64,000 nucleotides of DNA from positions 434,001 through 498,000 of the forward strand of contig NZ_JAOANW010000001.1 in assembly GCF_026162365.1 (NCBI RefSeq), read 5' to 3'. A model generated the notes under the pieces. The model was given only the letters and a program-made list of their open reading frames with translations. It had not been told where the DNA came from and did no database searches. A program made the translations under genes and the position numbers. The DNA comes from Nitratireductor luteus (GTDB lineage Bacteria; Pseudomonadota; Alphaproteobacteria; Rhizobiales; Rhizobiaceae). Shown piece after piece: positions 1 to 64,000 of this stretch (the first letter of the stretch is position 1; each line of letters starts with the position of its first letter).

Positions 1-50
1 GCGAACCGAACCTTCTCGTATGACCGCCGTGGAGTCGCGAATCTCCGCCG

Positions 51-1337
51 CTACCGGCCGGCCTTCTCACGCTCTATCGCGCGCCAGCCGATGTCGCGGC
101 GGCAGAAGCCGCCGGGCCAGTCGATGCGGTCGACGGCGGCGTAGGCGGCGGTGCCGGCCTCCGCGACGGAATGGCCCAGCGCCGTGACGTTTAGGACGCG
201 GCCGCCATTGGCGACGAGTTGGCCGTCCTTCAAGGCCGTGCCCGCGTGGAAGATGTTGACGCCGAGGGTCGGGTCGGCGGCATCGCCGACGCCATCGATC
301 CTCGTGCCTTTTTCCGGCGTTCCGGGATAGCCCCTGGCCGCCATCACCACCGTGAGCGCGGCCTCGTCGCGCCAGCGCGCCGACATATGGGCGAGCTGCC
401 CATCGGCAGCTCCCTTGAGAAGCAGCAGCAGATCGTCTTTCAGGCGTGGCATCAGGACCTGGCATTCCGGGTCGCCAAAACGAACATTATATTCGATCAG
501 GCTCGGTCCATCGGCGGTGATCATCAGCCCGGCATAGAGCACGCCCGTAAAGGGAGCTCCCATCTCGGCCATGCCCTTCAGGGTGGGCTCGATGATCTCG
601 CGCATGGTGCGCTCTATCATCGCGTCGGTCATTACAGGCGCGGGGGAGTAGGCCCCCATGCCGCCCGTATTGGGACCGGTATCGCCCTCACTGAGGCGCT
701 TGTGGTCCTGCGCCGTGCCGAAGGGCAGCGCAGTCTTGCCGTCGCAGAGGCAGAAGAAGCTTGCTTCCTCGCCTTGAAGGAACTCCTCGACGACGACCTC
801 CGCGCCGGCACCACCGAACAGGCCGGAGAAGCAATCGTCGATGGCCGCGCAGGCTTCGTTCTCGGTCATGGCGATGGTCACGCCCTTGCCCGCGGCAAGG
901 CCGTCGGCCTTGACGACGATGGGCACGCCCACCTGCCGTATGTAATCCTTGGCCTGGGCAGCGTCAGCGAAGCGGCCATAGCCGGCGGTCGGGATTGCGT
1001 AGCGGGAACACAGATCCTTGGTGAAGCCCTTGGAGCCCTCCAGGCGCGCGGCGGCCGCGGACGGCCCGAACACCGCTATGCCGCCGGCCTTGAGCGCATC
1101 GGCCAGCCCGGCCACCAGGGGGGCTTCCGGCCCCACCACCACGAAATCGATCTTCTTGTCGATGCAGAAACGGCAGACCGCATCGTGGTCGTCGACATTC
1201 AGCGGCACGCATTCGGCTTCCTGCGCGATGCCGGGATTGCCGGGGGCGGCGTAGAACTTCTCAAAAAGGGGCGAGGCGGCGATCTTCCAAGCCAGCGCGT
1301 GCTCGCGGCCGCCCGAGCCGATGAGAAGAACATTCAT
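51..1337 (-). CDS. purD: Phosphoribosylamine--glycine ligase (GARS)
   Basis: Cytosolic ATP-grasp enzyme of de novo purine synthesis; it joins glycine to 5-phosphoribosylamine to give GAR. The N-terminus carries the PurD hallmark [12 protein letters not shown], followed by VVGPEAPL, the ATP-grasp part ([22 protein letters not shown]) and [10 protein letters not shown]. About 428 residues is the usual length. The open frame reaches a GTG at 1346, but ATG 1337 follows GAGGTGG by six bases and gives the family start [10 protein letters not shown]. No partner purine gene is adjacent. Bases 1-50, downstream of its stop, show nothing recognisable. Confidence 0.97.
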
Positions 1338-1530
1338 GGTCGCCACCTCGTGCCGTTTTCAGTTGGCATCGGGCTATGACCGAAACGCCCGCGCGTCAAG
1401 CAAAGGCGTGCGGTTGCGCAAAGGAAAAGCGCAGGGCTATCGTATATGGAACTTTGCAGCCCCAGGCTTCCATGATCCGTTTTTTCGGACCTTAGCATCG
1501 TCGGCAGTTTCGTACTGCTTACGACAGAAT

Positions 1531-1944
1531 CTATCCGGGCATTCGCTCGAATGTCCGCAGCGAGGAATCGATCGTGTCCCAGGCATGGGCGCGGATGGTG
1601 TAGGTAACCACCTGCGGGTTGAATTTGGCTGGGTCGTCCAGGCTGCCCGCGTGGACGGCAATCACGTCCGGCCTGGCGGGAAACGTCAGGTAGACCGGCG
1701 TTCCGCAGATGGGGCAGAAGGCGTGGTCCTTTTCCACGCCGCTGTCGGCCACAATCCGCCACTGTCCCGCTTCGCCCGCAATCCTCACATCGGCGCGCGG
1801 TGAGAAGGTCAGATAGGATCCGTGCCCGGTGCCGCTTCGTTTCTGGCAATCCGTGCATTGGCAGTGGTTCTCGAAGACCGGTTCACTGCTCGTTTCATAA
1901 CGGATCGCGCCGCACGCGCATCCGCCCTTGTAGGACTTGGTCAT
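1531..1944 (-). CDS. GFA / CENP-V domain zinc protein
   Basis: A 137-residue protein of the glutathione-dependent formaldehyde-activating (GFA) superfamily. It shows the zinc-binding pattern GGCACGAIRY near residue 8, HCQCTDCQKRSG near 27 and FCPICGTPVYL near 75. Family members with known activity are rare, so the substrate is unknown; a glutathione-adduct lyase role would be a guess. It is on the same strand as, and 43 bases downstream of, the SRPBCC gene, so it may be the last gene of the arsR-SRPBCC transcript. Confidence 0.9.
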   Translation of the reverse strand: MTKSYKGGCACGAIRYETSSEPVFENHCQCTDCQKRSGTGHGSYLTFSPRADVRIAGEAGQWRIVADSGVEKDHAFCPICGTPVYLTFPARPDVIAVHAGSLDDPAKFNPQVVTYTIRAHAWDTIDSSLRTFERMPG

Positions 1945-1987
1945 AGTTTTTCTCCTCGGGATGTTCTGGATTTGACGCGGCGCTGAA

Positions 1988-2452
1988 TCAGGCCGCCTTG
2001 GGCTTGGCGAATACGTCGAGCCCGCGGCCGGTTTCCAGGAAGGATTTCAGGCTGGAGAGGACGGCCGGCCAACCTTTGCTGATGCCGTTCGCCATTCCGC
2101 TGCCGGCTTCGAGCTCGTCATGGGTGACGGTCAGGCGGACCATGTCTTCGTATTCCTCGATCTCAAACGTCACCCGGCTGTAGGCTTCCGGATCGGACGC
2201 CTGCGAAGCGTTTGCCCAGGTGATGACGAGACGGGTCGGCGGCGAGACCTCAACGACCTTGCCGACGAGTTCGACGGTGCGTTCGTCATTGGCGCGGATG
2301 TGTTCCCACTTCGACCCGAGCTTCCAGTCGGAGACGTTTTCGTGGCCCCAATAGCGCCTTGCGACGTCCGGTTTCGTAATGGCCTCGAACACCTTTTCCG
2401 GCGTCGAGAGAATGTAGGTCACGTAAACGAAGCTGGTCGTCTCTTTGGTCAT
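1988..2452 (-). CDS. SRPBCC / AHSA1-type ligand-binding protein
   Basis: A START-like hydrophobic-pocket protein (154 residues). It begins TSFVYVTYILSTPEKVFEAI, followed by WGHENVSDWKLGSKW, the usual layout of AHSA1-type SRPBCC proteins found with ArsR repressors. The open frame extends to 2527, but ATG 2452 lies two bases after the arsR stop and is served by GGAGAG at the arsR end, so translation is probably coupled. By family precedent it acts with the adjacent ArsR in a small-molecule response; the ligand cannot be read from the sequence. Confidence 0.9.
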   Translation of the reverse strand: MTKETTSFVYVTYILSTPEKVFEAITKPDVARRYWGHENVSDWKLGSKWEHIRANDERTVELVGKVVEVSPPTRLVITWANASQASDPEAYSRVTFEIEEYEDMVRLTVTHDELEAGSGMANGISKGWPAVLSSLKSFLETGRGLDVFAKPKAA

Positions 2453-2454
2453 TG

Positions 2455-2769
2455 CTACTCTCCTTCGAGTTCTTTCTTCAGATCGTGCAGCAGGCTGAGC
2501 CGCTGACGCTCGAATTTCCGCACCCACCGTTCGTAGACCTCGTGGAGCGGCACGGGGTTGATGAAATGCAGCTTTTCCCTGCCGCGCCGGACCGTGCTCA
2601 CCAGATTGGCCTCCTCCAGTATGCCGAGGTGCTGCGTGGCGGATTGCCGGGCCATGTCCAGATTTTCGCAGAGCTGGCCGAGCGTCTGCCCGTTCTTGTC
2701 ACAAAGAAGGTCAAGCAGCCTTCTGCGTGTCGGGTCGCCCAGAGCTTTGAAAACCTTGTCAGTGTCCAT
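2455..2769 (-). CDS. ArsR-family winged-helix repressor
   Basis: A 104-residue ArsR/SmtB-type repressor. It opens DKVFKALGDPTRRRLLDLL, has the recognition helix region MARQSATQHLGILEEANLV, and a wing RRGREKLHFINPVPL. The cysteine metal-box motif of arsenic or cadmium sensors is absent, which fits the SRPBCC-associated ArsR subgroup rather than a metal sensor. A perfect inverted repeat lies 28 bases upstream inside its own promoter, so autoregulation of the arsR-SRPBCC unit is likely. Confidence 0.94.
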   Translation of the reverse strand: MDTDKVFKALGDPTRRRLLDLLCDKNGQTLGQLCENLDMARQSATQHLGILEEANLVSTVRRGREKLHFINPVPLHEVYERWVRKFERQRLSLLHDLKKELEGE

Positions 2770-2792
2770 CGGTCCTGCTCGTATCTGACGAC

Positions 2793-2821
2793 AGATATGC
2801 AGGTAAATACCTGCATGTCAA
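2793..2821 (-). promoter_or_regulatory. arsR promoter with embedded operator
   Basis: Read on the minus strand, a consensus -35 TTGACA (2821-2816) is followed after 17 bases by ATATCT (2798-2793). Between and overlapping them is a perfect inverted repeat: ATGCAGGTA at 2797-2805, spacer AA, and TACCTGCAT at 2808-2816. The geometry is that of a repressor site blocking RNA polymerase; the ArsR protein encoded directly downstream is the obvious ligand. Confidence 0.8.
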
Positions 2822-2893
2822 GAGAGTTCCACCTTGACGGAAGCGGCCTGTCTTGCCACTCCATCATCCGAGCCAAAGTTTTCGGGAAGAAGC

Positions 2894-3877
2894 ATGGAAA
2901 AGATCCAGTCCAGAGCCGAGCGCGGCCGCGTCGCCGATGCGCCGTCGGGCCATTGGGTCTACCGGCTCCTGCCGCGTTCGGCCTGGCCCTATGCCCAGCT
3001 TGCCCGCTGGGACCGACCGATCGGCTGGCAGTTGCTGCTGTGGCCCTGCCTGTGGTCGCTCGCCATGGCGGCCAGCGCGGGGGCCAAACCGGGTGCGCCA
3101 CTGTGGAGCGTGATGCCTTCGCCGCTCTATGTCCTGTTATTCGTTATCGGCGCCATTGCGATGCGCGGCGCCGGGTGCACCTATAACGATCTCGTGGACC
3201 AGCGCATCGATGAGGCGGTGGAGCGCACGCGCTCGCGCCCCCTGCCCTCGGGTCAGGTTTCGCGGCGGCAGGCATGGGTGTTCCTCTGCGCGCAGGCGCT
3301 GGCGGGGCTGATCGTGCTGGTACAGTTCAACGGCTTCGCCATCCTGCTCGGGCTGGCATCGCTGGCCGTCGTCGCCATCTATCCGTTCGCCAAGCGCTTC
3401 ACGGACTGGCCGCAGCTTTTCCTGGGGCTGGCCTTTTCATGGGGCGCGCTGATGGGCTGGGCGGTGACCTTCGGCAATCTGACGCTGGCGCCGCTGCTCC
3501 TTTATTTCGGTTCGATCCTTTGGGTGATCGGGTACGACACGATCTATGCGCATCAGGACAAGGAGGATGACGCGATTGTCGGCGTGCGTTCCACGGCACG
3601 GCTGTTCGCCGAGAACACGAGCTACTGGCTGATAGCGCTCTATGCCGGGGCGCTTTTGTTTTTCGCCGTCGCTTTCGGGCTTGCCGCGGTGCCCATGCCG
3701 GCGCTTGCCGGCCTTGTGGCGGCGGGGGCGCACATGGCGCGCCAGATCCGCACGCTGGACATTGATGACCCGGACCAGTGCCTGGCCCTGTTCAAGTCGA
3801 ACACGGTGGTGGGCGCGCTCATCTTTCTGGGATTGCTGGGCGGCGGCGCCTGGGCGACGCTCAGCCCGTATTTCTGA
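2894..3877 (+). CDS. ubiA: 4-hydroxybenzoate octaprenyltransferase
   Basis: Integral membrane UbiA prenyltransferase that attaches a polyprenyl chain to 4-hydroxybenzoate in ubiquinone synthesis. The first aspartate-rich site GCTYNDLVDQRID is near residue 98 and the second, YAHQDKEDD, near 220; many hydrophobic segments lie between and after. ATG 2894 follows GGGAAGAAGC and gives 327 residues, the normal length; the longer open frame from 2834 lacks a ribosome site. The polyprenyl donor could come from the synthase at 22174-23193. Confidence 0.96.
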   Translation: MEKIQSRAERGRVADAPSGHWVYRLLPRSAWPYAQLARWDRPIGWQLLLWPCLWSLAMAASAGAKPGAPLWSVMPSPLYVLLFVIGAIAMRGAGCTYNDLVDQRIDEAVERTRSRPLPSGQVSRRQAWVFLCAQALAGLIVLVQFNGFAILLGLASLAVVAIYPFAKRFTDWPQLFLGLAFSWGALMGWAVTFGNLTLAPLLLYFGSILWVIGYDTIYAHQDKEDDAIVGVRSTARLFAENTSYWLIALYAGALLFFAVAFGLAAVPMPALAGLVAAGAHMARQIRTLDIDDPDQCLALFKSNTVVGALIFLGLLGGGAWATLSPYF

Positions 3878-3898
3878 ACAGCCAGGGTCCCCCGACGA

Positions 3899-4462
3899 TC
3901 AGTCGCGGGCGATGATCTCTTCGCCGCCGACGACCAGCCGCAGACCCAGCGAACCCTGCTTGCGGCGGGCGAGGAAGCGCGGCCGGCGCTGGCGCACGGG
4001 GCGTCCGCGGCGGCGTTCCTTGGGTGCGTCAGCCTTGATCTGGCCCAGCGAATCCTCAAGCGTACGGGCGATGCCGTCGGCCTCGACCAGCATCATCGGC
4101 AGGCCATAGGCTTCCGACCAAGCCCGCCAATCCGCCGCCACATCGTCGAAATCGCCGGCGACCAGCAGCGGAACCGACAGCATCGGGTCCTTGTGCAGGA
4201 GCTCCAGCGTCACCGTCACATCGCCCTCGCCGTCCTCTATGGCCCGCGCGGCCACGCCTTCGAAGGCATTGGGCGGCAAGGCAAAGGTGACGGGAAGCTG
4301 GCTCATGTTCAGATGGCGGCGCATGCGCACACCGCGCTTGTCGATGGTGAACGCCACTTCGCCGAATGCATCGTGCGATGCGTAGCTGACCGCCTGGGGC
4401 AGGCGGAAAGGGTCGAGCCGCATTGCGCGGCCCGCCCAGACGGGCTTGAGACCACTCGCCAT
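3899..4462 (-). CDS. DUF6101 family protein
   Basis: A 187-residue soluble protein that I recognise as the rhizobial DUF6101 family by its N-terminal layout (RAMRLDPFRLPQAVSYASHD, then FTIDKRGVRMRR) and an extremely basic tail RRRGRPVRQRRPRF. Function is unknown. It converges with ubiA, 21 bases apart. The 213-base gap on its 5' side carries a short hairpin (GAGAGCCGG TTTT CCGGTCTCTC, 4488-4510) in the leader and otherwise nothing I can identify. Confidence 0.8.
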   Translation of the reverse strand: MASGLKPVWAGRAMRLDPFRLPQAVSYASHDAFGEVAFTIDKRGVRMRRHLNMSQLPVTFALPPNAFEGVAARAIEDGEGDVTVTLELLHKDPMLSVPLLVAGDFDDVAADWRAWSEAYGLPMMLVEADGIARTLEDSLGQIKADAPKERRRGRPVRQRRPRFLARRKQGSLGLRLVVGGEEIIARD

Positions 4463-4675
4463 ACTTTATGCCTTCCTGTTACTCCTGAGAGCCGGTTTTC
4501 CGGTCTCTCCGGGCCAGATTTCTTCCGGCCTCGTTATGGGAAGGACTGTAGCGCGGGGTTGTTACCTACGGGCTTAGAAACTCGGTTAAATTTTGCTGAT
4601 CTGATAGTTGGTTAGCGGTTTCAGACCTGCCGCAAGAGTTGCGTAACGAATGTCACCGGCCGGTAAACCGGCATC

Positions 4676-5422
4676 TCACGCCAGCGCCGGCGGCAGCGGG
4701 CAGGTAAGCAGCCGGCCCTTTTCCGGCAGGCTGTCGTCAACGCCGGCCCGGCGCATGGCCATCCACAGGCCGGCCAGGTTGGAGGTGACGACCGGGCAGC
4801 CGATGCGGCGCTCTATCTCGGGCGCGAGCGTTGCCGCCGGCAGCGCCGTGCACGAGATGAACAGCGCTTCGGCGCCCGCCACCATCGCATCCTCGGCGGC
4901 CTCGACTATCAGCCGCGGATCGAGCCGCGCCATGTCGCGGTCGTCCTCCATGTCGAGGCCATGGGCGTTGACGACTTCGAAGCCGTGGCCTTCGAGGTGG
5001 TTGACGATGGCGGTCGCCGTGTCCGCGATATAGGGCGTCATCACCGCGATGCGGCGGGCGCCGAGCGCGCGGAACGCCCGTTTGGCGGCCATTATGGGCG
5101 TTATCGGCGCGATGCCGGGCCGGCCTTCGGCAATGGCGGTGGCAACCTTGTCCTCGCCCAGCACCACGGTGGCCGACGTGCAGGAGAAATAGAGCGCGGA
5201 GAGCGGCACGCCCGGCACCACCAAGCGCGCCGCCTCGCCCAGATGCGGCAGCGTGCGGCGCAGTTGCTCCGGCGATGTCGGGTTCTCGAAGGGAACGCGC
5301 GTGGCGCACACCGTTACCTTTGGCGGCATGATGGCGCGGATGTCGTTCTCGGTGACAAGATCGGTCGCCAGGAGAATCGTGCCGATCACCGGCCTGCCGG
5401 CATCGAAAAATTTCTGATCCAT
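4676..5422 (-). CDS. Maleate isomerase / Asp-Glu racemase superfamily protein
   Basis: A 248-residue member of the Asp/Glu racemase fold, nearest in layout to maleate cis-trans isomerase and the ectoine-utilisation protein EutA. Two active-site cysteines are visible in matching contexts: FSCTSA near residue 82 and ISCTALP near 192. It is the last gene of a minus-strand run tsaC - FAD oxidoreductase - this gene, nine bases after the oxidoreductase stop. No other ectoine genes are present, so a small dicarboxylate or hydroxy acid is a likelier substrate than ectoine. The exact reaction is not determinable. Confidence 0.82.
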   Translation of the reverse strand: MDQKFFDAGRPVIGTILLATDLVTENDIRAIMPPKVTVCATRVPFENPTSPEQLRRTLPHLGEAARLVVPGVPLSALYFSCTSATVVLGEDKVATAIAEGRPGIAPITPIMAAKRAFRALGARRIAVMTPYIADTATAIVNHLEGHGFEVVNAHGLDMEDDRDMARLDPRLIVEAAEDAMVAGAEALFISCTALPAATLAPEIERRIGCPVVTSNLAGLWMAMRRAGVDDSLPEKGRLLTCPLPPALA

Positions 5423-5431
5423 GATCGCCTT

Positions 5432-6859
5432 TCAGATGACCTTGCCGGGATTCATGATGCCGGCGGGGTCGAACGCCTTTTTCACCCGCCGCATGAGATC
5501 GGTCGCGACGGGCGGCTGTGTTGCGATGAGTTCGTCGCGTTTCAACCGTCCTATGCCGTGCTCGGCCGAGAACGAGCCGCCGAGGTCGCGCACGATGGCA
5601 TGCACGGCGTTGTTCATGGCGCGGTAGTGTTCCAGATAGGCGGCCTTGTCCATGCCGACGGGCTGAGAAACATTGTAGTGGAGATTGCCGTCGCCCATAT
5701 GGCCGAAGCAGGCCGGACGGCAGCCCTTGACCACTTGCGCGGCGGCGGCATCGGCCCGGGCGATGAATTCGGGGATGGCGGCGACGGGGACGGCGATATC
5801 ATGCTTGATCGAGCCGCCTTCCGGCTTCTGTGCTTCCGACATCGCCTCGCGCAGGTGACGCAACGCCTCCGCCTGCTGCTGGCTCTGGGCGATCACCGCG
5901 TCGGCGACCGTGCCCTCCTCGAAAGCGGCGGCCAGGATCTCTTCCATCAGCACATTTGCGTCGTCGGCGGAGCGGCCGGACGAGACCTCCAGCAGGACGT
6001 GCCAGGGATGGGCCGCCTCGAGCGGCGGCCTGACGCCGGGCACATGCGCCAGCACGAAGTCGAGCGGCGTTGCCGACATGAGCTCGAACGCCGTCAGCGC
6101 ACCGCCGGCCATGCCTGCGGCCATACCAAGAAAATCGAGCGCGGCCTTGGGCGAGGCGACCCCGGCCCAGGCCAGTTCCCGGCCCTTCGGCTTGGGAAAG
6201 AGCTTCACCACGGCTGCCGTGATGATGCCCAGCGTGCCTTCAGCGCCTATGAAAAGGTCTTTGAGGTCGTAGCCGGTATTGTCCTTCTTCAGCTTGCGCA
6301 GATCGTCGAGCACTTCGCCCGTGGGCAGAACCACCTGGACGCCCAGGCAAAGGTCGCGCGCCACGCCATAGGCCAGGGCGCCGATGCCGCCGGCATTGGC
6401 CGAAAGGTTTCCGCCGATCTGGCAGGAGCCCTGGGAGGCAAGCGAGAGCGGGAACAGCCGGTCGTTGGCCGCCGCCGCTTCCTGCAGGGTCTGCAGGATG
6501 ACGCCGGCCTCCACCGTCGCCGTATTCGTTTCCAGGTCGATCTCGCGTATCGTGTTGAGGCGGGACAGCGAAACGACGATCTCGCCGCCGCCCTGGTCCG
6601 GCATCTGACCGCCGACGAGGCCGGTATTGCCGCCCTGGGGTACAATGGGCGTGCCGGTTTGTGTCGCCAGGGCGAGGATGCGGCTCACCTCTTCGGTGGA
6701 ACCCGGCTGCAGAACCAGAGCGGTACGCCCGGCAAACAGGCCGCGCGGCTCCACCAGATGGGGAGCGATGTCCTGCGGCAGCCGCAGAGCGTGTTTGTCG
6801 CCGACGATTTCGGCAAAGCGGTCGATCAGCCCGGCATCCAGTTCCATCGCTTCGTTCAT
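5432..6859 (-). CDS. FAD-linked 2-hydroxyacid dehydrogenase (GlcD/D2HGDH type)
   Basis: A 475-residue FAD-binding PCMH oxidoreductase. The FAD domain has PQGGNTGLVGGQ near residue 75 and GGNLSANAGGIGALAYG near 145. The C-terminal cap has the metal-site motif GHMGDGNLHYNV near 385 and SAEHGIGRLKRDEL near 430. This is the family of D-2-hydroxyglutarate, D-lactate and glycolate dehydrogenases; the exact acid is unknown. Its ATG overlaps the tsaC stop (ATGA), so the two are co-translated, and a racemase-like gene follows directly, suggesting handling of a chiral 2-hydroxy acid. Confidence 0.92.
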   Translation of the reverse strand: MNEAMELDAGLIDRFAEIVGDKHALRLPQDIAPHLVEPRGLFAGRTALVLQPGSTEEVSRILALATQTGTPIVPQGGNTGLVGGQMPDQGGGEIVVSLSRLNTIREIDLETNTATVEAGVILQTLQEAAAANDRLFPLSLASQGSCQIGGNLSANAGGIGALAYGVARDLCLGVQVVLPTGEVLDDLRKLKKDNTGYDLKDLFIGAEGTLGIITAAVVKLFPKPKGRELAWAGVASPKAALDFLGMAAGMAGGALTAFELMSATPLDFVLAHVPGVRPPLEAAHPWHVLLEVSSGRSADDANVLMEEILAAAFEEGTVADAVIAQSQQQAEALRHLREAMSEAQKPEGGSIKHDIAVPVAAIPEFIARADAAAAQVVKGCRPACFGHMGDGNLHYNVSQPVGMDKAAYLEHYRAMNNAVHAIVRDLGGSFSAEHGIGRLKRDELIATQPPVATDLMRRVKKAFDPAGIMNPGKVI

Positions 6860-7830
6860 GCTCCTGTCTCCCCGCTGTTTTCACGCGGAGCGGCGGCGCG
6901 CGCCAGGCGATCGTTGATGGCTTCGCCGAGACCCGCGACCGGAATGGGCTCGACCGCGATGGCCATTGCACCCACGGCGTCCAGCGCCAGGAGGTGGGCA
7001 AACAGATTGACCGCTGCCTCCTTCAGGTCGCTGCGCTGCGAAAGGTTAAGCACCTTGACGGCTGCATCGGCATTGCCGATGCGGCGCGGGCCGAAAGCGA
7101 GCAGGGCTTCGCCCGGACGCACCTTATCCGCGTTGAGCCGGACCGGCGCATCCGGCGCATAGTGGGAAGCCAGCATGCCGGGCGCCTGCACGTCGGTTGC
7201 GCCGCGCTCCAGCCTCACGCCGGCCACGGCCTCTATTTCCTCGGCCGGGATACCACCCGGGCGCAGCAGGAGAAGCCGGTCGCCCTCGACCTTGACGATG
7301 GTGGATTCCAACCCGACGCGCGTAGGGCCGCCATCGACGATCATTCCGATACGGTCCCCAAGGTCGGCGTTGACCGCGCCGGCGCTGGTGCCGCTTATAC
7401 GGCCCGACGTATTGGCGCTGGGGGCGGCCAGCGGGCGGCCGAGACGGGCGATGACCATGGCGCCGAAGCCTAGCGGATTGCGCAACGCGACCGTGTCGAG
7501 GCCGGCAGTCACCAGCGGATGAATGCCTGAATTTTCGCGCATCGGGAGCACCAGCGTGAGCGGCCCTGGCCAGAATGCCCCCGCCAGTTTCGAAGCCAGC
7601 GGCGTAAAGACGGCGATGGAGCGAGCCATTGCCATGTCAGCCACATGGGCGATCAGCGGGTTGAAGCGCGGCCGCTCCTTGATCTCGAAAATGCGTGCCA
7701 CCGCCGTGCCATCGGTGGCGTCGGCCGCCAGGCCATAGACCGTCTCGGTCGGGATGGCGACGGGTTCGCCCACTGCCAGGCGCCGGCACGCCTCTTCCAA
7801 TGCATCCTCTTCGGCAACGATCCTGGCCAA
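6856..7830 (-). CDS. tsaC: Threonylcarbamoyl-AMP synthase
   Basis: Sua5-type enzyme (324 residues) making threonylcarbamoyl-AMP from threonine, bicarbonate and ATP for the t6A37 modification of tRNA. The YrdC domain carries the KxR-like core (IPTETVYGLAADAT, IKERPRFNPLIAH), PSANTSGRISGT and GLESTIV. The C-terminal ~110 residues (LASHYAPDAPV onward) form the Sua5 domain, so this is the long form rather than the short TsaC form. It heads the operon with the FAD oxidoreductase. Confidence 0.95.
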   Translation of the reverse strand: MARIVAEEDALEEACRRLAVGEPVAIPTETVYGLAADATDGTAVARIFEIKERPRFNPLIAHVADMAMARSIAVFTPLASKLAGAFWPGPLTLVLPMRENSGIHPLVTAGLDTVALRNPLGFGAMVIARLGRPLAAPSANTSGRISGTSAGAVNADLGDRIGMIVDGGPTRVGLESTIVKVEGDRLLLLRPGGIPAEEIEAVAGVRLERGATDVQAPGMLASHYAPDAPVRLNADKVRPGEALLAFGPRRIGNADAAVKVLNLSQRSDLKEAAVNLFAHLLALDAVGAMAIAVEPIPVAGLGEAINDRLARAAAPRENSGETGA

Positions 7831-8013
7831 CTCTTTTCACTCCTGCAGCTATTGTGCTGCGTATCGCGCAAGGCCGACGATCACAAGGCCCGGCACACCG
7901 CCGGCGCTGCGTCACCGTTTTGTTAAGGCCTGCAATGTTACCGTCACGGCGAGTCCCGTCGACTGCCGCCGGGAACGTTCGCGCCATGCATGGAAGGGTC
8001 AAGGCAGAATCCG

Positions 8014-8484
8014 ATGCGCATCTTGTGGTCGATCGCTTTACTCGTGCCTATGGCCTTGGGCTCCGCTCGCGCGTCGTCCTTTGTCGTGCTCGAAGCGCCG
8101 AAAACCACCGTCAGCCCGTCGATGATCGTGCTGGGAAGCGCCGAACCGGCGGTCGCGCATCATGACCAGGCCTCGCCGGAAAAGACTGTCGAAAAGGCGG
8201 CGGCCATCAGCCCCTCGATCATCGCCTATGGCGTGCCGGCGGAGGCCGTTGAAAGAACCGCAGACCAGAGGCAAAGCGCCAAGCTGCCGCGCGGCCGGCA
8301 GGCTCTGGTCATCCGCGGCGGGATCAGCGGGGCGCCCTATCTGCGGGCGCAGGCAGGCGCGCCGGCAACACCGCCGCCTGGCGCATCCGGCGGCAGACCC
8401 GCCGGCAGAGGCGGCGATATGCCGCCCCAGCCTTCACCACACATGCCCGCGACGCCTCCCACCAGCTTTGCCGAACCCGAATAG
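8014..8484 (+). CDS. Secreted/periplasmic rhizobial protein of unknown function
   Basis: 156 residues from ATG 8014, giving a clean signal peptide (MRILWSIALLVPMALGSARA). The mature part holds two related segments, SPSMIVLGSAEPAV near residue 37 and SPSIIAYGVPAEAV near 68, then a proline/glycine-rich tail (PPPGASGGRPAGRGG). I recall similar 'SPSI(I/V)xxG' exported proteins in rhizobia but know no function. Frame and codon usage match the neighbours. It is preceded by 183 bases without a gene and followed by a small membrane protein on the same strand. Confidence 0.75.
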   Translation: MRILWSIALLVPMALGSARASSFVVLEAPKTTVSPSMIVLGSAEPAVAHHDQASPEKTVEKAAAISPSIIAYGVPAEAVERTADQRQSAKLPRGRQALVIRGGISGAPYLRAQAGAPATPPPGASGGRPAGRGGDMPPQPSPHMPATPPTSFAEPE

Positions 8485-8546
8485 GCGTTGATTCGTCGTT
8501 CAAACGGGCGCACCTTCCGGCGAACGAACCTGTCTTGGGGGAAACC

Positions 8547-8960
8547 GTGCTGATACTCATGAAGATGCTGCACCTCTTCGGTCTCATGCTGGGGGCCGGC
8601 GGCGGTATGGGAAGTATGTTCCTGGCGATGCAGGCCAGACGGCTGGACGGGCCGCCGCCGCCAGCGCTCGTAGCGCTTCGCGGACGTTTCGGGATGGCCG
8701 GCTTCATCGGCATTCTGCTTCTTTGGGTCACCGGACTGTGGATGTGGCTTTCGGCCTATGGCGGTGCGCTTCTGGGTCCCATTTTCGTTCTCAAGCTGAT
8801 GGTCGCCGCTTTCATCCTGGGCGTCGGCATCTTCGGCTTCGTCGCCATGCAGAGGGCGACGCCGGGCTCGCCGCCGCCCGCTCTGCTGCGCCGGCTCGGT
8901 CCGCTTTCGGGCGTCGCCGCCTATGTTGCCGTGGCGCTTGCCGTTCTGGCGTTCGGCTAG
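8547..8960 (+). CDS. Small integral membrane protein
   Basis: 137 residues from GTG 8547, which sits six bases after GGGGGA; TTG 8535 and ATG 8559 are alternatives. Four hydrophobic helices can be seen: LILMKMLHLFGLMLG, MAGFIGILLLWVTGLWMWL, FVLKLMVAAFILGVGIFGF and GVAAYVAVALAVLAFG. The layout recalls CopD/DUF2269-like membrane proteins, but I cannot assign a family with confidence. No cofactor site is obvious beyond one histidine in helix 1. Confidence 0.8.
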   Translation: MLILMKMLHLFGLMLGAGGGMGSMFLAMQARRLDGPPPPALVALRGRFGMAGFIGILLLWVTGLWMWLSAYGGALLGPIFVLKLMVAAFILGVGIFGFVAMQRATPGSPPPALLRRLGPLSGVAAYVAVALAVLAFG

Positions 8961-9020
8961 TTTCGCTCCAACAGATCTCGCCTCCACCCGTCGCGGTCGT
9001 TGTTCCGTGGTTGCCAGATT

Positions 9021-9035
9021 GTTCTTGATTTGTTC
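9021..9035 (+). promoter_or_regulatory. LexA (SOS) box in front of radical SAM gene
   Basis: The direct repeat GTTC-N7-GTTC (9021-9024 and 9032-9035) matches the alphaproteobacterial LexA operator consensus. It overlaps a plausible -35 TTGATT (9025-9030) that is followed after 17 bases by a weak -10 TAGGAA (9048-9053), 75 bases upstream of the radical SAM start codon. Confidence 0.7.
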
Positions 9036-9109
9036 CAGTTCTGCGGATAGGAATAGATTCATGAAGCGAATCGCAAGCACGGCTGGCGCAGGCTGCGGAG
9101 GCAACCACG

Positions 9110-10264
9110 ATGGAACAGATTACCCGAGCGGACATTGCAGCCTCCAAAGGCGGAGGCGTTTCGATGGCCAACGCGATAATCGAGGAAGCGGGCGTTCGTG
9201 TTGCCGATACCAGGCGCCGGGGACGCGCGGCGGGGGTCAACCCGACTGGACGTTTTGAGCCGCTGACCCGGCATGTCTTCGACGACGGGTGGGAGACGCT
9301 GGAGGACCTGCCGCCCTTCAAGACCGAAGTGCAGGTGGAAAAGCCCCGCACGATCATCACCAAGAATTCGTCGCCGGACATTTCCTTCGACCGGTCGATA
9401 AATCCGTACCGCGGCTGCGAGCATGGCTGCGTCTACTGCTTCGCGCGGCCGACCCACAGCTATATGGGGCTCTCGGCGGGCCTGGATTTCGAATCGCGGC
9501 TTTTCGCCAAGCCGGATGCGGCGCGGCTTCTGGAAAAAGAGCTCTCCAAGCCCGGCTATCAGCCGCGCACGATCGCCATCGGCACCAATACCGATCCCTA
9601 TCAGCCGGTCGAGCGGAAGTGGCGGATCATGCGCGAAGTGCTCGAAGTGCTGGAGGCCCACAGGCATCCCGTCGGCATCGTCACCAAGTCGGCCCTTGTG
9701 ACGCGCGACATCGACATATTGGGGCGGATGGCCGAGCAGGGCCTTGCCAAGGTCGCGCTGTCGGTGACCACGCTGGACCGGCAGCTTGCCAGGACGATGG
9801 AGCCAAGGGCGGCGACGCCGCCGCTACGGCTGGAGGCAATCCGCAAGCTGAGCGACGCCGGCATCCCCACTTCCGTCATGATCGGCCCGGTCATTCCCGG
9901 CATGACCGATAGCGAGATCGAACGTATCCTAGAATCGGCCCATGCGGCTGGGGCACGCGAGGCAGGCTACATCATCCTGCGCCTGCCGCTCGAGGTCAGC
10001 CCGATCTTCAAGGATTGGCTGCTGCGCCATTATCCCGACCGCTACCGGCATGTCATGTCGCTGATACGCTCCATGCGCGGCGGCAAGGATTATGATGCCG
10101 AATGGGGTAAGCGGATGAAGGGCACCGGTCCCTATGCCTGGCAGATCGGCCGCCGCTTCGAGATTGCCGCAAGGCGCATCGGTCTCAACCGTGAGAAGCT
10201 GAGCCTGCGGACCGACCTTTTCACGGCGCCCGCCGGCGCAGGGGAGCAGCTCGTGCTCCTGTGA
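9110..10264 (+). CDS. PA0069-family radical SAM protein (spore photoproduct lyase-like)
   Basis: A 384-residue radical SAM enzyme. The 4Fe-4S cluster motif is [12 protein letters not shown] near residue 106, with preceding NPYRGC typical of the PA0069/Rv2578c group related to spore photoproduct lyase. SAM-binding features ([28 protein letters not shown]) follow. The start at 9110 has GGAGG nine bases upstream. The family's substrate is not established; its relationship to a DNA photoproduct lyase and the LexA box in front suggest a DNA damage role here. Confidence 0.93.
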
Positions 10265-10376
10265 CGGGGCTCCCGAGGCCCCCGCAGAACTTCCGTCGCA
10301 CGCCCTGCCCCGGGGCCGACGGCGCCTTCCCGGTTTTCGCCGCCCCTGCCACCGGGAAAGGCTTGCGGAGAATCGG

Positions 10377-11087
10377 ATGCGATGCGAGCATTGCCGCACA
10401 ATGGCTTCATCGCAATCCGATTCTCCGCTCCTCTTCGACCTGCCCGTGCGTCCCGACTTCACGCTCGAAGCGGGGATCATGCGCGACGGGCATGCGCCCG
10501 TCGCGGGTCTTGATGAGGTTGGCCGAGGCCCGCTGGCGGGGCCGGTGGTCGCGGCGGCTGTCATTCTCGATCCCGAGCGCATTCCAGATGGCCTCGACGA
10601 TTCCAAGCGGCTGTCGACGGAAACAAGGGAAGCCCTGGCGCGGGCCATCTTCGAGGCGGCCATCGCCGTTTCCGTGGCCTCGGTCTCCGCTGCCTCCATC
10701 GACGCTTCGGATATTCGCAAGGCCAGCCTCGAAGCGATGCGCCGTGCACTACACGGTCTTTGCGTGACGCCCCGCTACGCATTCGCCGATGGGCGCGACA
10801 TTCCACCGGGCCTGTGCTGCCCCTGCCGCGCAATCGTCAAGGGCGACCAGCGATCACAATCCGTTGCCGCAGCCTCGATCGTCGCCAAGATCACCCGTGA
10901 CCGCATGATGGTCCGCACCGGCGGGGTGAGACCGCATTATGGGTTCGAAAGCCATGTCGGCTATGCCACCCAACGCCACCGAACCGCCATCGCCGAGCAT
11001 GGCCCCTGGCTGCGCCTGCACCGAATGAGCTTTGCCCCACTGCGTGTACGAGATGAGGGAGCCTGCACGGCGGACGTTCCGGCGTAG
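10377..11087 (+). CDS. rnhB: Ribonuclease HII
   Basis: Cleaves RNA in RNA-DNA hybrids, including single embedded ribonucleotides. The 236-residue protein shows the acidic active site [20 protein letters not shown] near residue 44, DDSKRLS near 79, and [21 protein letters not shown] near 155. ATG 10377 has GGAG seven bases upstream; ATG 10401 is also possible. It lies 112 bases downstream of the radical SAM gene on the same strand and ends at a bidirectional terminator. Confidence 0.96.
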
Positions 11088-11120
11088 TGGAAAGCCGACA
11101 AAATTCAGAAGCTACAAGAA

Positions 11121-11149
11121 AAACGCCGCCGGCAGTGCCGACGGCGTTT
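11121..11149. terminator. Bidirectional terminator between rnhB and atpF
   Basis: AAACGCCG and CGGCGTTT arms enclose an inner CGG/CCG pairing. The minus-strand copy runs into TTTTTCTT, so it best serves the ATP synthase operon, while rnhB ends just before it on the other strand. Confidence 0.75.
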
Positions 11150-11189
11150 CCGATACTGATTTCCGGCCAAAACGGGTGCAGGCACCAAC

Positions 11190-11669
11190 TCAGTTCAGCT
11201 TGGATTTGACCTCGGTCACAGAGGACTTGAACAGATCGCCGCCCGTCTTGGCGTCGACCTTGTCGGCCAGGATACGGCTGGCGGCGGCCACGGCCACATC
11301 GACCGCGAGCGCACGCACTTCGCTGACCGCGTCGCGCTCGGCCTGGGCGATTTTCTGCTCGGCCAGTTCCGTGCGGCGGGCAACATATTCCTCGGTCTTC
11401 TGCTTGGCCTCGGCCACGATCTGCTTGGACTCGCGCTTGGCGGCGGCGACGAGATCCTTCGCCTCCTGCTCTGCTTCCTGCCGCTTACGCTGATATTCGG
11501 CCAGGAGCTGCTGGGCGTCCTCGCGCAGCTTGCGCGCCTCCTCCAGCTCGTTCTTGATGCGATGGGCGCGGTCGTCCAGCGACTTGCCGATCATGCCCGG
11601 CACTTTGAGATAGGCCAGGATGGCCAGAAAGATGATGAGCGATATGAGTGCCCAGAATGTCGCGTCCAT
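11190..11669 (-). CDS. atpF: F0F1 ATP synthase subunit b
   Basis: Peripheral-stalk subunit of ATP synthase, 159 residues. One N-terminal membrane helix (FWALISLIIFLAILAYLKVPG) is followed by a long charged coiled coil rich in Ala, Glu, Lys and Arg, ending in a delta-binding tail. It is the last gene of atpI-atpB-atpE-b'-b, nine bases after the b' gene, and precedes the terminator at 11121. The F1 genes are not in this window, as is usual in Alphaproteobacteria where F0 and F1 operons are separate. Confidence 0.95.
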   Translation of the reverse strand: MDATFWALISLIIFLAILAYLKVPGMIGKSLDDRAHRIKNELEEARKLREDAQQLLAEYQRKRQEAEQEAKDLVAAAKRESKQIVAEAKQKTEEYVARRTELAEQKIAQAERDAVSEVRALAVDVAVAAASRILADKVDAKTGGDLFKSSVTEVKSKLN

Positions 11670-11678
11670 GGCTCTCTC

Positions 11679-12257
11679 CTACTGCCCGACAGCCTTGACG
11701 GCTGCCGTCAGGCTCTTCTTGTCGACGGTCCCGCCGATCAGCTCCTGCACAATGGTGCCGGCCGTTTCCTCGGCGATCGTTCCAACATCCTTCAGCGCGG
11801 CGCTCTTGATCTCTGTGATGCGGGCTTCCGCCTCGCCCAGCTTGGCGTCCAGGGACCGCTCGACCTCACGGCGCTCGGCCTCGGCTTCCGCCTTGGCGTT
11901 GTCGCGCGCTTCCTGAGCGATGGCGCCTGCCTTCTTGCGGGCATCGGCCAGTTCCTGCTCATAGGCGGCGACGGCCTCGTCGGCCTCTTCCTTCATGCGG
12001 GCCGCCTGATCGAGATCCTGCGCGATACGGTCGCGGCGCACCTCGAGAATGCTGCCGATGCGCGGCAGAGCGACCTTTTTCAGGAACAGGTAGAACAGCC
12101 CGAAAGTGATCGCCAGCCACAGAAGCTGGGACGGGTAGCTCTCCGTTTCAAACGGCGGAAACGCAGGCTCGCCGGCGCCATGATCCGCCACACCCGTCTC
12201 GGTGTGCGTCTCGGCGTCGGTTGCCGGCGTTTGGGCATATGCAGGCGCCACGAACAT
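11679..12257 (-). CDS. atpG: F0F1 ATP synthase subunit b'
   Basis: Second, divergent b-type stalk subunit (192 residues), found in Alphaproteobacteria and phototrophs, where b and b' form a heterodimer. After [16 protein letters not shown] comes a membrane helix [22 protein letters not shown] and a long coiled coil. ATG 12257 follows AGGGGAAAG and gives the family-typical N-terminus; the open frame extends to 12305 without a good ribosome site. Confidence 0.93.
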
Positions 12258-12364
12258 GGCTTTCCCCTTGGGCGTTGCCTGGCACATGAGCGCTGCCGCA
12301 ATCATGTGCCTCGTTCACTATCTCTGTCTTGCGGCGGCTTCGGCCGGAACCGAACCCGCTCCTA

Positions 12365-12452
12365 GATCATTTCGCGGAAATGGTGAAATGATCCGACTGC
12401 TCGATTTTACGCAATTCCGGACGGAAAACCGGTTCCCACTTTTCGGAATTGC
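12365..12452. repeat. Two adjacent palindromes between atpE and b' gene
   Basis: The 251-base gap contains two perfect 9-bp inverted repeats: GATCATTTC (12365-12373) with GAAATGATC (12385-12393), and GCAATTCCG (12411-12419) with CGGAATTGC (12444-12452). I recall sequences resembling the second unit as dispersed intergenic elements in Rhizobiales genomes. It lies inside a transcribed operon, so the RNA would fold into two stem-loops downstream of subunit c and could affect mRNA stability or the c to b/b' expression ratio. Confidence 0.6.
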
Positions 12453-12508
12453 TCTAAAACCTTCCGGCCGCGCCTAGCGCGACCGGAACAAGCGGGAGAG
12501 CCCGCCGC

Positions 12509-12733
12509 TTAGGTGAAGAGGAGGAGCAGTGCGACGAGCAGCGAGAAGATGCCCAGCGCTTCGGTCACGGCGAAGCCAAAAATGAGACGGCCGAACTGGC
12601 CATCGGCAGCCGACGGGTTGCGCAGCGCGCCCGCCAGGTAGTTGCCGAAAATGTGACCGAGGCCGATGCCGGCGCCGCCCATGCCGAGGCAGGCGATGCC
12701 CGCACCGATTGCCTTTGCTGCTTCTACTTCCAT
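12509..12733 (-). CDS. atpE: F0F1 ATP synthase subunit c
   Basis: Proteolipid of the rotor ring, 74 residues, two membrane helices joined by the polar loop RNPSAADG. The proton-carrying glutamate is E58 in helix 2 ([20 protein letters not shown]). AAGGAG precedes the start. It lies between atpB and the b' gene, with a long 3' gap holding two stem-loops. Confidence 0.97.
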
Positions 12734-12817
12734 CTTACAACTCCTTGTGGATCGTAGCTTTTCAGATTGCGTATTGCAGCGGGTTCAGCCCGCCGATTCC
12801 ATTGGTGACCTATTCCA

Positions 12818-13567
12818 CTAGTGACTGGGGTGCAGAGCGTCGTTGAGATACATGCAGGTGAGGACCGCAAAGACGTAGGCCTGCAGGAAGGCCACCAGAA
12901 ATTCAAGACCGGTAAGCGCCACCGTCATAGCGAGCGGCAGCACGGCGCCGGCGACGCCGACCGCGCCGAAGGCGCTGAGCGAGGTAACGAAACCGGCGAA
13001 AACCTTGAGCGTGATGTGCCCGGCCAGCATGTTGGCGAACAGGCGCACGGACAGGCTGACGGGACGGGACAGGAAGGACACGACCTCGATCAGCACCACC
13101 AGCGGCACCAGGGCGGCGGGAACGCCCTCCGGCACGAACAGGTTGAGGAATTTAAGCCCGTGCTTCCAGAAGCCGTAGACGAGGACGGTGCCGATCACCA
13201 GTATCGCCAGCGCGAAGGTGACGATGATGTGGCTGGTGACGGTGAAGAAATACGGCACCATGCCGAAAAGATTGGCGACCAGCACGAACATGAAGAGCGA
13301 GAAGACGAGCGGGAAAAACCGCATGCCCTGCGAGCCGGCCGCATCGCGCAGCATCGAGGCGATGAACTCATAGGCCATCTCGGAGATGGACTGAAGGCGG
13401 CCCGGCACGAGGCCCCGGCTCGACGTGGTCAGGAAGAGAAAGGCGCCTGCGCCAAGCACCGTCGCCAGCATGAAAGCGGACGAGTTGGTAAAGGAGAAAT
13501 CAAGTCCGCCGATCTCGATGGGGATCAGTTTCGAGATCTGGAACTGGTGGATCGGATCGGTTGCCAC
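12818..13567 (-). CDS. atpB: F0F1 ATP synthase subunit a
   Basis: Membrane stator subunit forming the proton half-channels, 249 residues with several hydrophobic helices. The essential arginine is in [12 protein letters not shown] near residue 178, preceded by [14 protein letters not shown]. The start is GTG 13567, seven bases after GAGGGG. It is followed after 84 bases by atpE. Confidence 0.97.
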
Positions 13568-13605
13568 TGGGATCCCCTCGCTTTCAAATCGCGGCCCACT
13601 GCCGC

Positions 13606-13962
13606 CTACTTCGCCTCTCGGTCGGAACGGCCTTTATCTGGCGTCCGCGCCCCGAATTCGGCAACTTTCCCTGCAGAACGCAGGACATTAAGAACCCCTG
13701 CCCCGAAACCGAGGAGCAGGAAAATAATCAAACCCCACGGAGACGTGCCGGCCACCCTGTCGATGAACCAGCCTAACCCCGCACCGACCAGGATGCCCGC
13801 AATGAACTCGCTGGAAAGCTTGAGAGCATTCCCATACCCGCCCATGCTGCCGGTCCCGGCGGCCTTATCCCCCTCCGATCCGGCCGGCCTTCTGGCTGCC
13901 AGCGCGGTCTCGAGATCTCGCCGCCGTCTGTCCAGATCGTCCGGCTTTTCCCGATTGGCCAC
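13606..13962 (-). CDS. atpI: AtpI/AtpZ-family ATP synthase assembly protein
   Basis: 118 residues: a charged N-terminal half ([18 protein letters not shown]) and two membrane helices ([20 protein letters not shown] and [17 protein letters not shown]). The family assists c-ring assembly or associated Mg2+/Ca2+ transport. Start is GTG 13962 with GGAGG upstream. It is the first gene of the F0 operon, 54 bases downstream of the promoter's -10 box. Confidence 0.92.
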
Positions 13963-14015
13963 CGCAACCTCCGTCCGGTTATCGGCAAGCGGCTATCCGC
14001 TTCAAAGTCGCGCGC

Positions 14016-14044
14016 AACATAGTGACCGGCCCCGCGCCAGTCAA
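14016..14044 (-). promoter_or_regulatory. Promoter of the F0 ATP synthase operon
   Basis: On the minus strand TTGACT (14044-14039), 17-base spacer, TATGTT (14021-14016). It is the only good sigma-70-like pair seen in the 212-base gap between atpI and sleB, and reads toward atpI. Confidence 0.6.
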
Positions 14045-14174
14045 GCCGCGTAACGCCTCTGCCTACAGGGCATTTTTATATGGAAAAACAGCTATTTACC
14101 GCGGTGCGACAATGCGCCATCCAGGATCGGTTGCCGCAGCTGTGGAGAATCGGGGCCTGTGAGCCGGAATCCGC

Positions 14175-15329
14175 TCAGTTCCAGCCGCCGCCATAGGTGC
14201 GGTAAAAGATGTGTTGGCCGATCTTGTTCATGCGCTCCATGGCGGACGCCCAGCGCGGCCGCACATAGGTGGCGTGATAGTGGGTAGAGGAACCGACCTC
14301 CTCCAGCCATATCTTTCCGGCGGTGACGGCCATGGCCACTTCCTCGGCGGTTTTGTAATGGCCGGGGCTTTGCACGCGCTCGCGAATGCCGTCGCAGGCG
14401 AAGGAGAACTGGCAGCGGTTGCGCCATTCCTTGTTCTGGTAGACAACGCCGCAGATCGTATTGGGATAGGTGGGATTGCGCACCCGGTTGAGGATCACCT
14501 GCGCGACGGCAGCCTGCCCCTTCACCACTTCGCCGCGCGCTTCGAAATAGATGCCGGCCGCCAGGCATTGCTGCTCGCGATCCGAAAACACGGACGCCGG
14601 CAAAGGCCGGCGCGCCCACGGGTGATCGCTTTCGGCGACCGGCGGAATGAAGCGGCCGGCCTTTTCTTCCTTGAGAATGCTGGCGAAGGGCGACGCCTTG
14701 GCGTAGTCGGGCTCGGGCGGCGCGTAGGCTGTGGCGAGGATGTCGGCCTCGTCGTTGTTCACCAGTTCGGCGATCATGCTGGGCATGCCGGCGGTGGCGG
14801 GCCTGTCGTGCTTGATGTGAAATGCCTGGGCAATCTGCACTTCTCTGCCCTTGATGTCGGGCTTTGTGAAGGCCATCCGATTCTCCGGCCCCGCCTTGGG
14901 CGAAAGCAGCGCGCCCGTGCGCTCCAGCACGGAACCGGCGTTGAAGAATTTCGGCGGGGCGACCGGGGCGACATGGACGATGCGGCCCTGCTTTCCAGCG
15001 CGGTTGATGCGCTCTTCATCCGGCGTTTCGACCGCGCTGGCCTTGGTGCGCAGTGCCACCTCGCCGATGCCCGGCGCATTCATCCCCGCGCCGGAAAGCT
15101 GCTCGCTGCGTAGGGTCTCATCGGCGAAAGGCATTTCCGCCTGGTGCACGGAGCCGGCGACCGAACGCTCGACCACCGCCATCCAGCGGGCCTTGCCGTC
15201 CTGCCCCGAAATCATGCTCGCCATGTCCTGATAGGCGGCGGCGGTCGGAAAGCCGATCCAGATCGCCAGTCCCAGACAGATGGGAGAAAGAAGAGAGGTT
15301 TCGCGACCCGCCCGTTTCCGAGCCCGCAT
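14175..15329 (-). CDS. SleB-family cell wall hydrolase
   Basis: A 384-residue exported protein. A basic start MRARKRAGRE and hydrophobic LLSPICLGLAIWIGF form a signal peptide or anchor. The C-terminal ~120 residues are the SleB/Hydrolase_2 domain: QQCLAAGIYFEARGEVVKGQ, VILNRVRNPTYPNTICGVVYQN, CQFSFACDG and THYHATYVRPRW. In spore formers this domain degrades cortex; in Alphaproteobacteria it is taken to act on peptidoglycan. The middle 200 residues are low in recognisable features. The open frame continues to 15374, but ATG 15329 gives the best signal peptide. Confidence 0.9.
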   Translation of the reverse strand: MRARKRAGRETSLLSPICLGLAIWIGFPTAAAYQDMASMISGQDGKARWMAVVERSVAGSVHQAEMPFADETLRSEQLSGAGMNAPGIGEVALRTKASAVETPDEERINRAGKQGRIVHVAPVAPPKFFNAGSVLERTGALLSPKAGPENRMAFTKPDIKGREVQIAQAFHIKHDRPATAGMPSMIAELVNNDEADILATAYAPPEPDYAKASPFASILKEEKAGRFIPPVAESDHPWARRPLPASVFSDREQQCLAAGIYFEARGEVVKGQAAVAQVILNRVRNPTYPNTICGVVYQNKEWRNRCQFSFACDGIRERVQSPGHYKTAEEVAMAVTAGKIWLEEVGSSTHYHATYVRPRWASAMERMNKIGQHIFYRTYGGGWN

Positions 15330-15571
15330 TACACCCGAACCAAACACCCGACCCTCACACAACGCATTACGCAAAAACCAACCGAATTTGACGGTAATCG
15401 ATTAACCTTGATCAGCCGTTAACGCGGGAGCGATGGTGGGTGAAGGTGTCATTCTGGAGGCGCGGAGGGTGATATGAGGGGCGGTTTGGGTGATGGGGTG
15501 GGCGCCAAGCTCCGTTATCGGCTCTGACGATTCGTTGATGCGTCTTGGAGAATGCAAGATCCGCAGCAGTT

Positions 15572-15736
15572 CGTCATCCCGGCTGACCGCAGGGAGAGCC
15601 GGGACCCATTGAGAGGCGCGGCCGGGTTCAGGGGAAGGTGCGGGCGGTGCTGACATGCGCCAGGGCGAGAACCGGGCCGCGCTTTACGATGCGCGACCAA
15701 TAGGTCCCGGCTCTCCCTGCGGTCGGCCGGGATGAC
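15572..15736. repeat. Dispersed inverted-end element, copy 1
   Basis: 165 bases beginning CGTCATCCCGGC...GGGAGAGCCGGGACC and ending GGTCCCGGCTCTCCC...GCCGGGATGACG, that is, with long imperfect inverted ends. Copies 2 and 3 are at 18693 and 43842. It occupies the middle of the 499-base gap between sleB and glyS; I see no gene in the rest of that gap. Confidence 0.85.
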
Positions 15737-15828
15737 GGAGTTGGACGCCAAACTTCGTCACTCCGAAAGCGCCAGCGCTATACGGGATTACGGGATTGGG
15801 TGTGCGTCGTCCCGGAAGCGTGGCGTTG

Positions 15829-18222
15829 TTATCCGGCGATTTTCGAGAAATCGGCGACCTGGCCGGTTGCCCGGCGGATGCGGGCGAGGAGTGCGAGGCG
15901 GTTGGCACGAATTGAATCATTCTCGTCGTTTACGAGCACATGCTCGAAGAATGAATCAACGGGCTCGCGCAGTGCGGCAAGCGCTTTCATTGCGGCGGAA
16001 AAGTCCTGATTTTGAATCGCTTCGGCGGCTTTCTTCTCGGCGGCGTCCACGGCGGTAAAGAGCGCCTTTTCGGAAGCCTCGGTCAGCAGCGCGGGGTCGA
16101 CCGCGTCGGCGATGCGGGTGCCCTTCTTTTCCTCGGCGGCGAGAATGTTGGCGGCGCGCTTGGTGCCGGCAAGGAGGTTTTCGCCGTCGGGGGTGGCGAG
16201 GAGCTCCGACAGGGCTTCCACGCGGCGGACGATGAGGAGGAGGTCGTCATTGTTTGCGCTCGCGGCAGTCTGCTTCGCAGACGCCTCCGCGGGGGCGGGC
16301 GAAACGTCGCCCGGCGTCCGGTCGGACGCTTGGTACGCATCGCTGGCCAGCACCGCGTCAATGAGATCGTAGCGCGCGCCCTTGTCGCGGAGGTAGACCT
16401 TTAGGCGGTCGTGGAAGAAGGAGAGGAGGTCAGAAAGCGACTTATCATTCTGCTCCAACAGCGACTGCTCTGTAGCTGAATTATCAGCATCTACCATGCG
16501 GTAGGCTAACGTCTTCAGCTCCTCAACGCTAAGCAGTACACGAATGTCGGGCGCAAAAGCATTCTCTCCGACGTCCCTAAACTCACGGCCCTTTAAGAAG
16601 ATGAGCAACGCCAAAGAGTCACGCTTGATGATGCTACTAGCTAATCCAAGCCGAACTCCATTCTCCACAACAATCCGGATTACCCCCAGCGCTGCCCGTC
16701 TCAGCGCATACGGATCCTTGCTGCCCGTCGGTTTCTCGTCGATGGCCCAGAAACCTACAAGCATGTCGAGTTTATCGACCAATGCTACGGCCACCGACAC
16801 AGGATCGACCGGAACCACGTCCGTTGGCCCGAGCGGCTTGTAGTGCTCCTCGATGGCGGCGGCGACGGCGGGGTGTTCGCCTTGCAGGTCGGCATATTTG
16901 CGGCCGATGGCGCCCTGGAGTTCGGGGAATTCGCCGACGACTTCCGTCTGGAGATCCGCTTTCGCCAGGACGGCGGCGCGCTCGGCAAGGTCCGGGTCGG
17001 CGCCGAAGATCAGCGCCAACTCGCGCGCCAGCCCGCGGATGCGCTCCACGCGCTCGCCCTGCGTGCCGAGCTTGGCGTGGAAGGTGACGCCGAGGTGGTC
17101 GAGCCGCGCCATGCGCTGGTCCAGCGGCTTTTTGAGATCCAGGCCGAATTTTTCGGCCGATGCCGCGAGCTTGTCGAGGTCGGGCAGGTCGGCCTGGTCG
17201 GTCTTCCAGAAGTAGAGCGCGTCGGAAAGCCGGGCGCGCACGACCTTGCCGTTGCCGTGGGCGATTTCCTTGCCGCCGTCCTTCGCCTCGATATTGGCGG
17301 TGATGACGAAGCGGTTGGAGAGTTTGTCCGGTTCGCCCTGCGGGCGGCAGACGAAGCATTTCTGGTTGGCGCGGATGGTGAGCCGGATCACTTCCGGCGG
17401 GATTTCCAGATATTCCTCCTCGAAGGTGCCCATGAGGACAACCGGCCATTCGACGAGGCCGGAGACCTCTTCGAGCAGCCCCTCGTCCTCGACCAGTTCC
17501 AGCCCGTTGGCGAAGGCCAGGTTGCGGGCATCGTCCAGGATCATGCGCTTGCGGCGCTCGGCGTCGAGCACCACCTTGGCCGCGTCCAGCTTCTCGGCGT
17601 AATCCTCGAAGCGGCGCACCTTGATGGCCTCGGGCGCGTGGAAGCGGTGGCCGTAGGTGACGTTCGAGGAGCGGATGCCGTCGACCTCGAAATCGACCAC
17701 CACCGGCTCCTCCGTCTCCGGCCCGAAGGTGCAGAGGATGGATTGCAGGGGACGCACCCAGCGCAGGCTGCCCGGCTTGCGCGAGGCCGCGCCCCAGCGC
17801 ATGGATTTCGGCCATGGGAAATCGCGGATGATCGACGGCATGATCTCGGCGATGATCTCCTCCGCCGCCCTGCCCTTTTTCTCGATCACGGCGACGTAGA
17901 AATCACCCTTCTTCGGGTCGGTGCGGATTTCGGCCTCGTCCACCGAGGAAAGGCCGGCGCCGCGCAGAAAGCCTTCGACGGCCTTTTCCGGCGCATCGGT
18001 GCGCGGGCCCTTGCGCTCCTCGCGCACATCCTTGGAGCGGGCCGTCAGGCCGCGAAGATCGAGCGTCAGCCGGCGCGGCGTCCAGTATTCCTGCGCGCCT
18101 TCATAGGTGAGCCCGGCGTCCACCAGCGCATCGGTGACGAGCTTCTTCAGATCGCCCGCCGCCTTGCGCTGCATGCGGGCGGGAATCTCTTCGGAGCGAA
18201 GTTCGAGAAGAAGGTCGGGCAT
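15829..18222 (-). CDS. glyS: Glycyl-tRNA synthetase beta subunit
   Basis: Large subunit (797 residues) of the alpha2beta2 bacterial glycyl-tRNA synthetase; it carries tRNA recognition. It opens [15 protein letters not shown], with NQKCFVCR near residue 290 and the C-terminal anticodon-binding region ([25 protein letters not shown]). The tract about 16440-16830 has visibly lower GC and different codons (TTA, CTA, GTA, AGT) than both flanks but stays in frame, suggesting intragenic recombination. The catalytic alpha subunit glyQ lies 738 bases upstream on the same strand. Confidence 0.96.
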
Positions 18223-18446
18223 GGATCGTTCTCACATGGGGGTCCGGCGCGGGCAATAGCAACTCAGCCCATCGCTGTCACCCTTTCCCATAGCCGAGAG
18301 CTGCATTCTCCGCACCGCGATAATTTTGCCGCCTTTGTCGGCGTGCCTGGAATGCGGCCGTCCTTGAAGCGAAATCTCCAATGAACCGAAAGGCGCGCTG
18401 AAGCGACAAACGCTTCAGATAGGCAATTCTTGTCCGGAAAGCGGCT

Positions 18447-18653
18447 ATGACAACGGTATCGACCCTTTTGCACATATGTGCGCTCAGCGCCTGCCTCGCC
18501 GTGCAGGCGATACCGGCGATCGGTGAAGAACAGGCCGGCATACGGCGGGCGTTGCAGACGATGGACCGGCCGGTTTCGGTGTTGGCGGCGCAACTGCCGG
18601 CAATGCCCATGGAGCGTCGCTCGGTGCGGTGGTCGCTCATCGGTCCATGGTAG
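18447..18653 (+). CDS. Possible small exported protein
   Basis: 68 residues starting MTTVSTLLHICALSACLAVQAIPAIGEE, a plausible short signal peptide, with GGAAAG eight bases before the ATG. The remainder (RRALQTMDRPVSVLAAQLPAM) matches nothing I know. It sits in the 737-base gap between glyS and glyQ, opposite in direction to both, followed by repeat copy 2. An overlapping minus-strand frame (18278-18661) looks less gene-like. A chance open frame remains possible. Confidence 0.35.
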   Translation: MTTVSTLLHICALSACLAVQAIPAIGEEQAGIRRALQTMDRPVSVLAAQLPAMPMERRSVRWSLIGPW

Positions 18654-18692
18654 CGTTCCACGTTTCCGGAATGGTCGAATTGGCGCCACCCT

Positions 18693-18860
18693 CGTCATCC
18701 CGGCCGACCGGAGGGAGAGCCGGGACCTATTGAGTTTGCGGGGCCGGGTTCAGGAAAGGGCGCGGGTGGTGCTGAGGTGCGCCGGGGCGAGGACCGGGCC
18801 GGGCTCTGCGATGTTCTTCCAATGGGTCCCGGATAGCCCTGACGGGCTTCCGGGATGACG
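18693..18860. repeat. Dispersed inverted-end element, copy 2
   Basis: 168 bases with the same ends as copy 1 (CGTCATCCCGGCCGACC...GGGAGAGCCGGGACC; GGGTCCCGGATAGCC...CCGGGATGACG). The right flank, CGCATCCGCAACTTCCTCGGA near 18891, resembles the flank of copy 3 near 44040, so the mobile or duplicated unit may extend beyond the inverted ends. It lies between glyS and glyQ. Confidence 0.85.
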
Positions 18861-18959
18861 AACGCTGAACACCTCGCGCTCCCCAAAACGCATCCGCAAC
18901 TTCCTCGGAGTCCATGACGACCTTGGCATGCTCCGCGCGCGGGAAAGCCGTGTGGGCGC

Positions 18960-19907
18960 TCAGGCCGCTTCGAAGGTGGCGCCGCCGGCTTCCGTCAACA
19001 AGAACGCCTCGCCGCAGGCCTTGGCCAGGTCCCGCACCTTGAGGATGTAGCTCTGGCGCTCGGTGACGGAAATGACGCCGCGGGCGTCCAGGAGGTTGAA
19101 GACGTGGCTGGCCTTGATGCACTGGTCGTAGGCGGGCAGCACGCATTTGTGCAGGCGACCTGCCTCGTCGGGGGCACCGGCGTTCAGGAGCGCGCGGCAC
19201 TCGGCTTCGGCATCCTTGAAGTGCTGGAACAGGATGTCGGTGTCGGCATATTCGAAATTGAAGCGCGAATATTCCTGCTCGGCCTGCAGGAACACGTCGC
19301 CATAGGTAACCTTGGCGTCGCCTTCCAGACCGTTGAAGTTCAGGTCGTAGACATTGTCGACGCCCTGCACATACATGGCCAGCCGCTCCAGCCCATAGGT
19401 GAGTTCGCCGGAGACAGGGGCGCATTCGATGCCGCAGACCTGCTGGAAATAGGTGAACTGCGAGACCTCCATGCCGTCGCACCAGCACTCCCAACCGAGC
19501 CCCCAGGCGCCGAGCGTGGGGCTTTCCCAATCGTCCTCGACAAAGCGCACGTCGTGGGTCGCCATATCGAGGCCGATGGCCTGCAGCGACCCCAGATAGA
19601 GCTCCTGCAGGTTCGACGGGTTGGGCTTGAGGATCACCTGATACTGGTAATAGTGCTGCAGGCGGTTGGGGTTTTCGCCGTAGCGGCCGTCCTTGGGGCG
19701 GCGGGAGGGCTGGACATAGGCTGCGTTCCACGGTTTCGGGCCCAGCGACCGCAGGGTGGTGGCGGGATGGAAGGTTCCCGCGCCCACTTCCATGTCGTAA
19801 GGCTGCAGGATCACGCAGCCCTTTTCCGCCCAGTAGTTGTGCAGCGCCAGGATCAGCCCCTGAAAGGAGCGGGTCGGGTGCGTGTTGGGCAGTGTCATGG
19901 CGTTCAC
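18960..19907 (-). CDS. glyQ: Glycyl-tRNA synthetase alpha subunit
   Basis: Catalytic subunit (315 residues), class II aminoacyl-tRNA synthetase. Visible marks: [19 protein letters not shown] at the start, [20 protein letters not shown] (motif 2 region) near residue 43, and [25 protein letters not shown] 19907 has GGAGA suitably placed; ATG 19898 is an alternative. It is unusually far from glyS, the gap being filled by repeat copy 2 and a doubtful small open frame. Confidence 0.97.
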
Positions 19908-20016
19908 GTCACGTCTCCGGCGGCCGATGCGGTGGGTGGCAACGTCCTATTCGCCGCCCGGTCGGGCGTCAAGGATGCGCGGAGAGGCGGATGCCTTTCT
20001 CTACCCGTCCCTGGCT

Positions 20017-22023
20017 CTACTCGCCGTCAGCGGGCAGCTTGATCTCCTGGCCGACCTCGATGCGGTCGGGATTGCCGCCCAGCACGGGGTTGAGCTTCAG
20101 GATTTCGCGGAAACGCTCGCCGTCACCAAGCTCTTCGGCGGCAATAGACCAGAGGGTCTGGCCGGGCTTGACAGTGTAGAGCGCGGGTTCGGCCGATGCT
20201 TCGGGCTTCTCGGCTTCGGCGGGCGCTTTCAGCTTCTCGGCTTCGACCGGTCCGTCGGTCGCGACGTTGCGGGCGGTTCCAGCGGCGTCGGCGAACTTTT
20301 TCGCGGGAAGTTCCGGCAGGCCCTCTTCCAGCTTGCGCCGCACCTCGGCCTTCACATCGTCCTCGGCCTCCATGTCGAGGACGTGCGACCACTGATAACG
20401 CGCCTCGAGCTTGCGGTCGACGCGCCAATAGGCATCGCCCAGATGGTCGTTGAGGATGGCGTCATCGGGGCGCAGCGAGACGGCGCGCTCCAGTTCCTCC
20501 ACCGCTTCCTCATAGCGCCCCAGCCGGTAATAGGCCCAGCCGAGCGAATCGACCACGTAACCGTCGCTCGGCCGCAACTGGACTGCACGGCGGATGAGAT
20601 CCAGCCCTTCCTCCAGGTTGATGTTCATGTCGACCCAGGAATAGCCGAGATAGTTCAGCACCTGCGGGTGATCGGGCGAGAGCTCGAGCGCCTTCTTGAA
20701 ATTGGGCTCCGCCTTCTCCCATTCCTTCAGCCGTTCATAGGCGATGCCGCGCTGGTAGAAGATGTTCCAATGATGCGGCTCCGGCTGGCCGATCTGCTCC
20801 ACCGCCCGGTCGTAGAGCGCCGCGGCGGAGGCATAGTCCTTCTGGCTGGCATAGACGCTGCCAAGCGCAAGATAGGCGCGCATGTCGGAAGGATCGGCTT
20901 CCAGGACCTCGCTCAAGTGGCTGATCGCCTCTTCCTGGCGGTCCATGTCGGCGAGGTTGAGGCCGATCTGGAAGGATGCAAAGCGGGCCCAGGACGAACC
21001 GCCGTCGATCTGCTCGTAGAAGGAGATCGCCTTGTCCGACTCCTCCAGCCGCTCCGCCACATGGGCAAGCTGGACGAGGATGGCATCACCCTGCGGCCGC
21101 ATCGCGAGCGCGAGCTGGAGGTAAAGCCGGACGATGGCATCGCCGCCGGCATTCGTCAGTTCTGTGGCCAGATTGAGCAGGATTTCGGCTGCGCCATCGC
21201 TTGGCGAGCGAATCAGCGGCTCCAGCGTCTCGCCCGCCGTGATCTTTTCACGCAGGACCGTGATCATGGCGATGCCGCCGCCGCCGGCCTCCGCCTTGTC
21301 CAGGACCTCGAGCGCCTTGTCGTTTTCGCCGCGCGCCGACAAATAGGAGGCATAGACCTCAGCGATGCGGCCCATCGTATAGGGAGCAACGGACCGCGGG
21401 GCGATCTCGTTCAGCACCTTGTCGAAAGCCGCGACGGCCTCGTCGTGGCGCTGCCCCTGCGCCAGCATCAAGGCCCGCTGATAGGTGGTGAACAGCGGAT
21501 ACCAGTCGGGACCGTCCATGCCGTCGAGATTGGCGAGCGCGGCGTCCAGGTCGCCCTGGCCGATCTCGGCCCAGCACGTCATGATGCCGGTGATGAGCGC
21601 GTCGATATCACTCTCCAGAACCAGTTCCAGCCAGTTTTCCGCCGCCTTGTAATCGGCATTGCGAAAGGCATCCACGGCCAGGACCAAGCGCGAGAAGCGC
21701 TCTACCTCGGGGACGCTTTTCAGCTTTTCGGCATAGGGGATGGCTTCGTCGATGCGCCCTTCGGCCAGCAGCGCCTGCAACAGGCTGCTTTGCAACGGCA
21801 CATTGTCCGGATCGAAGGCGATGGCGCGCTTGTAATACGAGATGGCGCTGCCGAAATCATTGTCGGCCTCGGCCGCGCGGCCGGCCAGAAATGCGCCGGA
21901 GAAGGAATATGTGGGAACGGCCTCGGAGCCGCCGCTCTCTTTCGCCTGAACATTGCCCGAGGTCAGGGCCAAGAGCACCGCCAGGGCGGCGGTGGTCGTA
22001 AGAGTAGCCTTGAATTGCCGCAT
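20017..22023 (-). CDS. Exported TPR protein with C-terminal LysM domain
   Basis: About 668 residues. An N-terminal signal peptide (FKATLTTTAALAVLLALTSGNVQA) is followed by many tetratricopeptide repeats (for example FGSAISYYKRAIAFDPDN, EEAVEELERAVSLRPDDA). After a Pro/Ala/Glu linker comes a LysM module (YTVKPGQTLWSIAAEELGD ... LNPVLGGNPDRIEVGQEIKLP). TPR implies a scaffold; LysM implies peptidoglycan or glycan contact, so it should act in the periplasm. The start at 22023 has AAGGA upstream. I do not know a named homologue with this fusion. Confidence 0.88.
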   Translation of the reverse strand: MRQFKATLTTTAALAVLLALTSGNVQAKESGGSEAVPTYSFSGAFLAGRAAEADNDFGSAISYYKRAIAFDPDNVPLQSSLLQALLAEGRIDEAIPYAEKLKSVPEVERFSRLVLAVDAFRNADYKAAENWLELVLESDIDALITGIMTCWAEIGQGDLDAALANLDGMDGPDWYPLFTTYQRALMLAQGQRHDEAVAAFDKVLNEIAPRSVAPYTMGRIAEVYASYLSARGENDKALEVLDKAEAGGGGIAMITVLREKITAGETLEPLIRSPSDGAAEILLNLATELTNAGGDAIVRLYLQLALAMRPQGDAILVQLAHVAERLEESDKAISFYEQIDGGSSWARFASFQIGLNLADMDRQEEAISHLSEVLEADPSDMRAYLALGSVYASQKDYASAAALYDRAVEQIGQPEPHHWNIFYQRGIAYERLKEWEKAEPNFKKALELSPDHPQVLNYLGYSWVDMNINLEEGLDLIRRAVQLRPSDGYVVDSLGWAYYRLGRYEEAVEELERAVSLRPDDAILNDHLGDAYWRVDRKLEARYQWSHVLDMEAEDDVKAEVRRKLEEGLPELPAKKFADAAGTARNVATDGPVEAEKLKAPAEAEKPEASAEPALYTVKPGQTLWSIAAEELGDGERFREILKLNPVLGGNPDRIEVGQEIKLPADGE

Positions 22024-22173
22024 CATCTTCCTTCCGTCGGCGGCCAGCCTCCCGGCCGCCATTGCCAAACCATCCAGCCCAGACCCGTGTGGCCCAAACC
22101 CGTTCGGACATATCGCCAGAGAATGGCCTTTTTGCGGAAAGGCTTCAATGCGTATGGTCGATTTCCAGAAGGT

Positions 22174-23193
22174 TCACGTCACGCGGCTGATGCAAAAATC
22201 GATGACGTCGAAAAGCGCCGCCTTCTGCGGCGTGTTCTTCAAGGGTGCCAGGGCGTCGCGGGCGATCTCGCCGAAATGGCGGGCGCGGCTGATCGTATCG
22301 CCGATGGCGCCGTGCTTGTTCATCAGCCCCAGCGCCTTTTGCAGCGCCGCGTCATCGCATTCGTTCTCCTCGATCGATCGCTTCCAGAACGCCCGCTCGT
22401 CGTCCGAACCGCGGCGGTAAGCCAGGATGACGGGAAGCGTGACCTTTCCCTCGCGGAAATCGTCGCCGACATTCTTGCCGAGATCGCTGCTCTTGCCGCC
22501 ATAATCCAGCGCATCGTCCACCAGTTGGAAGGCGAGACCAAGATTGGTGCCGAAGGAGCGCAGCGCCGATCGGTCGTTGCGGCTGGCCTCAGCGATAACC
22601 GGCCCAACCTCGGCTGCAGCGGAAAACAGCGCGGCCGTCTTGGCCTTGATGACCGCCAGATATTCATCCTCGGTGGTTTCGAGGTTCTTCGCCACACCGA
22701 GCTGCATCACCTCGCCCTCGGCGATCACCGAGGCGGCGGCGGAAAGGATATCGAGCGCTTCAAGCGAGCCGACATCGACCATCACGCGGAACGCCTGGCC
22801 GAGCAGGTAGTCGCCCACCAGCACGCTGGCCTGGTTGCCCCAGATCATGCGCGCCGTCTTGCGGCCCCGCCGCAGGTCGCTCTCGTCCACAACGTCGTCG
22901 TGCAAGAGGGTGGCCGTGTGCATGAATTCTACCGCCATGGCGAGCTTCACATGGCCTTCGCCTTCATAGCCGAACATCTGGGCGGCCGCGAGGGTCACCA
23001 TGGGCCGCAGGCGCTTGCCGCCGGAGGAGATGAGGTGCTGGGCAAGTTCGGGGATCAGTTCGACATCGGAACCGGCCTTGGCCAGGATCAGTTCGTTGAC
23101 GCGCGCCATGTCGTCGCGCGTGAGAGCAACGAGCGGCTCGATGGATCCGGCGCCGTGTTTACCGCCTTCGAGATTTACTACGACGCCCACCAT
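22174..23193 (-). CDS. ispB: Polyprenyl (octaprenyl) diphosphate synthase
   Basis: Trans-type prenyl elongating enzyme, 339 residues, providing the ubiquinone side chain. First aspartate-rich motif LLHDDVVDESDLRRGR near residue 95 and second, FQLVDDALDYGG, near 225; GGKRLRPM precedes. Chain length (C40 or C50) cannot be fixed from sequence by eye. GAGGAG precedes ATG 23193. Its product is the donor for UbiA at 2894-3877. Confidence 0.94.
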   Translation of the reverse strand: MVGVVVNLEGGKHGAGSIEPLVALTRDDMARVNELILAKAGSDVELIPELAQHLISSGGKRLRPMVTLAAAQMFGYEGEGHVKLAMAVEFMHTATLLHDDVVDESDLRRGRKTARMIWGNQASVLVGDYLLGQAFRVMVDVGSLEALDILSAAASVIAEGEVMQLGVAKNLETTEDEYLAVIKAKTAALFSAAAEVGPVIAEASRNDRSALRSFGTNLGLAFQLVDDALDYGGKSSDLGKNVGDDFREGKVTLPVILAYRRGSDDERAFWKRSIEENECDDAALQKALGLMNKHGAIGDTISRARHFGEIARDALAPLKNTPQKAALFDVIDFCISRVT

Positions 23194-23356
23194 CGTCTCC
23201 TCTTTATCCTCGTCCCGAGCCTTCGGAACCTTATGGCCGCGCAGACAGGTCCTGCAAGCGGCGAATTGGCGCGGATGGGCGATAGGACAACCAGCAAAGA
23301 TTTACAAGGCGCGCGCAAGCTGCCAACGTCTGCCACCAGCAATCAGGTGGATGTCG

Positions 23357-23572
23357 ATGCAAGAAATCCTGCGCACCAATGATCCCGTTACGATCTCCTT
23401 CGTCGAGAGCCTGCTGCGCGATGCGGGCATCGGCTTTCTCGTCGCCGACCAGAACATGAGCATTATGGAAGGGTCGATTGGCGTGCTGCCCCGCCGGGTG
23501 CTGGTGGAGGACGGCGCGCTCGAAGACGCCCGCCGATTGCTGACGGACGCCGGGGTGAGCATCGGCCGGTAG
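23357..23572 (+). CDS. DUF2007 domain protein
   Basis: 71 residues, MQEILRTNDPVTISFVESLL then VLVEDGALEDARRLL, typical of the DUF2007 'putative signal transducing protein' family, a small ferredoxin-like fold of unknown role. AGGTGG six bases upstream selects ATG 23357 over ATG 23351. It is divergent from the polyprenyl synthase and starts a plus-strand series running to moaB. Confidence 0.85.
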   Translation: MQEILRTNDPVTISFVESLLRDAGIGFLVADQNMSIMEGSIGVLPRRVLVEDGALEDARRLLTDAGVSIGR

Positions 23573-23587
23573 GGCCTGTGGGCAGTT

Positions 23588-24364
23588 ATGGAAAGCGAAA
23601 CGAATACGGCGACACTCGACGCGTTCCACCGTGGGCGCTTCCACCTCGTCCAGCCGGCGGCCAGAGGCCACCGCTCGGGCATCGACGCCATGCTGCTTGC
23701 CGGGGCGGTTCCGGACGGCTTTTCAGGCGATCTGGCGGATCTCGGCGCGGGCGCCGGTGCGGCAGGTTTCGCCGTCGCCTCGCGCTGCCCCGCCGCGCGG
23801 GTGACGCTTGTCGAGCGCGCGGCCGAAATGGCCGATTATGCGCGGCGGAGCGCGGCACTGCGTGAGAACAATGCGTTCGCCGGCAGGACAAGCGTGATCG
23901 AGGCCGATGTGGCGCTGGCGGGCAAGGCACGCGTCGCGGCGGGACTTGCCGACCGCTCTTACGATTTCATCATCATGAACCCGCCCTTCAACGACGCGCG
24001 CGACCGGGCCACGCCGCATGCGCTGAAGCGGGAAGCCCATGTCATGGAAGACGGGATGTTCGAACGGTGGATCAAAACCGCCGCCGCCATCGCGCGGCCA
24101 TCGGCCGGTCTTGCCATCATCGCGCGTGCCGGCTCGACGGAGGAAATACTGGGAGCGCTTGGCGGGCGGTTCGGCGGCATCGAGATGCTTCCCATCCATC
24201 CGCACGAGGACGAGGCGGCAATCCGCATCGTCGTTCGCGCCATCAAGGGGTCGCGTGGCGGGCTCCGTATCCTGCCGGGACTCATCCTGCATAGGGGCAC
24301 GCCGGGCTATTGCGCGCATGCAGAAGCGGTCATCAACGGGCAAGCGGCGCTGTTTGGAGACTGA
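23588..24364 (+). CDS. tRNA1(Val)-type adenine N6-methyltransferase
   Basis: SAM-dependent methyltransferase, 258 residues. A SAM-binding motif LADLGAGAGAAGFAVA near residue 48, the acidic end of the next strand (TLVERAAEMAD), and the amino-methyltransferase signature FIIMNPPFND near residue 128 place it with TrmN6/YfiC. That family methylates A37 of tRNA-Val. Only 15 bases separate it from the DUF2007 gene. Confidence 0.88.
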   Translation: MESETNTATLDAFHRGRFHLVQPAARGHRSGIDAMLLAGAVPDGFSGDLADLGAGAGAAGFAVASRCPAARVTLVERAAEMADYARRSAALRENNAFAGRTSVIEADVALAGKARVAAGLADRSYDFIIMNPPFNDARDRATPHALKREAHVMEDGMFERWIKTAAAIARPSAGLAIIARAGSTEEILGALGGRFGGIEMLPIHPHEDEAAIRIVVRAIKGSRGGLRILPGLILHRGTPGYCAHAEAVINGQAALFGD

Positions 24365-24463
24365 AGTTAGTCCGGCGGCGGCGCACATACCATTGCGCCC
24401 CGCGCCGAAATGCCTACATGCAACACCGACGAGTCCAGCCCGGCCATTTCTGGAGAAGCCCAA

Positions 24464-25324
24464 TTGAGCAGCGCACTTTCCCGCTTTCTGCCGAAATCGA
24501 TGCGTTCCGATAGCACGATCATTCCCGTGGTCCGCCTGCAGGGGACGATCATGTCGGGAGGCAGTCCACTTCGGCAGAGCCTCTCGCTGGCTTCGACCGC
24601 CAGTCTCTTCGAGAAGGCATTCTCCTACAAGAAGTCGCCGGCGGTTGCGATTTCGATCAATTCGCCGGGCGGCTCGCCGGTGCAGTCGCGGCTCATCTAC
24701 AAGCGTATCCGCGACCTTGCGGAGGAAAAGAAGAAGCGGGTCATCGTCTTCGTCGAGGACGTGGCCGCCTCGGGCGGATATCTCATAGCGTTGGCGGGCG
24801 ACGAGATCATTGCCGATCCTTCCTCCATCGTGGGCTCGATCGGCGTCGTTTCGGCTGGTTTCGGCTTCCAGGAGATGATCAAGAAGATCGGCGTCGAGCG
24901 GCGCATCCATACGGCGGGTCAGAACAAGGCTATCCTCGACCCCTTCCAGCCGGAGAAAAAGGAAGACATCGAGCGCCTCAAGGCGTTGCAGCTCGAGATA
25001 CACGAGACCTTCATCAATCTGGTGAAAGAACGGCGCGGCGCCAAGCTGGCCGATAACGAAGAGCTGTTCACCGGCGCATTCTGGGCCGGCGAACGCGGGC
25101 GCGCGCTGGGGCTGGTGGACGGGATCGGCGACATGCGCTCCTTCATGAAGCAGCGCTACGGCGAGAAGACGATGCTGAAGCTCATCAGCCAGCCACGCAG
25201 CCTGTTCGGCCGCAGGATGACGCTTTTCGGCGCCGACCAGGCTGGCGAGATGGCAGCCTCGGCGGCGGCGGGGCTGTTGAGCGCGGCGGAGGAACAAGCA
25301 CTCTGGCGGCGATTCGGGCTGTAG
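24464..25324 (+). CDS. S49-family serine peptidase (SppA/SohB type)
   Basis: Signal-peptide peptidase-like enzyme of the Ser-Lys dyad class, about 286 residues. Landmarks are INSPGGSPVQS, VEDVAASGGYLIALAGDEI with the nucleophile serine, GSIGVVSAGFGF, and AGQNKAILDPF with the candidate general-base lysine. The open frame reaches ATG 24410, but TTG 24464 lies after TGGAGAA and gives a start MSSALSRFLPKSMR like other rhizobial members. No clear membrane anchor is seen, so it may be cytosolic or peripheral. Confidence 0.9.
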   Translation: MSSALSRFLPKSMRSDSTIIPVVRLQGTIMSGGSPLRQSLSLASTASLFEKAFSYKKSPAVAISINSPGGSPVQSRLIYKRIRDLAEEKKKRVIVFVEDVAASGGYLIALAGDEIIADPSSIVGSIGVVSAGFGFQEMIKKIGVERRIHTAGQNKAILDPFQPEKKEDIERLKALQLEIHETFINLVKERRGAKLADNEELFTGAFWAGERGRALGLVDGIGDMRSFMKQRYGEKTMLKLISQPRSLFGRRMTLFGADQAGEMAASAAAGLLSAAEEQALWRRFGL

Positions 25325-25393
25325 CGATTCCCGCTTTTGCCGTTACGGCCTCGAAGGCCTATTATGGCAAATGCGTTACGAGGGAGGTGACCA

Positions 25394-25579
25394 ATGCCGC
25401 AATTGATCTTCTTTGCCGCGGTCGGCGTGGCGGCCTATGTCGGCTATAGGGCGCTGTTGCGCGAGGCCGAGCGCGTGACGCAGCGGGCACGCCGGGTCCG
25501 TCGGGAGGCGGAGGCGGGCAGTATGGGCACCCTCGTCAAGGATCCCGAAACCGGCGAATACCGCCTCGCCAAGGATTGA
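25394..25579 (+). CDS. Small conserved protein with N-terminal hydrophobic helix
   Basis: 61 residues. A short hydrophobic start (PQLIFFAAVGVAAYVGYRAL), a basic helix (REAERVTQRARRVRREAE) and an acidic/basic tail ending TLVKDPETGEYRLAKD. GGGAGGTGACCA gives a strong ribosome site. I recall comparable proteins in this position in rhizobia; function unknown. Confidence 0.8.
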   Translation: MPQLIFFAAVGVAAYVGYRALLREAERVTQRARRVRREAEAGSMGTLVKDPETGEYRLAKD

Positions 25580-25618
25580 GACGGCCGCCATTCCGCAATC
25601 TTAGTCTGCGAGAGCAAG

Positions 25619-26497
25619 ATGCAGTGCCATGCACCGGCAAAGATTAATCTGGCGCTCCACGTCACGGGCCGGCGCCCGGACGGCTATCATCTCCTTGAAA
25701 GCCTTGTCGTCTTTACCGAATTTGGCGATCTGCTCGAAGCCGAGGACGCGCGGCAGGACAGCCTGTCGATTACCGGCCCGCAGGCCGCCCGTGTGCCCAT
25801 CAGCGGCGAAAATCTAGTTGTAAAGGCCCGCGATATGATGCGCGAGCGCTTTGGTGCGGTGACCGGCACGCCTGTAGCACTCCATCTGGACAAGCAATTG
25901 CCGGTGGCGGCGGGTATCGGCGGTGGGTCGGCCAATGCAGCGGCCGCGCTGGATCTGCTCTGCCGGTTCTGGAAGATCGACCCCGACCGGCAGGAACTCA
26001 ATGAGATCGCGCTGGCGCTCGGCGCCGACGTGCCCATGTGCCTTGCTGGCCAACCACTCCTGGCGCGGGGTATCGGAGAGGTGCTGGAACCCGTTCAGAC
26101 GCTGCCGCGACTGGCAATGCTGCTCGTCAATCCCAACCTCCCCTTGCCGACGCCGCAGGTGTTCTCGGCGCTCGGCAGGCGCGACAACGAGCCATTGCCG
26201 GAACTCGACTTCCAGAATGCGCCTGGCGGTCTTGCCCGTTGGCTGAGAGCTTCCCGCAACGATCTCGAACGCCCTGCCCGCGAATTGCTGCCCCAGATCA
26301 ACGATGTGCTCGACGCGATAGAGAAGCATGGTGCGCATCTCGCGCGGATGTCGGGATCGGGCGCAACCTGTTTCGGCCTGTTCGACCACATCGAGGCCGC
26401 CCGGCAAGCAGGCGAGGCGATTGTAGCCCGGCATCCTGAATGGTTCGTGCGGGCCACAGTGACACTGGCATCAAAGGAGGCGATGGCCGATGCCTGA
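25619..26497 (+). CDS. ispE: 4-diphosphocytidyl-2-C-methyl-D-erythritol kinase
   Basis: GHMP kinase of the MEP isoprenoid pathway, 292 residues. N-terminal CHAPAKINLALHVTGRRPDGYH, the ATP loop LPVAAGIGGGSANAAAAL near residue 95, and the C-terminal MSGSGATCFGLF near residue 240. It supplies IPP/DMAPP precursors used by the polyprenyl synthase nearby. The last eight bases overlap moaB, implying translational coupling. Confidence 0.96.
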   Translation: MQCHAPAKINLALHVTGRRPDGYHLLESLVVFTEFGDLLEAEDARQDSLSITGPQAARVPISGENLVVKARDMMRERFGAVTGTPVALHLDKQLPVAAGIGGGSANAAAALDLLCRFWKIDPDRQELNEIALALGADVPMCLAGQPLLARGIGEVLEPVQTLPRLAMLLVNPNLPLPTPQVFSALGRRDNEPLPELDFQNAPGGLARWLRASRNDLERPARELLPQINDVLDAIEKHGAHLARMSGSGATCFGLFDHIEAARQAGEAIVARHPEWFVRATVTLASKEAMADA

Positions 26498-27032
26498 GAC
26501 CAAACGCGACTTCATTCCGGTGCGGTTCTCCGTGCTCACGGTTTCAGACAGCCGGTCGATGGAGGACGATAAATCCGGGGCGACCCTGGTCGAGCGGATC
26601 GAGCAGGCGGGCCATGTACTGACCGACCGCAAGATCGTTCCCGACGACATCCACCGCATCCGCCGGACCGTCGCATCCATGTGCGCGGACGCGAATGTGG
26701 ACGCCGTCATCGTAACCGGCGGAACCGGCTTCACGGGCCGCGATGTGACGCCTGAGGCGCTTGAACCATTGTTCGAAAAGCGGATGGACGGGTTTTCGCA
26801 TGTCTTCCACCGCATTTCCTACGAGAAGATCGGCACGTCCACCATACAGTCGCGGGCGACGGCCGGGCTGATAGAGCACAAATATGTCTTCGCGCTACCG
26901 GGTTCGCCCGGCGCGTGCCGCGACGCCTGGGACCATATATTGAAGGACCAGTTCGACTACCGGCATAAGCCGTGCAACTTTGTCGAGATCATGCCGCGGC
27001 TGGACGAGCATTTGCAGCGCAAGAAGGGGTAG
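26490..27032 (+). CDS. moaB: Molybdenum cofactor biosynthesis protein B
   Basis: MoaB/Mog-fold protein (180 residues) that binds and probably adenylylates molybdopterin. Motifs: VSDSRSMEDDKSG near residue 15, the pterin-binding VTGGTGFTGRDVTPEAL near residue 75 and ALPGSPGACRDAWD near residue 135. The ribosome site GGAGG and the start lie inside the end of ispE. It converges with der, 18 bases apart, with no separate terminator visible. Confidence 0.94.
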   Translation: MPETKRDFIPVRFSVLTVSDSRSMEDDKSGATLVERIEQAGHVLTDRKIVPDDIHRIRRTVASMCADANVDAVIVTGGTGFTGRDVTPEALEPLFEKRMDGFSHVFHRISYEKIGTSTIQSRATAGLIEHKYVFALPGSPGACRDAWDHILKDQFDYRHKPCNFVEIMPRLDEHLQRKKG

Positions 27033-27050
27033 GGTGCGTTATCCCAAACG

Positions 27051-28478
27051 CTACTTCTTTTTCTTGGCCCGTCCCGCATAGGGGTTCTCGGAGGCGCGCA
27101 GGGCGAGGCGGATAGGTACGCCGGCGATGTCGAAGGTTTCGCGCAGCCCGTTGATCAGATAGCGTATATAGGATTGCGGCATGGCTTCCGGGCGTGAACA
27201 GGACACGACGAAGCCGGGTGGGCGCGTCTTTATCTGGGAGACATATTTGACCTTGAGCCGGCGTCCGGCGACGGCCGGCGGCGGGTGTTGGGCCGAGGCC
27301 CGTTCCAGCCAGCGGTTGAGGGGGCCGGTCGAGATGCGGCGGTTCCATATCTCGTGGGTTTCGAGGGCCGCGTCCAGCATGCGGTCGAGTCCCTTGCCCG
27401 TCTCCGCCGAAACCGGCATGGCCTTCAGGCCGCGAACCTGGGGCAGGAGGCGATCGGTCTTCTCACGCAGTTCGGCCAGCGTTTCCTGCCGGTTTTCGAT
27501 CAGATCCCATTTGTTGAAGGCGATGATCGGCGCGCGGCCTTCCCGGATGATCAGGTCGGCGATCTGCAGGTCCTGTTTTTCGAAAGGCATGGTCGCATCG
27601 AAGACGACGATGACCACCTCGGCGAAACGGATCGCGCGCAGCGTGTCGGCGACCGAGAGCTTTTCCAGCTTTTCCTGGACTTTCGCCTTACGGCGCATGC
27701 CTGCAGTGTCGAACAGCTTTATCTTGCGGCCGCGCCATGACCAGTCGACCGAGATGGAATCGCGGGTGATGCCGGCTTCGGGCCCGGTCAACATGCGCTC
27801 CTCGCCGAGCAGAGTGTTGATCAGGGTCGACTTGCCGGCGTTCGGCCTGCCGACCACGGCCACGCGAATGGGCTTGGTGCGGTCGTAGCCGATGTCTTCG
27901 GCGTCCGGGTCGATGTCATCGCCGGGCATCGCCTCTTCGGGCTGGAACTCGATTTCAGCGACTTCTTCCTCGACCGCTCCTTGCCCTTCCATGACTGCGG
28001 CAATGGCGTCACGCAAATCGGGCATGCCGATGCCATGCTCGGCCGAAATGCCGATGGGCTCTCCTATCCCAAGGTTCCAGGCTTCCAGAACGCCGTTTGC
28101 GGCGCTGCGCACATCGGTCTTGTTGGCGACCAGCACGACCGGCTTAGAGGTGCGGCGCACCACTTCGGCAAAGCGGTGATCGTCGGCCATCAACCCGGCG
28201 CGCCCGTCGATCATGAAGAGAACCAGGTCGGCCTCGGCAATCGCGCTTTCGGTCTGCGCGCGCATGCGGCCTTCCAGCGTGGCGGCGGCGGCATCCTCGA
28301 AACCGGCGGTGTCGATGACGTCGAATTTCAGATCCTGCAGCCGGCCGGCATGCACCCGGCGATCGCGGGTAACGCCGGGCGTATCGTCGACCAGCGCGAT
28401 GCGACGGCCGACCAGCCGGTTGAACAAAGTCGACTTGCCGACATTCGGCCGTCCGACGATAGCGATCTTGAACGCCAT
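27051..28478 (-). CDS. der: Ribosome biogenesis GTPase Der (EngA)
   Basis: Tandem GTPase needed for 50S subunit maturation, 475 residues. First G domain: [23 protein letters not shown]; second: [30 protein letters not shown]; then the KH-like C-terminal domain and a basic tail GRAKKKK. Its start is two bases after the upstream TPR-like gene's stop, so the two form an operon. Confidence 0.97.
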
Positions 28479-28480
28479 GG

Positions 28481-29149
28481 CTAGTTGGACGCCGGGCCGG
28501 AGCCTGCGATGAGCTCGGACATGAGTTGCGCGCGATCCTTCACGCCGGAGGGGGCCTGCGGATCATCGATGATCTGGCCGAAGAGCGCCAGCGCGTTTTC
28601 GCGGTCACCTTCCTTCCATGCGGCCAGGCCCAGCGCCTCGCGCGCACTGTGACGCATGGCGTTGCCGTCCGCCGTCAGCGGCTCGACGCGCGCGGCGACA
28701 TCGGCATAAGAGCCAGCATCGACGAGGATGAAGGCGGCGCGCAGGCGGGCGATATCGCGCAGGGCCTGCGGGGCGGAACCATCGGCGGCGACGGCATCGA
28801 ACTTTGCCACCGCCTCATCCGCCCTGCCCTCATCGGCAAGGATCGTCGCCGAGCGCATGCGAGCAAGCAGCGGATAGGAGCCATAGCCTTCGGTCTCCAG
28901 CGTCTCGAGCGCGGCCAATGCCTCGGCCGTGCTGCCCTCGTCCACGAGGGTCAGCGCACGCGCAAAGGCGTCGCCGGACTCATTGGCGCGCGACGTCGTC
29001 CAATATTCATAGCCGACAAAGGCCGCAGTGCCGGCGATGACCAGAGCGGCGACGGCAATCGCAATCGTGCCAAAGCGCTTCCACAGCGCCTTGAACTGAT
29101 CCTGGCGAAGCTCTTCGTTGACTTCGCGAATGAAACTGTCGTCGGACAT
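28481..29149 (-). CDS. YfgM-like membrane-anchored TPR protein
   Basis: 222 residues. A cytoplasmic N-terminus ([20 protein letters not shown]), one membrane helix ([22 protein letters not shown]) and a TPR-like periplasmic domain ([20 protein letters not shown]) reproduce the architecture of YfgM, an ancillary SecYEG/PpiD-associated chaperone. As in E. coli, where yfgM sits near bamB-der, it is directly upstream of der. BamB itself is absent here. Confidence 0.85.
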
Positions 29150-29409
29150 TTGGCCTCGTCGGTGAGATTGTGCCGGGTCTGGCCGGCCTTTTTGTTCTGC
29201 CCGCGTTTTAGCGAAAAAACACGCATATGGAAGGGGCTACACGCTGGCGCGGCGGATTCAAAGCCCACTGTCCGCATTTCCCAGTCCGCAACTGCCTCTG
29301 CATGCTCCTTGTCGGAATTAAGGCGGCGGCTCCGTTCGTGCCCCCGGCGGACAAGAGCAGGCCATAATTCGTCTCTATCGCCACGGGGTTCAAGTACTCG
29401 GGGATTTTC

Positions 29410-30393
29410 ATGTTTTCTTATCTGCGTACCGGTCTTTGTGCGTTGTCCTTCCTACCTTTTCCCGCACTGGCCACCCCGCCTTCGACAGATCCTCAATATG
29501 TCATCCTCTCCTTCGACGGGGCCTCGTTCGTCGAGCAGTGGGAGCGCAGTCGATCGCTTGGCCGCAAGACCGGCGCGCGCTTCACATATTTCCTGTCCTG
29601 CGTCTATCTGCTGACGCGGGATACCCGCGATGAATACAAGGCGCCGGGCATGAAGGCCGGCCGGTCCAACGTGGGCTTCGCCGCCTCGCCGGAAGATGTG
29701 CGCGCAAGGCTCGGGCAAATATGGACCGCCCGCGCGGAAGGGCATGAGATCGCCAGCCATGGCTGCGGGCATTTCGACGGCAAGGCGTGGAGCAAGAAGG
29801 ACTGGATGGCCGAGTTCGACCAGTTCACCACGATCCTCGAGGGCGCCTGGCGGATCAACGACCTTGAAGGCGAGCCCGAAGGCTGGAATGCGTTCGCCAC
29901 GGGCGAGATCAAGGGCTTTCGCGCGCCCTATCTTTCCACCGGTCCCGGGCTCTACGACGCATTGGCGGCGGATGGCTTCGATTATGATGCGAGCACCGTT
30001 TCGCGCGGCCCGGCCCGGCCGGCGAAAGATGGCTGGATCACCCGCTTCGCGCTGCCGCTCATTCCGGAGGGCCCTTCGGCCAAGCGGCTGATCGCCATGG
30101 ATTACAATCTTTATGTCCGCCACTCCGGCGGCAAGGAGGCCCCCGACCAGGCAGGCGCCTTCACCGACCGCGCCTTTGAGGCTTTCATGGCCGCCTTCGA
30201 GCGCGAATATGGCGGGGAGCGCGTGCCGCTGCAGGTCGGCTTCCACTTCACGCTGATGAATGACGGCGCCTATTGGAAAGCGCTGGAACGCTTCGCCGAA
30301 GAGGTGTGCGTCAGGGACGATGTCCGCTGCGTGAGCTACCGGGAGTATCTGCAGGAGAAGCGGCGAGAGACGGGCGCGGGCGTCGGCGGATAG
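29410..30393 (+). CDS. Polysaccharide deacetylase-like exported protein
   Basis: 327 residues with an N-terminal signal peptide (MFSYLRTGLCALSFLPFPALA). The NodB-like fold is indicated by ILSFDGASF near residue 34 (motif 1), EIASHGCGHFDG near residue 113 (motif 2, two metal histidines) and GFRAPYLSTG near residue 168 (motif 3). Motif 1 normally reads TFDDG; here only one aspartate is clear, so catalysis may differ or be lost. The stop codon lies inside a perfect 10-bp hairpin. Confidence 0.85.
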   Translation: MFSYLRTGLCALSFLPFPALATPPSTDPQYVILSFDGASFVEQWERSRSLGRKTGARFTYFLSCVYLLTRDTRDEYKAPGMKAGRSNVGFAASPEDVRARLGQIWTARAEGHEIASHGCGHFDGKAWSKKDWMAEFDQFTTILEGAWRINDLEGEPEGWNAFATGEIKGFRAPYLSTGPGLYDALAADGFDYDASTVSRGPARPAKDGWITRFALPLIPEGPSAKRLIAMDYNLYVRHSGGKEAPDQAGAFTDRAFEAFMAAFEREYGGERVPLQVGFHFTLMNDGAYWKALERFAEEVCVRDDVRCVSYREYLQEKRRETGAGVGG

Positions 30394-30411
30394 GGCCAGA
30401 GCCTATCCGCC
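30385..30411. terminator. Stem-loop across deacetylase stop codon
   Basis: GGCGGATAGG (30385-30394), seven-base loop, CCTATCCGCC (30402-30411): a perfect 10-bp stem that includes the TAG stop codon. It sits between two convergent genes. Neither side has a U-run, so it may act as an mRNA 3' stabiliser rather than a classic intrinsic terminator. Confidence 0.5.
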
Positions 30412-30426
30412 GTCAAAGCGGCGATT

Positions 30427-31707
30427 TCAAGCTACCTGCTCCAGATAGCTTTCGGCCACATCCGGTGGCGCATCGAGGTCGATCTCGGCTTCGAAGGCCT
30501 GCAGCCGCTTGTAGACCGACATCAACTCCACGATGGTCGACCAGGAATTGATCAGATACTGGAACGAGCCTTCGACCCTGCTGAAGGCACGGATGATCTG
30601 TTGCATGACACCAAGCGTGATTGCACCGCTGACGATAGTCGGCCCGAGCGCGATGTAGGGTACGAGGTTGCCGATCTGCAGATAGAATATGCGTACCAGA
30701 TTGAAGTACATGTAGTTGAAGTAGAGCCGGAAATAATTGCGACGGACATTTGAGAAAAGTTCTCGGACCGTCGGCGGATCCGCCCTTTCCGCGTAATCCT
30801 CGCCATAAACCAACTCCTTACGGTAGGCAGCTTCGACGCGTTGGTTCCTGAATTCCAGTCCCGGCAGACGAATGCCAGCGACCGCAACGACGGCCGTTCC
30901 GAACACCGACCAGAGAATGGCGACAAACACCAGGCCCTGGGTGACCTCGCCGATGACAGGCAGTTCCTTCACATGGGCCGAAAGTCCCCATAGTAGCGGC
31001 AGGAAGGCGATCAGCGTCATCAGCGAGTCCACGAGGCTTACACCGAGCCCTTCGGTGATCGAGGCAAAGCGCATAGTGTCTTCCTGTACGCGCTGGGCGG
31101 CGCCTTCGATGTGCCGCAGGCGCTGCCAGCGCGCCATGTAGTAGGCGTTCATCGCCGTGCGCCAACGAAAGATGAAGTGGCTTACGAAGAAGCGGAACAG
31201 CGTGGCAAAGAAAACATAGACCAGCGCGATCTTGAGAAAATCGGCGATCTGCCAGTAAAAATCGCCTGCCTCGACGGCGCCAGGATTCCCCAGGGCGAGT
31301 TGCACCATGTTGTAGAAGGTGCCGAACCACTCATTGATCATCACGTCGAGCTGGACGAGGAACCAGTTGACGAAGAGGATCAGCGCTGAACCCGCCACCG
31401 ACCAGCGCGCCCATGGATGCGGCGAGTATCGCATCCAGAACCCGACGAAGAGAAGAATGGCGGCGATGAAATACTGGTAGAACCAGAAACCTACAGCATT
31501 CGACAAAGCTTCGGCATTGGCTGCCTGCGCGGCTTCGTCAGCGCCTTCCTGAAGCGCTTCGGGAAAGCCGTAGCCGAAGAAGTGGCCGAGCCCTAGGGAT
31601 TGACCCAGGTCGTTTGCAAAACCGTACCAAACGAGGATGCAGAACAGCGACCAGGCGACAAAGCTCGCGAAGAACAAGCGCGGCTTTGGAAAGAAGGATA
31701 CGAACAT
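30427..31707 (-). CDS. bacA: BacA/SbmA-type peptide antibiotic transporter
   Basis: Inner-membrane SbmA/BacA protein, 426 residues, with multiple hydrophobic helices and family segments such as FFPKPRLFFASF, WRTAMNAYYMARWQRLRHIE, EGAAQRVQEDTMRFASI and the C-terminal AFSRVEGSFQYLINSWSTIVEL. Family members drive proton-coupled uptake of proline-rich and other peptides and, in rhizobia and Brucella, are needed for chronic intracellular life with a host. No ATPase domain is present. It is a single gene with its own upstream region. Confidence 0.93.
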   Translation of the reverse strand: MFVSFFPKPRLFFASFVAWSLFCILVWYGFANDLGQSLGLGHFFGYGFPEALQEGADEAAQAANAEALSNAVGFWFYQYFIAAILLFVGFWMRYSPHPWARWSVAGSALILFVNWFLVQLDVMINEWFGTFYNMVQLALGNPGAVEAGDFYWQIADFLKIALVYVFFATLFRFFVSHFIFRWRTAMNAYYMARWQRLRHIEGAAQRVQEDTMRFASITEGLGVSLVDSLMTLIAFLPLLWGLSAHVKELPVIGEVTQGLVFVAILWSVFGTAVVAVAGIRLPGLEFRNQRVEAAYRKELVYGEDYAERADPPTVRELFSNVRRNYFRLYFNYMYFNLVRIFYLQIGNLVPYIALGPTIVSGAITLGVMQQIIRAFSRVEGSFQYLINSWSTIVELMSVYKRLQAFEAEIDLDAPPDVAESYLEQVA

Positions 31708-31851
31708 GTTTGCCCCAATAGCGGCTGGATGACGCGCCGGATGACATCTCCGGCGCAGGAAGCCATTTTTCAGCGCACCTTATAGGTAGGGGATTTCGGC
31801 ATAACAATGATTCTACATAATTGACATTTGCGTGATCGTTCGCGCTCGCGC

Positions 31852-31885
31852 AAAAAAAAGAACCCCGCCGTTTCCGGCGGGGTTC
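31852..31885 (-). terminator. Rho-independent terminator of BCCT gene
   Basis: On the minus strand GAACCCCGCCG, loop GAAA, CGGCGGGGTTC followed by a run of eight T (31859-31852). A textbook intrinsic terminator, 22 bases downstream of the transporter stop. Confidence 0.92.
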
Positions 31886-31907
31886 GAGTGGTAATATGCG
31901 GTTCGGC

Positions 31908-33488
31908 TTACCGTTCCTCGGTCGCCAGTGCCTTCCAGGTTGCGTAGAGCATCAGAACCAGGAGGATGGCGAACGGGAAGCCGGTCGCGATGGAGCCGGC
32001 TTGAAGGGCCGCGAGCCCTCCGCCCAGCAACAGCACGATGGCGACCAGACCCTCGAAGATGGCCCAGAAGACGCGCTGCGCCACCGGAGCGTCTATCTTG
32101 CCGCCGGCGGTGATGGTGTCGATGACCAGCGAGCCCGAGTCCGACGAGGTGACGAAGAAGATGATCACCAGGATAATGCCGATCAGCGAGGTCAAGCCAG
32201 CCAGCGGCAGATCGGCCAACATGGCGAACAGCGACAGTTCCGGCACGTAGTCCACCACCGTCTGCTGAACGCCGGTATAGCCTTCGGCCAGGAACTGGTT
32301 CAGCGCCGTGCCGCCGAAGGTGGTCATCCAGAGTATGGAGACCAGTGTCGGGATGATCAGCACGCAGGTGATGAATTCGCGCACCGTGCGCCCCTTGGAA
32401 ACGCGGGCGATGAACATGCCGACGAAAGGCGACCACGAAATCCACCAGGCCCAGTAGAAGGTGGTCCAGCCATGCATGAAGGCGGTATCTTCACGGCCGA
32501 TCCAGTTGGACAGGGCCGGAAGATCCTTCACGTAGTACCACGTGTTGGAGAAGAAGCCGGTGATAATCGCCATTGTCGGTCCCAGGATGATGACGAAGAG
32601 CAGAAGCAGGATCGCCAGAACCATGTTGATTTCCGACAACCGCTTCACGCCGGCTTCGAGCCCGGCCACGACGGAAACGAGGGCGATGGCGGTGATGCCC
32701 AGGATGAGCAAGACTTTCATCGTGTCCGTATTGGGAACGCCGTAGAGCTCGTTGAGACCGGCAAGTGCCTGCGATGCGCCGAAGCCAAGCGACGTGGCAA
32801 GACCGAAAAGCGTTGCGAAGACCGCCATGATGTCGATCACATGTCCGATCCATCCGCGGATGCGTTCGCCGAAGATCGGATAGAAGGCCGAACGAACGGA
32901 AAGCGGGAGACCCTTGTTGTAGCTCGCCAGCGCAAGCGACAACGCCAGCAAGGCATAGATCGCCCAGGGGTGAAGACCCCAATGGAAGATGGTCGCGGCC
33001 ATGCCCATTTCGCGCGCCTGAGCGACGGCGCCCTCGACCAACTCACCGTCGACCAGCGGCGGCGCCACGCCCAGCGGAGGATTGTTGAAGTGGTACATCG
33101 GCTCCAGCACGCCGAAGAACATGAGGCCGATGCCCATGCCGGCGGCGAACAGCATCGCGAACCAGCCGGCGTAGGAGTATTCGGCAACCGCATCCTTGCC
33201 CCCAAGGCGCACCTTTCCATAAGGCGAGACTGCCACGACAAGGCAGAAGATCACGAACAGGTTGGCCGCGATCATGAACACCCAGTCGAATGTCGATGTC
33301 AGCCAAACCCGCAAGCCGCCCATCACCTCGCCCGCAGTCTCCCGGAAAATGAGGGACAGGATCACGAAAGTCACAATCAGAACAGCCGAAACGAAAAAGA
33401 CCGGATTGTGTACGTCGAGCCCCAAGAAACGGACATTGTCCTGTCCCGGTTCGAGGCCATGCTCTTCCTGGACGGAAGTGTCTGTCAT
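31908..33488 (-). CDS. BCCT-family betaine/choline/carnitine transporter
   Basis: 526 residues, about twelve membrane helices. The family signature is present as HWGLHPWAIYALLALSLALASYNKG near residue 155 and the tryptophan-rich segment TTFYWAWWISWSPFVGMFIARVSKGRTVREFI near residue 345. Members carry quaternary amines with Na+ or H+. The C-terminal tail is short, so osmosensing of the BetP kind is not obvious. Start 33488 has GGAGAG five bases upstream. Confidence 0.93.
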   Translation of the reverse strand: MTDTSVQEEHGLEPGQDNVRFLGLDVHNPVFFVSAVLIVTFVILSLIFRETAGEVMGGLRVWLTSTFDWVFMIAANLFVIFCLVVAVSPYGKVRLGGKDAVAEYSYAGWFAMLFAAGMGIGLMFFGVLEPMYHFNNPPLGVAPPLVDGELVEGAVAQAREMGMAATIFHWGLHPWAIYALLALSLALASYNKGLPLSVRSAFYPIFGERIRGWIGHVIDIMAVFATLFGLATSLGFGASQALAGLNELYGVPNTDTMKVLLILGITAIALVSVVAGLEAGVKRLSEINMVLAILLLLFVIILGPTMAIITGFFSNTWYYVKDLPALSNWIGREDTAFMHGWTTFYWAWWISWSPFVGMFIARVSKGRTVREFITCVLIIPTLVSILWMTTFGGTALNQFLAEGYTGVQQTVVDYVPELSLFAMLADLPLAGLTSLIGIILVIIFFVTSSDSGSLVIDTITAGGKIDAPVAQRVFWAIFEGLVAIVLLLGGGLAALQAGSIATGFPFAILLVLMLYATWKALATEER

Positions 33489-33838
33489 TTTTCTCTCCAT
33501 TTTACTGTCCGGCGCGAAAATTCAGCATCGCCCCAAGGATGCAACGCCGGTACATTCCTCCGCATCAGGCTGAGCCTGTCGTAAATCAAATGCCTCAAAT
33601 GGTCACATTGCGACCACAAACATGCGGATTGAGACCAACGTCCAACAAAACGGACCGAAATTGAACCCCATTTGGACAAAAAGCGACTTTTCGCCCGGTC
33701 GTTTCCAGAACATTCTCGCCACGTTTTCCGGAGAGGCTTGACGCGTGTCCGGCATCAGCACAGCATCGCCGCGCAATGTCCGGAACAAATCGACCCGCGG
33801 CGAATTGACCCGGGCGTAATATATTTTTGGAGAGAACC
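33489..33838. other. 350-base intergenic region with a short inverted repeat
   Basis: Divergent space between the BCCT gene and the lipoprotein gene. The only structured feature I see is TGGTC (33600-33604), seven bases, GACCA (33612-33616), 112 bases upstream of the transporter, a possible regulator site. A further GACCA lies near 33632. No open frame in it looks like a gene. Confidence 0.3.
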
Positions 33839-34105
33839 ATGAAAAAACTTCTTCTTCTGGTGCCGTTCGTACTTGCCCTTGGCGCTTGTACCCCCACGCA
33901 GCAAGGTGCTGCGGTCGGCGGCGCAGGCGGCGCGGCAATTGGCGCGCTGGCTTCCGGCAACAAGGTTGAGGGCGCCATTATCGGCGGTGCTATCGGCACG
34001 GTCGCCGGTGCGTTGGTCGGCAGGGCCTCGGAAAATAGCAATCAATGCATCTACCGCGACGAATACGGCCGCCGCTACACGGCAGCGTGCCCGCGCGGCT
34101 ACTAG
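33839..34105 (+). CDS. Small glycine-zipper lipoprotein
   Basis: 88 residues from ATG 33839, preceded by GGAGAG. A lipoprotein signal (MKKLLLLVPFVLALGAC) gives a lipidated Cys17. The mature part is a glycine zipper (GAAVGGAGGAAIGALASG and AIIGGAIGTVAGALVG) and a Cys-containing tail (NQCIYRDEYGRRYTAACP). Similar small lipoproteins are common in outer membranes of Rhizobiales; function unknown. A perfect 13-bp hairpin lies about 100 bases downstream. Confidence 0.88.
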   Translation: MKKLLLLVPFVLALGACTPTQQGAAVGGAGGAAIGALASGNKVEGAIIGGAIGTVAGALVGRASENSNQCIYRDEYGRRYTAACPRGY

Positions 34106-34210
34106 CGCAGTCACCCATCCAGTGCGCGCGTCTTTCGGACATGCATCGCGCGCTGCGAGGGCTTGATCCGATTCTCGGAGCCAAGCAGGGGACATAGCCA
34201 TACGAGCCGA

Positions 34211-34240
34211 CAAGGCCGGAGCGGAAACGCTCCGGCCTTG
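34211..34240 (+). terminator. Strong stem-loop downstream of lipoprotein gene
   Basis: CAAGGCCGGAGCG, tetraloop GAAA, CGCTCCGGCCTTG: a perfect 13-bp stem followed by TTGCGTT. The T-tract is weak, but the stem and position suit a terminator for the lipoprotein transcript. Confidence 0.7.
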
Positions 34241-34324
34241 TTGCGTTGGGCCCTGCCCTGGCCAAGCACTGGTATGATCAACCATCACCCTTCACGCCCC
34301 TTGCTTGACTGCAGCCTTGCACGA

Positions 34325-34352
34325 TTGACTTTTGTCAATGTGCGTGAATAAT
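34325..34352 (+). promoter_or_regulatory. Promoter and likely autoregulatory site of SorC-type gene
   Basis: TTGACT (34325-34330), 16 bases, AATAAT (34347-34352) reads into the regulator gene. Within it TTTGTCAAT (34331-34339) followed by T...TGA resembles one and a half arms of the palindrome at 41290-41314. An inner inverted repeat ATTGAC-TTTT-GTCAAT overlaps the -35. This points to binding by the SorC-type protein encoded immediately downstream. Confidence 0.5.
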
Positions 34353-34370
34353 GTCTAGCGGAGGAGATCG

Positions 34371-35354
34371 ATGGCTTATCGACCGGCTGACCAGATCGTG
34401 CACAAGGCGGCGTGGCTTTACTACACGCACGGTTTGCGCCAGGACGAAGTCGCGCAGCGGCTGAACATCTCGCGCGCCTCGGTGGCGCTCTACCTGCGCC
34501 GCGCGCGCGAGGCGGGCATCGTCAACATCTCCACCTCCACGCATCTGTTCCGGAACGACATGATGGCCCGGCAGGTCGAGGATCTGTTGGGGCTCGAAAC
34601 GGTGTGGCTTGCCGGCGAGGAAGGCCTGACGGCCAGCCCCGCCGACGAAATCCCCACCCTAGCGGCAAATGTGTTCGTGGAGATGGTGCGCAATGGCGAC
34701 CGCATCGGCGTTGCCTGGGGACGCACCGTCTACGCCATCGCCGACGCGATGAACTATGCCGACCGCGAAGGCGTGAGCGTGGTGGAGCTGTGCGGCAATC
34801 TGGGCTCGCCCTATTCCTACCGGCCCGACCAGTGCACGATGGAGATCGCCCGCAGGCTGAACGCGCGGGGGCTTAATTTCTATGCGCCTCTGGTACTGGG
34901 ATCGAAGGAGCTGGCGGCCGCGCTGCGCGAGGAGCCGGTGATCCGCGAGCAGCTCGATCTCGTCAGCCAGTGCGACCTGGCGCTGTTCACCGTTGGAACG
35001 CTGGACGCCGATAGCCATGTCATCAAATGCGGGGCGCTGAGCCTTGAGGAACTGGCGCAACTGAAGGCGTTGGGCGCCACGGGCGTGATCGCGGGGCAAA
35101 TCATCGATGCCGATGGCCAGCTCATCGACTGCGACTATAACAAGCGGATGATATCGGCGGATTTCGACGCCTTCCGGGCGATCCCGCGCCGCCTGATGGT
35201 GGTGCAGGAAGACGAGAAATTCGAGCCGCTGCGGGCGGCGATCAAGGGCGGGTTCTTCACCCATCTCATCATCGCCGCGCCGATGGCCAGGCGGCTGCTG
35301 AAGACGTTCGGCGAGGCCCCTCGCCCGAATGTGAAGGCCGGCGCGCCGGCCTGA
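34371..35354 (+). CDS. SorC/DeoR-type sugar-binding transcriptional regulator
   Basis: 327 residues. An N-terminal helix-turn-helix (HGLRQDEVAQRLNISRASVALYLRRAREAGIV, residues 23-55) is joined to a SorC sugar-phosphate-binding domain (NGDRIGVAWGRTVYAIADAM, LCGNLGSPYSY, VGTLDADSH). SorC effectors are usually phosphorylated sugars, here plausibly a 5-deoxypentose phosphate made by the locus. GGAGGAG precedes the ATG. It is followed after 96 bases by the aldolase/dehydrogenase gene. Confidence 0.92.
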   Translation: MAYRPADQIVHKAAWLYYTHGLRQDEVAQRLNISRASVALYLRRAREAGIVNISTSTHLFRNDMMARQVEDLLGLETVWLAGEEGLTASPADEIPTLAANVFVEMVRNGDRIGVAWGRTVYAIADAMNYADREGVSVVELCGNLGSPYSYRPDQCTMEIARRLNARGLNFYAPLVLGSKELAAALREEPVIREQLDLVSQCDLALFTVGTLDADSHVIKCGALSLEELAQLKALGATGVIAGQIIDADGQLIDCDYNKRMISADFDAFRAIPRRLMVVQEDEKFEPLRAAIKGGFFTHLIIAAPMARRLLKTFGEAPRPNVKAGAPA

Positions 35355-35450
35355 CCGACCTCCTTGCTGGAGCCTGTTTCGGAAAAGAGGGGGCCTTTTT
35401 CGGATCATGTTCCAGCCACAACGACCCATCGAGAAGCAAACAGGACAGTC

Positions 35451-37505
35451 ATGCAGAATCTCTGGAACGACAGCGAAGCCGACAAGCTCGTCAACGCCTA
35501 TGGCGAAAAAGGCGTCGACCGCGACCTTGCGCTGAGGGTTTACACGACCAGGCTACTGGGCGGCGAGCCGCGGCTGGTGCTGCACGGCGGCGGCAACACC
35601 TCGTTGAAATCCAAGGCGACCGACATCCTCGGTCGGGAATGGGACGTGCTGTGCGTCAAGGGCAGCGGCTGGGACATGGCGGTGATCGAGCCGCAGGGCC
35701 TGCCGGCGGTGAAGATGGAGGCGCTGCTGGCGGCGCGCGGGCTGAACAGCCTTTCCGACGAGGACATGGTCGCCATGCAGCGTTCCAACCTTATCGATCC
35801 GGGTTCGCCCAACCCGTCAATCGAGACGCTGCTGCACGCCTTCCTGCCGCATAAATTCGTCGACCACACCCATTCGACCGCCGTTCTGGCGCTGATCGAC
35901 CAGGAAAACAGCGAGGAAGTATGCCGCGCCGTCTATGGCGGCCGGCTGGGGTTCGTTCCCTATATCAAGCCTGGCTTCGACCTCGCCAAGGCGGCCGCGG
36001 AAATCTATGAGCGGAACCCCGCCGTCGAGGGCCTTATCCTCGACAAGCACGGCATCTTCACCTTCGCCGAGGGCGCGAAGGAAGCCTACGACCTGATGAT
36101 CGAATTCGTCACCATGGCCGAAGAGCATGTGGCGAAGAACGGGAGGAACCCGTTCAAGCCGGTCGTCCTGCCCGCAAAGCTGGCGACGCCGGAGGAGATC
36201 GGCCCCTATCTGCGCGGGGCCATCGCCATCGATGAGGGCGAAGGGCGCTATGGGCGCATGGTCAGCGACTTCCGCACGTCGGAGAAGATCCTCGACTATG
36301 TGAACGCGGACACGGCGGAGGAGCTCGCCCTGCGCGGGGTCTCGACCCCCGATCTTTCCATCCGCATCAAGACGGGGCCGATGGTGCTGCCGGCGCCGGA
36401 GGCCGGAAAACTCGACGAGTATCGCAAGGTGATCCGCGAAAGGGTGGCGGCATTCTCGGCGCGCTACAAGGAATATTTCGAGACCAACAACGCAAACGAC
36501 GATGTCGAGCGCACCATGCTCGACCCCATGCCCAGGCTTACGCTGGTGCGCGGTCTCGGGCTGTTCGGCCATGGCCGCAGCATGAAGGAAGCGAAGATTG
36601 CCGCCGATGTGGGCGAGATGCTGGTCGAGGCGGTCACCGGCGCCGAGGCCATCGGCTCGTTCCATCCGCTGGCGCTGTCGGACCTTTTCGAGCTGGAATA
36701 CTGGTCGCTGGAGCAGGCCAAGCTCGCCGCCAACAAGCCCAAGGCGCTTTCCGGACAGGTGCTGCTGGTGACGGGGGGTGCCGGCGCCATCGGCGCGGCG
36801 ACGGCAAAGCTGTTTGCCGCCCAGGGCGCCCACGTGGTGGTGGCCGATCTTAACGGCGACAAGGCGGCCGCCGCCGCGAAGGAGACCGGCAACGCCTCCA
36901 TCGGCGTCGCCTGCGACGTTACTGATCCCGCCTCCGTCCGCGCGGCGTTCGACCGGGCGGTGGCGGTGTTCGGCGGTGTCGACATCGTGGTCTCCAATGC
37001 CGGCGCGGCCTGGGAAGGGCGCATAGGGGAACTGAGCGACGAGACGTTACGCAAGAGCTTCGAGCTCAACTTCTTCGCCCATCAGAGCGTGGCGCAAAAT
37101 GCGGTGCGGCTGTTCCTGAAGCAGGGAACGGGCGGCGTGCTCTTGTTCAATGCGTCCAAGCAGGCGGTTAATCCCGGCAAGAATTTCGGCGCTTATGGAC
37201 TGCCCAAGGCGGCGACGCTGTTCCTGTCGCGCCAGTATGCCCTCGACTACGGCGCCCACGGCATTCGCTCCAGCGCCGTCAATGCCGACCGCATCCGCTC
37301 AGGCCTTCTCACCGACGAGATGATTGCCAGCCGCTCGGCAGCGCGCGGCGTCTCGGAGAAGGATTATATGGGCGGCAACCTGCTCGGGCTGGAGGTGCGG
37401 GCGGAAGACGTCGCGCAGGCCTTCCTGCACCAGGCGCTGGCCGAACGCACGACGGCTGACGTTACGACGGTGGATGGCGGGAATATCGCGGCGGCGCTGC
37501 GGTAG
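35451..37505 (+). CDS. Bifunctional class II aldolase / short-chain dehydrogenase
   Basis: 684 residues, fused as in rhizobial RhaD. Residues ~1-410 are a class II (zinc) aldolase: LHGGGNTSLKS, VKGSGWDMA, the metal site DHTHSTAVLALI and DKHGIFTF. Residues ~430-684 are a Rossmann SDR: LLVTGGAGAIGAATAKLFAAQG, SNAGAAWEGR, catalytic YGLPKA (YxxxK). RhaD homologues split rhamnulose-1-phosphate and oxidise lactaldehyde, but no rhamnose isomerase or kinase is here. Next to mtnK and mtnA it more likely cleaves 5-methylthio- or 5-deoxyribulose-1-phosphate to DHAP plus an aldehyde, which the SDR domain may convert. ATG 35451 has AGGA upstream. Confidence 0.9.
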   Translation: MQNLWNDSEADKLVNAYGEKGVDRDLALRVYTTRLLGGEPRLVLHGGGNTSLKSKATDILGREWDVLCVKGSGWDMAVIEPQGLPAVKMEALLAARGLNSLSDEDMVAMQRSNLIDPGSPNPSIETLLHAFLPHKFVDHTHSTAVLALIDQENSEEVCRAVYGGRLGFVPYIKPGFDLAKAAAEIYERNPAVEGLILDKHGIFTFAEGAKEAYDLMIEFVTMAEEHVAKNGRNPFKPVVLPAKLATPEEIGPYLRGAIAIDEGEGRYGRMVSDFRTSEKILDYVNADTAEELALRGVSTPDLSIRIKTGPMVLPAPEAGKLDEYRKVIRERVAAFSARYKEYFETNNANDDVERTMLDPMPRLTLVRGLGLFGHGRSMKEAKIAADVGEMLVEAVTGAEAIGSFHPLALSDLFELEYWSLEQAKLAANKPKALSGQVLLVTGGAGAIGAATAKLFAAQGAHVVVADLNGDKAAAAAKETGNASIGVACDVTDPASVRAAFDRAVAVFGGVDIVVSNAGAAWEGRIGELSDETLRKSFELNFFAHQSVAQNAVRLFLKQGTGGVLLFNASKQAVNPGKNFGAYGLPKAATLFLSRQYALDYGAHGIRSSAVNADRIRSGLLTDEMIASRSAARGVSEKDYMGGNLLGLEVRAEDVAQAFLHQALAERTTADVTTVDGGNIAAALR

Positions 37506-37526
37506 CTGCGTTCAAGCTTTCATGCA

Positions 37527-37552
37527 AAAGGGCGGCCCGGGAGCCGCCCTTT
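37527..37552. terminator. Bidirectional terminator, aldolase gene and ABC operon
   Basis: AAAGGGCGGC (37527-37536), six-base loop, GCCGCCCTTT (37543-37552): a perfect 10-bp stem with A/T ends between two convergent transcription units. Confidence 0.8.
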
Positions 37553-37572
37553 CTCGTTCAGTTTCCTTCGCC

Positions 37573-38628
37573 TCAATCGCGCGGCGGCAGCGGCATCCAG
37601 TCCGGCACGGCGACGTCGGCGTGGGCGAACTGGGGCAGTTTGGCGGCCAGTTCGTCCATGTTCTTGATGTCGCCCTCGTTGAGGACATCCTGCGTGATCA
37701 GGGTCGGTGGCACGATCACGCTCTGGCCCGGATCCTCGCCGGCTAGAAGCATGGCGAGCGCGCGCACTGAGACCTCGCCGACCACCGCGGGATTGGTAGC
37801 GGCGGTGGCGACCCAGGCGCTGCCCGGCTCGCGCATGGCGGAGATGTCGGCGGTCGACACGTCGGCGGAGTAGATCTTGATGCTGTCGGTCAGGCCGGCC
37901 TCGTCGACGGCGATCTTCACGCCCTTGGCGAACTCGTCATAGGGAGCGAACATGACCTGGATGTCCGGGTTGGCCGTGACGACCGAGCGTGCCTGGTTGG
38001 CGACGGAATTGGCGATCGGGTTGTCCAGCGTGCCGAACTGAGCCACTTCCTCGATGCCTGGATATTTCTCCTTGAACTGAAGCCAGGTCTCGTTGCGGCG
38101 GTCGAGCGGGGCGATGCCGGCGACATAGACATAGCCGGCCTTCCACTCCTCGCCATTGTCCTTGATGGCCTGCTCCAGCGCCAGGCGCGCGAGGTCGCGG
38201 TCGGACTGCTCGATCTGCGGAATGGCCTCGTTCTCGACATTGACGTCGAAGGCCACGACCTTGATGCCGGCATCCACCGCGCGCTGAGCGGCTTCCTTCA
38301 TCGATTCGGTCAGGCCGTGCTGGATGATGATGCCGTCGACGCCGAGCGCGATGGCCTGGTCGACCATGTCGGCCTGGAGGGCGGCGTCCTGGCGGCTGTC
38401 GAGGACGCGCAGGTTCACGCCCAGCGCCTTGGCCTGCGCCTCCACGCCCGACAGATAGGCCTGGAAGAAGTCACCGGTCGACAGATAGCGCACCAGCGCG
38501 ATCTCGACGTCGCCGGGATTGTCGAAGGGCGCGGGCATGTCCTGCGCGCTCGCCCCCACCGGCATCAGCATGCTGGCGCCAAGAAGGCCGGCCGCCATCT
38601 TGGCGACGGTTCTGCGGGTAAATCTCAT
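37573..38628 (-). CDS. Sugar ABC transporter substrate-binding protein (RhaS/RbsB type)
   Basis: Periplasmic type I binding protein, 351 residues. The N-terminus MRFTRRTVAKMAAGLLGASML has a twin-arginine and hydrophobic stretch, so Tat export is possible. The two lobes show VEIALVRYLSTGDFFQAYLSG, DGIIIQHGL, KVVAFDVNVEN and VMFAPYDEFAKGV. ATG 38628 has GGAGG five bases upstream; GTG 38640 also opens the frame. Last gene of the ATPase-permease-binding protein operon. The ligand is inferred to be the pentose handled by MtnK and MtnA. Confidence 0.9.
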   Translation of the reverse strand: MRFTRRTVAKMAAGLLGASMLMPVGASAQDMPAPFDNPGDVEIALVRYLSTGDFFQAYLSGVEAQAKALGVNLRVLDSRQDAALQADMVDQAIALGVDGIIIQHGLTESMKEAAQRAVDAGIKVVAFDVNVENEAIPQIEQSDRDLARLALEQAIKDNGEEWKAGYVYVAGIAPLDRRNETWLQFKEKYPGIEEVAQFGTLDNPIANSVANQARSVVTANPDIQVMFAPYDEFAKGVKIAVDEAGLTDSIKIYSADVSTADISAMREPGSAWVATAATNPAVVGEVSVRALAMLLAGEDPGQSVIVPPTLITQDVLNEGDIKNMDELAAKLPQFAHADVAVPDWMPLPPRD

Positions 38629-38663
38629 TCTTTCCTCCACTGGTTATTTCTCTTTTTCCGTCG

Positions 38664-39737
38664 CTACCTGGTGCGGCCAAGCAGCGCGAAAGTGAACACG
38701 AGCGCGATGACGAGCACCGCACCTTTGACGAAATCTTGAGTGTAGTAGGGCACGTTCATCATGGTCAGGCCCTGCAGGAGCACGCCGACGAACAGGGCGC
38801 CGATGGCGGTGCCGAACGCGTTGGGCTTGGCCGCACCCAGGACGGCGAAGCCGATGAGCGCGGCGGCGACGGCGTCGAGAAGCAGGTTGTTGCCCGATGC
38901 GATGTCGCCCCGGCCAAGACGCGCCGCCAGAAGAATGCCGCCGATGGAGGCGAAGACGCCGGAAATCACATAGGCCCAGATCTTGTAGGCCTTGACCGGA
39001 GCGCCGGCGAACTCCGCTGCGCGGGCGTTGGAGCCCACGGCATACATCATGCGGCCGAAGCGGGTGTATTCGAGGAAGAACCAGATGAGGACCGCGAGCA
39101 CGATGAGCACGACCACCGAGGCGGGCACGAGATTTTGGATGAAGAAGTCGAAGCGGTGCCGACCCAGCGCCAGAAACGCCGGGCTGAACGTTCCTTCGGC
39201 GGTCGAGCCGTCGGGCATGGTCATGCCGGCGGCGATGGAGCGGCCTTCGGTCGGGATGCGCTGGAGGCCGATCAGCAGGAACATCATGCCGAGCGTGGCG
39301 AGCAGGTCGGGCACGCGCATGTAGCAGATGATCAGCCCGTTGATGAGGCCGACAAGGGCGCCGATGGCCAAGCACGCGAGCACGGCGACCAGGGCATTCT
39401 GCTCCAGCACCACCATGACATAGGCGGCGGCCATCATCGAGCTGGTCGCGATGGAGCCGATGGACAGGTCGAAACCGCCGACGACCAGCGTCGCCGTGAC
39501 GCCGAGCGCGAGAATGCCGGTGATGGAAACCGATTGCAGGATGAAGACTGCCGCCTGCGGCGAAGTAAAGCCGCGCGTGGCCAGCGAAAAGAAGACGATG
39601 AGGCCGAAAAGCAACGTCAGGAAGCCATAGCGGATGGCGAGATGGCGCATCGGGAGGACGGCCCGCGCCGCCGGCTTCGGCCGATCCGCATTCGTCTTTT
39701 CCGCCAACTGACTGTCCATCCCGAGCTTCTCCGTCAT
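38664..39737 (-). CDS. Sugar ABC transporter permease (RbsC family)
   Basis: 357 residues, eight to ten membrane helices, with the family segments ITGILALGVTATLVVGGFDLSIGS, PDLLATLGMMFLLIGLQR, YAVGSNARAAEFAGAPVKAYK and LLLDAVAAALIGFAVLG. A single permease gene implies a homodimeric channel. Its start overlaps the ATPase stop by one base (TGATG). A tiny 35-base gap precedes the binding protein gene. Confidence 0.93.
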   Translation of the reverse strand: MTEKLGMDSQLAEKTNADRPKPAARAVLPMRHLAIRYGFLTLLFGLIVFFSLATRGFTSPQAAVFILQSVSITGILALGVTATLVVGGFDLSIGSIATSSMMAAAYVMVVLEQNALVAVLACLAIGALVGLINGLIICYMRVPDLLATLGMMFLLIGLQRIPTEGRSIAAGMTMPDGSTAEGTFSPAFLALGRHRFDFFIQNLVPASVVVLIVLAVLIWFFLEYTRFGRMMYAVGSNARAAEFAGAPVKAYKIWAYVISGVFASIGGILLAARLGRGDIASGNNLLLDAVAAALIGFAVLGAAKPNAFGTAIGALFVGVLLQGLTMMNVPYYTQDFVKGAVLVIALVFTFALLGRTR

Positions 39738-41254
39738 CAGGCTGCGCCGACCTGCCCCCCGGCGACATCCGCCAGGAGTCGTTCCATATCCACGTTTTCG
39801 TTGCGGTGCTCACCCACCAGTGTGTGCTCCGACATGACCAGTATCCGGTCCGCCGTCTCCAGCGCCTCGTCGAGCTCGGTCAGGAAAATGAGCGTCGCGC
39901 GGTCGCCGGCGCTGCCGCGGAGCTTGGCGGCTATGTCGTGGCGGGCGGAGATGTCGACGCCCTGAAAGGGCTCGTCGAGGACGAGAAGCCGTGAGGGCTG
40001 CGCCAGCCACCGCGCCACCGTGACCTTTTGCTGATTGCCGCCTGACAGCGTCGCCAGATCGTCGCGCTCGGAGCGGCAGACGATCTTCAGGTCGGCGATC
40101 TGGGCGCGCGCGGCGGCGCGCTCGGTGCCGCGCCTCGTGACGCCCAGCCGGGAAAGGCGCGGCAGGAAGGGCAGGCTCATGTTCTCATAGACGTTGAAGT
40201 CCGGCACGATGCCGGTCTTGGCGCGATCCTTGGCGACCAGGAAAACGCCGCGGGCGATGGCTGCCGCCGGGGTGGCAGGAGCGTAGGATGTGCCATCGAG
40301 ACGCATCGCGCCGGCCAGCGGCGCCTGAAGGCCGAATACGGTTTCGGAAAGCAGGGTCTTGCCGACGCCGACGAGCCCCGTGACGGCGACGATCTCGCCC
40401 GCGCCGACGGCCAGCGAAAACGGCGTGGCGCCGGGCTTCAATTGCAGGTCGCGCGCTTCGAAAACCGGTTTTGTCGCCGCGCGGGCGGCAATGCCGCTTT
40501 GGCCGAGGGACTGGCCCAGCATCGCGTCGACCGCGCCTTCGTAGTCCAGCGGCTTATCCTCGAACAGGCCGGAGATCGCGCCGTCGCGCAGGCTGACGAT
40601 GCGGTCGGCGACGCGGCGGATATCCGACATGCGGTGGGAGATGTAGAGAATGGCGACGCCGCGCTCGCGCAGGCGGTCGATCAGGGAGAAAAGCCGGTTG
40701 GCCTCGTGGCTGGAGAGCGACGAGGTTGGCTCGTCGAGCACCATCACCTGCGGCTTGTGCGCCATGGCGCGGGCAATGGCCACCATCTGGCGGTCGGCGA
40801 GCGGCAGGTCGGTGAGATCCGCCTTGAGGTCGATGGAAAGCCCCATGCGCTGGGCCACCTCGCGCGCCTCGCGGCGTGTGCGGCGCGGGTTGAAGAAAAT
40901 GCCCCTGCCCGGACCGTTGAACCGGTCGAGAACGAGATTGGATGCCACGTCCAGCGCGCCCACCACGCCGTCGTCGATGTTCTGATGGACGGTCACCACG
41001 CCGGCGCGCATCGCCTCGGCCGGGCTCGAAGGCGCAAAGGGCGTTTCGCCCAGCATCATGACGCCGCGGTCGGCGCGATAGATGCCGCTCATGATCTTGA
41101 CGAGTGTGGACTTGCCGGCGCCGTTGGCGCCCATGAGCACGGTCACCTCGCCGCCCCGCAGTTCGAGCGAGACGCCGCGCAGCACCTCGTTGGGGCCGAA
41201 CGACTTCCTCAAGCCCGCAATGCGGAATGTGGCGCGGAATGTGGCACTGCCCAT
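39737..41254 (-). CDS. Sugar ABC transporter ATP-binding protein (RbsA type)
   Basis: 505 residues with two nucleotide-binding domains. NBD1 has GANGAGKST near residue 40 and VMVLDEPTSSLSSHE; its signature is degenerate (LPLADRQMVAIARAM). NBD2 has GLVGVGKTLLSETV and a full LSGGNQQKVTVARWL signature with VLDEPFQGVDIS. The open frame runs to 42067, but ATG 41254 directly follows GGGAGGAAGTC and starts the family N-terminus FRIAGLRKSFGPNEVLRGVS. First gene of the operon divergent from mtnKA. Confidence 0.93.
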   Translation of the reverse strand: MGSATFRATFRIAGLRKSFGPNEVLRGVSLELRGGEVTVLMGANGAGKSTLVKIMSGIYRADRGVMMLGETPFAPSSPAEAMRAGVVTVHQNIDDGVVGALDVASNLVLDRFNGPGRGIFFNPRRTRREAREVAQRMGLSIDLKADLTDLPLADRQMVAIARAMAHKPQVMVLDEPTSSLSSHEANRLFSLIDRLRERGVAILYISHRMSDIRRVADRIVSLRDGAISGLFEDKPLDYEGAVDAMLGQSLGQSGIAARAATKPVFEARDLQLKPGATPFSLAVGAGEIVAVTGLVGVGKTLLSETVFGLQAPLAGAMRLDGTSYAPATPAAAIARGVFLVAKDRAKTGIVPDFNVYENMSLPFLPRLSRLGVTRRGTERAAARAQIADLKIVCRSERDDLATLSGGNQQKVTVARWLAQPSRLLVLDEPFQGVDISARHDIAAKLRGSAGDRATLIFLTELDEALETADRILVMSEHTLVGEHRNENVDMERLLADVAGGQVGAA

Positions 41255-41289
41255 GACTTCCTCCCATCGTGACGCTAGCAGGTAACAAG

Positions 41290-41314
41290 CATTTGTCAAT
41301 ATCGTTGACAAATG
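41290..41314. promoter_or_regulatory. Operator in divergent ABC / mtnKA promoter
   Basis: A perfect inverted repeat: CATTTGTCAA (41290-41299), five bases, TTGACAAATG (41305-41314). Each arm contains a consensus -35 (TTGACA) facing outward. TAGCCT lies 16 bases downstream on the plus side and TAGCGT 16 bases downstream on the minus side, making a near-symmetric double promoter; the minus -10 is very close to the ATPase ribosome site, so that start is uncertain. A protein on this site should control both operons. Confidence 0.7.
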
Positions 41315-41380
41315 ACAGAGCCTTGCTAGCCTAGCACCGATGCCTCCATCATGCGGGAGGCAGAACGACGGGAGGAACGC

Positions 41381-42670
41381 ATGCAGAAGACGGCCCCGGA
41401 AATGGAGTTCAAGGCGCTGAGCGTGGAGACGCTGCCGGCGCGGCTGGGCTCCGTGGACGCGGTGGCGAGCCTCGTGGGCGGGCCCGCCGAAAACTCGCCG
41501 GGAAGCTGGAAAGTGCGCGAGGTCGGCGACGGCAATCTCAACCTGGTCTTCATCGTCGAGGGCGCCAAGGGGGCGGCGGTGGTCAAGCAGGCGCTGCCCT
41601 ATGTCCGGCTTGTCGGCGACAGCTGGCCGCTGCCGCTGAAGCGCTCCTTCTTCGAATATCACGCGCTCATCCGCCAGGAAAAGCGCGATCCGGGGTCGGT
41701 GCCGGCGGTGCATTATTTCGACGAGGAGCAGGCGCTCATCGTCATGGAGTTCCTGTCGCCGCATGTGATCCTGCGCCGCGCACTGATCGATGGGCGCGAA
41801 CTGCCGAACATCGCGAGGGATCTCGGCCTTTTCACCGCGCGCACCCTGTTCCGCGGCTCGGACTTTTCCATGGAGCACAGGGAGCGCAAGGCGGACCTGG
41901 CGCTGTTCGCCGACAATACCGAATTGTGCGACATCACCGAGAACCTCGTCTTCACCGACCCCTATTTCGAGGCGCCTATGAACCGGCATACGCCGGGACT
42001 CGACGGGCTGGTCGGGGAATTGCGCGCCGACCGCGACCTGAAGGTTGCCGCGCAGACGATGAAGCATATATTTGCTTCACGTGCCGAGACGCTCGTGCAT
42101 GGCGATCTGCATTCGGGCTCCGTGATGGTGACCGACAGCGAAACCCGGATCATCGACCCGGAATTCGCCTTTTATGGCCCCATCGCCTTCGACGTGGGCA
42201 TGCTGCTGGCCAATTTCTGGATGTCCTATTTCTCGCAGCGCGGGCACGAGGCAGATGGATCGCGCACGTCGATGCGCGACTATCTTCTCGGCGTCGTGGA
42301 GGAGACGTGGAACGTGTTCCGCGCCGAATTCGCAAATCTCTGGCGCACGGAGCGCACGGGCATGCTGCATCATCGCTGCCTTTATGAAGACCGGGGCGAT
42401 GCGCTGGGTTCGGAGCAGGCGCTCAATCACGTGGTTCATGGCGTATGGACCGACATGCTGGGCTTTGCCGGTGTGGAAATACACCGGCGCATATTGGGCC
42501 TCGCCCACAATGCCGATTTCGAGACTATCGAGGACGAGGCGTTGCGGGCGCGGTGCGAGACGCCGGCGCTGAAATTCGGCCGGCACATCGCCGTGAACCG
42601 CAACCATATCCAATCCATGGACGAGCTCGCCAGGCTCGCCCGTCTGCTCGACGAGGGAGAAGTCTCGTGA
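41381..42670 (+). CDS. mtnK: S-methyl-5-thioribose kinase
   Basis: Phosphorylates 5-methylthioribose at C1; 429 residues, the usual size. The kinase core shows [14 protein letters not shown] (nucleotide loop), the catalytic loop [15 protein letters not shown] near residue 235, and the metal site [18 protein letters not shown]. The protein retains the full active site. ATG 41381 follows GGGAGGAACGC. It overlaps mtnA by GTGA, so kinase and isomerase are co-translated. Family members can also act on 5-deoxyribose. Confidence 0.95.
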
Positions 42671-43773
42671 AAGTCGCAGGCACACATTATCGCACCATCT
42701 GGGTCAATGAAGACGGCTGGTCGGTGGACCTGATCGACCAGCGCTGGCTGCCGCACGAATTGCGGGTGGAAAACGTGACCAGCGTGGAAGGCATCGCCGC
42801 CGCCATTCGCGACATGTGGGTGCGCGGGGCGCCGCTGATCGGCGTCACCGCCGCCTATGGCGTGGCGTTGCGCATGCGCGAGGACCCATCCGACGCCGCG
42901 CTCGACGCGGTGTGGGAAGAACTGCACGAAACGCGCCCCACCGCCATCAATCTGCGCTGGGCGCTCAACGAGATGCGCGGGCTCCTGCGGGGACTGCCCG
43001 AGAACGCCCGGGCTTCTGCGGCTTACAAGCGGGCGGCGGAGATCGCAAACGAGGACGTGGAGCTGAACCGCGGCATCGGCCGGCACGGGCTGGCGATCAT
43101 CAGGGAGATCGCCAGGACCAAGAAGGCCGGCGAGCCGGTGAACATCCTCACCCATTGCAATGCCGGCTGGCTGGCCACGGTCGACTACGGCACCGCGACA
43201 TCGCCGATCTATCTGGCGAGCGAGGAAGGCATTCCGGTTCATGTCTATGTCGACGAAACGAGACCCCGGAACCAGGGAGCGCATCTGACCGCTTGGGAAA
43301 TGGCCGGCCATGGCGTGCCGCACACGCTGATCGTCGACAATGCCGGCGGGCACCTGATGCAGCGCGGCATGGTCGACATGGTGATCGTGGGCACCGACCG
43401 CACCACATCCATCGGCGACGTGTGCAACAAGATCGGCACCTATCTCAAGGCGCTTGCCGCCAAGGACAATGGCGTGCCCTTTTACGTGGCCCTGCCCTCG
43501 CCCACCATCGACTGGACCGTGTGCGACGGGGTGAGGGAGATCCCGATCGAGGAGCGGTCGGGCGACGAGGTGTCGCTGGTCTGGGGCCGCGACGAGGACG
43601 GCAGAACGCGGCAGGTGCGCATCTCGCCCGAGGCGACGCCCGCCGGCAACCCCGCCTTCGACGTGACGCCCGCCCGGCTGATCTCCGGGCTGATCACGGA
43701 ACGCGGCGTGGCCGAGGCGTCGGAGAAGGGGCTGGCGAAGCTGTTCCCGGAGCGGGCTAGAAGCGCAGCTTGA
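42667..43773 (+). CDS. mtnA: S-methyl-5-thioribose-1-phosphate isomerase
   Basis: Aldose-ketose isomerase turning 5-methylthioribose-1-phosphate into the ribulose-1-phosphate; 368 residues. Catalytic cysteine in [19 protein letters not shown] near residue 161, catalytic aspartate in [14 protein letters not shown] near residue 241, and [13 protein letters not shown] near residue 55. Start is GTG 42667, overlapping the mtnK stop. The remaining Met-salvage genes (mtnB, C, D) are absent, which argues for aldol cleavage of the product by the enzyme at 35451. Confidence 0.95.
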
Positions 43774-43841
43774 GGCTTTATCTTACCTGCGTTTTCCGGG
43801 CAGATCGGTGTGAAATTCATGTGGGACCGGGCACCTCACCT

Positions 43842-44014
43842 CGTCATCCCGGCCAAGCGGCGAAGCCGCGCAGAGCCGGGACCTATTGAGAGGCGCGGCC
43901 GGTCTCCGCAGAAAAGACTGCCGGTGCTGACATGCGCCGGGATGAGGACCGGGCCGCGCTCTACGATGACCTTCCAATGGGTCCCGGCTCTCCCTGCGGT
44001 CGGCCGGGATGACG
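43842..44014. repeat. Dispersed inverted-end element, copy 3
   Basis: 173 bases, same ends as copies 1 and 2 (CGTCATCCCGGCC...AGAGCCGGGACC; GGGTCCCGGCTCTCC...GCCGGGATGACG). Its left arm contains an extra AAGCGGCGAAGCCGCG stem. It occupies most of the 320-base gap between mtnA and the dehydratase gene, in which I see no gene. Confidence 0.85.
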
Positions 44015-44093
44015 AACTGGGGTACTCGGGCGCCTGAAGCGCATCCACAACCTTCCTCCGAATTGATGACGGAGTTGGGTACTACGGGACACC

Positions 44094-45626
44094 CTACATC
44101 GTTGCGCCGACCTGCCAGGGTACGAACTCGTTGTCGCCGTAGCCGAGTTCTTCGGATTTGGAGCGTTTGCCGGAGGCTACCGCAAGCACTTCCTCGAAGA
44201 TCTGGCGGCCTTTCTCCTCCAAGGTGACGCCGTCGAGGATGTCGCCGCAATTGATGTCCATGTCCTCTTCCATCCGCTCGAACATGGCGGTGTTGGTGGC
44301 CAGCTTGATGGAGGGGGAAGGCTTGCAGCCATAGGCGGAGCCGCGGCCCGTGGTGAAGCACACGACGTTGGAGCCGCCGGCCACCTGCCCGGTCACCGAT
44401 ACGGGGTCGTAGCCGGGCGTATCCATGAAGACGAAACCCTTTTCGCGGATGAGCTCGGCATATTCATAGACCGCGTTGAGCGGCGTCGAGCCGCCCTTGG
44501 CGGCCGCGCCCAGCGACTTTTCGAGGATGGTCGTCAGCCCGCCAGCCTTGTTGCCCGGCGAGGGATTGTTGTTCATCTCGCCCATGTTGCGGGCGGTATA
44601 TTCCTCCCACCAGTGAATGCGCTCGATGAGCTTTTCACCGACGGCACGGTTGATGGCGCGAGCCGTCAGCAGGTGCTCGGCACCGTATATTTCCGGCGTT
44701 TCGGCCAGCACTGCGGTGCCGCCGTTGCGGACGAGAATATCCGCGGCAATGCCCAGCGCAGGATTGGCGGTGATGCCGGAATAGCCATCCGAGCCACCGC
44801 ATTGGAGAGCCAGCGTGATCTCGGAGGCCGGTACGGTCTCGCGCTTGTGGGCGCCGACGGCGCGCAGCATCTCGCGGATGCGCTCCAGCCCTGCCTCGAT
44901 AGTGCGCCTCGTGCCGCCGGTGTCCTGGATGGTCATGGTGCGGAAGGTTTCGCTTTCCCCCAGGCCGTAAAGCTCCTTCAGCCGGGCGATCTGGAAGACC
45001 TCGCAGCCGAGGCCGACCATCAGCACGCCGCCGAGATTGGGATGGGCGGCATAGCCCCATTGGGTGCGCTTGAGCATGTCGAAGCCTTCGCCCGAGCCGG
45101 CGATGCCGCAGCCCGTGCCGTGGGTGAAGGAGACGACGCCATCGATCTCCGGCCAGTCGTCGAGCATGCCGGATCTGTTGGCCGCCTCGGCGATGAAGCG
45201 CGCCACGGAGGCCGAGCAGTTCACGCTTGTCAGGATGCCGATATAGTTGCGGGTGCCCACCCGGCCATTGGCCCGGCGGTAGCCTTCGAAGGTCGCCTGC
45301 TCCTCGATGGGTAGCACGTTGACCGGCCGGGCTTCCTGCGAAAAGCGGTAGTCGCGCTCGAAGTCACCCATGGCCAGATTGTGCTCATGGACCCATTCGC
45401 CTGGCGCGATCGCCGTCTTGGCAAAGCCGATGATCTGGCCGAACTTACGCACGGGCGCGCCCTCGGCAATCGCCTCCAACGCCACCTTGTGGCCGAAGGG
45501 GATGCGGGCTTTGGCGGTGGTTCCGCCAGGAAGGACCGCACCTTCGTCGGCCTTGCGGGCGGCCACGGCGATATTGTCGGTTTCGGCAAGCCGCAGGAAA
45601 GGCGACTGCCCGTTTTCTTGGTTCAT
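44094..45626 (-). CDS. UxaA-family sugar-acid dehydratase (altronate/galactarate type)
   Basis: 510 residues, combining an N-terminal SAF domain (DNIAVAARKADEGAVLPGG, PFGHKVALEAIAEG) and the UxaA/GarD catalytic part: GTRNYIGILTSVNCSASVAR, FTHGTGCGIAGSGEG, CGGSDGYSGITANPALG and GRGSAYGCKPSPSIKLATN. Such Fe-dependent enzymes dehydrate D-altronate, D-galactarate or related acids to 2-keto-3-deoxy acids. It heads nothing else catabolic but stands 41 bases after a TRAP transporter on the same strand, so its substrate is most likely the imported acid. Confidence 0.92.
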   Translation of the reverse strand: MNQENGQSPFLRLAETDNIAVAARKADEGAVLPGGTTAKARIPFGHKVALEAIAEGAPVRKFGQIIGFAKTAIAPGEWVHEHNLAMGDFERDYRFSQEARPVNVLPIEEQATFEGYRRANGRVGTRNYIGILTSVNCSASVARFIAEAANRSGMLDDWPEIDGVVSFTHGTGCGIAGSGEGFDMLKRTQWGYAAHPNLGGVLMVGLGCEVFQIARLKELYGLGESETFRTMTIQDTGGTRRTIEAGLERIREMLRAVGAHKRETVPASEITLALQCGGSDGYSGITANPALGIAADILVRNGGTAVLAETPEIYGAEHLLTARAINRAVGEKLIERIHWWEEYTARNMGEMNNNPSPGNKAGGLTTILEKSLGAAAKGGSTPLNAVYEYAELIREKGFVFMDTPGYDPVSVTGQVAGGSNVVCFTTGRGSAYGCKPSPSIKLATNTAMFERMEEDMDINCGDILDGVTLEEKGRQIFEEVLAVASGKRSKSEELGYGDNEFVPWQVGATM

Positions 45627-45667
45627 TCAAGACCTCCGGCGGCCGCTCGCCGCCTTGTTCAGTTCGA

Positions 45668-46948
45668 TCAGCGGTAGATAAGTGTTGGCAGCCACATGGT
45701 GAGCGCCGGCACGAATGTCACGGCCATGAGCACCAGGAAAAGCGGCACCAGGAAAGGCAACGTCGCCTGCATGCAGCGTTCGAAGGGAACCTTCGACACG
45801 CGCGAGAGCACGTAGAGCACCATGCCCACGGGCGGCGTCAGCAGCCCCAGCATCAGGTTGAGAACCAGGATCACGCCGAAATGCACCGGATCGACGCCCA
45901 TCTGCACCGCGATCGGCAACAGCACGGGGACCAGGATGGTGATCGCTGCGACTGTCTCCATGAAGCAGCCGACGATGAGCAGGATCAAATTGATCAGCAG
46001 CAGGACGATGATCGGGTTTTCGGAGATGGTGAGGATCAGCGACGCGAATTGTTCCGGCACCCGGTTCGAGGTGAGGATCCAGGCGAAGATCGAAGCGGCC
46101 GCGACGATGAACAGCACCACGGCGGTCGTCTCGATCGTGTCGAAGGAAACGCGCAGGAACCGTTTCAAGGGAAGCGTGCGGTAGACGAAGAGGCCGAGGA
46201 ACAGCGCCCAGGCACAGGCGGCAATCGCTGCCTCGGTGGGCGTGAAGGCGCCCGAAAGGATGCCGCCGACAATGATGACCGGGGTCATCAGCGACAGGAA
46301 AGCCTGCTTAAACGTGCTCCACAGGTTGGAGATGCGGAAGGCCTGATCGCGCGGATAGCCGCGCACGCGGGCATACCAGGCCACCATCACCATCAGCGCC
46401 AGCGCCATCAGCAGCCCGGGGATCAGACCGGCGGCGAAAAGCTGGCCGATGGAGGCACCGGCGACCACGCCATAGATGACCATGGGAAGGGACGGCGGGA
46501 TGATGGGGCCGATGGTGGAGGAAGCTGCGGTTATGCCGACCGAGAAGCCGGGGTCGTAGTTTGCATCGCGCATGGCCTTGATCTCGATGGCGCCGAGACC
46601 GCCGGCGTCGGCGACGGCCGCGCCCGACATACCGGCGAAGATGACCGAGGCACCGATATTCACATGGCCGAGCCCTCCGCGCATCCACCCGACCAGCGCC
46701 TTAGCGAAGTTGAAGATGCGCTCGGTGATGCCGGCGGTGTTCATCAGGTTGCCGGCCAGGATGAAGAAGGGGACGGCCAGCAGCGGAAAGGAATCCACGC
46801 CATTGATCATTCGGTGGATGACGACGACGTCGGGGATGCGCCCATCCAGGAAGATGAAGACGGCCGACGATCCGGCGAGCGCGATGCCGACGGGAACGCC
46901 GAGGCAGATCATCGCGAAGAGTAGAACGAAAAGCAGCGTGAGCAGCAT
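45668..46948 (-). CDS. TRAP transporter large permease (DctM)
   Basis: 426 residues, about twelve helices. Family segments include GVPVGIALAGSSAVFIFLDG, AVPFFILAGNLMNTAG, GHVNIGASVIFAGMSGAAVADAGGLG, ITAASSTIGPIIPPSLPMVIYGV and NLMLGLLTPPVGMVLYVLSRV. Na+-driven import of a carboxylate or acid sugar. The open frame continues to 47155 but ATG 46948 begins the hydrophobic family N-terminus (MLLTLLFVLLFAMICLGVP). Confidence 0.94.
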   Translation of the reverse strand: MLLTLLFVLLFAMICLGVPVGIALAGSSAVFIFLDGRIPDVVVIHRMINGVDSFPLLAVPFFILAGNLMNTAGITERIFNFAKALVGWMRGGLGHVNIGASVIFAGMSGAAVADAGGLGAIEIKAMRDANYDPGFSVGITAASSTIGPIIPPSLPMVIYGVVAGASIGQLFAAGLIPGLLMALALMVMVAWYARVRGYPRDQAFRISNLWSTFKQAFLSLMTPVIIVGGILSGAFTPTEAAIAACAWALFLGLFVYRTLPLKRFLRVSFDTIETTAVVLFIVAAASIFAWILTSNRVPEQFASLILTISENPIIVLLLINLILLIVGCFMETVAAITILVPVLLPIAVQMGVDPVHFGVILVLNLMLGLLTPPVGMVLYVLSRVSKVPFERCMQATLPFLVPLFLVLMAVTFVPALTMWLPTLIYR

Positions 46949-46956
46949 TGAGCAGC

Positions 46957-47508
46957 CTAGATGTTCTTGCCTGTTACGGCGAAGGTTTCCGGATCGATGA
47001 GGCGGCTGCTGCCCGTCCGCAGGTGCCTTATCAGCACAAGCACGGCATAGGCGGTCATCGCGAAAAAGCAGGCGGCGACGATCCAGTAGACGACCGATTT
47101 CGGCACGTCGATGGACACCATCATCTGCTGTGTCTTCTGAGCCATTTGCGTGCACAGCCAGGCGGTGACCGCGTAAAACAGGAGCGCGATCAGATCGACG
47201 GCGATCTGAAGGGCGAAGCGGCCGCGGCGCGGCAGGTAGCGATAGAAGAGCTCCACCGCGATGTGGCTTTCCTTGCGCACCGCCATGATGGCGCCGATGA
47301 ACGTGACCCCGATCAGCAGGAAGCGCGCGATCTCCTCCGTCCAGCCCAGCGAATTGTTGAGCACGTAGCGGGTGAAGAACTGCAGGAAGACGACAAAGGC
47401 CAGGGCCCAGAAGACGCCCAATACCAGATAGTCGTCGATCTGGACGTCGGACAGGTCTTCTTCCTCGGGCGTTATCGCAAGGTCGCTATTGTCGGTTTGC
47501 TGTGACAT
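46957..47508 (-). CDS. TRAP transporter small permease (DctQ)
   Basis: 183 residues, four membrane helices; LGWTEEIARFLLIGVTFIGAIMAVRKESHIAVELFYR is the typical DctQ core. N-terminal residues are acidic and cytoplasmic (SDLAITPEEEDLSD). It stands nine bases before dctM and 75 bases after dctP. Confidence 0.93.
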   Translation of the reverse strand: MSQQTDNSDLAITPEEEDLSDVQIDDYLVLGVFWALAFVVFLQFFTRYVLNNSLGWTEEIARFLLIGVTFIGAIMAVRKESHIAVELFYRYLPRRGRFALQIAVDLIALLFYAVTAWLCTQMAQKTQQMMVSIDVPKSVVYWIVAACFFAMTAYAVLVLIRHLRTGSSRLIDPETFAVTGKNI

Positions 47509-47530
47509 GAACTCGTCCCGTACAGGCGTC

Positions 47531-47556
47531 GCGCCGCAGCCTGAAGGCCGCGGCGC
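47531..47556 (-). other. Intercistronic stem-loop between dctP and dctQ
   Basis: GCGCCGCAGCC (47531-47541), TGAA, GGCCGCGGCGC (47546-47556): an 11-bp stem with one mismatch. In a position between a binding-protein gene and its membrane partners, such a structure commonly stabilises the upstream mRNA so the binding protein is made in excess. Confidence 0.5.
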
Positions 47557-47583
47557 GCGCGTTCCGTCTTGTCGGCGTCAGGC

Positions 47584-48564
47584 CTACTCGATCGACTGAA
47601 GCCGGTCGTAGGTTTCCTGGTCCCAGGTCGCGTCCTCGCCGTTGTGAAGCTTCATCGTCGCCTCACGGAAAGGTGTGCGGTCCGGTTCATTGACCGTCAC
47701 GCCCTCGTCACGGAACCACTGGACCAGCTCTTTTTCCTTGTCGATGATCTGCTGTGTGGCGCAGGCGGCCGTTTCGTCCAGCACCTTGTCGAGCGTCTCG
47801 CGGTCCGCCTCGTCCATCGCGCCCCAGGCCGGCCCGCCGACGATGGTCAACAGCGCATCCGTGATGTGGCCGGTCAGCGTGATGTAGTCCTGAACCTCGT
47901 AGAACTTCTTGGCCTGGATGGTGGGCAGTGGGTTCTCCTGCGCATCCACCGTGCCCTGCTGCAGAGCCAGATAGACCTCGGCGAAGGCGATGGGCGTCGG
48001 ATTGGCGCCCACAGCCTCGGGAAACATCATGTAGAGCGGCGCGTTCGGCACGCGGATCTTCAGGCCGGCCATATCGCCCGGTTGCTGGATCTCCTTGTTG
48101 GAGGTCACATGACGCTCGCCATAATAGGTCAGCGAGGTGATGTGATTGCCGGTGGCCTCTTCATAACCTTCCGACAGTTCGGCGAAGAGGTCGGAATTGC
48201 GGTATCTGTCCCAGTGCTCGTAGTCACGGAACATGTACGGCGCACCGCCGATGGCGATTGGGCCGTAGGCACGGCCGGCAAAGAGCTGGCCGGTGTAGAT
48301 GATGTCGACGGTGCCCAGGCCGAGCCCTTCGTTGATGTCGACTTCCTTGCCCAGCGACGAGGCCGGGAAGACCTCGATCGAATAGCGGTCCTCGGTGGCC
48401 GCTTTCAGCTTGTCCGAGGCCTCTACGGCGCAAGTGTGATAGGGCTCGCTGGATTCATAGACGTGGGCCCACTTCAGCACCGTCTGGGCGGATGCGGGCA
48501 TGGCTAGCATGGACACGCCTGCCAGAGCGGCGGCGGCCATCGAATAGGTCACGGTTTTTCTCAA
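47584..48564 (-). CDS. TRAP transporter substrate-binding protein (DctP)
   Basis: 326 residues from TTG 48564, eight bases after GGGAGGAG; this gives a neat signal peptide (RKTVTYSMAAAALAGVSMLAMPASAQ), whereas the longer frame to 48600 adds a charged tail in front. Mature part: LKWAHVYESSEPYHTCAVEASDKL, GLKIRVPNAPLYMMFPEAVGANPTPIAFAEVYLALQQGTVDAQENP, with the family's carboxylate-binding Arg in KIRVPN. The ligand should be the sugar acid used by the dehydratase at 44094. Confidence 0.93.
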   Translation of the reverse strand: MRKTVTYSMAAAALAGVSMLAMPASAQTVLKWAHVYESSEPYHTCAVEASDKLKAATEDRYSIEVFPASSLGKEVDINEGLGLGTVDIIYTGQLFAGRAYGPIAIGGAPYMFRDYEHWDRYRNSDLFAELSEGYEEATGNHITSLTYYGERHVTSNKEIQQPGDMAGLKIRVPNAPLYMMFPEAVGANPTPIAFAEVYLALQQGTVDAQENPLPTIQAKKFYEVQDYITLTGHITDALLTIVGGPAWGAMDEADRETLDKVLDETAACATQQIIDKEKELVQWFRDEGVTVNEPDRTPFREATMKLHNGEDATWDQETYDRLQSIE

Positions 48565-48726
48565 CTTGAACTCCTCCCGTTTAAAAAACACTCGAAACAC
48601 GCCTCAGCGGACCGCCCGTTCTCCTCCGCGCTGGCCCAGGCGGATATGCCCTGCTTGTGCAAGCGAGCCGTTGCCCATAGGCGGTTGCTGCAAACCGTGA
48701 TATTCAAGCCATCGAAACTGTACTAA

Positions 48727-48738
48727 CATGCTAGCATG
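48727..48738. promoter_or_regulatory. GntR operator overlapping gntR start codon
   Basis: CATGCTAGCATG is a perfect 12-bp palindrome in the TRAP/gntR divergent gap; its last three bases are the putative gntR start codon. No ribosome site is evident upstream of that ATG, so the transcript could be leaderless. GntR-type regulators often bind short palindromes of this kind. Confidence 0.45.
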
Positions 48739-49473
48739 ACATCAAGCGCCAATATTGCGAACAAGAGCAGCCATAACGCCAACAAGGGCCCGGGCGAGCG
48801 CATCGGCGCCACGGACAGGGTAGCGGATGCGTTGCGCCAGGCAATCGTCACGCTCGAAGTTGCACCGGGAACGCCGCTCGACAAGGCCGAGCTGACGACG
48901 CGGTTCGGCGTCTCCCGCTTTCCGATCTCCGAGGCGCTCAACCGGCTGAAGAGCGAGGGCCTTGTCGACATTCGCCCGCAAAGCGGCTCGCGGGTTTCGC
49001 TAATCCGGCTCGCCGACGTGATGGAGAACCTGTTCATTCGCCGTGCGCTCGAGGCCGATGTGGCGGAAGCACTCGCCCGCGCGCCCGACGCGCGGATGAT
49101 GGAGGATTTGCGGCGCAACATGCGCTATCAGAAGGCGGCGATGGAGGCCAACGACCGCGAGGGCTTCCATGCTCTCGACACCGCCTTCCACGACCGTATG
49201 GTGGGTGCGCTCGACTATCCGAAGCTCAGGGTCACGGTCGAAAGCGTGCGCCTGGGTCTCGACCGTGTGCGCCGCCTTTTGGGCTCGCCGCGCAGGCACG
49301 TGGTCACCTATGCGGAGCATCTGGCGATCATCGATGCATTGGAGCGCGCGGACCCGCCTGCCGCGCGTGCGGCGATGGCGGCGCATATCGATGCCGTCGT
49401 CGCGGAACTCAAGACCTTTTCGAGGGAACATCCGGAAGTCTTCGCCGATCAGGTGGCCAAGGCGGAGCCCTGA
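48736..49473 (+). CDS. GntR-family (FCD) transcriptional regulator
   Basis: 245 residues. Winged helix-turn-helix ATDRVADALRQAIVTLEVAPGTPLDKAELTTRFGVSRFPISEALNRLKSEGLV, then an all-helical FCD effector domain (IRRALEADVAEALARAPDA, LDTAFHDRMVGAL, HLAIIDALERADPPAARAAMAAHIDAV) with Asp/His ligands. Divergent from the TRAP-dehydratase operon and presumably its regulator. Confidence 0.92.
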   Translation: MTSSANIANKSSHNANKGPGERIGATDRVADALRQAIVTLEVAPGTPLDKAELTTRFGVSRFPISEALNRLKSEGLVDIRPQSGSRVSLIRLADVMENLFIRRALEADVAEALARAPDARMMEDLRRNMRYQKAAMEANDREGFHALDTAFHDRMVGALDYPKLRVTVESVRLGLDRVRRLLGSPRRHVVTYAEHLAIIDALERADPPAARAAMAAHIDAVVAELKTFSREHPEVFADQVAKAEP

Positions 49474-49494
49474 AAGGCGCCATACAAGCGGCCT

Positions 49495-50037
49495 TCATTC
49501 CCCTTGCAAAGCGATCTCACACAGCGGATCGCCGCCGCCGATGTAGAGACGACCGTTCGGCGCCAGCGCGGCAGCGATCCGCTGCCTTGCGCGCCGGCCG
49601 ATCTCGGGTTGGCGTCCATCGAGCGCGCCGACCCTTATGGCCACGGCGATGTCATAGGGCGCTTCGCCGGCCAGCAGTTCGAAATCCTCGATGGCGACCT
49701 GGCGCAGGCTCAGCCTGCCCGCTTCGATCTCATCGCCGGAAGCGGCCCTTGCCTGGGCGATGGCCTTGGCGGACCGGTCTATGGCCAGGATATGGCCCTC
49801 CCCCAAGCGCCTGGCGATCTCCCGCGCCATCGCCCCTGGGCCGCATCCAATCTCAAGCACACGCAAGCCCGACCGGAGCGGCAGGGCTTCGACGATTGCG
49901 GCAAGTCGCGCCGACAACGCCTTGGTCAAGAGTACGCCTTCCCTCATTACAGCATCCGCAAGCGGACGCGAGAGCAAAGCACAACCATGCGCGACCCCTG
50001 ACGCTTGGACAAGCAATTGCGGCAGATAAAGACGCAT
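49495..50037 (-). CDS. Class I SAM-dependent methyltransferase
   Basis: 180 residues. SAM-binding motif LRVLEIGCGPGAMAREIARRLGEGHILAIDRS near residue 60, then YDIAVAIRVGALDGR and LAPNGRLYIGGG. Acceptor unknown; small size and lack of extra domains suggest a small-molecule methyltransferase. ATG 49947 is an alternative start. It converges with the GntR gene, 21 bases apart. Confidence 0.85.
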   Translation of the reverse strand: MRLYLPQLLVQASGVAHGCALLSRPLADAVMREGVLLTKALSARLAAIVEALPLRSGLRVLEIGCGPGAMAREIARRLGEGHILAIDRSAKAIAQARAASGDEIEAGRLSLRQVAIEDFELLAGEAPYDIAVAIRVGALDGRQPEIGRRARQRIAAALAPNGRLYIGGGDPLCEIALQGE

Positions 50038-50320
50038 CTATTCGTTGCACGCCTTGTTTTAGCCAGCAACGGCCACCATCTGTGGATGATCGATCTTGCT
50101 TGCTGAACTTTGTACCGCGCCGCAGGCGCTCCGCGATTTTCCCGCACAAAATCGAGTTAAATCGCCACCGCATCCACATTCATCCGGCCCTCCGGCCCGG
50201 TTTTGCCTGTGCGGTGAGCGAAACTGATGCGCAGAACTCCGTTTTCCATGCTAAGCGTGCCACGGAGCAGAAATCATGGGCTACGCATGAAACGTCCTGC
50301 CCCGTTTAGATACACGTTTT

Positions 50321-50340
50321 GCCTGGGCATGTGTCCAGGC
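50321..50340 (+). other. Hairpin next to desaturase ribosome site
   Basis: GCCTGG (50321-50326), eight-base loop, CCAGGC (50335-50340), ending three bases before GGAGGT. The 314-base gap 50038-50351 that contains it shows no gene or other clear site. A leader hairpin here could tune translation, for example with temperature, but this is speculative. Confidence 0.3.
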
Positions 50341-50351
50341 CCGGAGGTCTT

Positions 50352-51380
50352 GTGAAGTCAAAAGCCGCTGGCGAAACCGCCATGGATACCGATGCCCGCG
50401 CCTGGATGGCTGCCCTTGCTCCCTATCGCAAACCGAATACGCTCCGCAGCACTGTCGAGATCGTCATAACTGCGATTCCGTTCGCGGGACTGTGGACGAT
50501 GGCCGCCTTGGCCGCCGTCCATGGCTGGTGGTGGGGACTGCTTTTGACCATTCCCGCAGCCGGGTTTTTGATCCGCCTGTTCATATTGCAGCACGATTGC
50601 GGGCACGGCTCGCTGTTCGGACGGCGCGGCGCCAACGACTGGACCGGACGCACCATCGGCGTACTGACGCTGACCCCTTACGATTATTGGCGCCGCAGCC
50701 ATGCCGTCCATCACGCGACGGCGGGCAATCTCGACCAGCGCGGCATTGGCGACATTGAAACGCTTACGGTCGGCGAGTACCGCGCCCTGCCGTGGTGGGG
50801 CCGTGCGCGATACTGGCTCTACCGCCATCCGGTGGTGATGTTCGGCCTCGGTCCCGCCTGGCTGTTCATCTGCCAGTACAGGCTGCCCGTCGGGTTCATG
50901 CGCGCCGGGGCCCTGCCCTGGGTTTCGACAATCGCAACCAATCTCGGCATCGCGCTTCCGGTGGCAGGCCTGATCTGGCTGATGGGGGTCGGGCCGTTTC
51001 TCATGGTGCAGCTGCCGATCACCCTGATGGCGGCGACCGGCGGCGTCTGGCTTTTCTATGTCCAGCACCAGTTCGAGGAAACGCACTGGTCCGAAGGCGA
51101 GGAGTGGAATTTTCAGCGTGCCGCGCTTCACGGTAGTTCGCACTACGACCTTCCGGCGGTGCTGCACTGGTTCACCGGCAATATCGGTATCCATCACGTG
51201 CATCACCTGTCGAGCAAGGTGCCGTTCTATCGTCTGCCGCAAGTCCTGCGCGATCATCCCAAGCTGCGCAACATCGGCCGCATCACCCTCCTGGAGAGCC
51301 TGAGCTGCGTGAAGCTGGTGCTGTGGGACGAGAATGCCAAGCGCCTGGTGTCGTTCCGCGAAGCGCGGGCGGGCGCTTAG
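50352..51380 (+). CDS. Fatty acid desaturase (membrane di-iron)
   Basis: 342 residues from GTG 50352, just after GGAGGT; ATG 50382 is the alternative. The three histidine boxes of acyl-lipid desaturases are HDCGH near residue 81, RSHAVHH near residue 116 and GIHHVHH near residue 282, within membrane segments such as AGLWTMAALAAVHGWWWGLLL. Catalyses O2-dependent double-bond insertion in membrane lipid acyl chains. Regiochemistry cannot be told. Single-gene unit. Confidence 0.92.
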   Translation: MKSKAAGETAMDTDARAWMAALAPYRKPNTLRSTVEIVITAIPFAGLWTMAALAAVHGWWWGLLLTIPAAGFLIRLFILQHDCGHGSLFGRRGANDWTGRTIGVLTLTPYDYWRRSHAVHHATAGNLDQRGIGDIETLTVGEYRALPWWGRARYWLYRHPVVMFGLGPAWLFICQYRLPVGFMRAGALPWVSTIATNLGIALPVAGLIWLMGVGPFLMVQLPITLMAATGGVWLFYVQHQFEETHWSEGEEWNFQRAALHGSSHYDLPAVLHWFTGNIGIHHVHHLSSKVPFYRLPQVLRDHPKLRNIGRITLLESLSCVKLVLWDENAKRLVSFREARAGA

Positions 51381-51399
51381 ATCGGCCGGAGGCACGGCG

Positions 51400-51747
51400 T
51401 CATTTGGCGCACCGCACACATGCGGTGACGCCGGGGTCGACGTTCAGGCGCCCGAGGGCGATTTCTTCGCCGCATTCGCTGCAATAGCCGAATTCGCCCT
51501 CATCCATCCGCTTCAATGCCTGCAGGAGCAATTGGCGCCGCCCCGCCCGCCGCCGCTGGACAGCCTGCGACATCGCCTGCATCTGCATCGCATCGGTGCG
51601 GGAGACGCGGCCGACGCTTTGCTGGTCGAGTTCGACCGGCGCGCTCCACGCGGCATTCTCCTCGCTCAGCCTGTCGATTTCGGCCAGTTCTTCCTCGATC
51701 CGAGACCGAAATCGCCGCAGCAATTCCGAATAAGCCTTGTCATTCAT
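51400..51747 (-). CDS. DksA/TraR-family zinc-finger protein
   Basis: 115 residues from ATG 51747. An N-terminal coiled coil (YSELLRRFRSRIEEELAEID) and C-terminal C4 zinc finger (YCSECGEEIALGRL...ACVRC). Shorter than true DksA (about 150 residues), thus a TraR-like member that may bind the RNA polymerase secondary channel. The open frame to 51807 adds a non-conserved leader. Confidence 0.88.
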   Translation of the reverse strand: MNDKAYSELLRRFRSRIEEELAEIDRLSEENAAWSAPVELDQQSVGRVSRTDAMQMQAMSQAVQRRRAGRRQLLLQALKRMDEGEFGYCSECGEEIALGRLNVDPGVTACVRCAK

Positions 51748-51876
51748 GAAAAACAGAAGACCCCGGCATGGGCGAAATTTCAAGGCCGGTGTTGCGCCTT
51801 TACTCAAATGGTCGCGGCCATTGCATCGCCCTTTGTCTCGCCCAAATACATCGCTTTCGAGCTCGGAAACGACGGC

Positions 51877-52470
51877 TCAATTGCCCAATGGCCAGCGGTC
51901 GACGATCTCGTATTGTGTGAGCCACAGCCTGCTATGGACGAGCACGAATTCCTTCACTCGAAAGTGGAGCGGCTCGATCGTCCGCTCGGGGATCGAGCTT
52001 CGGCCGTAGGACAACGTCATATGCGGAACGAAATGCTCCGCAGCCCGTAGCCCGTTTCTCTCCATCGCAGTGCCGAGGGTCCCGTGGAGTTGCAGCAGAG
52101 CATCGCTCTCGCCGAGCAAGACCAGAGGCCGTCCGCGCGGCCTGCCACCGGTCGATGGAGCGCCCTCGAAGCTCTTGATGGAACCCAAAATCAACTCGAA
52201 CGGGGACATCGACACGGCTTTGCCGGCCTGCTTCGCCGCATAGACGAATTTGGTTCGCAGACGCTTGAAGTCTCCGACGTGATGGATCGAGACATGCAGA
52301 CGTTCGGTCGCGAGCCGCTTCGCCTCCAGACGGTTTTCACGAACGAATCGTTGCCCGAACTGCGCGATATGAATAGCTGTCCCGACATCCGGGAGCAGCG
52401 CAAAGAACAGCCGCTCCGGCCGTCTGGGCCTGACGGGCAAGTCGCGGTAAAACTCGAATACGCCTTGCAT
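51877..52470 (-). CDS. 2'-5' RNA ligase / 2H phosphoesterase family protein
   Basis: 197 residues from ATG 52470 (frame open to 52503). The two HxS/Tx motifs defining the 2H phosphoesterase fold are present as LHVSIHH near residue 60 and PHMTLSYG near residue 149. Members act on RNA 2',5' linkages or cyclic phosphates. A GAAC-N7-GAAC LexA box lies 43 bases upstream, which suggests induction by DNA damage, unusual for this family as far as I know. It is separated from the aldo/keto reductase by 86 bases. Confidence 0.88.
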   Translation of the reverse strand: MQGVFEFYRDLPVRPRRPERLFFALLPDVGTAIHIAQFGQRFVRENRLEAKRLATERLHVSIHHVGDFKRLRTKFVYAAKQAGKAVSMSPFELILGSIKSFEGAPSTGGRPRGRPLVLLGESDALLQLHGTLGTAMERNGLRAAEHFVPHMTLSYGRSSIPERTIEPLHFRVKEFVLVHSRLWLTQYEIVDRWPLGN

Positions 52471-52512
52471 ATGCGTACTCCCTTTCCGCACTCTGATGTT
52501 CACTCGATATTA

Positions 52513-52527
52513 GAACAAAAAGAGAAC
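52513..52527 (-). promoter_or_regulatory. LexA (SOS) box upstream of 2H phosphoesterase gene
   Basis: GAAC (52513-52516), AAAAAGA, GAAC (52524-52527) is an exact match to the alphaproteobacterial LexA direct-repeat operator. The AT-rich spacer is as in strong boxes. It lies 43 bases upstream of ATG 52470, in promoter position. Confidence 0.75.
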
Positions 52528-52556
52528 ATAATGCAAGAGGAAGCGAGGTCGGCCGA

Positions 52557-53591
52557 TCATTCAATCGGCGGATTGAGACGCGCGAAGGCCTCCTGCCGGC
52601 GATAGGGGAAGTAGGGATAGGGTGCGGTCACGCTGCTGGCTTCTTTGAGCCGGGCGATCTGGTCGGCCGTCAGAGCCCAGCCGACAGCGCCAAGGTTCTG
52701 CCGAAGCTGTTCCTCGTTGCGCGCGCCGATGATGACCGAGGACACGGTCGGGCGCTGAAGCAGCCAGTTGAGCGCGATCTGTGGCACGGTCCTTCCGGTC
52801 TCCTCGGCAACGGCATCGAGCGCGTCGACCACGCGATAGAGATGCTCATCGTCCACCGGCGGCCCGAAGCTCGCGGTCTCGTGCAGGCGGCTGCCTTCGG
52901 GAATAGGTGTTCCGCGCCTGATCTTGCCGGTGAGCCGACCCCAACCGAGCGGGCTCCAGACCAGGGCGCCAAGTCCCTGGTCGAGCCCGAGCGGCATCAG
53001 GTCCCATTCGTAGTCGCGACCGACGAGCGAGTAGTAGACCTGGTTGGCGACATAGCGCGGCCAGCCGTGCTTGTCGGCGGCGGCGAGCGATTTCATCACC
53101 TGCCAGCCGGAAAAATTGGAGACGCCGACATAGCGGATCTGGCCCGCCCGCACGAGCATGTCGAGCGTCGACAACACCTCCTCGACCGGGGTGCCGGCAT
53201 CGAAGGCATGAAGTTGCAGAAGGTCGATGTAATCGGTGCCAAGCCGGCGCAGCGCATCCTCGACCGCGCGGATCAACCGTGAGCGCGACGAGCCCGCATC
53301 GTTCGGACCGTCGCCCATCGGGAGGCCGGTCTTGGTCGAGATCAGCACTTCCGCGCGCCTGCCCTTTATGGCCTCGCCCAGCACCTGTTCCGACGCACCG
53401 TCGGAATAGACGTCGGCCGTGTCGAACAGGTTGACGCCGGCATCCAGGCAGATGCCGACGAGCCGGCGTGCCTCCCGCGTATCAGAACTGCCCCAGTTGC
53501 CGAACAGCGGGCCGGAGCCTCCGAAAGTGCCTGCGCCGAAGCTCAAGGCGGGCACCTTGAGGCCGGAAGCACCGAGATTGCGATAGTCCAT
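52557..53591 (-). CDS. Aldo/keto reductase
   Basis: 344 residues, (beta/alpha)8 NADPH-dependent oxidoreductase. Catalytic Asp-Tyr in NLFDTADVYSDGASEQVLG near residue 55, Lys in VLISTKTGLP near residue 84, His in DLLQLHAFD near residue 125; the cofactor site appears as VSSVIIGARNEEQLRQNLGAV. The layout resembles YajO/IolS-like AKRs. ATG 53591 has AAGGA nine bases upstream. It follows the MFS gene by 31 bases and probably shares its transcript. Confidence 0.92.
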   Translation of the reverse strand: MDYRNLGASGLKVPALSFGAGTFGGSGPLFGNWGSSDTREARRLVGICLDAGVNLFDTADVYSDGASEQVLGEAIKGRRAEVLISTKTGLPMGDGPNDAGSSRSRLIRAVEDALRRLGTDYIDLLQLHAFDAGTPVEEVLSTLDMLVRAGQIRYVGVSNFSGWQVMKSLAAADKHGWPRYVANQVYYSLVGRDYEWDLMPLGLDQGLGALVWSPLGWGRLTGKIRRGTPIPEGSRLHETASFGPPVDDEHLYRVVDALDAVAEETGRTVPQIALNWLLQRPTVSSVIIGARNEEQLRQNLGAVGWALTADQIARLKEASSVTAPYPYFPYRRQEAFARLNPPIE

Positions 53592-53622
53592 GACGATAAT
53601 CCTTTCGATTGAAGGTGGCGCC

Positions 53623-54801
53623 TCAGACGGCAGTGGAGGATTGGGGCGTAAGGCCAATGCGCCCTGCCCGCATCGCGAGGAATGCGATGACGATGGCGAC
53701 CAGCGGGAAGAGCGCTGCGATCAGCGGTACGAATTCGAGGCCTGGCCCATGTTCGATGATCATGCCGCCAGCCCAGGCGCCGATTGCGTTGCCAAGATTG
53801 AAAGCGGCGATGTTGAAGCTCGATGCGAGGCTCTGGCCGGCACCCTCCGCCTTCGAGAGCACCCACATTTGCAATGGCGCGACCGTGGCGAAGCCTGCCA
53901 CGCCCAGCAAGCCGACGAAGAGCACGGCTGCGATGGGCTCGTGAAACGCGATGGCCATCAGACCAAGCACCACGCCGAGCGCGGCGAGTGTGGCGAGTAC
54001 GGAACGATGAAGATTGCGGTCGGCGAGCCTGCCGCCGAGGAGGTTTCCAGCGACAAGCCCGCCGCCGAAGACCAGCAAGATTGGAGAGACCACGCTGTCG
54101 GGAAAGCCGCTGATCTGCGTGAGCAAGGGCGCAACATAGGTGAATACCGCGAACACGCCGGCATAGCCGAGCACAGTGGTCGCCAGACCGAGCAGAACCG
54201 GGCGGCGCGCGATGGCCTTGATGTCGGAACGCCAATCCGACTCCTCGGGTGCGCCCCGGTCCCCCGGCACAAGAGCCGCAATGACAGAAAGAGCGATCAA
54301 GCCAATCAGCGTCACCGCCCAGAAGGTAACACGCCAGCCGTATTGTTGTCCGAGCCATGTGCCGAACGGAACGCCGAGGACGGTGGCGAGCGTCACTCCG
54401 GTGAACATGATCGCTATGGCCGAAGCGCGCTTTTCCCTGGCGACAAGGCCGGTGGCCACGACCGCACCGACACCGAAGAAGGTGCCGTGCGCCAGGGCGG
54501 TGAGCACCCGCGCGGCCATCAGCAGCCCATAACTCGGCGCGAGCGCACAGGCGGTATTGCCGAGGGTGAAGATGAACATCAGCCCGACCAGCACCCTCTT
54601 GCGAGGCCAGCGCCCCGTAAGCGCGGTAAGCACCGGCGCGCCGACCATGACACCCAGCGCATAGCCGGAGATCAGCAGGCCGGCAGCGGCGACGGTCACG
54701 TTCAGGTCACTGCCAACCTCCAGAAGCAGACCCATGATGACAAACTCGGTGACGCCGATGCCGAAGGCGCCGACGGTCAAGGCATAGAGAGCCAAAGGCA
54801 T
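53623..54801 (-). CDS. MFS transporter (AraJ/YdhP-like DHA1)
   Basis: 392 residues, twelve helices. N-terminal MPLALYALTVGAFGIGVTEFVIMGLL is the hallmark of the arabinose-efflux (AraJ/SotB/YdhP) branch; the loop 2-3 motif reads LTGRWPRKRVLVG. Proton-driven export of a small molecule, often drug or sugar. Divergent from a LysR gene, with which it forms the usual regulator-efflux-reductase set. Confidence 0.92.
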   Translation of the reverse strand: MPLALYALTVGAFGIGVTEFVIMGLLLEVGSDLNVTVAAAGLLISGYALGVMVGAPVLTALTGRWPRKRVLVGLMFIFTLGNTACALAPSYGLLMAARVLTALAHGTFFGVGAVVATGLVAREKRASAIAIMFTGVTLATVLGVPFGTWLGQQYGWRVTFWAVTLIGLIALSVIAALVPGDRGAPEESDWRSDIKAIARRPVLLGLATTVLGYAGVFAVFTYVAPLLTQISGFPDSVVSPILLVFGGGLVAGNLLGGRLADRNLHRSVLATLAALGVVLGLMAIAFHEPIAAVLFVGLLGVAGFATVAPLQMWVLSKAEGAGQSLASSFNIAAFNLGNAIGAWAGGMIIEHGPGLEFVPLIAALFPLVAIVIAFLAMRAGRIGLTPQSSTAV

Positions 54802-54901
54802 GATTAGTCCTGTTCCTTCGCGATCGTGGTTCGGAACATAGACCCGATGTTTTTGATGAAATAGGATGCCTTCTGGAACATGATATGTGAGTTGAATTCA
54901 T

Positions 54902-55807
54902 ATGGCACGGATGGAGGTCAATCGGTCGGGCGAGATGGAAGTGTTCGCCCAGGTGGTCGAGCAAGGCGGCTTCTCGCCTGCCGCACGGCATTGCCGGATG
55001 ACGCCCTCGGCCGTCAGTAAGCTGATCGCCCGGCTCGAGGCGCGCCTCGGTGTGCGGCTGCTCAACCGCTCGACACGCCGGCTTCAACTCACGGCGGAGG
55101 GATGCGCCTTCTACGAGCGCTCGACGCGCATCCTGGCCGATCTGGAAGATGCGGAACGCAGCGCCGGCACAGGCGAAAAGCCGGCAGGCCGCATCCGCCT
55201 CAATACCAGCGCGTCATATGCCACCCATGTGCTTGCGCCGGTGTTGCCGGAGTTTCTGGCGCTTCATCCGGACGTAACGCTCGACATCGTGCAGACGGAC
55301 GCGGTGATTGACCTTCTGGCCGAACGCACGGATGTCGCGGTGCGGGCGGGGCCGCTCAAAAGCTCGACCCTTGTCGCGCGCAAGCTCGGCGAGACGCCCA
55401 TAACGATCGTCGCCGCGCCGGCCTATCTCGAAAGGTTCGGAAAGCCGAAGACGATCGCCGATCTGGAGGCGCACAACCGGCTCGGCTTCGGCTATGTGCG
55501 GACGGTCGACGGGTGGCCATTGAAGGAAGGCGGCGAGACGGTCGTGGTGCCGACGGTCGGGCGCGTGCAGACGAGCGACGGCGAGGCGCTACGCCATCTG
55601 GCGCTGACCGGTGTCGGGCTCGCCCGCCTCGCGGCCTTCACGGTGCGGGCCGACATTTCCGCCGGGCGGCTCATACCAGTCCTCGAACATCTCGATCCCG
55701 GAGACAAGGAGGCCTTCTACGCCGTCCATGTCGGCCAAGGCGGACCGCTGCCGTCGCGCGTCAGGGCGTTGCTCGATTTTCTCGCGGAGCGGGGCACGGT
55801 CCATTGA
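54902..55807 (+). CDS. LysR-family transcriptional regulator
   Basis: 301 residues. Helix-turn-helix EMEVFAQVVEQGGFSPAARHC then MTPSAVSKLIARLEARLGVRLLNRSTRRLQLT, followed by the periplasmic-binding-protein-like effector domain (GRIRLNTSASYATHVLAPVLPEFLALHPDV). Divergent from the MFS-reductase operon across a 100-base gap that should hold its binding site. ATG 54911 is an alternative start. Confidence 0.93.
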   Translation: MARMEVNRSGEMEVFAQVVEQGGFSPAARHCRMTPSAVSKLIARLEARLGVRLLNRSTRRLQLTAEGCAFYERSTRILADLEDAERSAGTGEKPAGRIRLNTSASYATHVLAPVLPEFLALHPDVTLDIVQTDAVIDLLAERTDVAVRAGPLKSSTLVARKLGETPITIVAAPAYLERFGKPKTIADLEAHNRLGFGYVRTVDGWPLKEGGETVVVPTVGRVQTSDGEALRHLALTGVGLARLAAFTVRADISAGRLIPVLEHLDPGDKEAFYAVHVGQGGPLPSRVRALLDFLAERGTVH

Positions 55808-55830
55808 ACCGTGGCGCGCGAAGCAATTGA

Positions 55831-56061
55831 CTGCGGAGACCTGAGACTGACCGCGATGCACCGTCCGCGCTGGCGGCTACTGTCGAATTTTCGGAGTATC
55901 ACGGCGGCACGCGCTATATCCATTGCCGGCTAAGGGACGGCCAGATGCTCGTTGCCGAGCAGCGGGAGGGGCTGGATCTGGTGCCGGACGAGGCGGTGCG
56001 GTTCAGCTGGGAGCCAACAAAAGCCCTCGTCTTCTCGCAATCCGGTTCGAGGGCAGGCTAG
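55831..56061 (+). pseudogene. C-terminal remnant of an ABC transporter ATPase (TOBE domain)
   Basis: A frame open from 55831 to a TAG at 56059-56061 reads ...ALAATVEFSEYHGGTRYIHC then LVPDEAVRFSWEPTKALVF, which is the TOBE-like C-terminus of a PotA/UgpC-type ATPase. There is no start codon with a ribosome site, and Walker and signature motifs are missing, so only about 75 codons of a ~350-codon gene remain. It lies just after the LysR gene and touches the end of the phosphatase gene; no permease or binding-protein remnant is seen. Confidence 0.75.
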
Positions 56062-56834
56062 CTATGAGCTTTCCGTTTCAGAATCCACGTCACTGCCGCG
56101 GTGAGATCGTCGACCAGGGCGGTCGGCTTTGGCTCGAAGCGCTGCTCATCGCCGGAGCGGTACTTTCCGGTCCGGACAAGTAGCGCGCAGCTTAATCCCG
56201 CGCGCAGGGCCCCCGCGACATCGCCTTCGGCATCGTCGCCGACCATGACGGCCGTCTCGGGCTCGCAGCCCATGCTCGCGAGCGCCGAACGAAAAAAATC
56301 CTCCGAAGGTTTCCCAAGCACGATGGCGCTGCGCTGGCAGGCAAATTCCAAGGCGGCCACGAAGGGGCCCGCATCGAGGCTGGGCTTGCCGTCGGCATCC
56401 TTGAATATCCGGTTGTTGGCGAGTGCCAGGAACTCGGCGCCCTCGCTCAGTTTCCGGAAGGCGGCATTCAGTTTGGAATAGTCCAGCGCCTCGCCGACGT
56501 CGCCGATCACCACCGCCGGCTTGCCGCCAGCGGGCAGGCCGGAGAAATCCGGCTCGAGCCCTGGATGGACCAGAAGATGGGGCGAGCAGTCATGCTTTTG
56601 CAGCCACTCCCGTGCGGCTATCGCCGGCGTGAGAAGCTCGTTCTCCGCAACCGAGATTTCAAAACCGTCGAGACGACCGAGAACCGCCTTTTTCGTCGAG
56701 CGCGTGGTGTTGCTTACGAAGCGCAGCGGCAGGCCGGCCTTACGTAGGCGCGCGATGGCCTCCGCCGCACCGGAAATCGGCTTTTGGCCATCGTAGACGA
56801 CGCCAGCAAGATCAAGAAGCACACCGCCGATCAT
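56058..56834 (-). CDS. HAD-superfamily phosphatase, LHPP-like
   Basis: 258 residues from ATG 56834. HAD motif I is GVLLDLAGVVYDG, motif II FVSNTTRS, and the C-terminal part VLGKPSEDFFRSAL ... VMVGDDAEGDVAGAL ... VRTGKYR closely follows mammalian LHPP (phospholysine/phosphohistidine pyrophosphate phosphatase). The second aspartate of the DxD motif is alanine here; human LHPP has serine at that place. The open frame to 57056 gives an implausible leader. Neighbours do not suggest a substrate. Confidence 0.88.
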   Translation of the reverse strand: MIGGVLLDLAGVVYDGQKPISGAAEAIARLRKAGLPLRFVSNTTRSTKKAVLGRLDGFEISVAENELLTPAIAAREWLQKHDCSPHLLVHPGLEPDFSGLPAGGKPAVVIGDVGEALDYSKLNAAFRKLSEGAEFLALANNRIFKDADGKPSLDAGPFVAALEFACQRSAIVLGKPSEDFFRSALASMGCEPETAVMVGDDAEGDVAGALRAGLSCALLVRTGKYRSGDEQRFEPKPTALVDDLTAAVTWILKRKAHS

Positions 56835-57092
56835 GCCCAGAGCATGACCGGGAGGCGGCCATACGTCAATTTTCCTCGACGTCGAAATCTGCGACCGGTG
56901 TGGGCCCCTTTCCATCTGGGGATAGCCAGCTGCTCGCGCGCCTTCGGCTGCTGAATGAGTCGCCCGTCCTTTTGCCGCCTCGGACTTCTCCTCCTCACGC
57001 GTGACCAGGCTCTCGCCGAAGGGACCTGCGCGCGGGAGCCATTGGCTGACAGACATGAGGCAGGCTGGCGATGAGCCTGAATTATCGATCGC

Positions 57093-58439
57093 CTATGACG
57101 GAATGCCCACTCGGCCGTCGCGCAGCTTTACGAAGTAATCGTCACGGCCAATCTGCCCGCCCTTCAGGGCCAGTTCCAGTACGCCTCCTTGAGAACGGTG
57201 CGCGTCACATACCGGCGAGCCGGGGCTTTCGGGAATGGGATGGCGCAACGTAAGCGCAAAGACATCGAGTGCGCTCAATGCATGGCTCGACGTGTCCCCA
57301 CCGGCGATGACGGCGCGAGGCAGGTCGTGGCGTTCGATCAAAGCGTTCAGCAGGTGCCCGAGCGCGCGGCCGGCGGCATCACCCGATTCCGCAACGTGCC
57401 CCCTTACGCTTTGCGCGCCGCGTGCCGTGTAAAGGATCGGACTTCTTCCCGCATCGAGTGCGGCGGAGGCTTGCGCCAACGCTTCCACACAAGCCGCCTC
57501 CAACCCTTGACCCGAAACGAGCGCCTGAAAATCAACCGGGATTCCGTCGAAACCGTTGGCGCAGGCGACGTCGATCTGGCGTGCGGTGGTCGGCGAGCAA
57601 CTGCCGGAGACAACGGCGATGCGCTCCAGCTTCTGCAGAGGCTTTGGTGCGTCTGCCGGGCGGGCAACGCCCGCGTCCTTCCACACCTCCAGCAGTGCGT
57701 ATTCGACCCCTGAAGAGCCGATAACGAAGGGGCCCAACCGATCAAGCTCCTTGTCGAGGAGCAGCCCTGCCTGTCGTTGTGAGAAGGCGTCGTACACATC
57801 GATGAGAATGCAGCGAACGGCTTGCCGGTCGAAATCTGCGAGGGCCTCGGAAAGAGACGGTTCGTTGAGGATCTCCGGATCGAGGCAGGCTGTGGCGAAC
57901 CCGGTCTGGTGCCCCAGATGCACGAGCAGGTCCGCTTCCTGCATCGGCGTTGCGGGATGGGCGCTCATCACCGGATGCCGGTCGATGCGGTAGACCCGGT
58001 CGCGATAGGCGGCGAAAAGCTGGCTGAAATAGGTAAAGCGGCGCAGTTGCGGCGCGCCGACCACCAGCGCCGCCGTCTTCTGGTCGAAGCACCGCAGGCC
58101 GATCTCCAGGGCACGGCCGATGGAGCCCTGGCGGGGGGAACTGTCGAAGGTGGAGCAGACCTTATAGTGACAATGGTGCGCATTCAGCCCTTTGAGCCAG
58201 CTGAAGATGGCAGGGAGATTGCCATCCATCCAGTCCGGCGTCTGGCTGCGGCTGACGCCGGCAATGCCAACCGCGCGGCAATCGGCAAATCTGGCGGCCC
58301 GCGCGTCGTCGGGAATACCGGTGAACAGCACGGTGGGAACGCCGCCCGACGAGAGGGCCTCCATGACATCGGTGGAGCCGGTAAAATCATCCCCGTAGTA
58401 GGACAGCAGAAGCCCGTCGCTCATCGAATCGCCCGTCAT
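57093..58439 (-). CDS. oiaK: DUF1537-family four-carbon acid sugar kinase, OiaK-like
   Basis: 448 residues from ATG 58439, which overlaps the RLP stop (ATGA). N-terminal LLLSYYGDDFTGSTDVMEAL is the DUF1537 kinase start; the C-terminal nucleotide-binding part shows VVSGSCSPTTARQI and AVIAGGDTSSHALSALDV. In D-apiose catabolism the related OiaK phosphorylates 3-oxo-isoapionate at C4. Coupling to a RuBisCO-like protein and an ApnO-like gene makes that role likely, but DUF1537 kinases also act on threonate, erythronate and others. Confidence 0.85.
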   Translation of the reverse strand: MTGDSMSDGLLLSYYGDDFTGSTDVMEALSSGGVPTVLFTGIPDDARAARFADCRAVGIAGVSRSQTPDWMDGNLPAIFSWLKGLNAHHCHYKVCSTFDSSPRQGSIGRALEIGLRCFDQKTAALVVGAPQLRRFTYFSQLFAAYRDRVYRIDRHPVMSAHPATPMQEADLLVHLGHQTGFATACLDPEILNEPSLSEALADFDRQAVRCILIDVYDAFSQRQAGLLLDKELDRLGPFVIGSSGVEYALLEVWKDAGVARPADAPKPLQKLERIAVVSGSCSPTTARQIDVACANGFDGIPVDFQALVSGQGLEAACVEALAQASAALDAGRSPILYTARGAQSVRGHVAESGDAAGRALGHLLNALIERHDLPRAVIAGGDTSSHALSALDVFALTLRHPIPESPGSPVCDAHRSQGGVLELALKGGQIGRDDYFVKLRDGRVGIPS

Positions 58440-59689
58440 GTGCGCTTGTCCTTGAACATGGCAAGCGCTTGCCGCAACTCCGCGTGTTCGGCGGCATAAT
58501 CGTCCAGCGCGATGCCCTTCATCGCCGCCTCCGCCGCCTGGCGCAGGCTGGCGACGCCGCCGGCTACCCCGCCGGGATGACCCATGATGCCGCCGCCGGC
58601 GCAATAGAGGAAATCGCCGTTTCCGAGCGCCTTATATGTGAGTTGCATCTGCACAGCCGTCTGGCCGGACGAGAATACGGGCACCGCATCATAGGCACTG
58701 TCGGCGAACATGGCTTCACCCACTGAACGCGCTGCGTCGATCACCGATGCATCGCTTTCGGTGAACTTGTTGGCGATGCCGTTCACATGCAGATGGTCCG
58801 CGCCCGCCAGCCGCCAGAATTTCTGCCAGGCGCGGAAGCCTATGCCGATATCGGGCGAGCGCGAGAAAATGCCCCAGCCGTTGCGGTGGCAATGCAGCGG
58901 CAATTCCGCATGGGCCCGGATGGCCGAAAGGCCGGCGAGCCCAATGGAAAAAAGGCTGACCATCACGCAGGTCCCGCCGGCATCGCGCACCAGGTCGGCA
59001 TTGCGCTTCATCTCCTCGATTTCGCCGGTAATGTTGAAGGCATACATGACCTTTTTGCCGGTACGCTCGGTGTGGTCGTTCAGCACGCGCATTACATGCT
59101 CGACGCGCTCGTTGAAGGGGCAATGCGGGCCGTTGCCCTGCAACTCGTCATCCTTGATGAAATCGATGCCGCCTTCGGCCAGTTCGCGCACCAGTGCCGC
59201 CGTGTCCTGCGGCGACAGGCCGACGCTGGGCTTGACGATGGTGCCGATCAGCGGGCGCTTTTCCACCCCCGCAAGCCGCCGTGTGCCGGCAACGCCGAAG
59301 GCAGGGCCGGGATAGGCCCTTGCGAAGTCTTCCGGAAAGTCCACGTCGAGCAGCCGCAGAGCGGAGACCTCGGCCAGCTCGAACAGATTGCCGGCGACCG
59401 TGGCCAACGCGTTGGTGAGCGATGCTCCCATGTTCTCGACGGGCCACGACAGCAGGATTTCGCCGCGGGTATAGGAACCGCCCGAGGTCCGGCACGGCAG
59501 GGAAGGTCGTTCTGAAACCGAGTGCTCGGCGATCTCCTCGACCCTGGCGCCGGAGCGCTCACGCAGCGCGTCGGTTTCCCCGGGGAGTCTGAGGAAGGTG
59601 CCGGAAGACTGCTCGCCGGCGATCACCGCAGCGGCGCGCTCAAGGCCGACCGGGCTTTCCAACTCGTAGCGCGCATACAGCCTACCCAT
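58436..59689 (-). CDS. RuBisCO-like protein, 3-oxo-isoapionate-4-phosphate type
   Basis: 417 residues with RuBisCO large-subunit fold. Preserved active-site segments: GTIVKPSVGLSP near residue 165 (substrate lysine), GGIDFIKDDELQG near residue 190 (carbamylation lysine and Mg2+ ligands), PLHCHRNGWG near residue 280 and HVNGIANKFTES near residue 315 (loop 6 lysine). In D-apiose catabolism such RLPs are OiaC (decarboxylase, giving L-erythrulose-1-phosphate) or OiaX (transcarboxylase/hydrolase, giving 3-phosphoglycerate and glycolate). I cannot tell which by eye. ATG 59689 has AGGAGAG upstream. Not a CO2-fixing RuBisCO: no small subunit. Confidence 0.9.
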   Translation of the reverse strand: MGRLYARYELESPVGLERAAAVIAGEQSSGTFLRLPGETDALRERSGARVEEIAEHSVSERPSLPCRTSGGSYTRGEILLSWPVENMGASLTNALATVAGNLFELAEVSALRLLDVDFPEDFARAYPGPAFGVAGTRRLAGVEKRPLIGTIVKPSVGLSPQDTAALVRELAEGGIDFIKDDELQGNGPHCPFNERVEHVMRVLNDHTERTGKKVMYAFNITGEIEEMKRNADLVRDAGGTCVMVSLFSIGLAGLSAIRAHAELPLHCHRNGWGIFSRSPDIGIGFRAWQKFWRLAGADHLHVNGIANKFTESDASVIDAARSVGEAMFADSAYDAVPVFSSGQTAVQMQLTYKALGNGDFLYCAGGGIMGHPGGVAGGVASLRQAAEAAMKGIALDDYAAEHAELRQALAMFKDKRT

Positions 59690-59730
59690 AGCTCTCTCCT
59701 CTTGATGCGGTGCGCCCATTTCTTATCAAC

Positions 59731-59757
59731 TCATCATACCAGTTGACAATATGATGA
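59731..59757. promoter_or_regulatory. Operator/promoter between RLP and apnO operons
   Basis: TCATCATA (59731-59738), eleven bases, TATGATGA (59750-59757): a perfect 8-bp inverted repeat. A plus-strand promoter overlaps it: TTGACA (59743-59748), 17 bases, AAATCT (59766-59771), reading into apnO. The cognate regulator is not in the window; the site type would suit a GntR- or LacI-like protein. Confidence 0.6.
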
Positions 59758-59796
59758 TTGCCTGCAAATCTTTTCCGGCAACTGCGAGGAGAAATA

Positions 59797-61648
<1,852 letters not shown>

Positions 61649-61668
61649 CGCGCCAGTGTGGCTTTGGC

Positions 61669-61699
61669 GGGTTCCGCATCGAGAAAAGATGCGGGACCC
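61669..61699 (+). other. Intercistronic stem-loop after binding-protein gene
   Basis: GGGTTCCGCATC (61669-61680), loop GAGAAAA, GATGCGGGACCC (61688-61699): a 12-bp stem with one G-U pair. No T-tract, so a partial terminator or 3' stabiliser between the binding-protein gene and the rest of the transporter operon. Confidence 0.55.
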
Positions 61700-61742
61700 G
61701 TCGCCTCAAAGCACACCCTGATCTTCTGCCGAGGAGGCAATA

Positions 61743-62399
61743 TTGATATTCCGCGACGCAACCCCGGCCGTCTGCATTGCCCTGATACTTACGGGTCTCG
61801 CCGGCTGCAAGCTGATCAAGAATGCATCCGAGGGCGGGGATGGCGAAATGGTCTCCGGCAAGTCGGGCGGGAATATGACCGCTCTGGTCGATGAAATATG
61901 GGATGCCCGGGTCCTGCCGCATATGCGCGACAGCGCCACCGACCTGGCGACCCTTGGACCGGCCATCGAGGCAGATCTCGACGCTGCCGGCGAAGCGCAC
62001 GGCTACCGGCCCTCCAGCGAGGGAAGTCCATGGAATTTCGCGGTCTCGGTCAAAGGCGAGATCGTTTCGGCGAAGACCGACACGCGGGCAGCTACCGCTG
62101 ATGTCGACGTGAATGGCGATGGCGAGGCGGATGCCGTTCTGCAGCTCGGTCCCGTCATCCGCGGAACGACGTTGCGCGACGTTCTGCCTTTCATCGATTT
62201 CACATCCTTTACCGATCAGATCGAATTTGCCCAGCTCTCGCGGGCGCTCAACACAAAGGCTTACGAGACGGCCCTGGAGGGCCTTCCGCGCGAGAGCCTC
62301 GTTGGACAGCCTGTCGAGGCGCTTGGGGCCTTCACGGTGCGCGGCAAGGGCGATGCCATCCTCATCACGCCGGTTGAAATGAAGCTGGTCAGACAATGA
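61743..62399 (+). CDS. DUF2291 lipoprotein of sugar ABC operon
   Basis: 218 residues from TTG 61743, behind GAGGAGG. The start has a lipobox, TPAVCIALILTGLAGCKLIKN (Cys22). The remainder (DEIWDARVLPHMRDSATDLATLGPAIEADL, TADVDVNGDGEADAVLQLGPVIRGTTLRD) matches DUF2291, a family I know almost only from RbsABC-like operons; its part in transport is not known. The stop overlaps the ATPase start (ATGA). Confidence 0.85.
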   Translation: MIFRDATPAVCIALILTGLAGCKLIKNASEGGDGEMVSGKSGGNMTALVDEIWDARVLPHMRDSATDLATLGPAIEADLDAAGEAHGYRPSSEGSPWNFAVSVKGEIVSAKTDTRAATADVDVNGDGEADAVLQLGPVIRGTTLRDVLPFIDFTSFTDQIEFAQLSRALNTKAYETALEGLPRESLVGQPVEALGAFTVRGKGDAILITPVEMKLVRQ

Positions 62400-63976
62400 C
62401 CGCCGTGAGCCAAGCGATGGGCGTGAGCCACGAGATAGGGCTGTCGGTGCGCGGTGCAACCAAGGTCTATCCCGGCACGCTGGCCCTCAGCGAGGTCGAT
62501 TTCGACGTGCATCTGGGCGCCATAAACGTGTTGGTCGGGGAAAACGGTGCCGGCAAATCGACCCTGATGAAGGTCATTGCCGGTGTCGAGCAACTGACCT
62601 CCGGCGAGATTTTCGTCGATGGCAAAGCCGTCACCTTCGCCGATACGCGCGCTGCCGCACAGCACGGCATCGGCATCATTTTTCAGGAACTCAACCTGTT
62701 CCCCAATATGACGGTGGCGGAGAACATCTTCATCGCGCGGGAAAAGACGCGCGGGCGCATCGACATCGATACGGACCGACAGCGCAAGGCCGCGGCGGAA
62801 CTGATGCAGCGGCTGGAGCACGACATCTCGCCCGACGCGCTGGTTGGCGAGTTGCGCATCGGCGAACAGCAGATCGTCGAAATCGCCAAGGCGCTGGCGC
62901 AGGATGCCCGCATTCTCATCATGGACGAGCCGACTTCGGCCTTGAGCGCCGCGGAGGTCGAGATCCTTTTCCGCGTCATTGCCGACCTGAAGAAGCGCGG
63001 TGTCGGCATTGTCTATATCTCGCACCGGCTCGAAGAGCTGATCCGCATCGGCGACTATATCACGGTGCTGCGCGACGGCAGGATCACCGGCTCGCGCGGC
63101 ATGGGCGGCGTCGATGTCGGCTGGATCGTACGCAACATGATCGGCGCGGCTTCCAAGGATTTCGCGAAGACCGAGATACATGATCTGGGGCCGGAAGTGT
63201 TCCGTGCCGAGGAAATCTGCCTACCGGGCAAAAGCGGCGGTCTCACGGTCGATCATGTCTCCCTCACCCTCAGGGCGGGCGAAATCGTCGGAATATACGG
63301 GCTGATGGGGGCGGGACGTTCGGAGTTCTTCGAATGCATCATGGCGCAGCATCCCCACTCCACGGGGACGTTTTACGTCGATGGCGCGGTGCTGAACGAG
63401 CCCGACGTCGCCACCCGCATCGCCCGCGGCCTTGCGCTGATCCCCGAAGACCGCAAGGCAGAGGGGCTGGTGCAGATCATGGCCATCCGCGAGAACATGT
63501 CGCTGTCCAGCCTGAAAAGCTTCACGAGCGGCTTCCACCTCAACCTCAAGCGCGAGCGGAATGCGGTGCTGTCCTTCGTGCGCGATCTCGCCATCAAGAT
63601 CGCGAGCCCGGAAAATCCGGTCAGCTCGCTGTCGGGCGGGAATCAGCAGAAGGTGGTGATCGCCAAGGCGCTGATGACGCACCCAAAGGTGCTTTTGATG
63701 GACGAGCCGAGCCGGGGCATCGATGTCGGCGCCAAAGCCGAGGTGTTCCGCACCATGCGGCGTCTGGCGGCGGAGGGGCTCGGCATTCTCTTCGTTACAT
63801 CGGATCTGGAAGAAGTGATGTCGTTGTCCGACCGCATCATCGTGATGTCGAATGGCCGCATCACCGGAGAATTCAGCCAGGCGGAAGCCCGCGAAGAACA
63901 GATCGTTGCCGCGTCCGCCGAGGGGCATGCGCCCATGGGCCGCGAGGGAATCGACAAAGGGGAGAGCCGAACATGA
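62396..63976 (+). CDS. Sugar ABC transporter ATP-binding protein (RbsA type)
   Basis: 526 residues, duplicated ATPase. NBD1: VGENGAGKSTLMKVIAG near residue 46, GELRIGEQQIVEIAKALAQ, LIMDEPTSALSAAE. NBD2: GLMGAGRSEFFE near residue 305, LSGGNQQKVVIAKAL, LLMDEPSRGIDVGAKAE. It drives uptake through the permease that begins at 63973. Both flanking genes overlap it by four bases. Confidence 0.95.
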   Translation: MTAVSQAMGVSHEIGLSVRGATKVYPGTLALSEVDFDVHLGAINVLVGENGAGKSTLMKVIAGVEQLTSGEIFVDGKAVTFADTRAAAQHGIGIIFQELNLFPNMTVAENIFIAREKTRGRIDIDTDRQRKAAAELMQRLEHDISPDALVGELRIGEQQIVEIAKALAQDARILIMDEPTSALSAAEVEILFRVIADLKKRGVGIVYISHRLEELIRIGDYITVLRDGRITGSRGMGGVDVGWIVRNMIGAASKDFAKTEIHDLGPEVFRAEEICLPGKSGGLTVDHVSLTLRAGEIVGIYGLMGAGRSEFFECIMAQHPHSTGTFYVDGAVLNEPDVATRIARGLALIPEDRKAEGLVQIMAIRENMSLSSLKSFTSGFHLNLKRERNAVLSFVRDLAIKIASPENPVSSLSGGNQQKVVIAKALMTHPKVLLMDEPSRGIDVGAKAEVFRTMRRLAAEGLGILFVTSDLEEVMSLSDRIIVMSNGRITGEFSQAEAREEQIVAASAEGHAPMGREGIDKGESRT

Positions 63977-64000
63977 CATCCAACGCCGCTGCGGTGCCTA
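63973..64000 (+). CDS. Sugar ABC transporter permease, 5' end only
   Basis: ATG 63973 overlaps the ATPase stop (ATGA) and opens MTSNAAAVP before the window ends; GGGGAGAG lies about ten bases upstream. Only position identifies it: RbsA-type ATPases are almost always followed by an RbsC-type permease. Confidence 0.6.

Follow-up and report, generated by a model that had tools for sequence, protein, structure and literature searches.

Which sugar is taken up and broken down by a locus in which a 5-methylthioribose (MTR) kinase and its partner isomerase stand beside an ABC importer and an aldolase fused to a dehydrogenase? The locus lies within a stretch of 64,000 nucleotides from Nitratireductor luteus, a relative of the rhizobia; we call this stretch the window. 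MTR and 5-deoxyribose are waste sugars of methionine chemistry, and we consider it quite likely that the locus provides substrate-induced scavenging of MTR, and probably of 5-deoxyribose too. The computed support comes from the gene families, intact catalytic residues, a conserved linkage and palindrome, and the nearest relative with a ligand in its title.

Organization of the locus

Positions 34371 to 43773 hold seven intact genes, with the regulator and the fusion on the + strand, the three importer genes on the - strand, and mtnK and mtnA again on the + strand. The SorC/DeoR-type transcriptional regulator (34371-35354, +), which probably represses the locus, contains a Sugar-bind domain (PF04198, 168 bits) and scores 162 bits on the best NCBIfam DeoR model, NF053881, under the cut-off of 420. 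Next comes the bifunctional fusion of a class II aldolase and a short-chain dehydrogenase (SDR) (35451-37505, +). The importer consists of an MTR-type periplasmic binding protein (37573-38628, -), a permease (38664-39737, -; PF02653, 145 bits) and an ATPase with two ABC domains (39737-41254, -; PF00005 in two stretches). The 5-methylthioribose kinase gene mtnK (41351-42670, +) is overlapped at its end by mtnA, which encodes 5-methylthioribose-1-phosphate isomerase (42664-43773, +). A sequence-only reading of this DNA had claimed the same seven-gene block, and all its genes are there, undamaged and at about the coordinates it gave. It was also correct, within the block, that other mtn salvage genes, MTA phosphorylase and the rha isomerase and kinase are absent.

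Proposed pathway

In the pathway that we propose, the sugar would be taken up by the ABC importer, phosphorylated at C1 by MtnK, and isomerised by MtnA, which would give 5-methylthioribulose-1-P (5-deoxyribulose-1-P in the case of 5-deoxyribose). From this product, the aldolase domain of the fusion would release DHAP together with 2-(methylthio)acetaldehyde (acetaldehyde in the other case), and the SDR domain would use up the aldehyde, most likely, by analogy with RhaEW, through NAD oxidation to (methylthio)acetate or acetate; reduction is also possible, and an excerpt of PMC5893883 has R. palustris reducing the aldehyde, not oxidizing it. Internal MTR produced by the MTA/SAH nucleosidase of the genome (TIGR01705, 368 against a cut-off of 152) could join at MtnK. 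The sequence-only reading had put forward the same chain from import to aldehyde turnover, and it fits the families, the catalytic residues, the linkage and the MTR-titled relative. Its "RhaS-like" label for the binding protein does not fit, with 40 bits on TIGR02637 (RhaS) against a cut-off of 342.

A complete methionine salvage (Yang cycle) was rejected because neither mtnD nor MtnB was found. PF03079, the model for mtnD, has no match in the genome, and MtnB was not identified among the four Aldolase_II genes of the genome, which are the window's fusion, a RhaD, and stand-alone AraD-type and adducin-type genes; the best TIGR03328 score is 73 against a cut-off of 137. For MTA phosphorylase, nothing in the genome scores over the cut-off.

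Kinase, isomerase and their linkage to the importer

MtnK scores 485 bits on TIGR01767 (cut-off 275), and its catalytic-type residues are invariant in 75 aligned homologues. MtnA scores 423 bits on TIGR00512 (cut-off 279) and is the sole IF-2B family gene of the genome. For the comparison of gene neighbourhoods, we used the best 80 of 428 binding-protein relatives, all with at least 81% identity, so that conservation is measured here among close orthologues. In 74 of these 80 loci, the importer has both mtnK and mtnA beside it, and the remaining 6 end at contig edges; the mtnK-mtnA-importer arrangement exceeds chance.

Cargo of the importer

The closest solved relative of the binding protein is 4RY8 (38% identity), titled as the MTR binding protein of Thermotoga lettingae. 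It is the best match both by sequence (E 1e-66) and by fold (E 2.5e-31), the latter with a fold predicted from 40 sequences (pLDDT 87.9); a single-sequence fold was poor (pLDDT 43.9) and was set aside. A homologue in Priestia, whose best PDB matches are 5ulb and 4ry8, sits inside a methionine-salvage cluster. Within 9 kb of more distant homologues (39-55% identity, 4 plasmid regions) mtn genes were not found, which suggests that the wider binding-protein family binds other things. MTR is the best-supported predicted cargo of the window's importer, and 5-deoxyribose is also possible. A related importer is also present on the pSymB megaplasmid of Sinorhizobium meliloti.

The main substrate could instead be 5-deoxyribose, with a disposal or scavenging of the drd type that would yield DHAP and acetaldehyde or acetate. 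Membership in the MtnK family does not decide the substrate, since the specificity constants of DrdK are similar for 5-deoxyribose and MTR, as given in an excerpt of PMC6079011; moreover, 5-deoxyribose induces the operon of E. coli (PMC12632272). At one locus (L017), a FucA-type aldolase gene lies directly after mtnA in a genome without the fusion except for a RhaD-like one, and this replacement aldolase matches DrdA 6BTD (E 4e-40). It is, however, closer to fuculose aldolase (E 1e-54). The MTR title of the nearest solved relative and the place of the Priestia homologue among MTR salvage genes also speak against 5-deoxyribose as the main substrate, and we regard it as rather unlikely in that role.

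Regulator and operator-like elements

Two operator-like elements frame the proposed control of the scavenging route. The first, TTGACTTTTGTCAA (34325-34338), is an inverted repeat that precedes the regulator gene and may be bound by the regulator. The second (41290-41314) is the palindrome CATTTGTCAA-TATCG-TTGACAAATG, which lies between the importer and mtnK in their divergent promoter region. The two elements have related half-sites. TGTCAA-N(5-6)-TTGACA is present in 74 of 76 divergent regions, L019 and L024 being without it; the 76 comprise the window and 75 of the 80 loci, with the incomplete L018, L022, L053, L074 and L080 excluded. Upstream of the regulator, TTGAC-N(2-5)-GTCAA was found in 22 of 68 regions and the core GACTTTTGTC in 55 of them (13 loci were left out, and L083 had zero bases there). 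When the divergent region was shuffled 5000 times, the 10-bp palindrome arm was reached by 2 shuffles, and the strict form of the palindrome occurs at a single position in the genome. We infer that the regulator acts on the palindrome; it would repress the divergent promoters there until the substrate or a phosphorylated intermediate appears.

The aldolase-dehydrogenase fusion

The fusion scores 1098 bits on NF006192 (cut-off 639), its domains are Aldolase_II and adh_short, and its predicted zinc-site and SDR residues are invariant across homologues. Among 121 genomes of the order, MtnK was found in 25 and the fusion in 18, and both occur together in 10 genomes against 3.7 expected (Fisher p 3.9e-4, uncorrected for kinship); MtnK was not found in 8 of the 18 fusion genomes. 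The presence of MtnA in fusion genomes is weak evidence, because MtnA is common: of 14 control genomes, 8 have a gene that scores over its cut-off. The FucA-type aldolase gene directly after mtnA at L017 also speaks for the scavenging route.

The regulator and the fusion might nevertheless form an independent unit for another sugar-1-phosphate, a neighbour of mtnK, mtnA and the importer by accident. The fusion has a separate transcription unit; it was not found in the stretch surrounding the importer at 19 of the 80 loci (best 80 of 428), nor in either S. meliloti pSymB stretch, and the genome-level search for it covered 11 genomes of these 19 loci. In three genomes (L135-L137), the match to the fusion model adjoins an FGGY sugar-kinase gene instead. 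Against this, the fusion stands beside the importer in 61 of the best 80 of the 428 relatives, and in L138 and L141 it follows immediately behind mtnK-mtnA on the same strand. It also stays linked to mtnA where mtnP replaces mtnK, in the gene order mtnP-mtnA-(426 aa)-fusion of 3 genomes, and the two promoter regions have related half-sites. We hold an accidental neighbourhood to be improbable, and in the scavenging route the fusion would act on MTR-derived substrates.

The RhaD and RhaS labels suggest a rhamnose or 6-deoxyhexose locus, and the domain layout of the fusion is indeed common to RhaD/RhaEW. This was rejected as very improbable. The fusion scores 488 bits on TIGR02632 (RhaD fusion), under the cut-off of 567.75, the binding protein is far under that of RhaS, and the seven genes include no rha isomerase or kinase. 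In our tree, the RhaD sequences branch apart from the window's fusion (the tree label "mtnKA-locus" is loose for L140, which lies about 26 kb from mtnK). The genome has a separate rha locus on contig C35, where a RhaI-like gene (425 bits, under the model cut-off of 531) is paired with a true RhaD fusion (1094 bits on TIGR02632, cut-off 568), and the absence of rha genes is thus true of the block and not of the genome. Co-regulated rha genes elsewhere had been named in advance as evidence that would speak against the pathway; the rha locus exists, but the strict operator pattern is found only at the window's locus. By sequence, the window's fusion is distinct from the RhaD of the genome, and the presence of a RhaD fusion in the rha locus itself speaks for a different role of the one in the window.

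A reading of the locus as an Lsr-like system that takes up and processes autoinducer-2, to which the resemblance of the regulator to LsrR (86 bits) and an LsrF-family gene beside the L075 importer might point, was rejected as scarcely conceivable, as the LsrR and LsrB models stay far under their cut-offs (86 against 486 and 30 against 384), LsrB structures match the binding protein only at E 5e-7 compared with 1e-66 for 4ry8, and the kinase is MtnK.

Comparison with known systems

When compared with the literature, the novelty claimed by the sequence-only reading was overstated, since transporter-linked mtnK/mtnA/aldolase clusters and MTR importers have already been published. Beaudoin 2018 described kinase-isomerase-aldolase clusters, four of them with sugar transporters, and suggested salvage of exogenous 5-deoxyribose, as found in passages of PMC6079011. 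In E. coli, mtnK, mtnA, ald2 and a putative transporter are under the DeoR-family MtnR (PMC12632272), and the proposal of an MTR ABC importer, mtrACB, dates from 2011 (PMC3228920). The new element looks like an aldolase-SDR form of the known mtnK/mtnA/aldolase route and not a new kind of system.

The locus shares with the DHAP shunt (MtnK-MtnA-Ald2; DrdK-DrdI-DrdA) the order of kinase, isomerase and class II aldolase, and the E. coli operon also has a DeoR-family repressor and a transporter. Ald2 and DrdA, however, are small FucA-type aldolases, whereas the window's aldolase is a RhaE-type domain in an aldolase-SDR fusion, and its importer is an MTR-type ABC system. No small FucA-type aldolase was found among the Aldolase_II genes of the genome. 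With the fusion in place of Ald2/DrdA, the locus would work like the shunt, and we class it as a probable variant, not a member. The RhaEW/RhaD fusion, which makes DHAP and lactate with NAD according to part of the account in PMC3870299, has an identical two-domain architecture; the window's fusion differs in belonging to the NF006192 group and not to TIGR02632, in its separate position in the tree, and in being linked to mtn and not to rha genes.

In the mtrACB system (Bacillus cereus, enterobacteria) and Tlet_1677, a binding protein, an ATPase and a permease likewise adjoin mtn genes, and 4RY8 is the nearest solved relative of the window's binding protein. Unlike the window's importer, mtrACB feeds a full methionine salvage (PMC3228920; Priestia), while in the window genome, where mtnD was not found, the MtnA product is predicted to go to the aldolase. 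In the R. palustris MTA-isoprenoid and DHAP-methanethiol shunts, as far as an excerpt of PMC5893883 describes them, an aldolase likewise splits the MtnA product, or a RuBisCO-like protein isomerises it, but these shunts start at MTA via MtnP, use Ald2, and employ a cupin for the step that follows the RuBisCO-like protein; in relatives of the window's locus, split transketolase genes stand beside the RuBisCO-like gene instead. In a search of titles and abstract openings, no paper was found on an MTR importer or mtnK in rhizobia with the gene combination seen here, and no paper naming 4RY8 was found.

Our reading offers a testable role for importers whose annotation goes no further than "sugar ABC transporter", that of S. 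meliloti pSymB among them, and for fused aldolase-dehydrogenases that are readily confused with rhamnose enzymes. It also suggests that a dedicated importer for methionine-derived sugars from other organisms pays off in many soil, plant-associated and marine alphaproteobacteria.

A possible second branch in relatives

In 27 of the 80 loci (best 80 of 428), the mtnK-mtnA or importer operon also has a split thiamine-diphosphate transketolase and a RuBisCO-like protein. We suggest, tentatively and with more doubt than confidence, that these form a second, undescribed branch of MtnA-product breakdown in the relatives. The RuBisCO-like protein would convert the MtnA product to 1-(methylthio)xylulose-5-P (or 5-deoxyribulose-1-P to 1-deoxyxylulose-5-P), the former being the isomerisation that a passage of PMC5893883 reports for R. 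palustris RLP1. The split transketolase would then yield glyceraldehyde-3-P and a (methylthio)acetyl or acetyl unit, replacing the known cupin step. If this is true, bacteria with both branches choose between two ways to split one imported sugar, and the extension may indicate a new use of RuBisCO-like proteins. No paper was found that joins RuBisCO-like protein, transketolase and methylthioribulose, and among papers matching looser terms none had a title that describes such an extension.

The window's locus has the aldolase-SDR branch only. The two RuBisCO-like genes of the window genome have 27% and 31% identity to the transketolase-linked type, and their best model is OiaX. The one in the window (58436-59719) was rejected as a partner of the locus: its best model is OiaX (428 bits, against a cut-off of 700), its identity to the transketolase-linked type is 27%, and it adjoins a gene with PF07005/PF17042 kinase domains.

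Gene content of the locus

The sequence-only reading had placed a regulator, an aldolase/dehydrogenase protein, an ABC transporter, MtnK and MtnA in one block, and seven intact genes were indeed found there. From the left, a SorC/DeoR-type regulator (34371-35354, +) is followed by the class II aldolase/short-chain dehydrogenase (SDR) fusion (35451-37505, +; 1098 bits on NF006192, cut-off 639). The importer genes for the binding protein (37573-38628), the permease (38664-39737) and the ATPase (39737-41254) lie on the minus strand and face the regulator and the fusion. Divergent from the importer are mtnK (41351-42670, +; MtnK 485 bits, cut-off 275) and mtnA (42664-43773, +; MtnA 423 bits, cut-off 279), which overlaps mtnK. 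Assignment of the fusion to the rhamnose type was rejected at 488 bits on TIGR02632, below the cut-off of 567.75.

Downstream of mtnA, the region 44094-48600 (minus strand, opposite to mtnA) is a sugar-acid locus separate from the mtn block, with a gene resembling galactarate dehydratase (415 bits, short of the 731 cut-off) and a TRAP binding protein of the DctP type (185 bits against a cut-off of 175).

Conservation among related loci

One scan of genome contigs gave 428 relatives of the binding protein, and the best 80, presumably all alphaproteobacterial by their record names, were used. The importer is flanked by mtnK and mtnA in 74 of these best 80 loci; the other six (L018, L022, L026, L053, L074 and L080) are each cut by contig ends. 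The fusion is present at more than 60% identity in 61 of the 80, a relative of about 50% in 4 and a FucA-type aldolase in 2, with L041 having both this aldolase and the fusion. Candidate active-site residues were invariant in the best aligned stretch per locus, taking in 58-61 fusions of at least 58% identity plus 4 below it, 75 MtnK and 73-74 MtnA. We take these residues to be the aldolase zinc site and glutamate, the SDR Asn-Ser-Tyr-Lys set and the MtnK and MtnA active sites.

When 11 genomes of the 19 fusion-less loci were searched (including the truncated loci L016 and L053), a fusion of 67-86% identity was found elsewhere in 5, a relative of about 50% in 3 and only a RhaD-like gene of 34-35% in 3. 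With the aldolase of related locus L017 as query, a FucA-type gene appeared in 4 of six of these genomes, namely in all three that lack a fusion and in one of the three having the 50% relative; in one of the three fusion-less genomes it directly follows mtnA. The L017 aldolase itself is closer to fuculose aldolase (E 1e-54) than to DrdA 6BTD (E 4e-40), and scores under the fucA model cut-offs. In two Sinorhizobium meliloti pSymB stretches (L091, L097), genes of thiamine synthesis lie next to the regulator, importer, mtnK and mtnA, and the fusion is absent within 9 kb.

Genomic company of the fusion

Of 121 genomes of the order, 25 have an MtnK over its cut-off, 18 have a gene that passes the fusion model and 10 have both, against 3.7 expected (one-sided Fisher p 3.9e-4, uncorrected for kinship). 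The two lie at most 10 kb apart in 6 of the 10 genomes with both. MtnA is over its cut-off in 11 of the 12 fusion genomes checked (of 18), the twelfth having a contig-end fragment beside the fusion, and mtnA was seen in 4 of the other six. Of 14 control genomes, 8 likewise have an MtnA above the cut-off, and the presence of so common a gene is weak evidence. Stronger evidence comes from the order mtnP-mtnA-(426 aa)-fusion in three genomes without MtnK (MtnP 530-536 bits, cut-off 437), and from mtnK-mtnA-fusion-SorC on one strand in loci L138 and L141.

The 426-aa protein lies at L127:5812-7092, with equal-length ORFs in L128 and L133. The one scanned gave no NCBIfam match at E 1e-20, and it is possibly a transporter or an enzyme in the pathway.

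Two sets of fusion loci count against an exclusive linkage with mtn genes: L129-L132, with no mtn genes near the fusion, and L135-L137, where it lies beside FGGY-type kinase and SorC genes (kinase 288-294 bits on xylulokinase, cut-off 380). Since NF006192 also matches the latter, belonging to this family is not enough to define the substrate. In a tree of 51 sequences, 8 RhaD-like ones are set apart on a long branch, and MtnA-linked and other contexts are intermixed among the rest.

Candidates for the step after MtnA

Elsewhere in the genome, contig C35 carries a RhaD fusion (1094 bits) as well as a RhaI-like gene that, at 425 bits, stays below its cut-off. The two Aldolase_II genes that stand alone are of AraD and adducin type and share 31% and 24% identity with the L017 aldolase, OiaX is the best-scoring group, under its cut-off, for the two RuBisCO-like genes, and a genome-wide search found no mtnD. 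On these grounds the fusion is the best candidate for the step after MtnA. No MTA phosphorylase over the cut-off was found in the genome; an MTA/SAH nucleosidase is present (368 bits, cut-off 152), so internal 5-methylthioribose (MTR) can join at MtnK.

In the window, the stretch 57093-59719 (minus strand) contains one of the RuBisCO-like genes (OiaX best, 428 bits, cut-off 700) and, adjoining it, a PF07005/PF17042 kinase-type gene; ABC transporter ORFs lie to the right, and the stretch likely encodes an acid-sugar pathway.

Relatives of the importer

The importer had been read as RhaS-like, which did not hold: the binding protein scores 40 bits against the RhaS cut-off of 342. Its nearest solved structure by sequence is 4ry8 (E 1e-66), entitled 'Crystal structure of 5-methylthioribose transporter solute binding protein TLET_1677 from Thermotoga lettingae TMO'. 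The same entry is the top fold match (E 2.5e-31, 38% identity) of the predicted structure, which was built from 40 sequences with a mean pLDDT of 87.9. A Priestia megaterium plasmid homologue (35% by tblastn, 33% by alignment; best PDB matches 5ulb and 4ry8) adjoins, with its ATPase and permease, mtnK, mtnA and mtnW, and annotated phosphatase, dehydratase, cupin and aminotransferase genes also lie beside it. PMC3228920 proposed mtrACB, initially noticed in Bacillus cereus, as an uncharacterised importer of MTR and also describes excretion of MTR by E. coli. Four plasmid regions (L092-L095) hold homologues of 39-55% identity with neither mtnK nor mtnA within 9 kb, which counts against a simple rule that a homologue is an MTR importer.

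On the Rhizobium beringeri (L092) and R. etli (L093) plasmids, homologues of about 55% have their own ATPase and permease and adjoin SfnB-family, flavin oxidoreductase and acyl-CoA dehydrogenase genes and lack mtn neighbours; they perhaps take up another organosulfur sugar. In two Marinosulfonomonas MAGs (L075:11130-13166 and L053:3987-5572), epimerase-type and LsrF thiolase family genes follow the binding protein (LsrF in L075 507 bits, cut-off 297), as does an RbsD/FucU mutarotase-type gene in L075.

Proposed pathway

The importer would bring the sugar into the cell, where it would be phosphorylated at C1 and then isomerised; aldol cleavage and subsequent aldehyde turnover may both take place within the fusion polypeptide. 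For the SDR step oxidation is favoured, since the rhamnose-type RhaEW makes DHAP and lactate and needs NAD (PMC3870299); reduction, the way in which R. palustris handles the aldehyde of this pathway (PMC5893883), is a less likely alternative. Kinase-isomerase-aldolase clusters, four of them shown with transporters, were described by Beaudoin in 2018, with a suggested salvage of exogenous 5-deoxyribose (PMC6079011); the window locus differs from them in its fused aldolase and MTR-type ABC importer. None of the open-licence papers listed in the literature searches shows this combination in its title or in the opening of its abstract.

Putative operators

An inverted repeat, CATTTGTCAA-TATCG-TTGACAAATG, lies between the ATPase gene and mtnK (41290-41314). 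The form TGTCAA-N(5-6)-TTGACA occurs in 74 of 76 such intergenic regions; one step further out, the arm pair reads T-A in 31 and A-T in 29, giving symmetry in 60 of 74, and the pairs beyond it are symmetric in 67, 74, 74, 52 and 26 of 74. Shuffling the region of the window 5000 times gave a 10-bp arm twice, and the strict form has one place in the genome. Upstream of the regulator lies the repeat TTGACTTTTGTCAA (34325-34338); in regions upstream of the regulator the full repeat occurs in only 22 of 68 and the core GACTTTTGTC in 55 of 68. We infer that the regulator binds both putative operators. E. coli has an mtnK-mtnA-ald2-transporter operon whose repressor, MtnR, is of the DeoR family (PMC12632272).

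Extension in related loci

Outside the window, in relatives' loci only, a split transketolase and a RuBisCO-like protein occur in 27 of the best 80 of 428 loci. The transketolase is over its Pfam cut-offs. The RuBisCO-like protein reaches 87 bits against 30 in Pfam, is under every specific NCBIfam cut-off and has 3qfw as best PDB match (E 2e-70). The extension may offer a second way of processing the MtnA product. At L082:1802-4859 the mtnK-mtnA or importer operon runs on into the transketolase N and C genes and the RuBisCO-like gene, and the same extension is seen in L138, L141 and L142.
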